Shown here one piece after another: positions 1-20,097 of a DNA stretch of 20,097 nt (position 1 is the first letter of the stretch; every line of letters begins with the position of its first letter). Below the pieces are notes generated by a model. It was not told the DNA's origin. It did not search any database and worked only from the letters and a program-made list of their open reading frames with translations. Made by a program: the position numbers and the translations under genes. The stretch is from a virus: IMG/VR virus record IMGVR_UViG_3300036818_000022, positions 1-20,097 of that record, one strand, 5' to 3'.

Positions 1-1517
1 TCACCCATTAGCCGCGGCGATGCGCCCGCCATCGAAACGGCGGCCATCGGGCTCAGATAGCCACGCATCACGTATCCGAGCAACCCTACGCCCGTATCGA
101 GCGCTCCGGCCAAGCCTTGCGGCCCAGCTTTGCTGAGAGCCAGGCCGGCGAGTTGCCCTTTCATGTCGACGCCGGAATACTGCGAGAGCGCGTCAGTGAG
201 GACGCGCCGATAATCGCTGTCCGACTTCATCACCGTCGAGAGCTTGCGAATGGCGGTACCGGGATTAGCTGAATTGATGGACAGGTCGCCGAGTGAGTCG
301 ATGAACTTCGTCGCCGTTTCGTAATTCTTCGTCATCGCGGCATAACCGGGCACGTTCTGTTTGAGGACGGACGCAGCAGCATCCCGCGTCGACGCGATTA
401 GTGCGCTTGCCTGGGAATCGTCCGAAAACATGCTGCCGATGCGGCGCTTGAGCGTGTCCATGCCCTGGGGCGTCAGGTCGCCTGGCTGGGATCCCCAGTC
501 GGTAACGTCGGCGACGATGTTTTTCACCTGGCGCTGCGCGACAGGGTCCGTAATGGTCGAACGCGAAAAATCGAGCGCGCCGTTTGTCCCCGCCTTAACT
601 CCAAACTGGCCTAGCATCTGGTTCACGCGCTGCCGGACGGAATTGGGATTAAGCGTGATGTTTTGAGGGACGTTTGCGAGAGCCTTCTGATAATCGACCG
701 CTCGAGCATCTTTCACGTTCTGCAGCGCGTCCTTGAAATTATTCAGGACTTCCCCTTCGGTCGTCGCGCCGCGCATTGCCGCGACCAGGTCAGGAGTGGG
801 GGCTTCGATCGCCTGTTGGATTGCAGCGGGTCCGGCGCCCGTCGTTCGGCCGAGGACCTGGGACGCGACCCGGGTAACCGCCGGGCCCAGCGACGGAGCT
901 GCCGCCTGGATGCCGGCGCCCACGACCGGGCCGGCCGCGCCGATCGCCGCGCCCATCCCCGTAGCTCGAGGATCGCCACCGCTCTGGACGGCGGATACGC
1001 CCCCGCCGGCAAGCGCTTGAGCGCCGGCCCGGGCGATCAGTCCCGCGCCCTTGGTGGCCTCGGCAGCCATCCCAGCCGGCACAATGAATTCGCCGGCCTG
1101 TTCCGCAAAATGCCCTGCTTTGCCCGCCAGCGAGTCCGGAGCCTGCGTCAGGCTCTGCACGTAGGCGTTGGGCGCCGGCAGGACCTGGCTCACCCCTGGA
1201 ACCTTCCGCGCCAGGTTGTAGGCGCCCGCGCCCGTGCTGAAGACGCCTGATCCGACACCTGCGAAAAAGTCGGAGACGGGATTGTGCTCGAGTGTCCATC
1301 CGGATGACGCCGGCGCCGCGGCGGGTGCCGAAACGGCCGTCTCTGCCGCATGCTTCGCGTCCCAGAGATCAGCCTTGGCGCTGTTCGACAACGGTAATTT
1401 GTCGAGCCTGGGTTTCAGATCGTCACTGGACGCAGCCGATTGGAAAGCGTCGAATGCGTCCGCCTTGACAGACTTCGGCACGTTGAGGGGGTCGAGGATG
1501 GATTTAACGTCAGGCAT
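1..1517 (-). CDS. Putative DNA-ejection protein in gp16 position (partial, C-terminus off window)
   Basis: The reading frame is open for about 505 codons from ATG at 1517 to the window edge; I checked it for in-frame stops and found none. The start directly follows the TAA of the gene before it, so translation is probably coupled; no good Shine-Dalgarno is visible. Residues 1-75 are charged and helical. From about residue 80 the protein is rich in Ala and Gly, with long small-residue helices (for example GAGLIARAGAQALAGGG) that could insert into a membrane. A charged, helical second half follows. I recognise no enzymatic motif, and no lysozyme or transglycosylase signature. It is the last of three genes in the order that P22 uses for its ejected proteins gp7, gp20 and gp16. 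The role as an internal virion protein delivered with the DNA is inferred from position and composition, not from a clear family match. Confidence 0.6.
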   Translation of the reverse strand, partial: MPDVKSILDPLNVPKSVKADAFDAFQSAASSDDLKPRLDKLPLSNSAKADLWDAKHAAETAVSAPAAAPASSGWTLEHNPVSDFFAGVGSGVFSTGAGAYNLARKVPGVSQVLPAPNAYVQSLTQAPDSLAGKAGHFAEQAGEFIVPAGMAAEATKGAGLIARAGAQALAGGGVSAVQSGGDPRATGMGAAIGAAGPVVGAGIQAAAPSLGPAVTRVASQVLGRTTGAGPAAIQQAIEAPTPDLVAAMRGATTEGEVLNNFKDALQNVKDARAVDYQKALANVPQNITLNPNSVRQRVNQMLGQFGVKAGTNGALDFSRSTITDPVAQRQVKNIVADVTDWGSQPGDLTPQGMDTLKRRIGSMFSDDSQASALIASTRDAAASVLKQNVPGYAAMTKNYETATKFIDSLGDLSINSANPGTAIRKLSTVMKSDSDYRRVLTDALSQYSGVDMKGQLAGLALSKAGPQGLAGALDTGVGLLGYVMRGYLSPMAAVSMAGASPRLMG

Positions 1518-3449
1518 TTATCTGTACGGGTTTTTCTTGGGCGCCGAGTCGCTTGCGAGCGGTCGGATCCCGTTCTTCTGAAAGACGCCTCGAGCCGTGG
1601 GTAAGACCGGACTCCAAGGGTCGTCTTTGCCCATGGTCGCGTGATACTGCTCGTCGTAGGTGTTGAGTTTAGCGCCCAAGACGTGCAGGTTTGTACGCGC
1701 CACGCCGGCGAGCTGCGCGGGCGAATTAGCCGATTGCAGATTCGCGGTCATGGTGTGAATTTCCTGGTCGGTAGCATTGCCCTTAAGTGCAGTCGCCATT
1801 TCGCCGGCAACGGCTGCCTTGAGCGTGTCGAAGTTGGTGACGGCGGGTTGGCCGAAGGCCGCGGCGAGCGAATTGTATGCCGCGTTCCCGGGCCGGAAAA
1901 TGCCGTTACGGAGAGCGTCCGCCGCGTCGGCGAGCTGGTCGAGGTGCACCGTCGCGGTGTTGAGGGCTTGGACGTTTTGACCCTGCTTGCCAACCGTGAA
2001 CGCGGCGCGAGCTTTGCCGCGAGTCGCGGTGTATGTGGGGTCATACTGATTGACGGCCGCCATCAGCGGGCTGAGTTCCTTGCCTCGCGGCAGGTTCGTC
2101 TGGCGTCCCTCCGCGATCGCTTTGACTTGTGCGGCCATCCCAGGCGATAGCGTCTTCAGGAACGCATCGCCCGTCAGCGGCTGTCCGTCTGGACCTGGTT
2201 GGGCAAACGCCGGCGGGTGCGGATTCAGCCCGAGGGTGCCGAGCGGATCCGCCTCGACTCTCCGGATGCCGACGTTCTGCGCCTCGAGGCCGAGCGCGAT
2301 ATCGCGTTGACGGCGTGCCGCCGCTTCATTGGTAACCGTGTTCGCGTCTCGAGCAGCGGTAAGCCCCGTGACTGTCTGCTGTTCCGGAGTGAGTGCGGCC
2401 TGGCGAATCGCGGCCGGATCGAACTTGGCAGGGAATAGCGCTTTCATGTCCGGATCGAGCGCGGCGCGCATCGCGCCGTATTCCTCCGGACTGTCGGCCG
2501 TCAGAAGCTTTTGCGCGGTGGCGGCCATCTGCGCCTGTTGAGCTTCAGCTTGTTGTTTCGGCGCTTCGTTGGCCTGTTTCTGGGCAGAGGTGGCAGCCGT
2601 ATCGGCTCGAGCCTGCGCGGTGAGCATCGGCGCCGTAGTGTGAGAAGCTACCGAGTCAATGATGGTGCGCAGGTTATCGGGATTGGCCTGCAGCGCCGCG
2701 GCAATTCGTTGTGCGTGAGCAGCGTAAGACGGCGAGCTATCCGCCATCATTTTGAGCGCGGCCAGGGCAACGGCAGGGTTGTAATCGTGTTGCTGCACCT
2801 GCCGAGCCATGGCGGCAAACTGGTCGTTTTCGTCGTCCTGCAGCTTATTAAGCGTGGACTCGGTATCGGCGCGATTCTTCGCCAGCGTGGCGAGTTTTTC
2901 CTGATTTCCGAGCACCATTTGCTTGATGCCGAAAATCGATTTTGCCTGCGCGCCGTTCCTCGCAAGTTCATCGGCGATCGCGTCCCAGTCGAGCGCGGCT
3001 GATTTACTGGCGGGAGTACTCGAGGCAGGAGCCGCACCCGGCGCAGCTGCGGCCGCCGGCGCCGCGGTTCCAGCCACGGGCCCGGCATAGGAGGGATCCC
3101 GGACCACCAGGCCCTCGGGCGTGACTGGCAGCCCGGCCGGCGAGCTGGTCGGGGCCCCACCAGGTGCGCCGGGTGCGGCGGGAGATGCTGGCGATGCCGG
3201 GCTCGAGGCCGTTACCTGGCGCTTCATGAGATCAGACAGCAGTTGCGCGTCGCGGAGATCGAGCGCGGTCTGCTGGTTGGCGTAGGTTTTCGACTGCCGG
3301 TCCTGCTCGCCGATCTGGAGTCTTAGGGTACCGGTTTGCAGGTCCTGTCGCGCTTGCTGTATCTGGAGCGCGCGAGCTTGTGCAGCTTCGAGCGGCTCGT
3401 AGTGCGACGCGCCGGCCGCGAGGATCAAAGATGGGTCTTGAGTGTCCAT
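1518..3449 (-). CDS. Putative internal virion / DNA-ejection protein in gp20 position
   Basis: 643 residues from ATG at 3449, seven bases after the previous stop, with only a weak Shine-Dalgarno. Residues 1-75 are Gln/Ala-rich and likely helical. Residues 80-150 form a Pro/Ala/Ser/Gly linker, followed by a long Gln/Ala/Asp coiled-coil-like stretch to about 390. The last 180 residues are the best conserved-looking part. They include TARGKARAAFTVGKQGQNVQ, then LNTATVHLDQLADAADALRN, a pattern I associate with podovirus virion proteins of unknown structure. There are no cysteines and no signal peptide. Position between the gp7-like and gp16-like genes suggests the gp20 role (ejected into the cell with DNA; P22 gp20 is about 471 residues). 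The functional assignment rests on synteny and composition. Confidence 0.62.
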   Translation of the reverse strand: MDTQDPSLILAAGASHYEPLEAAQARALQIQQARQDLQTGTLRLQIGEQDRQSKTYANQQTALDLRDAQLLSDLMKRQVTASSPASPASPAAPGAPGGAPTSSPAGLPVTPEGLVVRDPSYAGPVAGTAAPAAAAAPGAAPASSTPASKSAALDWDAIADELARNGAQAKSIFGIKQMVLGNQEKLATLAKNRADTESTLNKLQDDENDQFAAMARQVQQHDYNPAVALAALKMMADSSPSYAAHAQRIAAALQANPDNLRTIIDSVASHTTAPMLTAQARADTAATSAQKQANEAPKQQAEAQQAQMAATAQKLLTADSPEEYGAMRAALDPDMKALFPAKFDPAAIRQAALTPEQQTVTGLTAARDANTVTNEAAARRQRDIALGLEAQNVGIRRVEADPLGTLGLNPHPPAFAQPGPDGQPLTGDAFLKTLSPGMAAQVKAIAEGRQTNLPRGKELSPLMAAVNQYDPTYTATRGKARAAFTVGKQGQNVQALNTATVHLDQLADAADALRNGIFRPGNAAYNSLAAAFGQPAVTNFDTLKAAVAGEMATALKGNATDQEIHTMTANLQSANSPAQLAGVARTNLHVLGAKLNTYDEQYHATMGKDDPWSPVLPTARGVFQKNGIRPLASDSAPKKNPYR

Positions 3450-3456
3450 GTTGTTC

Positions 3457-4557
3457 TTAGCTGAAGGTTAAAGGAGAGTCATTGATTGCGCCGGTCACGC
3501 CGCCATTACTGCCAGCGTATGGATTGTAGCCGCCGCCCCCGCCGCCGAAAATCGCGCCGAGCGAGCCGCCCATTGACGACAAGCTAGGGATCCCTCCGGT
3601 AACTGCGCTGTTGACGAAACTTCCGATGCCGCCGAGCATGTTGTTATAGGCGTTTGCCTTTCCCAGCACACTATTGGCCTGCGCCAGGCCCGACTGAATC
3701 TGTGTGTTGCCGGCGTATTGCGCCGCGGCGTTCGCCATTTGCGCCTGTTGGGCGGCAGACTGATAGCCGAGGGTCGACGCGTATTCGTTCGACTGCATGC
3801 CCGCGTTGCCGGCGTATTGGGCGCCGCTCTGTTGGGCGTTGCCGGCGTATTCTGCGCCCTGCAGGCCGAGACCCGCGGAACTGGTCGCGCCCTGCAGGCC
3901 GAGGGAGGCCTGGCTCGTCGACGCCGCCTGTCCGGAGTTAGCCAAATTCTGTAGGTTGCCAACCGCGTTCTGCTGCTGCGTCTGGAAATTGTTGAACGCG
4001 TTCTGGTATTCGGTCGAGGCCAAGCCCTGCGTATAGTTCTGCATCTGCTTGATCGCGGCGCCGGAATTGGCGAGGCCTTGTGCGGCGAGCTGATTCTGGA
4101 GTGCCTGCTGCCCCTGCTGTAGCTGGAACTGATAGCCCGGGGTGTTCTGCAGTTGCGCCATGGTGGGCGCGAAGGTCGAGCTGAGATTTCCACCAGGTGC
4201 CAGGCCCGCGGCGAGCGTTTGCGCTGCCTGCTGGCCGGCAGCCGAAAAAGGATTGAGCCCAGCTTGCCCAGACCCCACCGCGGTGCCGATGCCCGCTTGT
4301 CCGGCGCCGGCGGCCTGCTGCGCGCCGAGAGCCGCGAGAACTGACGCCAGGGTGACGCTCTGGCCGGCCTGCTGGCCGGCGTTGAGCACTTGCCCCTGCC
4401 CGGCGCTGGTCGCGTTGGCGATGCCGGTATTGCCGGCCGCTGCCGCATTCTGAACGGTCGCCGCGGCTTGTTTGTCGGCGCCCGAGACGTCGTTTGCCGC
4501 GACGCCTTGAGCGTGGCCGCCCATGATGCCGCCGATAACGTTGGTGATGAGAGACAT
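3457..4557 (-). CDS. gp7-like DNA transfer (ejection) protein
   Basis: 366 residues from ATG at 4557. AAGGAA lies just upstream and abuts a hairpin, which supports this start. The central motif TPGYQFQLQQGQQALQNQLA, followed by a short 'NSGAAIKQMQNYTQGLASTEY' type segment, is the hallmark I know from proteins annotated as phage DNA transfer proteins, the class of P22 gp7. The rest is Ala/Gln/Gly/Asn-rich with no cysteine. Residues about 235-290 repeat the short unit (Q/E)YAGN four times. The C-terminus is glycine-rich (GGIGSF, FGGGGGGYNPY), as in gp7 proteins. In P22, gp7 is one of three proteins ejected with the genome. The gene opens a gp7-gp20-gp16-like triplet. Low complexity makes alignment to P22 weak, but motif plus order is good support. 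Confidence 0.75.
   Translation of the reverse strand: MSLITNVIGGIMGGHAQGVAANDVSGADKQAAATVQNAAAAGNTGIANATSAGQGQVLNAGQQAGQSVTLASVLAALGAQQAAGAGQAGIGTAVGSGQAGLNPFSAAGQQAAQTLAAGLAPGGNLSSTFAPTMAQLQNTPGYQFQLQQGQQALQNQLAAQGLANSGAAIKQMQNYTQGLASTEYQNAFNNFQTQQQNAVGNLQNLANSGQAASTSQASLGLQGATSSAGLGLQGAEYAGNAQQSGAQYAGNAGMQSNEYASTLGYQSAAQQAQMANAAAQYAGNTQIQSGLAQANSVLGKANAYNNMLGGIGSFVNSAVTGGIPSLSSMGGSLGAIFGGGGGGYNPYAGSNGGVTGAINDSPLTFS
3707..3852 (-). repeat. Short direct repeats inside the gp7-like gene
   Basis: The + strand 14-mer ttgccggcgtattg occurs at 3707-3720 and 3806-3819, and again at 3839-3852 with the last base changed. Each copy encodes the (Q/E)YAGN unit. A second short string, ccctgcaggccgag, occurs twice near 3859 and 3891. 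Spacing is irregular and the copies stay in frame, so this looks like slippage-type expansion of a low-complexity protein and not a DNA-binding array. Confidence 0.7.
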
Positions 4558-4561
4558 AAAT

Positions 4562-4582
4562 TTCCTTCCGTCGTCGCGACGG
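4562..4582 (-). promoter_or_regulatory. Hairpin abutting the Shine-Dalgarno of the gp7-like gene
   Basis: On the minus strand the 27-base gap before the gp7-like gene reads a 6-bp stem CCGTCG/CGACGG around a three-base loop (4568-4582). AAGGAA (4562-4567) follows with no spacer, then five bases or fewer to ATG. The same layout and nearly the same bases precede the coat gene, with different but compensating stem bases. A role in translation efficiency or mRNA processing is inferred. It lacks a U-tract and is not a terminator. Confidence 0.6.
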
Positions 4583-4585
4583 TAG

Positions 4586-5035
4586 TTACAGTGAAATGCC
4601 GAGCAGGACCTGGTGGTGCAGCCGGCCGTCTTTTTGCCAGGAGTCAGGATTGACGCCGTATTCAGTCATGCCGGCGCGCTTCGCGAAGCGGATCGCGAGC
4701 CGGTGGTACGCGGGGCAGATCGTGACGAGACGCCGGCAGGGCGTGTAGTTCTTGACCCACGCGATAATTCCCTTGGCAGCCTCCGCGGCGCGTGCGCCCC
4801 AGGCGCAAGGCAAAAGCCGGGTGTGAATCTGCCAGCAAACATGATTCTGTGGCTCGAGGATGAAGAGCCCGAGCAGCTCGTCAGCGTCCTTAACGAGCAC
4901 ATAGCAAACCAGCGGATGCTCGAGCGGTTCGAAGCACTCACGACACGGCGCGAAATCGTCAGCCTGGTACAGGGCCGGATGCCGCATTACCTCGCCGATC
5001 AGCCGATAGTTGAAGGAGCGCTCGAAGGTCAGCAT
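4586..5035 (-). CDS. gp14-like head-assembly protein with GNAT acetyltransferase fold
   Basis: 149 residues. The ATG at 5035 is chosen because it overlaps the previous TGA as TGATG; a longer upstream extension of the same frame is only read-through of the neighbouring gene. The pattern is a small GNAT protein: a charged N-terminal helix, LLGLFILEP strand, HTRLLPCAWGARAAEAAKGI (strand plus the acetyl-CoA-loop region, here WGARAAEA in place of the usual RxxGxG/A), then PAYHRLAIRFAKRAGMTEYG, the typical last helix and 'neighbour' motif. I recall P22 gp14 and related phage proteins (DUF2824 type) having this same outline, and the gene sits exactly where gp14 sits, between tail hub/needle and gp7. 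Seven cysteines are present. Catalytic activity is uncertain; a structural or assembly role is as likely as acetyl transfer. Confidence 0.72.
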   Translation of the reverse strand: MLTFERSFNYRLIGEVMRHPALYQADDFAPCRECFEPLEHPLVCYVLVKDADELLGLFILEPQNHVCWQIHTRLLPCAWGARAAEAAKGIIAWVKNYTPCRRLVTICPAYHRLAIRFAKRAGMTEYGVNPDSWQKDGRLHHQVLLGISL

Positions 5036-5790
5036 CAGTAGAGAATCGCGAACGTGTGTTTCCCGCCGGACCCGAGACAGATGGAGCCTTGAGTCAGAAA
5101 GACGCCCGTACGGCTGCCTGAAGTGCCGAAATTGCCGGCGGTAATGGCATCGCTGTAGGTGCCGGTGACGCTGGAAACATCGTCGTAGCCGGCGAGCGTG
5201 CCTCCATTGAAGCCGCTTCCGTATGACGCGGTCCACATTATCGTGCCGGTGCCGATTGTCCAGTACGGTGTTCCGGGGGCTAGAGTTGTCGCGCCCGCGA
5301 AGACTGCCATAACCTCAGACGGGGACGTGAACGAGACGGGATTGATGTATGCGTCCGGGCTGATGCCGTTGCTCGTTATGCCGGTGCCGCTTGTTCCCGT
5401 CCCAGGAACGCCGATGGCCGGACAAACGGAATAGGTCGAATTGGTAGAGGAGAACTCAGCCACGAAGATTGACCGGCCGGCGCTCACCGTAACGGTGTTT
5501 GAGCCTGCATGGATGTTGACCGCGGCGAAAATTTCGATTGGGTCAGAAGCTGACACGGTGGCGCCCTGGATCAGAGTGTAAGTGTTCCCCTGAGTGTCAG
5601 ACACTGTTCCGGCCGCAGGGAAATAGACGATGGCAATAATGACATTGCCCGCGGTGTTCACTGATGAGAACGCCTGCGTGAGCGACGGCGTTGAACTGAA
5701 CGTTACGACAGGCGACTGCTGGACGAATGCCCAGTTAGTCGCAAGCGCCGGCGCGCAGAAGCTCAACAGCAATAAGAGTAAGCGCGTCAC
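5035..5790 (-). CDS. Secreted beta-rich protein, probable fibre or surface protein
   Basis: 251 residues from GTG at 5790, which overlaps the previous stop as GTGA and has GGAG eight bases upstream. An upstream extension of the frame is rejected because it lies inside the preceding gene and would bury the signal peptide. The N-terminus, VTRLLLLLLSFCAPALA, is a textbook Sec signal peptide with likely cleavage after ALA. The mature part is Thr/Ser/Gly-rich, all beta in character, with two cysteines. The segment NVIIAIVYFPAAGTVSDTQG followed by NTYTLIQGA and NTVTVSAG resembles a beta-sandwich of unknown function that I have seen in secreted bacterial and phage-associated proteins. It lies between a receptor-binding-type gene and the gp14-like gene. 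Function is unknown; binding or display outside the cytoplasm is inferred. Confidence 0.65.
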   Translation of the reverse strand: MTRLLLLLLSFCAPALATNWAFVQQSPVVTFSSTPSLTQAFSSVNTAGNVIIAIVYFPAAGTVSDTQGNTYTLIQGATVSASDPIEIFAAVNIHAGSNTVTVSAGRSIFVAEFSSTNSTYSVCPAIGVPGTGTSGTGITSNGISPDAYINPVSFTSPSEVMAVFAGATTLAPGTPYWTIGTGTIMWTASYGSGFNGGTLAGYDDVSSVTGTYSDAITAGNFGTSGSRTGVFLTQGSICLGSGGKHTFAILY

Positions 5791-6950
5791 TGTTGGCACT
5801 CCAACACGACGGATAGCGCCGTGGTTCCTCCGGAGATCGTCTTGAGGTTGAACCCGAAAACATCGCTTTTGGTGACCGCCGTGGTCCATCCCGTGAGCGC
5901 GCTCGAGCCGGCCGTGGTGCTGGTCGATACCGCGGGATAAGCAGAGGCGACGATCGAGTTAGAAATCGTGGGGATTCCCGCCGTGGGAGCCGCATATACC
6001 ACTGCTGACTGGATCGCGGCCGAGCTGGTCAGCACGAGCGCCGTGGAGCTCGTTACGCTCGCGATCGTGTACAGTGTGCCGTTAATCGTGATGTGAGTGC
6101 CGGCCGCATCGGACGGGAAGGTGCCCCCAGAAACCCACGTTACGTTCGTTCCGGACGTGTTCACCGTACCGGTGGCGCCCGCCCAGTCATTCGGAGCGGT
6201 GGCGCGCTTCCAGACGTCGACGCTGGCCGTCCCCTGGTCAACCGTCATATCCCACTGCTTGAGGGTGCAGCCGAACGGGACGGTGACGTATTGCGTCGTT
6301 CCGGAAGACAGGGCAGAGCCGCCGGTTTGACCGAAAGCCATGCCGATCGCGCGGAGGGAACCGGCCGCAGTTGAAACGGTTACCGTGCCAGAGCCGTTGT
6401 CGACAAGCGTGATGCCGCCGCCGGCCGCCAGGTTGAGCAGAGTCTGCAGGCCGTTGTTTGTGCCGTTGGTTTGCAGCGTGAGTGAGCCGCCGGAAGAATC
6501 GAGGGTCACCGTACCAGATCCGTTATCGGTCAGAGTCATGTTCGACCCCGCGGCGAGATTGAGGATCGACTGCGAGCCGTTGTTGACGCCGTTGGTTTTG
6601 AGCAACAGGGAGAGCGCCGCGGCGTCGATCGTGATCTGTCCCGATCCGTTGTCAGTGAGGGCGATGTTGGAGCCTTGCTGGAGATTGAGCAGCGACTGTG
6701 ACCCGTTCGCCGTGCCGTTCGTCTCGAGGCTCAGGCCCGACGATCCGCTGAAGAAACAATTCGTGCCCGTGGGCGTGATGCATTTAATGAGCCCGCTCGA
6801 CAGGTCAGCCCACGTCCTGAAATAGCCGGTGCCGGGCAAGCCTGGTGCGGAGCTGCGTACCTGCCAGTCCTGGTAGCCCACTACGGTCGCCGCGATCGCG
6901 ACGCCGGCAGCCGCGAGAGTCGCGGCGATGATTTTCGTTCGTTTTGTCAT
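5787..6950 (-). CDS. Putative receptor-binding / tail fibre protein with N-terminal signal anchor and mosaic repeats
   Basis: 387 residues. ATG at 6950 is preferred over an upstream start because GGAA lies six to seven bases before it and it immediately opens MTKRTKIIAATLAAAGVAIA, a signal peptide or membrane anchor. Order: anchor 1-25; a 40-residue region with two cysteines; three copies of a 35-residue repeat (LxTNGxxNGxQxLLNL, then TxxDNGSGxxT) at about 74-108, 117-151 and 158-192; then a beta domain at about 203-387. That domain matches a phage fibre-tip type: TQYVTVPFGCTLKQWDMTVD, then SVDVWK, SNSIVASAYP, LTGWTTAVTKSDVFGFN, LSVVLEC. A 60-residue module at about 258-319, also found twice in the tail hub, interrupts it between SVDVWKRATAP and the ISNSI strand. 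Four mature cysteines. Binding of a host surface ligand is inferred. Confidence 0.68.
   Translation of the reverse strand: MTKRTKIIAATLAAAGVAIAATVVGYQDWQVRSSAPGLPGTGYFRTWADLSSGLIKCITPTGTNCFFSGSSGLSLETNGTANGSQSLLNLQQGSNIALTDNGSGQITIDAAALSLLLKTNGVNNGSQSILNLAAGSNMTLTDNGSGTVTLDSSGGSLTLQTNGTNNGLQTLLNLAAGGGITLVDNGSGTVTVSTAAGSLRAIGMAFGQTGGSALSSGTTQYVTVPFGCTLKQWDMTVDQGTASVDVWKRATAPNDWAGATGTVNTSGTNVTWVSGGTFPSDAAGTHITINGTLYTIASVTSSTALVLTSSAAIQSAVVYAAPTAGIPTISNSIVASAYPAVSTSTTAGSSALTGWTTAVTKSDVFGFNLKTISGGTTALSVVLECQQ
5994..6176 (-). repeat. Module A copy 3 (inserted in the receptor-binding-type domain)
   Basis: This about 61-residue unit follows the pattern VNTSGTNVTWVSGG, SDAAGTHITINGTLYTIASV, TSSTALVLTSSA. 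It is the same module found twice in the tail hub gene at 9302-9700. The resemblance holds at base level, for example the + strand acccacgttacgttcgttcc here versus acccaggtgacggccgtgcc there. Confidence 0.8.
6369..6731 (-). repeat. Module C array, three copies
   Basis: Three tandem 35-residue units lie at about 6624-6731, 6495-6602 and 6369-6476. The consensus is LxTNGxxNGxQxLLNL, then GSNxxLTDNGSGxxT, separated by short hydrophobic linkers. A fourth copy is in the neighbouring collagen-like gene at 7325-7432. The DNA copies are visibly alike, which points to duplication and exchange between the two genes. Confidence 0.82.
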
Positions 6951-6961
6951 TTGAAGTTCCG

Positions 6962-7600
6962 TTACGCGACGACAACTACTCGGCCGGTAAAAGCCGCGCC
7001 GAAGGTCAGGGTGAGTACGGCCGAGCTTGTGACGGTCACTGATTCCGGCTGCACCGCGACTCCGGATCCGTCGTAAACCCACCAACCGACGTCAGTTGAG
7101 GCGAGCCCATGCGTCACGGCGACCGTAGTCTGTGCGGTCCAACCGGTGGTGTATTTGTTGAGCGATCCGGGTGGTCCGGTTGGCCCCGCTGGGCCGGTTG
7201 CGCCCGCTGGACCTGTTGCTCCCGTTGCTCCCGTGGCGCCAGTTGGGCCGGCCGGCCCTACTGGGCCTGTAGCCCCGGCGGGCCCGGTGGGTCCGGTAGG
7301 CCCTGCAGGTCCTGTCGTGCCGACGCTCGCGATGGTGACCGTCCCGGTTCCGTTGTCGGTAATCGTGACATTCGAGCCCTGCGCCAGATTGAGCAGCGTC
7401 TGCGACCCGTTGTCGACGCCGTTGGTCTGTAACTCGAGCGCACTGAATCCCTCGAGCAGCGACTGGAAAAACAGGAACCAGACGCGCGTCATTTTGCCGA
7501 GCGACGACATGCCCGGGCCGTCCCACATATCGGAGCGCAGCGGGACAACGGGTTTCGCCGGCGGGTTCGCAGTAAAACTTGTTCCCGTGGTGACGCCCAC
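6962..7600 (-). CDS. Collagen-like trimeric fibre protein, candidate tail needle or fibre
   Basis: 212 residues from GTG at 7600, three bases after the tail hub stop, with GGAG about ten bases upstream. N-terminus 1-55 includes [16 protein letters not shown], a hydrophobic amphipathic helix seen at the start of several phage fibre genes. One module C repeat lies at 57-92, then 16 uninterrupted Gly-X-Y triplets at 97-144, then one module B beta unit at 150-212 ([19 protein letters not shown] to [15 protein letters not shown]). Gly-X-Y runs form collagen triple helices, so the protein is probably a trimer. There is no signal peptide and no cysteine, unlike the gene after it. It sits directly downstream of the tail hub, where P22 encodes its trimeric needle gp26 (about 233 residues), so a needle-like role is a reasonable inference without sequence support. 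Confidence 0.72.
6965..7153 (-). repeat. Module B copy 4 (C-terminus of the collagen-like protein)
   Basis: This about 63-residue beta unit carries VTHGL, a WVYDGSG turn, QPESVTV and [13 protein letters not shown]. It matches the three tandem units in the tail hub gene (7832-8428). Here it forms the C-terminal tip of a collagen-like stalk. Confidence 0.78.
7169..7312 (-). repeat. Collagen-like Gly-X-Y repeat tract
   Basis: Sixteen in-frame Gly-X-Y triplets ([12 protein letters not shown] and GPP types) run without interruption. The repeating 9-base DNA units are imperfect. Such tracts are hypervariable in length in phage and bacterial genes, so length may differ between relatives. Confidence 0.93.
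7325..7432 (-). repeat. Module C copy 4
   Basis: A single [16 protein letters not shown]-type unit, followed by [15 protein letters not shown], lies just upstream of the collagen tract. It matches the three-copy array at 6369-6731 in the next gene. Confidence 0.82.
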
Positions 7601-7603
7601 GGC

Positions 7604-10126
7604 TTACATGCTCCCCGCGGTTGATTCGAGGTAGGCGTTAATGAAAGCGACTTTCCCGCTCGTCAGATAGCGAACCCTGAAAACGCGATCGCGGGAGGAT
7701 CCCAGCCGGCGCCAGATTACCCGCGTTGCATACGCGCCAGGCAGACCTGTAAGCGCGTAATGCGGGATCCCGAAAGTATGGCCGCCGTCGTCAGACCAAT
7801 CGAGGATGATAAACGGCTGAGTCTGAATTGTGGAGGCCCACACAACCACATAGCCGGTGAACGCGCCCCCAAATTTGAGCGTGACGGTATTCGTCGAGCT
7901 CACCAGCAACTGTTCCGGTTCGACGAGCAGGCCGCCGGCGTCGTAGCACTGAACCTCCACCGCGGTGGTGCCCAGGTTGTGCGTCGCGACGAAGTTCGTC
8001 TGGTTCGCGAAAGCGCCCAGATAGGCTCCCTCGATGACGACAATCGTGCCGCCGGTGACGGCCGCGCCGAAAGTGAGAACGACCTGATTAGGCCCGAGGG
8101 CGGTAAGCGTCTCAGGCTCAATCTGCAAGCCGGTTGAGTCGTAGACGTTCACGATCACTTTGACAGTGCCCAGCCCATGAGTAACCGTCGCCGAGTTGCC
8201 GCTAAAGTTCGTGGTGTAGCTGGTTTTGCCCGGGGTGCCTTTGATGACGACGACGTAGCCAGTGAACGGCGCGCCGAAAGTCAGGTTCACTGTGTTCGCG
8301 TCGATAATGTTCGTCTTTTCGGCCTCAGTCGCGATCGCGGACGCGGAGAAAACCTGGATGCAGACGGCGAGCGTCCCCAGGTTATGTTTCACAACCACGC
8401 TGGTAGTGTTGGCGAAGGCCTGCACATAGCCGTCTCCCATGACGCCCGCGCCGCCGGCGCCCGCTTCCATGTCGAGCACGAACCGGTGATAGAAAGTGTT
8501 GTTGTTCTGGAACGGTGAATTGGTCGACGTGCCGGACGGGTTCGCAAGCTGCAGCATCGGGCCGGAAACGTGCGGCGCCGCGCGCTCATGGTAGATTGGC
8601 GTGCCGACGTCGTCGTAATTCTCGGTGTCGAGGGTGTATAGCTCGCCGGTGTCCCAATCGCCTGCGATGTGCAGGCCGAAAACAAACCCGTGCGTTGCAT
8701 AGCGCGTACGGTTCAGGCGGGTGCCGTCCCACCAGCCGCGCTGATGCCAGAGCTTCTCGGTGAAATCGTAAACCCAGGTGGTGTTTTGGGAAGGGAACGA
8801 GACAACCCAGAAATCATGCCCCTGGTCGCTGTAGGCGAACGCGATCGCATCGTCGACGGATCCCCCCAGCCACCAGGCCGTTTCGACCGCATGCGTCGAG
8901 ATGCGCTCCGGAATGAAGCCGTTGGCTGCGTAGGCCATCACACGGCCGCGGGCATCCCCGCCGAGCCAAGCCACGGTGCCAGCTACCCGCGTTGGGGTGT
9001 ACTGCGCGGCCAAGCCCATTTGCACGAAGGCGCCCGCGATGCGCTGGAACGGGAACGTTGCCGCGCCCGTGTTGGCCCAGACTTCGATGGTTTTTGTGCC
9101 AAAGAGCCAAAGCTGTTCGTGGTCGGCGAGCAACGCGAGGATGTTATCCGGGTAGGCTTCTTTTTCGGCGAAGTCGAGCGGGTTCCAGCTATTTCCGTTG
9201 AGTACGGCCGAAATCTGAAACTTATTGGTGAAGGCCTTCGAGACGATGTAATAACCGTCGAGATAAGCCCCCGTCCCTGCATCCACTTGAAACTGCGAGC
9301 GATATCCCACATTGCTCTGCGTGCCAGCGGACGTCGTTAGCACCAGCGCAGTGGGGCTTGTCACGCTCGCAACCGTGTAATAAACGCCGTTGATGATGAT
9401 CGTATTGCCGACGTTTGAGGCGTCGAACTTATCGCCGGAAACCCAGGTGACGGCCGTGCCGGACGTGTCTACCGCGCCGATGCCGTTCGAGAACCAGGCC
9501 GGCTGTGCGCCGCCGGGCCCGTTGTAAGTCGCGTTGCTCAGCGTGCCGGCGGACGCGGTCAGCACCAGGGCCGTGGAGCTGGTTACGGTGGCAATCGTGT
9601 AGCTAGTCCCGTTGAGGACGATCACCTGGCCGGCCGCGTCCGCGGGGAAAGGATCGCCGGAAACCCAAGTGACGTTAACACCGGTGACATTCACGATACC
9701 GGTGTTTGTGGCCCAGTCGACAGGGACGCTTCCACTTCCGCCAGGGCCGCCGCCGTCGATGTAGGCGTTTCCCGCCGACACGATCATGAGCTGGGTGCCG
9801 TTCTCGAACATCAGAACGGGCGAATTAGACGCGTCATTGCCGACGTTGCCGCGGACGTTGAAGGTGCCATCGTCGAACACCTGGTAATAGGTGTCGCCGG
9901 CGACGACAAACAGCGCGTCCTCGCCGACGAAGATGCCGCGGACGGGCGACGTGGGCAAGGTGGTAAATGCGGCGCTCCCGGGCGCGTTCATGAGCGCGGC
10001 GCGGTTCTTTGCCGTGCCGCTCTCGGCCGACTCAAAGTACAGATTGACGCAGGTATCCGCCGCCAGATTTGGCGTGAGTGCGGCGTAACTTCCGCCGACG
10101 AAATTGTCAAAGGTCTGGGCGCCCAT
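7604..10126 (-). CDS. gp10-like tail hub (packaged DNA stabilisation) protein with two repeat-module insertions
   Basis: 840 residues from ATG at 10126; the 46-base gap upstream shows no clear Shine-Dalgarno. Residues 1-135 match the start of P22 gp10-type hubs: FVGGSYAALTPNLAADTCVN, LYFESAESGTAKNRAAL, PVRGIF, YYQVFDDGTFNVRG. The core at about 277-560 has the beta-propeller-like strings LLADHEQLWLFGTKTIEVW, AWLGGDARGRVMAYAANGF and WVYDFTEKLWHQRGWW. The end (769-840) has LDWSDDGGHTFG and RVIWRRLGSSRDRVFRVRY, again typical. P22 gp10 has about 472 residues. The excess is explained by two insertions: two module A units at about 141-276 and three module B units at about 567-765; without them roughly 500 residues remain. 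The hub joins the adaptor ring to the needle and tailspikes. It follows the three adaptor genes, as expected. Confidence 0.82.
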   Translation of the reverse strand: MGAQTFDNFVGGSYAALTPNLAADTCVNLYFESAESGTAKNRAALMNAPGSAAFTTLPTSPVRGIFVGEDALFVVAGDTYYQVFDDGTFNVRGNVGNDASNSPVLMFENGTQLMIVSAGNAYIDGGGPGGSGSVPVDWATNTGIVNVTGVNVTWVSGDPFPADAAGQVIVLNGTSYTIATVTSSTALVLTASAGTLSNATYNGPGGAQPAWFSNGIGAVDTSGTAVTWVSGDKFDASNVGNTIIINGVYYTVASVTSPTALVLTTSAGTQSNVGYRSQFQVDAGTGAYLDGYYIVSKAFTNKFQISAVLNGNSWNPLDFAEKEAYPDNILALLADHEQLWLFGTKTIEVWANTGAATFPFQRIAGAFVQMGLAAQYTPTRVAGTVAWLGGDARGRVMAYAANGFIPERISTHAVETAWWLGGSVDDAIAFAYSDQGHDFWVVSFPSQNTTWVYDFTEKLWHQRGWWDGTRLNRTRYATHGFVFGLHIAGDWDTGELYTLDTENYDDVGTPIYHERAAPHVSGPMLQLANPSGTSTNSPFQNNNTFYHRFVLDMEAGAGGAGVMGDGYVQAFANTTSVVVKHNLGTLAVCIQVFSASAIATEAEKTNIIDANTVNLTFGAPFTGYVVVIKGTPGKTSYTTNFSGNSATVTHGLGTVKVIVNVYDSTGLQIEPETLTALGPNQVVLTFGAAVTGGTIVVIEGAYLGAFANQTNFVATHNLGTTAVEVQCYDAGGLLVEPEQLLVSSTNTVTLKFGGAFTGYVVVWASTIQTQPFIILDWSDDGGHTFGIPHYALTGLPGAYATRVIWRRLGSSRDRVFRVRYLTSGKVAFINAYLESTAGSM
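7832..8428 (-). repeat. Module B array, three copies in the tail hub
   Basis: Three tandem 64-66-residue units lie at about 8237-8428, 8027-8224 and 7832-8023. Each starts VxHNLGT or VTHGLGT, continues VxVxVYDxxGLxxEPExL in the better copies, and ends VxLTFGAxFTGYVVV. They are inserted just before the conserved hub C-terminus. A fourth copy ends the collagen-like protein. Confidence 0.82.
9302..9700 (-). repeat. Module A array, two copies in the tail hub
   Basis: Two units lie at about 9521-9700 and 9302-9484, each with VTWVSGD, a GxxIxxNGxxYTxAxVTS strand pair and TALVLTxSAGTxSN. They interrupt the hub after the conserved N-terminal region. The third copy lies in the receptor-binding-type gene at 5994-6176. 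Similarity is visible in the DNA as well as in the protein. Confidence 0.82.
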
Positions 10127-10172
10127 TAAAAGCTGGTAATTGCCTGTCGAAGAGTACTAGCGGAATCGTCTT

Positions 10173-10910
10173 TCAGCGGATGTATGAGCCAGTCAAGTAG
10201 CTCCAGCCGCCGCCGTACTTGTTGCCGGTGATTGCGCCGTCGCAGAGGAGCACGGGCGCCGGCGCGTTGAGGGACTGGATATACATCTTCGATTCCTTGG
10301 CCATGGCGAGCACGTCCTCACGGACTTCCTTCTGCCACTCCGGAGCGAGTCGCACGGCGAGGTTGTAGCGGATCGCGTCCTCATAGCCCGGCGGGAACGA
10401 TAGCGAGTCGTCGAGCTGTCCGGAGGTGAAATTGCCCGTCAGCGCCTGCCAGGTATAGAGAATCAGCGGAATAGTGATGGTCGGAATCGGCCACAAACTG
10501 AGGTTCGCGTTGGGGTACGCGTTGTCGTTGTAGATGCCGGTGGGAATCGGGCTGGTGATGTTCTTAATCCGCAAGTCTTCCCACTCGCGTGTGGTCATCA
10601 TCCCGAGGGGGAGCTCCGGGTCATACTGGCCGTTTGGTGTGTACAGCACCGCGGCGCGGTCAATGCGGATCGGCCGCGGCGCGTCGAAGTCCGGCGCGCC
10701 AGGCCCGATCTGATAGGTCTGTTGGTTCGCGACCAGGTTATAGGTGTTGCGCTGAATGTCGAAGATATTTAGCCGGTCGATCGACCAGCTTGAAATCATG
10801 GCATTCAGCACCACGAGCGAATCGGTGATGTCGTCGACGTTCGGCCCTTGCCCTTCGCGCAGCACGCCGACAAGACGAAAGCTCGAGCGGACGAGGTCGC
10901 GCAGCGTCAC
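10173..10910 (-). CDS. Head-to-tail adaptor, gp4-like, third paralogue
   Basis: 245 residues from GTG at 10910, which overlaps the previous TGA as GTGA. N-terminal helices, DLVRSSFRLVGVLREGQG then LNAMISSWSIDRLNIFD, match the start of P22 gp4 (DLVRAALRKLGV..., then the alpha helix with A.W). The rest follows the pattern shared with its two upstream paralogues: YQIGPGAPDFDAPRPIRIDR, W near 130, GIYNDNAYPNANLSLWPIP, ILYTWQAL, LSFPPGYEDAIRYNLAVRLA. The C-terminus is its own (GNKYGGGWSYLTGSYIR). gp4 forms the dodecameric ring under the portal and plugs onto gp10; this copy lies next to the gp10-like gene. P22 gp4 is about 166 residues, so all three copies have an extra central beta region. Confidence 0.78.
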   Translation of the reverse strand: MTLRDLVRSSFRLVGVLREGQGPNVDDITDSLVVLNAMISSWSIDRLNIFDIQRNTYNLVANQQTYQIGPGAPDFDAPRPIRIDRAAVLYTPNGQYDPELPLGMMTTREWEDLRIKNITSPIPTGIYNDNAYPNANLSLWPIPTITIPLILYTWQALTGNFTSGQLDDSLSFPPGYEDAIRYNLAVRLAPEWQKEVREDVLAMAKESKMYIQSLNAPAPVLLCDGAITGNKYGGGWSYLTGSYIR

Positions 10911-11614
10911 TGCTTGTTGCCTTTCGTGCCCTGGTTCTCAGCGGCGGTCTGGTTGGCAATGTCGTCTTGGGGAATCATGCGGGCATTGAGTGCTTCGATG
11001 GCGGCCTTGCTGCCCTCGGCAATCGTCAGGACGGCCGCGGGGATTTGGAGCCCAAACGCGGCGCCGATCTCAACGGCCAGGTTATAGCTGAGGGCGCGGA
11101 GATAGCCCGGGGGCATCGCGAGAGTGTCACCGAGCGTCGCGAACTGAGTAAACGGCGTCCAGGTGTAAATCTCGAGGTGCGTGTTTGTCGCCGGCGTCGG
11201 GAACAGGTAGATAGTCGCGAGCGGGAAGGCCTGATCGTAATAGAGCTTTTTGGGGATGATCGACTGATCCCCGTAGGTCTCTTGAGAGGCCCACTCGTTC
11301 TGTCCGATGATTTTCATCGGGAACCGAGCCGAGGCGCCTTCGACGGTCGCGACAATGTTCGCGGATTCGATCGCGGTGGGCCGCGCCGCGTTGAACACGC
11401 CGCCCGTGCCGATGGTGTAGCTCTCGGTTCCCGCGGTGAGCGCGTACGTCGCGGCCTGCACGGTGAAAACGGTGAGCCGCTTCGTGCTCCACGAATCGAG
11501 CATGTTATTCGCGAGGCCCATTACGACGCCGGATTCAGCGGCGCCGGCGGACCGGCCCGCGCCAAGGCGGCCGACAAGAGTGAGGCTTTGGTTAACGAGG
11601 TCTTGAACTGTCAT
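10907..11614 (-). CDS. Head-to-tail adaptor, gp4-like, second paralogue
   Basis: 235 residues from ATG at 11614, nine bases after the previous stop, with AAGGA (overlapping that stop) seven bases upstream. The pattern is shared with both neighbours: DLVNQSLTLVGRLGAGRS, ANNMLDSWSTKRLTVF, YTIGTGGVFNAARPTAIES, KKLYYDQAFPLATIYLFPTP, LEIYTWTPFTQF, LAMPPGYLRALSYNLAVEIG. The C-terminus is short and polar (AENQGTKGNKQ). It overlaps the third copy by four bases, so the three copies form one translational unit. No cysteine. Ring-forming adaptor function is inferred from gp4; which ring position this copy occupies cannot be told. Confidence 0.78.
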   Translation of the reverse strand: MTVQDLVNQSLTLVGRLGAGRSAGAAESGVVMGLANNMLDSWSTKRLTVFTVQAATYALTAGTESYTIGTGGVFNAARPTAIESANIVATVEGASARFPMKIIGQNEWASQETYGDQSIIPKKLYYDQAFPLATIYLFPTPATNTHLEIYTWTPFTQFATLGDTLAMPPGYLRALSYNLAVEIGAAFGLQIPAAVLTIAEGSKAAIEALNARMIPQDDIANQTAAENQGTKGNKQ

Positions 11615-11623
11615 GGAGGTTCC

Positions 11624-12340
11624 TTACTGTTGGGGCTGAACGGGCGCCGGCGCCGGCGGCAAATCGGAGGGCTCTTTGCCCATGGCGTTGGAGGTGTTGA
11701 GCGCGATCACTTCCGCCTTAGCCTTTGCGGCGGCATCGGCGAGGCCCGCCGCGGCGGCCTGCGCCTGGCTGCCGTATTCGGGCGCCAGGTCGATCGCGAG
11801 CGCGTATACGAGCGCCCGGAAGTAGGGCGGCGGCATTGAGAACGTGTCGGTGATCGCCGAGAACTGCTGGAGCTGCTGCCAGAGATAAAGATCGAGCGTT
11901 GGGGCGCCGCCGGTGCCGCTGGGGATCGGCCAGATATTGAGGTTGGCGAGCGGAAAGGCGTTGTCGTTGTACAGCACTTTCGGCAGGCGGCCGGTGAGGG
12001 ATTTTTCCTCGATCTCGGCCCAGTCCTTCGCGCCCACGATTTTGATCTCGTGGCGCAACGTGTCGGGCGTGATGATGCCGGCTTTCTCGATCTTCAGCGG
12101 GCGCGAGGTATTGAAGTTGCCGCCGGTGCCGATGGTGTAGGTCTGCTGGGTCGCGACTAACGAGCCCTGGAAATTGACGATCTGGTAGATGGTGGCTTGT
12201 TCAGCGCTCCACGCTTCCATCAGCGCGTTGACGGACTGCAGCGCGTCGGTGTTCTCGTCGCTATTGGGAGTTTCCCCGGCCGCGAGCACGCCGATTTTAC
12301 GAAGGGCTGAATTGATGAGGTCAGAGCAAAGGTAAGACAT
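11624..12340 (-). CDS. Head-to-tail adaptor, gp4-like, first paralogue
   Basis: 238 residues from ATG at 12340 with GGAG six bases upstream, itself preceded by a hairpin. Its N-terminus, DLINSALRKIGVLAAGETPN then VNALMEAWSAEQATIYQ, is the closest of the three to P22 gp4 (RAALRKLGV, EAMMAEW). It continues YTIGTGGNFNTSRPLKIEKA, PKVLYNDNAFPLANLNIWPI, LDLYLWQQLQQF, FSMPPPYFRALVYALAIDLA. The C-terminal tail is Ala-rich, then Pro-rich (LPPAPAPVQPQQ). Being first in the cluster and most gp4-like, it is the best candidate for the copy that touches the portal, but this is inference. Confidence 0.8.
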   Translation of the reverse strand: MSYLCSDLINSALRKIGVLAAGETPNSDENTDALQSVNALMEAWSAEQATIYQIVNFQGSLVATQQTYTIGTGGNFNTSRPLKIEKAGIITPDTLRHEIKIVGAKDWAEIEEKSLTGRLPKVLYNDNAFPLANLNIWPIPSGTGGAPTLDLYLWQQLQQFSAITDTFSMPPPYFRALVYALAIDLAPEYGSQAQAAAAGLADAAAKAKAEVIALNTSNAMGKEPSDLPPAPAPVQPQQ

Positions 12341-12344
12341 GAGT

Positions 12345-12363
12345 TCTCCGCGTCTCGCGACGC
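12345..12363 (-). promoter_or_regulatory. Hairpin with GNRA-type loop next to the Shine-Dalgarno of adaptor 1
   Basis: On the minus strand GCGTC-GCGA-GACGC (12350-12363) forms a five-pair GC-rich stem with a GCGA loop. It is followed at once by GGAG and then ATG at 12340. The layout repeats that before the coat and gp7-like genes. No U-tract follows, so it is not a terminator. The rest of the 50-base gap (12341-12390) shows no convincing promoter. Confidence 0.5.
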
Positions 12364-12390
12364 TGATGTGAATTAATCGATCGGGTTAAC

Positions 12391-12645
12391 TTACGCGCCC
12401 GCGGGCCAGACGCCGACGTGCGCGGCCCAGAGTTCAGGGTCAAGAGTGGACTGATACTCTCTCACCAGGCCGACGACGGCGCATACATCCTCAACAGGCT
12501 TTGGCCAGGGCATCCGCCCGCCACGCCAGAGCCATGAAATAACTCCAGTCGCCGCGATCGGCCTGCCGGGGTGATTCGCCGCCGCTTCCTCGCGCGCCTT
12601 CGCTTTCAGGTAACGCGCCAGGCGCTTTTCAGAAGCTGCAGACAT
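12391..12645 (-). CDS. Small hypothetical protein between fibre cluster and adaptors
   Basis: 84 residues from ATG at 12645, which overlaps the previous TAA as TAATG; no Shine-Dalgarno is visible, so translation is probably coupled. The first 30 residues are a basic, Ala-rich helix (KRLARYLKAKAREEAAANH). The rest has several tryptophans (ISWLWRGG, ELWAAHVGVW) and one cysteine. There is no signal peptide, in contrast to the gene just before it. I do not recognise the family. Codon usage looks like its neighbours and the overlap argues it is real. Confidence 0.6.
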   Translation of the reverse strand: MSAASEKRLARYLKAKAREEAAANHPGRPIAATGVISWLWRGGRMPWPKPVEDVCAVVGLVREYQSTLDPELWAAHVGVWPAGA

Positions 12646-13136
12646 TAGTGGCGATACAAGACTAAGAGCACGTCGCCAGGTTGCGGAATCGACGCAGTGT
12701 TAAAGGTGATGCTCGAGCCGGAAAGCACGTAGTCAGCAGAGGCGCCGGCCGTCTGCAGCAGCCCGTTTTTGAAAATCTGGAGACTCGCCGCGGGATTCGG
12801 GGCAGCTACCAGGGTGAACGTCGCGTTAACGCCGTCGATCGCGCCGCCGGGTACTTCCCCATCTACGAAGACAGGCGCCGGCGCCGGCGTGGCCAGCAGG
12901 CGCAAGGTCGGGGGTGTGGTGGTTGTGTCGAGCTTGAACGCCGAAGCGTCAATCTGCGCGCAAATCGTTTGTGTCGAGACGGAGCCGGCGCCCGGGAGCT
13001 TAACCGGCGAGCCCATCACCACCACAATCGCGTTTACGCCGGCGGGGCATATCTTGACCTGCGCGGCGTCCAGGGTCGTTGCGTTCTGCGCGAACAACGA
13101 AACAGCAAAAAGCGAGAGCGAGAGGATTTTGAGCAT
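12645..13136 (-). CDS. Secreted small protein with C-terminal phage fibre-type domain
   Basis: 163 residues from ATG at 13136, six bases after the previous stop. MLKILSLSLFAVSLFAQ is a signal peptide with probable cleavage near FA/Q. Residues 20-90 contain two cysteines (KICPAG, TICAQ) that could pair, then a Thr/Pro/Ala linker. Residues about 95-163 carry GAIDGVNATFTLVAAPNPAA, LQIFKNGLLQ, ADYVLSGSSITF and PQPGDVLLVLYR. I know this pattern as a widespread small beta domain at the ends of phage neck or tail fibre proteins. Export of such a domain is unusual. It may decorate the virion or the cell surface; neither is shown here. Confidence 0.7.
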   Translation of the reverse strand: MLKILSLSLFAVSLFAQNATTLDAAQVKICPAGVNAIVVVMGSPVKLPGAGSVSTQTICAQIDASAFKLDTTTTPPTLRLLATPAPAPVFVDGEVPGGAIDGVNATFTLVAAPNPAASLQIFKNGLLQTAGASADYVLSGSSITFNTASIPQPGDVLLVLYRH

Positions 13137-13142
13137 AGAATT

Positions 13143-14909
13143 TTACCGGAGAATGTTTCCGCCGCGGAAGGTCAACGCGGGAGTCGAGGAAGTGGTCAGG
13201 TAGGAAGCAGCGCCAAGGTCGACGGCTGCGCCGTGGCGTGCAAGATTGCCTTGGTAATCAATTAGACCGAGGTCGATGGCTTCAATCCAGGGGTCAACGC
13301 CAGTCCCGATCGCGACTGATCCTGGCGAGAGGTCAAGATAGTGCATCGAGATGCCGCTGGGTAAAAACCCTCCTGTCGGAGGTGAAAACCCCAAAAAATT
13401 CAGGAACCCGGCATCAGAAACGAGCCCGTAATTAATTCCGCTCAGTGTCTCGAAGCCGAGAGCCTGCCATCCTGCTAAAGAAGTCGTGTTTACGTAAGAG
13501 CTGCCTGTATCGTTCGATATTAGGAGCGAGCCGGAAGAAGCATCGTAGAGATTCTGGAGAATAACGGGAGAGCCAAGATGAGTGGGGTTCGATGCGGTAT
13601 TAGCATGATAGATCGCGATGCCTCCCGTGACTTTGAAAATGTTATCGAGTATCTGGACATTCAGGCTGGAAGTGCCGCCGGCCCAAGTTTCCCAATTGAT
13701 CGCTGAAGGTACGCCGACGGCAGCGCTGTCTATATAAATTGAATTGTTGAATATCGGAACTCCATTCAACGCCCCGCCGAGCCTGATGGCCCCCTGCTCA
13801 GACGTGCCCCCAGTATTGTTCCCGCGCACATCGTTGTAACTGACGTTGTGGTGAATGCGTGCATTTGAAGTGAATCCGCCGTACGACCCAACCTGGATGG
13901 CTGAGCCGACGTTGTTATAGCTAAGGTTGTATGCGACATCTCCGTTTTGCGTGTCCTGGTCGATATCAATTGCCGACCCGTCAAAATGCGTCGAGCATCG
14001 TGTGTTGGCGATCTCATTATTGGAGATCCTGAAGTTTCTGCTGCTGGCGAGACCTATGGCGGTCGATCCTCCGAACGTGAGTCCGGACTGTGCCCCGCCA
14101 AAGCCGGCGATGCCAGAGAGATAGTTTCGCTCGATCGTAATGCCGGTGACGTTGCCGACGTCGATCCCTCCTGCTTCGGTCTTTCCCGAACCATGGACAC
14201 CTCCCGTTCCGGACTGTGGATCTCCCGGAATGTTGGTCACGGTGTTGTACCCGATATAGACGTTCGTCGTCTGATTCACCGGACCTCCAGCATTCGCGTT
14301 GTACCCCAGAACATTGATTCCGAACGACAGGTCGTTCGTCACTGAATTATTGGAGATCCGGACGCCGCTGTATCCGAGCGTGCTTGCGGAAGCGGCATAG
14401 CCCACCACAATCCCGTACCAAAAGCCGGATACCGAATTGCCGGAGATATCGATGCTGCGCAGTTGGTTTCCACTTGTACGAGTAGAAAGGATGAATATGC
14501 CCGTTCCTCCGTTCAGCACGGTGATGTTCGGTTCAGTCCCGGTCCAGCCGGATCCGACCAAGGCGAGGTTGGAAACCTTAAGGAACTCGCAGTTGGTACA
14601 GTCAAGCCCGTCTCCGGTTCCCCCGTTAATGGTTGCCTTTCCCGTTCCGTAGCTGCCCACGGTGATCGGCGCGGCGGCTGATCCAGTTACCGAAAGGGAA
14701 ATCGTGCCACTAAAAGTGTCTCCACCGTGGAACAAGATGGAATCCCCGGCGCTATAAGCGCCCGCATTGACCTTCGCGATTGTCTGCCAGGGGACTGAGG
14801 AAGAAGTGCCGTTATTGGCGTCCGCTCCGGAATTCGAAACATAATACGTCGCAGCCAAAACTGGCTGGCAAGCCAACAGCAGAACTAAAAACTTCAGGAT
14901 GTTTCCCAT
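13143..14909 (-). CDS. Secreted right-handed parallel beta-helix protein (tailspike or pectate-lyase fold)
   Basis: 588 residues from ATG at 14909, eight bases after the previous stop, with no clear Shine-Dalgarno. MGNILKFLVLLLACQPVLA is a signal peptide; LLAC at 11-14 also resembles a lipobox, so either ordinary cleavage after VLA or lipidation at Cys14 is possible. The mature start (TYYVSNSGADANNG, then PWQTIAKVNAG and GDSILFHGGDTFSG) is typical of secreted beta-helix proteins. Then come repeating rungs with asparagine turns: ISNNSVTND, YIGYNTVTN, IERNYLSG, ISNNEIANT, HHNVSYNDV, LDNIFKVTG. No catalytic residues can be assigned. P22's own tailspike is a beta-helix that cuts O-antigen, but it has no signal peptide and lies elsewhere. 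Candidate roles are glycan binding or cleavage at the envelope. Confidence 0.75.
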   Translation of the reverse strand: MGNILKFLVLLLACQPVLAATYYVSNSGADANNGTSSSVPWQTIAKVNAGAYSAGDSILFHGGDTFSGTISLSVTGSAAAPITVGSYGTGKATINGGTGDGLDCTNCEFLKVSNLALVGSGWTGTEPNITVLNGGTGIFILSTRTSGNQLRSIDISGNSVSGFWYGIVVGYAASASTLGYSGVRISNNSVTNDLSFGINVLGYNANAGGPVNQTTNVYIGYNTVTNIPGDPQSGTGGVHGSGKTEAGGIDVGNVTGITIERNYLSGIAGFGGAQSGLTFGGSTAIGLASSRNFRISNNEIANTRCSTHFDGSAIDIDQDTQNGDVAYNLSYNNVGSAIQVGSYGGFTSNARIHHNVSYNDVRGNNTGGTSEQGAIRLGGALNGVPIFNNSIYIDSAAVGVPSAINWETWAGGTSSLNVQILDNIFKVTGGIAIYHANTASNPTHLGSPVILQNLYDASSGSLLISNDTGSSYVNTTSLAGWQALGFETLSGINYGLVSDAGFLNFLGFSPPTGGFLPSGISMHYLDLSPGSVAIGTGVDPWIEAIDLGLIDYQGNLARHGAAVDLGAASYLTTSSTPALTFRGGNILR

Positions 14910-14917
14910 TTGATGTT

Positions 14918-15889
14918 TTACTGCGCGTACAGATCGAATACTGAACCAGCGACAAAGTTGCTGCCCCCAGAAAGCTGGACAAGGATGCTGTTAATTGCGG
15001 CTGTGCTATTCCAAAATCCGCTAAATGTGAACACTCGAATTCCTCCAGCGCCTCCTGTGGCCGATACTCCGCCAGACGTACCAACTGCCGTTTTCAAAAA
15101 CGTCGTGCCAGAATAATTTGGAATATCCATGATGCTGCTGCCTGCTGCGTTTGCCAGAGCAGTGCCGCAGGACACATCACCAATCGCCAGCCCTGACGAG
15201 GAGCTCACGCTCTGTCCGGCGCTAAGGGAGGCCACAGACGCCACAAGGTATTGGCGAGAATAATTCGCTCCGGTGTCGGAATTGAACTGCAGGTATACGC
15301 CGTCATCGGTTTGCGATGCGCTGCACCTCGCGGAGATCACCAGCCGAAGATTGCGATAAGTCGATGGGATAGACGAGAAGGTGACGCTCGATGCTGGTGA
15401 GGCTAACACCTGCTCCGAGAGGAGGACATACCCGCCAGGTGTCGGTTGCATGTCGGTTACAGTTCCAGCGCTATTCACCACACTGAAGTGATTCGAGTTG
15501 GCGCTGTTACAGAACGGCGTCACGTAGCCCGAGGAAGGAAGCGGGCTTGGCGTAGTGCCACATAAATAGTCGATCGCCCCAGCGCCGCCGCCCGCGGGCG
15601 CAATCGTCAGGGGCCCGGTGATCGTCGGAGAGTTCGCGGTAACCGGTTGCCCGCTGCTGTTCGATCCAAGCAAAGGAGCCGACGCGGGAACCGCTGCACC
15701 GTTGACCTTGACGACGCCACCAGTAGCGCTGAGATCGCCAACCGCGCCAACCGCGCCAGTCTGCCCGAATACGCTCGTTACGGCGCCGCCGCTCGAGCTC
15801 GAGCCGCCGCCATTCGAGGAAGGCACGCCGGTAACGCTTTGCGCCTGCAGCGCGACGGCCGCTATCAAAAACAAAAGCGCGTTTCTCAT
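14918..15889 (-). CDS. Secreted tail-fibre-like protein
   Basis: 323 residues. ATG at 15889 is chosen over an in-frame start six codons earlier because it forms an ATGA overlap with the previous stop and begins the signal peptide MRNALLFLIAAVALQAQ. Next is a Ser/Gly linker, then VTSVFGQTGAVGAVGDLSAT and KVNGAAVP, a motif common near the start of phage fibre proteins. The C-terminal half (about 155-323) carries VLLSEQVLASPASSVTFSSI, PSTYRNLRLVISARC, LQFNSDTGANYSRQY and ends FDLYAQ. That is a known type of phage fibre-tip beta-sandwich. Four cysteines are in the mature part. No Shine-Dalgarno is evident, so coupling to the gene before is likely. Receptor or glycan binding is inferred. Confidence 0.7.
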   Translation of the reverse strand: MRNALLFLIAAVALQAQSVTGVPSSNGGGSSSSGGAVTSVFGQTGAVGAVGDLSATGGVVKVNGAAVPASAPLLGSNSSGQPVTANSPTITGPLTIAPAGGGAGAIDYLCGTTPSPLPSSGYVTPFCNSANSNHFSVVNSAGTVTDMQPTPGGYVLLSEQVLASPASSVTFSSIPSTYRNLRLVISARCSASQTDDGVYLQFNSDTGANYSRQYLVASVASLSAGQSVSSSSGLAIGDVSCGTALANAAGSSIMDIPNYSGTTFLKTAVGTSGGVSATGGAGGIRVFTFSGFWNSTAAINSILVQLSGGSNFVAGSVFDLYAQ

Positions 15890-16218
15890 TGAGCTGTACC
15901 GAACCACGCGATGCTCGAACCGGTGCTTGCCGCGACGACATACACGGCGCCGGCCTTACCCTGAACAGGAACGCAGACCGACTCACTCGCCGCGAGCGGG
16001 TAGCCCGTCGACGTCGTCACGGCCGAATTGCCGACATACACCGTTGCGCTATTCGCAGAGGGAGCCTTGAAGCACGCAACGGCGAGGCCGGCGGGATAGG
16101 CGACAGCCGCGGCGCTTGCCGTGACCGCTTGCTGACCGGTCACGCTGAACGTGCCGACCTGCGCCAGGCCGACGACAGCCAGGGCGACAAACAAAAAGAG
16201 AGCGAGTCTGGTTGTCAC
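15886..16218 (-). CDS. Secreted small beta-rich protein of a phage minor-structural type
   Basis: 110 residues from GTG at 16218, which overlaps the previous TGA as GTGA and has an AGGGGG-type Shine-Dalgarno about six bases upstream. MTTRLALFLFVALAVVGLAQ is a signal peptide. The mature 90 residues show VACFKAPSANSATVYVGNSA, VTTSTGYPLAASESVCVPVQ and YVVAASTGSSIAWFG. This matches a small domain common among tailed-phage virion genes, where a nearly identical outline (VYVGxSxVTxxTGYxL) is usually found without any signal peptide. Two cysteines. The stop overlaps the next gene by four bases. Confidence 0.7.
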   Translation of the reverse strand: MTTRLALFLFVALAVVGLAQVGTFSVTGQQAVTASAAAVAYPAGLAVACFKAPSANSATVYVGNSAVTTSTGYPLAASESVCVPVQGKAGAVYVVAASTGSSIAWFGTAQ

Positions 16219-16388
16219 GCTTCCCCCTTTTTGCGCTTCGCCGGCGCCGCGGGAGCTTTCGGGGCATCGGTCCAGAACGGCCCGAGTGCGCGCTCTTCAG
16301 TCGCGTTGTGCACCATGACGGCGCCCCCGTTCGGGGCGTACTTCATCTTGGGAAATTCGGGCTTGTGATCGAGGTTATAGAGGGACAT
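16215..16388 (-). CDS. Small basic-tailed phage protein (57 aa)
   Basis: 57 residues from ATG at 16388, with AAGGA seven bases upstream; the TGA overlaps the next gene's GTG. The sequence runs MSLYNLDHKPEFPKMKYAPN, then GGAVMVHNATEERALGPFWT, and ends in a Pro/Ala/Lys tail. The pattern P-KM-Y-P-G, then E-ALG--W-D-P, is one I know from many small uncharacterised phage genes in structural operons. No signal peptide. It lies directly after the terminator at 16402-16439 and is the first gene of the downstream block. Function unknown. Confidence 0.7.
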   Translation of the reverse strand: MSLYNLDHKPEFPKMKYAPNGGAVMVHNATEERALGPFWTDAPKAPAAPAKRKKGEA

Positions 16389-16401
16389 CGGAGAATCCTT
16401 G

Positions 16402-16439
16402 AAGAAAATGGGCGAACCACTCAGATGAGTGGCTCGCCC
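16402..16439 (-). terminator. Strong intrinsic terminator inside the late operon
   Basis: On the minus strand GGGCGAGCCACTCA and TGAGTGGTTCGCCC pair as a 14-bp stem with one G-U wobble and a minimal loop (16410-16439). ATTTTCTT follows (16402-16409). It starts seven bases after the stop of the gene at 16446. The opposite strand has no T-run after the stem, so it acts in the direction of the operon. Confidence 0.85.
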
Positions 16440-16445
16440 GATTGG

Positions 16446-17156
16446 TTAATACGAGGGGACAAACTTGCTGTTGGTGTCGTCCCAGGTCCAGCAAAGTAGC
16501 TTATTCACGACGGCCGTGGACGCGATCGCGATATTGGTTGCGTTCGTGGTCGTGAACGCGCCGTCAGGAATGGCGCAGAATCCACCGGACTGGAAGCCAA
16601 CCGGGACGTTAAAACCGGTGATGGCCGCGGTACCGGTGATATGGAACAACGGGCCGCTGGGAGTGATGAGACCAGCCGCGGAAGCGACGGCCGCACTTAC
16701 CCGCGCGGGCGAATCGGTGTTGCCCCATCCGGGAACCCAGGTGCCAGTGACGCTCGAGCACAGGAATTCGCGCCCGGTGATCACGTTGACGTGAGGCAGC
16801 GCTTTAGTCTGCGATGCAGTGCAGGTGCCCGTAGGGTCGTTGTCGCTGAACCAGTCGGGGGAGCCGGCGAGCACCATAGCGCCCGAGGCGTGCCCCACAG
16901 CTTTCGTGGTGTACGTGCCGCGGGTGACGGTCAAAGCGGTACCGGAGACGCCGAGAACGAGCATAGCTTCGCGATCGACAAACAGCATGGTACCGGCGGA
17001 AATGTTGGTTGCCGAGGCAACGATGAGAGCCTGCGAGCCGGCGGGGATCGCGGACGATAGGGAGGTTTGCGTCAGGGTATAGACCTGCGCGTTTGCGGGC
17101 ACAAGGGCCAATGCGAGGAGAACGAAGCAGAGGACGGAAGTCTTTTTGAAATTCAT
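16446..17156 (-). CDS. Secreted beta-rich protein directly after the coat gene
   Basis: 236 residues from ATG at 17156; only a weak GAGA precedes it. MNFKKTSVLCFVLLALALVPANA is a signal peptide with an AxA cleavage site. Residues about 25-100 follow an outline I know from phage virion proteins: SAGTMLFVDREAMLVLGVSG, then TALTVTRGTYTTKAVGHASG. The C-terminal part, LITPSGPLFHITGTAAITGF then TTTNATNIAIASTAVV and WTWDDTNSKFVPSY, is another common phage fibre or decoration module. Four mature cysteines. Lying right behind the coat gene it could be a capsid decoration protein, but the signal peptide argues that it leaves the cytoplasm. The terminator behind it makes it the last gene sure to be co-transcribed with the coat gene. 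Confidence 0.7.
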   Translation of the reverse strand: MNFKKTSVLCFVLLALALVPANAQVYTLTQTSLSSAIPAGSQALIVASATNISAGTMLFVDREAMLVLGVSGTALTVTRGTYTTKAVGHASGAMVLAGSPDWFSDNDPTGTCTASQTKALPHVNVITGREFLCSSVTGTWVPGWGNTDSPARVSAAVASAAGLITPSGPLFHITGTAAITGFNVPVGFQSGGFCAIPDGAFTTTNATNIAIASTAVVNKLLCWTWDDTNSKFVPSY

Positions 17157-17181
17157 AGTGATGTTTCTCTTTTCTTTGGAA

Positions 17182-17201
17182 GGGTCGAGTTACCCCGACC
17201 C
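17182..17201 (-). promoter_or_regulatory. Hairpin between coat gene and next gene
   Basis: GGGTCG and CGACCC form a six-pair stem around an eight-base loop within the 64-base gap 17157-17220. On the minus strand it is followed by TTCCAAAG, so the U-tract is too poor for a terminator. It may mark the 3' end or a processing site of the coat message. No promoter is recognisable in the gap. Confidence 0.45.
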
Positions 17202-17220
17202 GTCTGGTTTGCTGTGCCGT

Positions 17221-18471
17221 CTAGTTGCTCTGCATGCGCACGGCGAGCTGTCCGTAGGGCACTCCGAACGCATACAGCACGTCGAAGCGGTTCACGTACA
17301 GGTTTTCCGTGCCGATATATTGGCGCACAAAGCGGAGCTGAATACCGGTATCCGGATCCGTCGCTTCATAAGCCATTTCGGTGCTACCCTTCGGGACTTC
17401 CTGGCTGACACCAGCGAAAGTGAATGCATCGGGGTGATAACCGAGGCACTGCGCCGAGGTGGTGCCGGCGATCGCGCCCTGTCCGGCCGCGGCGGTACCG
17501 AAAACGGAAATCAGCGCCGTATCGGCGGGGATGCTGTCAACGGTGGCGAAAGCGAGAGGAGCGGGGACGATGGACGGGAAAATCGGGATGGTGGCGTTGC
17601 CGCTGCCATCGCTATAGACGTCCGCGGTCACGACGAAATGACGCAATCCGCCATAGACGGCGCGGGTCATCGGGTTGATGGCATTCACGCCGGCGATTTC
17701 GATGATGTCGCCCTTGTTGAGGCGCTTTCCGACTGCAGCGGTCCAACCGTTGGTGATCAGGCTCGAGCCGGTCTGGTTGGCCCCGTGCACTGCGGGTGCG
17801 CCGCCCAGCGGGCCGATGGTGTGAATCCAGGTGTTCTGGGATTCGTACCAGTCCCAACCGAGGGTCTTTTTGGCCAGAACGCCCTTTTCAAACTGATCCG
17901 AGATTCTCACTTGCGGATTGAACAATCCGGAGAGTGCAGGAACCAGCGTCGCGTTCGTATTCGGCGAGATGATGAGGCGCTTGGCCCCGCCGTCATCCGG
18001 GGCGCCCTCATTCTTGAGGTAGGCCGCGGCCTGCAGTGGGATATTTGCCGTAGTCGGGGCGGTGTTCAGCGTTCCGACGAAGTTCGCAACGCCCTGGTAG
18101 GCGAGCTGCATACAATCGCGCTCAACGTTGTTGACGAGCTGCGCCATTGCGGGCTTCAGGACGCGATTTTCCGTGTCGTCGATGTTCAACGTCCAGTCAG
18201 TGCTGGGCAGATCGATGTCGACGCCCTGCAGCGGCCGAATAACCACCGGATAGGAGCTTTCGACGTAGGCTTCGGGGCTGTAGCCTTCGCCAGTGCGGCC
18301 GACATACCGCGCGGGGTATCGGACGTTGATGGTGTTTCCGGACTTCTGACCCGGTTTTGCGAACAGGTTTTCGTTGTCGCGATTGACGCCCTTCAAGAAG
18401 ACGAGCTGGTTTTTGAGAATGCGCAAGGCACGGTTGGTGAATACCTGCCAAGGCTGATAAACGTTTGCCAT
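17221..18471 (-). CDS. Major capsid (coat) protein, P22 gp5 type
   Basis: 416 residues from ATG at 18471, with GGAAGGA about ten bases upstream, abutting a hairpin. P22 gp5 has about 430. The N-terminus MANVYQPWQVFTNRALRILK, then FLKGVNRD and GNTINVRYPARY, is the usual opening of this coat family. It continues LPSTDWTLNIDDTENRVLKP, NNVERDCMQLAYQGV, RLIISPNTNATLVPALSGLF, QFEKGVLAKKTLGWDWYES, ALISVFG, and a C-terminal strand region (LRFVRQYIGTENLYVNRFDV, LYAFGVPYGQLAVRMQSN). It forms the HK97-fold shell, assembled on the scaffold encoded just before it. No signal peptide. The longest open frame on the opposite strand here is its shadow. Confidence 0.92.
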   Translation of the reverse strand: MANVYQPWQVFTNRALRILKNQLVFLKGVNRDNENLFAKPGQKSGNTINVRYPARYVGRTGEGYSPEAYVESSYPVVIRPLQGVDIDLPSTDWTLNIDDTENRVLKPAMAQLVNNVERDCMQLAYQGVANFVGTLNTAPTTANIPLQAAAYLKNEGAPDDGGAKRLIISPNTNATLVPALSGLFNPQVRISDQFEKGVLAKKTLGWDWYESQNTWIHTIGPLGGAPAVHGANQTGSSLITNGWTAAVGKRLNKGDIIEIAGVNAINPMTRAVYGGLRHFVVTADVYSDGSGNATIPIFPSIVPAPLAFATVDSIPADTALISVFGTAAAGQGAIAGTTSAQCLGYHPDAFTFAGVSQEVPKGSTEMAYEATDPDTGIQLRFVRQYIGTENLYVNRFDVLYAFGVPYGQLAVRMQSN

Positions 18472-18479
18472 TTAGATGG

Positions 18480-18499
18480 TTCCTTCCGCCTCTCGGCGG
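18480..18499 (-). promoter_or_regulatory. Hairpin with GAGA tetraloop abutting the coat-gene Shine-Dalgarno
   Basis: On the minus strand CCGCC-GAGA-GGCGG (18486-18499) is followed with no spacer by AAGGAA (18480-18485) and eight further bases to ATG. A GNRA-class loop on a GC stem is a stable structure. Its near copy at 4562-4582 has different stem bases that still pair. Two CCGCGG palindromes, at about 18507 and 18529, also lie in this 78-base gap; I see no clear promoter there. Confidence 0.6.
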
Positions 18500-18549
18500 T
18501 AGTGCCGCGGCCTATCTCACGACCGTCCGCGGGTTGAGCAGTTTTGACC

Positions 18550-19419
18550 TTAGTCGTCGGGTGTGCGGCGCTTGAGTTCGCGGTTGTACCACTTCTCCCA
18601 AGCCTTGTAATTCTTCGGATCGGGTTCGGGGTCCGAACTGCCGCTCGTGCCGGTGATGGTTTTCGGGGGCGCCGGCGCTTTCGTCTGAGCTGCTTTGGGT
18701 TGCTGTTTAGCAGGGGTCGCGCTCGAGGCGAGGGAAGCCTCAATACGGGCGAGCGCTGCGCCGGCCTGCGCCGGCGTCATTTTCGAGATTTTGGCAGATT
18801 CTGCCGGGTTGGAGCCGAGCCAGTAAGCGACGTCCGCGCCGTGTTCGGAAGCGAGCATCACTTCGGCCATGGCCGGAGAAATCGGCACCTGGTCGTTGAC
18901 CACTTCGTCATAGTCGGCGTATTTGGCGCGGGCTGCTTCGACTTGCGTCTTAACGGTCTGCGCTTGCGATTCGCGGGTTTCAACCTGCTTACGCAAGGTG
19001 TCGCGCTGCTCGATTTTCCAATCGGTCAGGGCTTCCATGAACTCCTCATAGGTGTCGAAGTTCGCGGCGACGGGTTTACCCGACGCATCGGCGGCCTTGG
19101 CAGTCTCTTTCGGCGGGGTCGCGTTCCCCGGTTTCTCCTCGCTGGCGGCGGCCGACTTGTCGGCGAGCTGGGCGCGGAGTTCGCGTATTTCCGAAGTGAG
19201 CTTGCTAAAGCGCTTTTTGAGGCCCTTGGGAAGCTGTTCTTTCTCTTCTGTTGCTGCTGCTGTCTTTTCTTCCGGTTCCGAGGCCGGGGCGGTTTCCGAG
19301 GCCGTATCGATTGCGGTCTCGCTGGAGATTTGCTGGTCAGCGTCCGGAGTGGCCGCCCATTCCTGGAAAGGGGTGAGCTTTACTGCTGGCGCTGTCGTTT
19401 CGGTCGTCTGTTCTGCCAA
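18550..19419 (-). CDS. Scaffolding protein, P22 gp8-like
   Basis: 289 residues (P22 gp8 about 303). The start is TTG at 19419, supported by GGAG seven bases upstream. Composition is acidic and Ala/Glu/Lys-rich with no cysteine. There is a disordered N-terminus, a coiled coil (LKKRFSKLTSEIRELRAQLA), YEEFMEALTDWKIEQRDTLR, then AKYADYDEVVNDQ, VMLASEHGADVAYWLGSNPA and AGAALARIEASLA. This series is typical of scaffolds in this phage type. The C-terminus, KAWEKWYNRELKRRTPDD, is a short basic helix like the coat-binding end of gp8. It sits between portal and coat, as expected. It would direct procapsid assembly and then leave the head. Confidence 0.86.
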   Translation of the reverse strand: MAEQTTETTAPAVKLTPFQEWAATPDADQQISSETAIDTASETAPASEPEEKTAAATEEKEQLPKGLKKRFSKLTSEIRELRAQLADKSAAASEEKPGNATPPKETAKAADASGKPVAANFDTYEEFMEALTDWKIEQRDTLRKQVETRESQAQTVKTQVEAARAKYADYDEVVNDQVPISPAMAEVMLASEHGADVAYWLGSNPAESAKISKMTPAQAGAALARIEASLASSATPAKQQPKAAQTKAPAPPKTITGTSGSSDPEPDPKNYKAWEKWYNRELKRRTPDD

Positions 19420-19489
19420 TGGTTAACTCCAAAGGATTTTCCGCGTGTACTTATGCCCGCGCGTAGGCAAGTTTGAAAAGGATCCTGGT

Positions 19490-19627
19490 TTAATGCGCGC
19501 CGAAATCATTCCAATCGGTGAGCATGTACCACCAGATGTCTTCATCTTCCGGTTCCCACTCCGGACTTACCGGAGCGATGGGGGCGACTTCGTTACTCGA
19601 GTCATCGCGTGTTTCTTGTTCGTTCAT
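19490..19627 (-). CDS. Small acidic tryptophan-rich protein (45 aa) between portal and scaffold
   Basis: 45 residues from ATG at 19627, which overlaps the portal TGA as ATGA; TAA at 19490. It reads MNEQETRDDSSNEVAPIAPV, then PEWEPEDEDIWWYMLTDWND, and ends FGAH. The protein is strongly acidic with four tryptophans packed into its last 25 residues. The stop/start overlap and tidy end 70 bases before the scaffold argue that it is translated. I do not know a family for it. It could be a small head-assembly factor, or a peptide that couples translation. The following 70-base gap (19420-19489) holds the scaffold Shine-Dalgarno and no clear promoter. Confidence 0.6.
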   Translation of the reverse strand: MNEQETRDDSSNEVAPIAPVSPEWEPEDEDIWWYMLTDWNDFGAH

Positions 19628-20097
19628 GCCGCCTCCGGAAGCGCCGCCTGTTGCGCCGCGGCATCCTGCGCGCTTTGCTGCATCCCCATCTGATGGGACT
19701 GGTCGGAGGCCTGCGCCGAGGCGTCGGCCGCCTGGCTCTGTAGAGCCATGCCGGCCTGGTGCGCCTGCGTCATGGCCTGCATGCCCACCTGGTGGGCGCG
19801 ATCGGCCTGCGCCTGCTGGTTGCCGTTCGTCATGGCCCTTTCGGCCTTGATCGTGGCGAGCTCTTGGGTAAGCTGCGCGATCGCCGCCTGCAGGCCGAGC
19901 TGAGCCTGTTGCATCGAAATTTGTGCCGCCAACTGCTCCCGTTTAAAATCGAGGTCGGCGCGCTGCATTGCTACCTTGGTGTCGAGTTCGGGCTGTTTGG
20001 TTTCCAGCTTCTGGAACAGCGACTGCGCAAACGCGTGGGCTTGCTGAGCATCCTGTTGGAGCTTCGTTAGCTGCGCCTGAATCGCCGGCGGTACCGG
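19624..20097 (-). CDS. Portal protein, C-terminal part only
   Basis: About 157 codons are open from the window edge to TGA at 19624; the start lies outside. The visible part begins PVPPAIQAQLTKLQQDAQQA and is a long Gln/Ala-rich helix (MQRADLDFKREQLAAQISMQ, then QQAQLGLQAAIAQLTQELA). It ends in Gln/Ala/Met/His-rich repeats such as HQVGMQAMTQAHQAGMALQS. In P22-type portals the C-terminus forms a long helical barrel of this composition, and the PxPPxxQxQ opening is common there. Position before the scaffold supports portal. The conserved portal core cannot be seen here, so the call rests on composition and order. Confidence 0.72.
   Translation of the reverse strand, partial: PVPPAIQAQLTKLQQDAQQAHAFAQSLFQKLETKQPELDTKVAMQRADLDFKREQLAAQISMQQAQLGLQAAIAQLTQELATIKAERAMTNGNQQAQADRAHQVGMQAMTQAHQAGMALQSQAADASAQASDQSHQMGMQQSAQDAAAQQAALPEAA

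Follow-up and report, generated by a model that had tools for sequence, protein, structure and literature searches.

A trimeric needle is encoded by the gene that follows the hub in P22 (gp26), SU10 (gp18) and Pan3 (Pan3_08), all three of which have been characterized structurally. The P22 genes run in the order 10-26-14-7-20-16, with gp14 falling in phrog_651 and gp7 in phrog_598. In SU10, gp18 follows the nozzle protein gp17, and the needle was seen at 15 Å and modelled, according to the available part of the source text (PMC9509320). The hub of the cyanophage Pan3, Pan3_07, matches 9vyg_M (6 chains) end to end. Pan3_08 matches 9vzi_B along its whole length and, with its first 69 residues, 9vyg_S, both of which are entered in the PDB as 'Needle protein' with 3 chains each. 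In Pam1, the homolog of the Pan3 needle, Pam1_10, is the second gene after the hub and not the first. The tip of the P22 needle is exchangeable, with foldon and HS1-knob hybrids described in the accessible portion of PMC3741392, and EPclA, a collagen-like phage protein, is a stable trimer without hydroxyproline according to excerpts of PMC3368898. A search of the open literature on collagen together with tail needles, or with needles and podoviruses, found no collagen needle in the accessible parts of those papers; subscription journals lay mostly outside the search.

Here we analyze an IMG/VR virus fragment of 20,097 bp, an incomplete genome that we refer to in its entirety as the window. Its minus strand carries a P22-type morphogenesis cassette that consists of a scaffold gene, a coat gene (phrog_283), three adaptors of the gp4/SU10 type, a gp10-like hub and a collagen-like ORF, beyond which lie two extra ORFs, then a phrog_651 gene and then a phrog_598 gene. 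The features that bear on the argument are as follows.

3457..4557, minus strand: gp7-like DNA ejection protein (phrog_598, E=6.4e-11)
4586..5236, minus strand: P22 gp14-like head morphogenesis gene, GNAT-like (phrog_651, E=1.5e-6)
5787..6950, minus strand: next ORF, in which the LQTNG domain occurs three times; mechanical listing to 7085, although by eye the ATG is probably at 6950
6962..7600, minus strand: collagen-like protein of 212 aa in the putative needle slot, GTG start (ORF; PF01391 match)
6965..7159, minus strand: its C-terminal beta tip, residues 148-212 (homology to three hub domains; model)
7160..7321, minus strand: its 18 Gly-X-Y triplets, residues 94-147 (triplet count; Pfam Collagen)
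7322..7441, minus strand: its small repeat domain LQTNG..NGSQ..LNL, residues 54-93 (likeness to the repeats of the next gene)
7442..7600, minus strand: its N-terminal anchor, residues 1-53 (anchor profile match; predicted helix 39-51)
7604..10126, minus strand: P22 gp10-like hub, head closure Hc3, 840 aa (phrog_578, E=2.9e-94)
7823..8443, minus strand: three tandem tip-type domains in the C-terminal part of the hub (homology to the tip of the collagen protein)
10173..12340, minus strand: three tandem adaptor paralogs of the gp4/SU10 type (phrog_12985, phrog_637; SU10_adaptor in the middle one)

The hub also matches Phage_stabilise (PF11134, E=2e-6) and, among PDB chains, 9vyg_M best (E=4.8e-20), which makes it a homolog of the Pan3 hub, followed by 7eeq (E=1.9e-17). 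Apart from the two extra ORFs, the order of hub, collagen ORF, phrog_651 and phrog_598 is that of P22 10-26-14-7 when read by PHROG, so the collagen ORF occupies the gp26 slot, as the first-pass annotation of this DNA had proposed. The GNAT-like gene matches Acetyltransf_3 at E=1.5e-4, under the Pfam cutoff. As the best reading of the locus, we lean toward a needle-like appendage that is plugged into the hub and has a collagen shaft.

Other features of the cassette were observed in passing. The window has three adaptor paralogs in tandem where the records of P22, Pam1 and Pan3 list one. Between the coat and adaptor genes lie five ORFs whose hydrophobic starts resemble Sec signal peptides in a simple hydropathy test (12645-13136, 13143-14909, 14918-15907, 15886-16218 and 16446-17156). 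By eye, 5035-5889 and 5787-7085 also seem to start in this way, although they failed the test, and two ORFs after the hub of a Bryobacterales contig (L315) also have signal-like starts, by eye. Exported proteins within a virion cassette would be unusual. By eye, two copies of the repeat WVSG..FP.DAAG...I.NG..YTIA.VTS.TALVLT lie in the N-terminal half of the hub, and the repeat also occurs in 5787-6950; its presence in both the hub and the gene downstream of the collagen ORF is another sign that domains have been shuffled within the cassette.

The collagen ORF begins 3 bp after the hub stop codon, with GGGGAG 10 nt before its GTG start. That a collagen-like ORF stands beside the hub was the central observation of the first-pass annotation, and it is borne out by the Pfam Collagen match on residues 94-146 (PF01391, E=4.1e-9, with a score of 36.5 bits where the cutoff is 27.2). 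The count of 16 triplets given there should be 18, which run from G94 to L147 without interruption; among 20,000 shuffled versions of the protein, the longest run reached was 8. The segment has low pLDDT in a monomer prediction and would be ~154 Å long as a triple helix. At the DNA level it has a period of 9, with units 69-82% alike, which would be expected of a chance or artefactual repeat without structural meaning. The shuffles, the four further loci that have collagen in this position (below) and the glycine codons (GGC 6, GGA 6, GGG 5, GGT 1) make such an origin extremely improbable, as the mixed codons suggest that the Gly-X-Y period is kept at the protein level and not by DNA repetition alone.

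In the predicted model (pLDDT 72.9), the anchor has ~38 mostly extended residues followed by a hydrophobic helix at residues 39-51, in agreement with the hydrophobic N-terminal helix noted earlier. The beta tip noted with it gives a good prediction when modeled alone (pLDDT 91.7). Two features were absent from that account: the LQTNG domain at residues 54-93, which is 55-68% identical to the three repeats of the next gene, and the occurrence of the tip domain inside the hub. This ~65-aa beta domain is present in three copies in the hub and one at the tip of the collagen protein, a 3+1 layout shared by L009, the nearest other virus. A Foldseek search with the tip had no match at E<=0.001 (best E=0.075). 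With VIA-align, the highest Z was 6.9, to pseudaminidase (2w38/3h6j), with the phage tail proteins 8ck1, 9efk and 7eea in the next rows; as Z is below 8, this is perhaps merely a common arrangement. No 28-residue window of the collagen protein passed a heuristic coiled-coil filter, and tblastn against 50,697 phage records returned nothing, in a search where low-complexity filtering may hide collagen.

Direct homology to gp26 found no support in profile searches or in profile-profile comparisons with controls. When the gp26 N-terminus was compared with the anchor over three iterations, the best gp26 was equalled or outscored by 100, 123 and 25 of 1353 control ORFs, and in the profile-profile comparison gp26 ranked behind 24 of 34 control families. 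With the gp26 N-terminus below significance, we call the collagen protein needle-like and do not file it under the gp26 family; that it works like a needle we hold to be somewhat probable. The likeness of the Pan3 needle's N-terminus to the anchor is no more than suggestive. The two align in register, with an HMM E-value of 2.0 that 15 of 1353 control ORFs equalled or bettered, and the profile-profile comparison gave E=0.0018 at a probability of 15%, with one of the 34 control families higher. Attempts to bridge the two found no confirmed relative with the Pan3 needle as query, and seven loci with the Pan3 hub as query, in none of which a downstream gene matched the anchor significantly. BLAST gave no alignment between the Pan3 needle and the 48-aa anchor protein of Pam5, and the latter had no needle among its PDB matches (9l08 at E=0.007, with single domains not significant, and 7b5h at E=0.9).

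The needle could instead be another gene, outside the contig or elsewhere in the cassette, with the collagen protein an accessory. The record is only a 20-kb fragment, the Pan3-type needle of Pam1 is second after the hub, and the Pam1 record gives the name 'needle' to a phrog_598 protein, a family that the window also encodes. However, P22 has gp26 as well as a phrog_598 protein, and in Pam1 it is Pam1_10 that is homologous to the Pan3 needle. Profiles of the needle PHROGs 1219 and 1030 found P22 and, at E<=1, matched neither the window nor eight other records, which include three complete phages (BA3, P26218 and MW202557) and G003, a contig of 36.4 kb that bears collagen. These profiles are permissive, as judged by their frequent matches in control genomes (11 of 14 for PHROG 1219 and 5 of 14 for PHROG 1030). 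Nor was a needle PHROG found in a contig that is 99.6% identical to the window over 11.2 kb and reaches ~10 kb further upstream. A simple heptad score, on which gp26 reaches 0.94, was at least 0.6 in only three window ORFs, the scaffold (0.75), 19624-20097 (0.71) and 1518-3449 (0.60). The first-pass annotation had raised the prospect of a separate gp26-like coiled-coil needle; the incomplete window record, the near-identical contig and the three complete relatives, in which an anchored protein is present, are all without a needle PHROG, and we consider a needle encoded by another gene quite improbable.

A side observation concerns Pam1 itself (L154, loci 8272-9003 and 9421-10305). Its annotated 'needle', Pam1_12, is an ejection-type protein of phrog_598 and has no match among PDB chains at E<=1. 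The annotation of the Pam1 record was guided by a published structure, according to the accessible part of PMC9382816. It may name the wrong gene as the needle, though its authors cite the structure.

To learn what occupies this slot in other viruses, we surveyed the genes that follow hubs of this family. The set comprised 65 viral-contig loci, the best 80 of 493 confirmed hub relatives (5 of which were already in the set), one further locus, 10 sequences from genomes and five named phages, which with the window gave 157 sequences. A hub was recognisable in 156; without 18 duplicate hubs and 9 loci lacking a readable next gene, 129 loci remained, which still include the near-identical pairs L170/L171 and L209/L210. 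A family search with the collagen protein itself (best 80 of 456) returned mostly matches to the collagen stretch and was left out of the hub survey, although its loci are included among the 9109 ORFs searched with the anchor profile. That profile was built from the N-termini of 27 hub-next genes, with the window and L009 left out.

The profile matched 42 of the 9109 ORFs at E<=1, and 37 of these are hub-next genes, namely the 27 training sequences, three near copies and seven others that include the window's collagen ORF (E=4.6e-4). The rest are an L011 gene at a greater distance downstream of its hub and, elsewhere, four weak matches (E 0.04-0.7). At E<=0.01, the anchor is present in the hub-next gene of 89 of the 129 distinct loci, or 62 of 102 when training loci are set aside; the 40 without it include P22 and Pam1. 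Iterating the profile added 12 hub-next genes for a total of 101, and the two best control ORFs in this search proved to be anchored genes slightly further downstream (L315 and L208). When 27 records were searched with the anchor alignment, 21 had exactly one anchor, two had a second, partial match (E=9.5e-4 and 0.014) and four had none; one of these four, G001, is truncated ahead of the gene. Judged from these profiles, the N-terminus of the collagen protein is a conserved anchor encoded beside the hub.

We also read the hub neighborhoods of 18 named phages. In nine, the gene annotated next to the hub carries the anchor at E<=0.01 (Pam5, P26218, BA3, ctfPj964, VvAW1, 1.184.A, ctNMl277, ctn9Y15 and X14), and three of these served as training sequences. 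Pseudanabaena phage Pam5, Rhodoferax phage P26218 and Shewanella phage X14 are cultured. The match is marginal in phiAX1 (0.013) and PBR31 (0.03), and P22, Pan3, Pam1 and ctkAd229 have none. In PAE2 (L335), DSL-LC05 (L345) and cta1H496 (L347), anchor-like ORFs just after the hub were seen by eye, either unannotated or with another start. In Pam5, the 48-aa product of Pam5_10 (L337, 5993-6139), directly after the hub, consists of little but the anchor (E=1.6e-8) and is possibly a very small tail plug.

The same survey bears on whether the anchored protein might be an adaptor or platform that links tailspikes or long fibers to the hub and is itself no plug. The hub-next gene of PBR31, with its weak anchor match, is annotated 'tail fiber protein, tail spike adaptor protein', and the anchor has a PDB match to 9ndy, an 'LTF platform protein' with 6 chains. 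However, that match has E=0.26, and a free beta tip at the end of a 15-nm collagen stalk would be unexpected in an adaptor, a role that we regard as improbable for this protein.

What follows the anchor varies among relatives from very little to coiled coil, beta domains, beta-helix or collagen. The 81 complete anchored proteins found with a search floor of 60 aa span 63-1501 aa. By the heptad score, a coiled-coil-like segment is present in 24 of the 89 anchored proteins, as compared to 120 of 1353 other ORFs tiled mechanically over the same loci, not all of which are genes; BA3_08 and X14_37 are relatives of the coiled-coil kind. Collagen, defined as at least 8 Gly-X-Y triplets, is present in 5 of the 89 and in 3 of the 1353 (Fisher p=3.9e-5 if relatives are treated as independent). 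The five are the window (18 triplets), L223 (13), L053 and L314 (11 each, with sister hubs) and L230 (10), the last of which also has a coiled-coil-like segment. Despite their triplets, the four proteins other than that of the window are under the PF01391 cutoff or do not match it. Two of the three other collagen ORFs (L022 and L024) lie 0.3-0.8 kb after the hub and are not the anchored gene. Three glycine-rich candidates were set aside: L031 lacks the anchor, and its 9 triplets, which lie in a glycine-rich stretch, were not counted as collagen, and L160 and L177, with 7 triplets, are below the threshold.

On a tree of 87 hubs, from which two short hubs were dropped, the collagen label must be gained or lost four times, and the branches with good support by themselves already require four such changes. 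L009, with a hub 63% identical to that of the window, has nearly the same start, anchor and tip but is without the collagen and LQTNG segments. With the anchor conserved, the part after it variable and collagen lacking in L009, the distal part appears to be exchanged while the anchor stays. The sequences themselves show where the gene lies, how its domains are arranged, that many relatives keep the anchor and that collagen recurs at this place. Whether the tail needle of P22-type short-tailed phages is truly an interchangeable slot, with a conserved anchor followed by repeated exchange of a bare plug, coiled coil, beta-helix or collagen, and with an axial collagen shaft gained or lost at least four times, we regard as evenly balanced.

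The size range of the anchored proteins also bears on the main rival reading, in which the anchor would sit on the outside of each hub subunit or at an interface, and the tail would bear as many as six short peripheral fibers, trimers with a collagen stalk and an adhesive tip, as in other phage collagens. Some anchored relatives are indeed spike- or fiber-sized, including a 633-aa beta-helix protein in L315, a 590-aa protein annotated as a tail spike in ctn9Y15 and others of 876-1501 aa. The best PHROG matches of the collagen protein are tail fibers, although these are driven by the repeat, and tip domains also occur within the hub. In other phages, EPclA collagen is described as a side or tail-end fiber in the available text of PMC3368898, and an antibody to Sp5 ORF67 labels the tail end, according to the accessible part of PMC5155283. 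On the other side, the needles of P22, SU10 and Pan3 hold this same gene position, and anchored proteins as short as 48 aa in Pam5 and 63 aa elsewhere suggest that a plug fits better than a fiber. In addition, MW202557 has a further 673-aa protein annotated as a colanidase, with spike-type Pfam matches under the cutoff, and the G003 virus has further fiber- or spike-like ORFs, by eye. Weighing these points, we consider the peripheral fiber somewhat unlikely.

Returning to the needle-like reading, we propose that the collagen protein would form a trimeric tail-tip appendage, seated where a P22-type short tail has its needle. An extended arm and an aromatic helix, which make up the first ~53 residues, would hold it in the mouth of the gp10-like hub and close the DNA channel as a plug. 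The Gly-X-Y triplets would build a triple-helical shaft of ~15 nm in place of an alpha-helical coiled coil, and the beta tip, of the same family as the hub domains, would touch the cell envelope. We speculate that loss of the protein on contact then opens the channel for DNA. The trimer, the plug, the shaft and the release are all steps that we infer.

If this is correct, a needle for DNA ejection can do without a coiled coil as its shaft, and a simple sequence rule, the hub followed by the anchor, would find needle candidates in uncultured short-tailed phages where none is annotated. It would also raise the question of whether the annotated needle of Pam1 is the right gene. Among known systems, the window's protein is like EPclA/B and ORF67 of the Stx phage Sp5 in that collagen triplets occur in proteins of short-tailed phages, though the latter are described as side or tail fibers in the portions available of PMC3368898 and PMC5155283. 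It is like SU10 gp18 in the place of its gene, as that of gp18 follows the nozzle gene; the gp18 trimer plugs the nozzle channel and ends in a tip of another fold, a beta-prism (accessible text of PMC9509320). Unlike this protein, gp18 is a coiled coil, and SU10 has a nozzle without clear similarity to the window hub and no anchor match. The Pan3 needle has a homologous hub, a gene directly after it and 3 chains in its PDB entries, but it contains no collagen and its similarity to the anchor is not significant by HMM.

A further comparison is with the tail needles of P22 (gp26) and Sf6 (PHROGs 1219 and 1030). As in those phages, the gene stands directly after a gp10-type hub and before gp14/gp7, and the lengths given in the first-pass annotation, 212 aa here and 233 aa for gp26, are right. 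Also shared are an N-terminal arm ahead of the shaft and a distal part that can be exchanged, the latter as described in the available portion of PMC3741392. The idea of a collagen needle as a change of material at a conserved site is partly supported, in that the slot is right. This protein has no detectable sequence homology to gp26, and collagen is one of several materials in the slot. A collagen needle would fit the tip exchange known from P22 and would suggest that mechanics, in length and stiffness, outweigh material. The tip here is a small beta domain other than that of gp26 or Sf6, and the shaft is built of Gly-X-Y triplets where that of gp26 is a coiled coil of 11-16 heptads.
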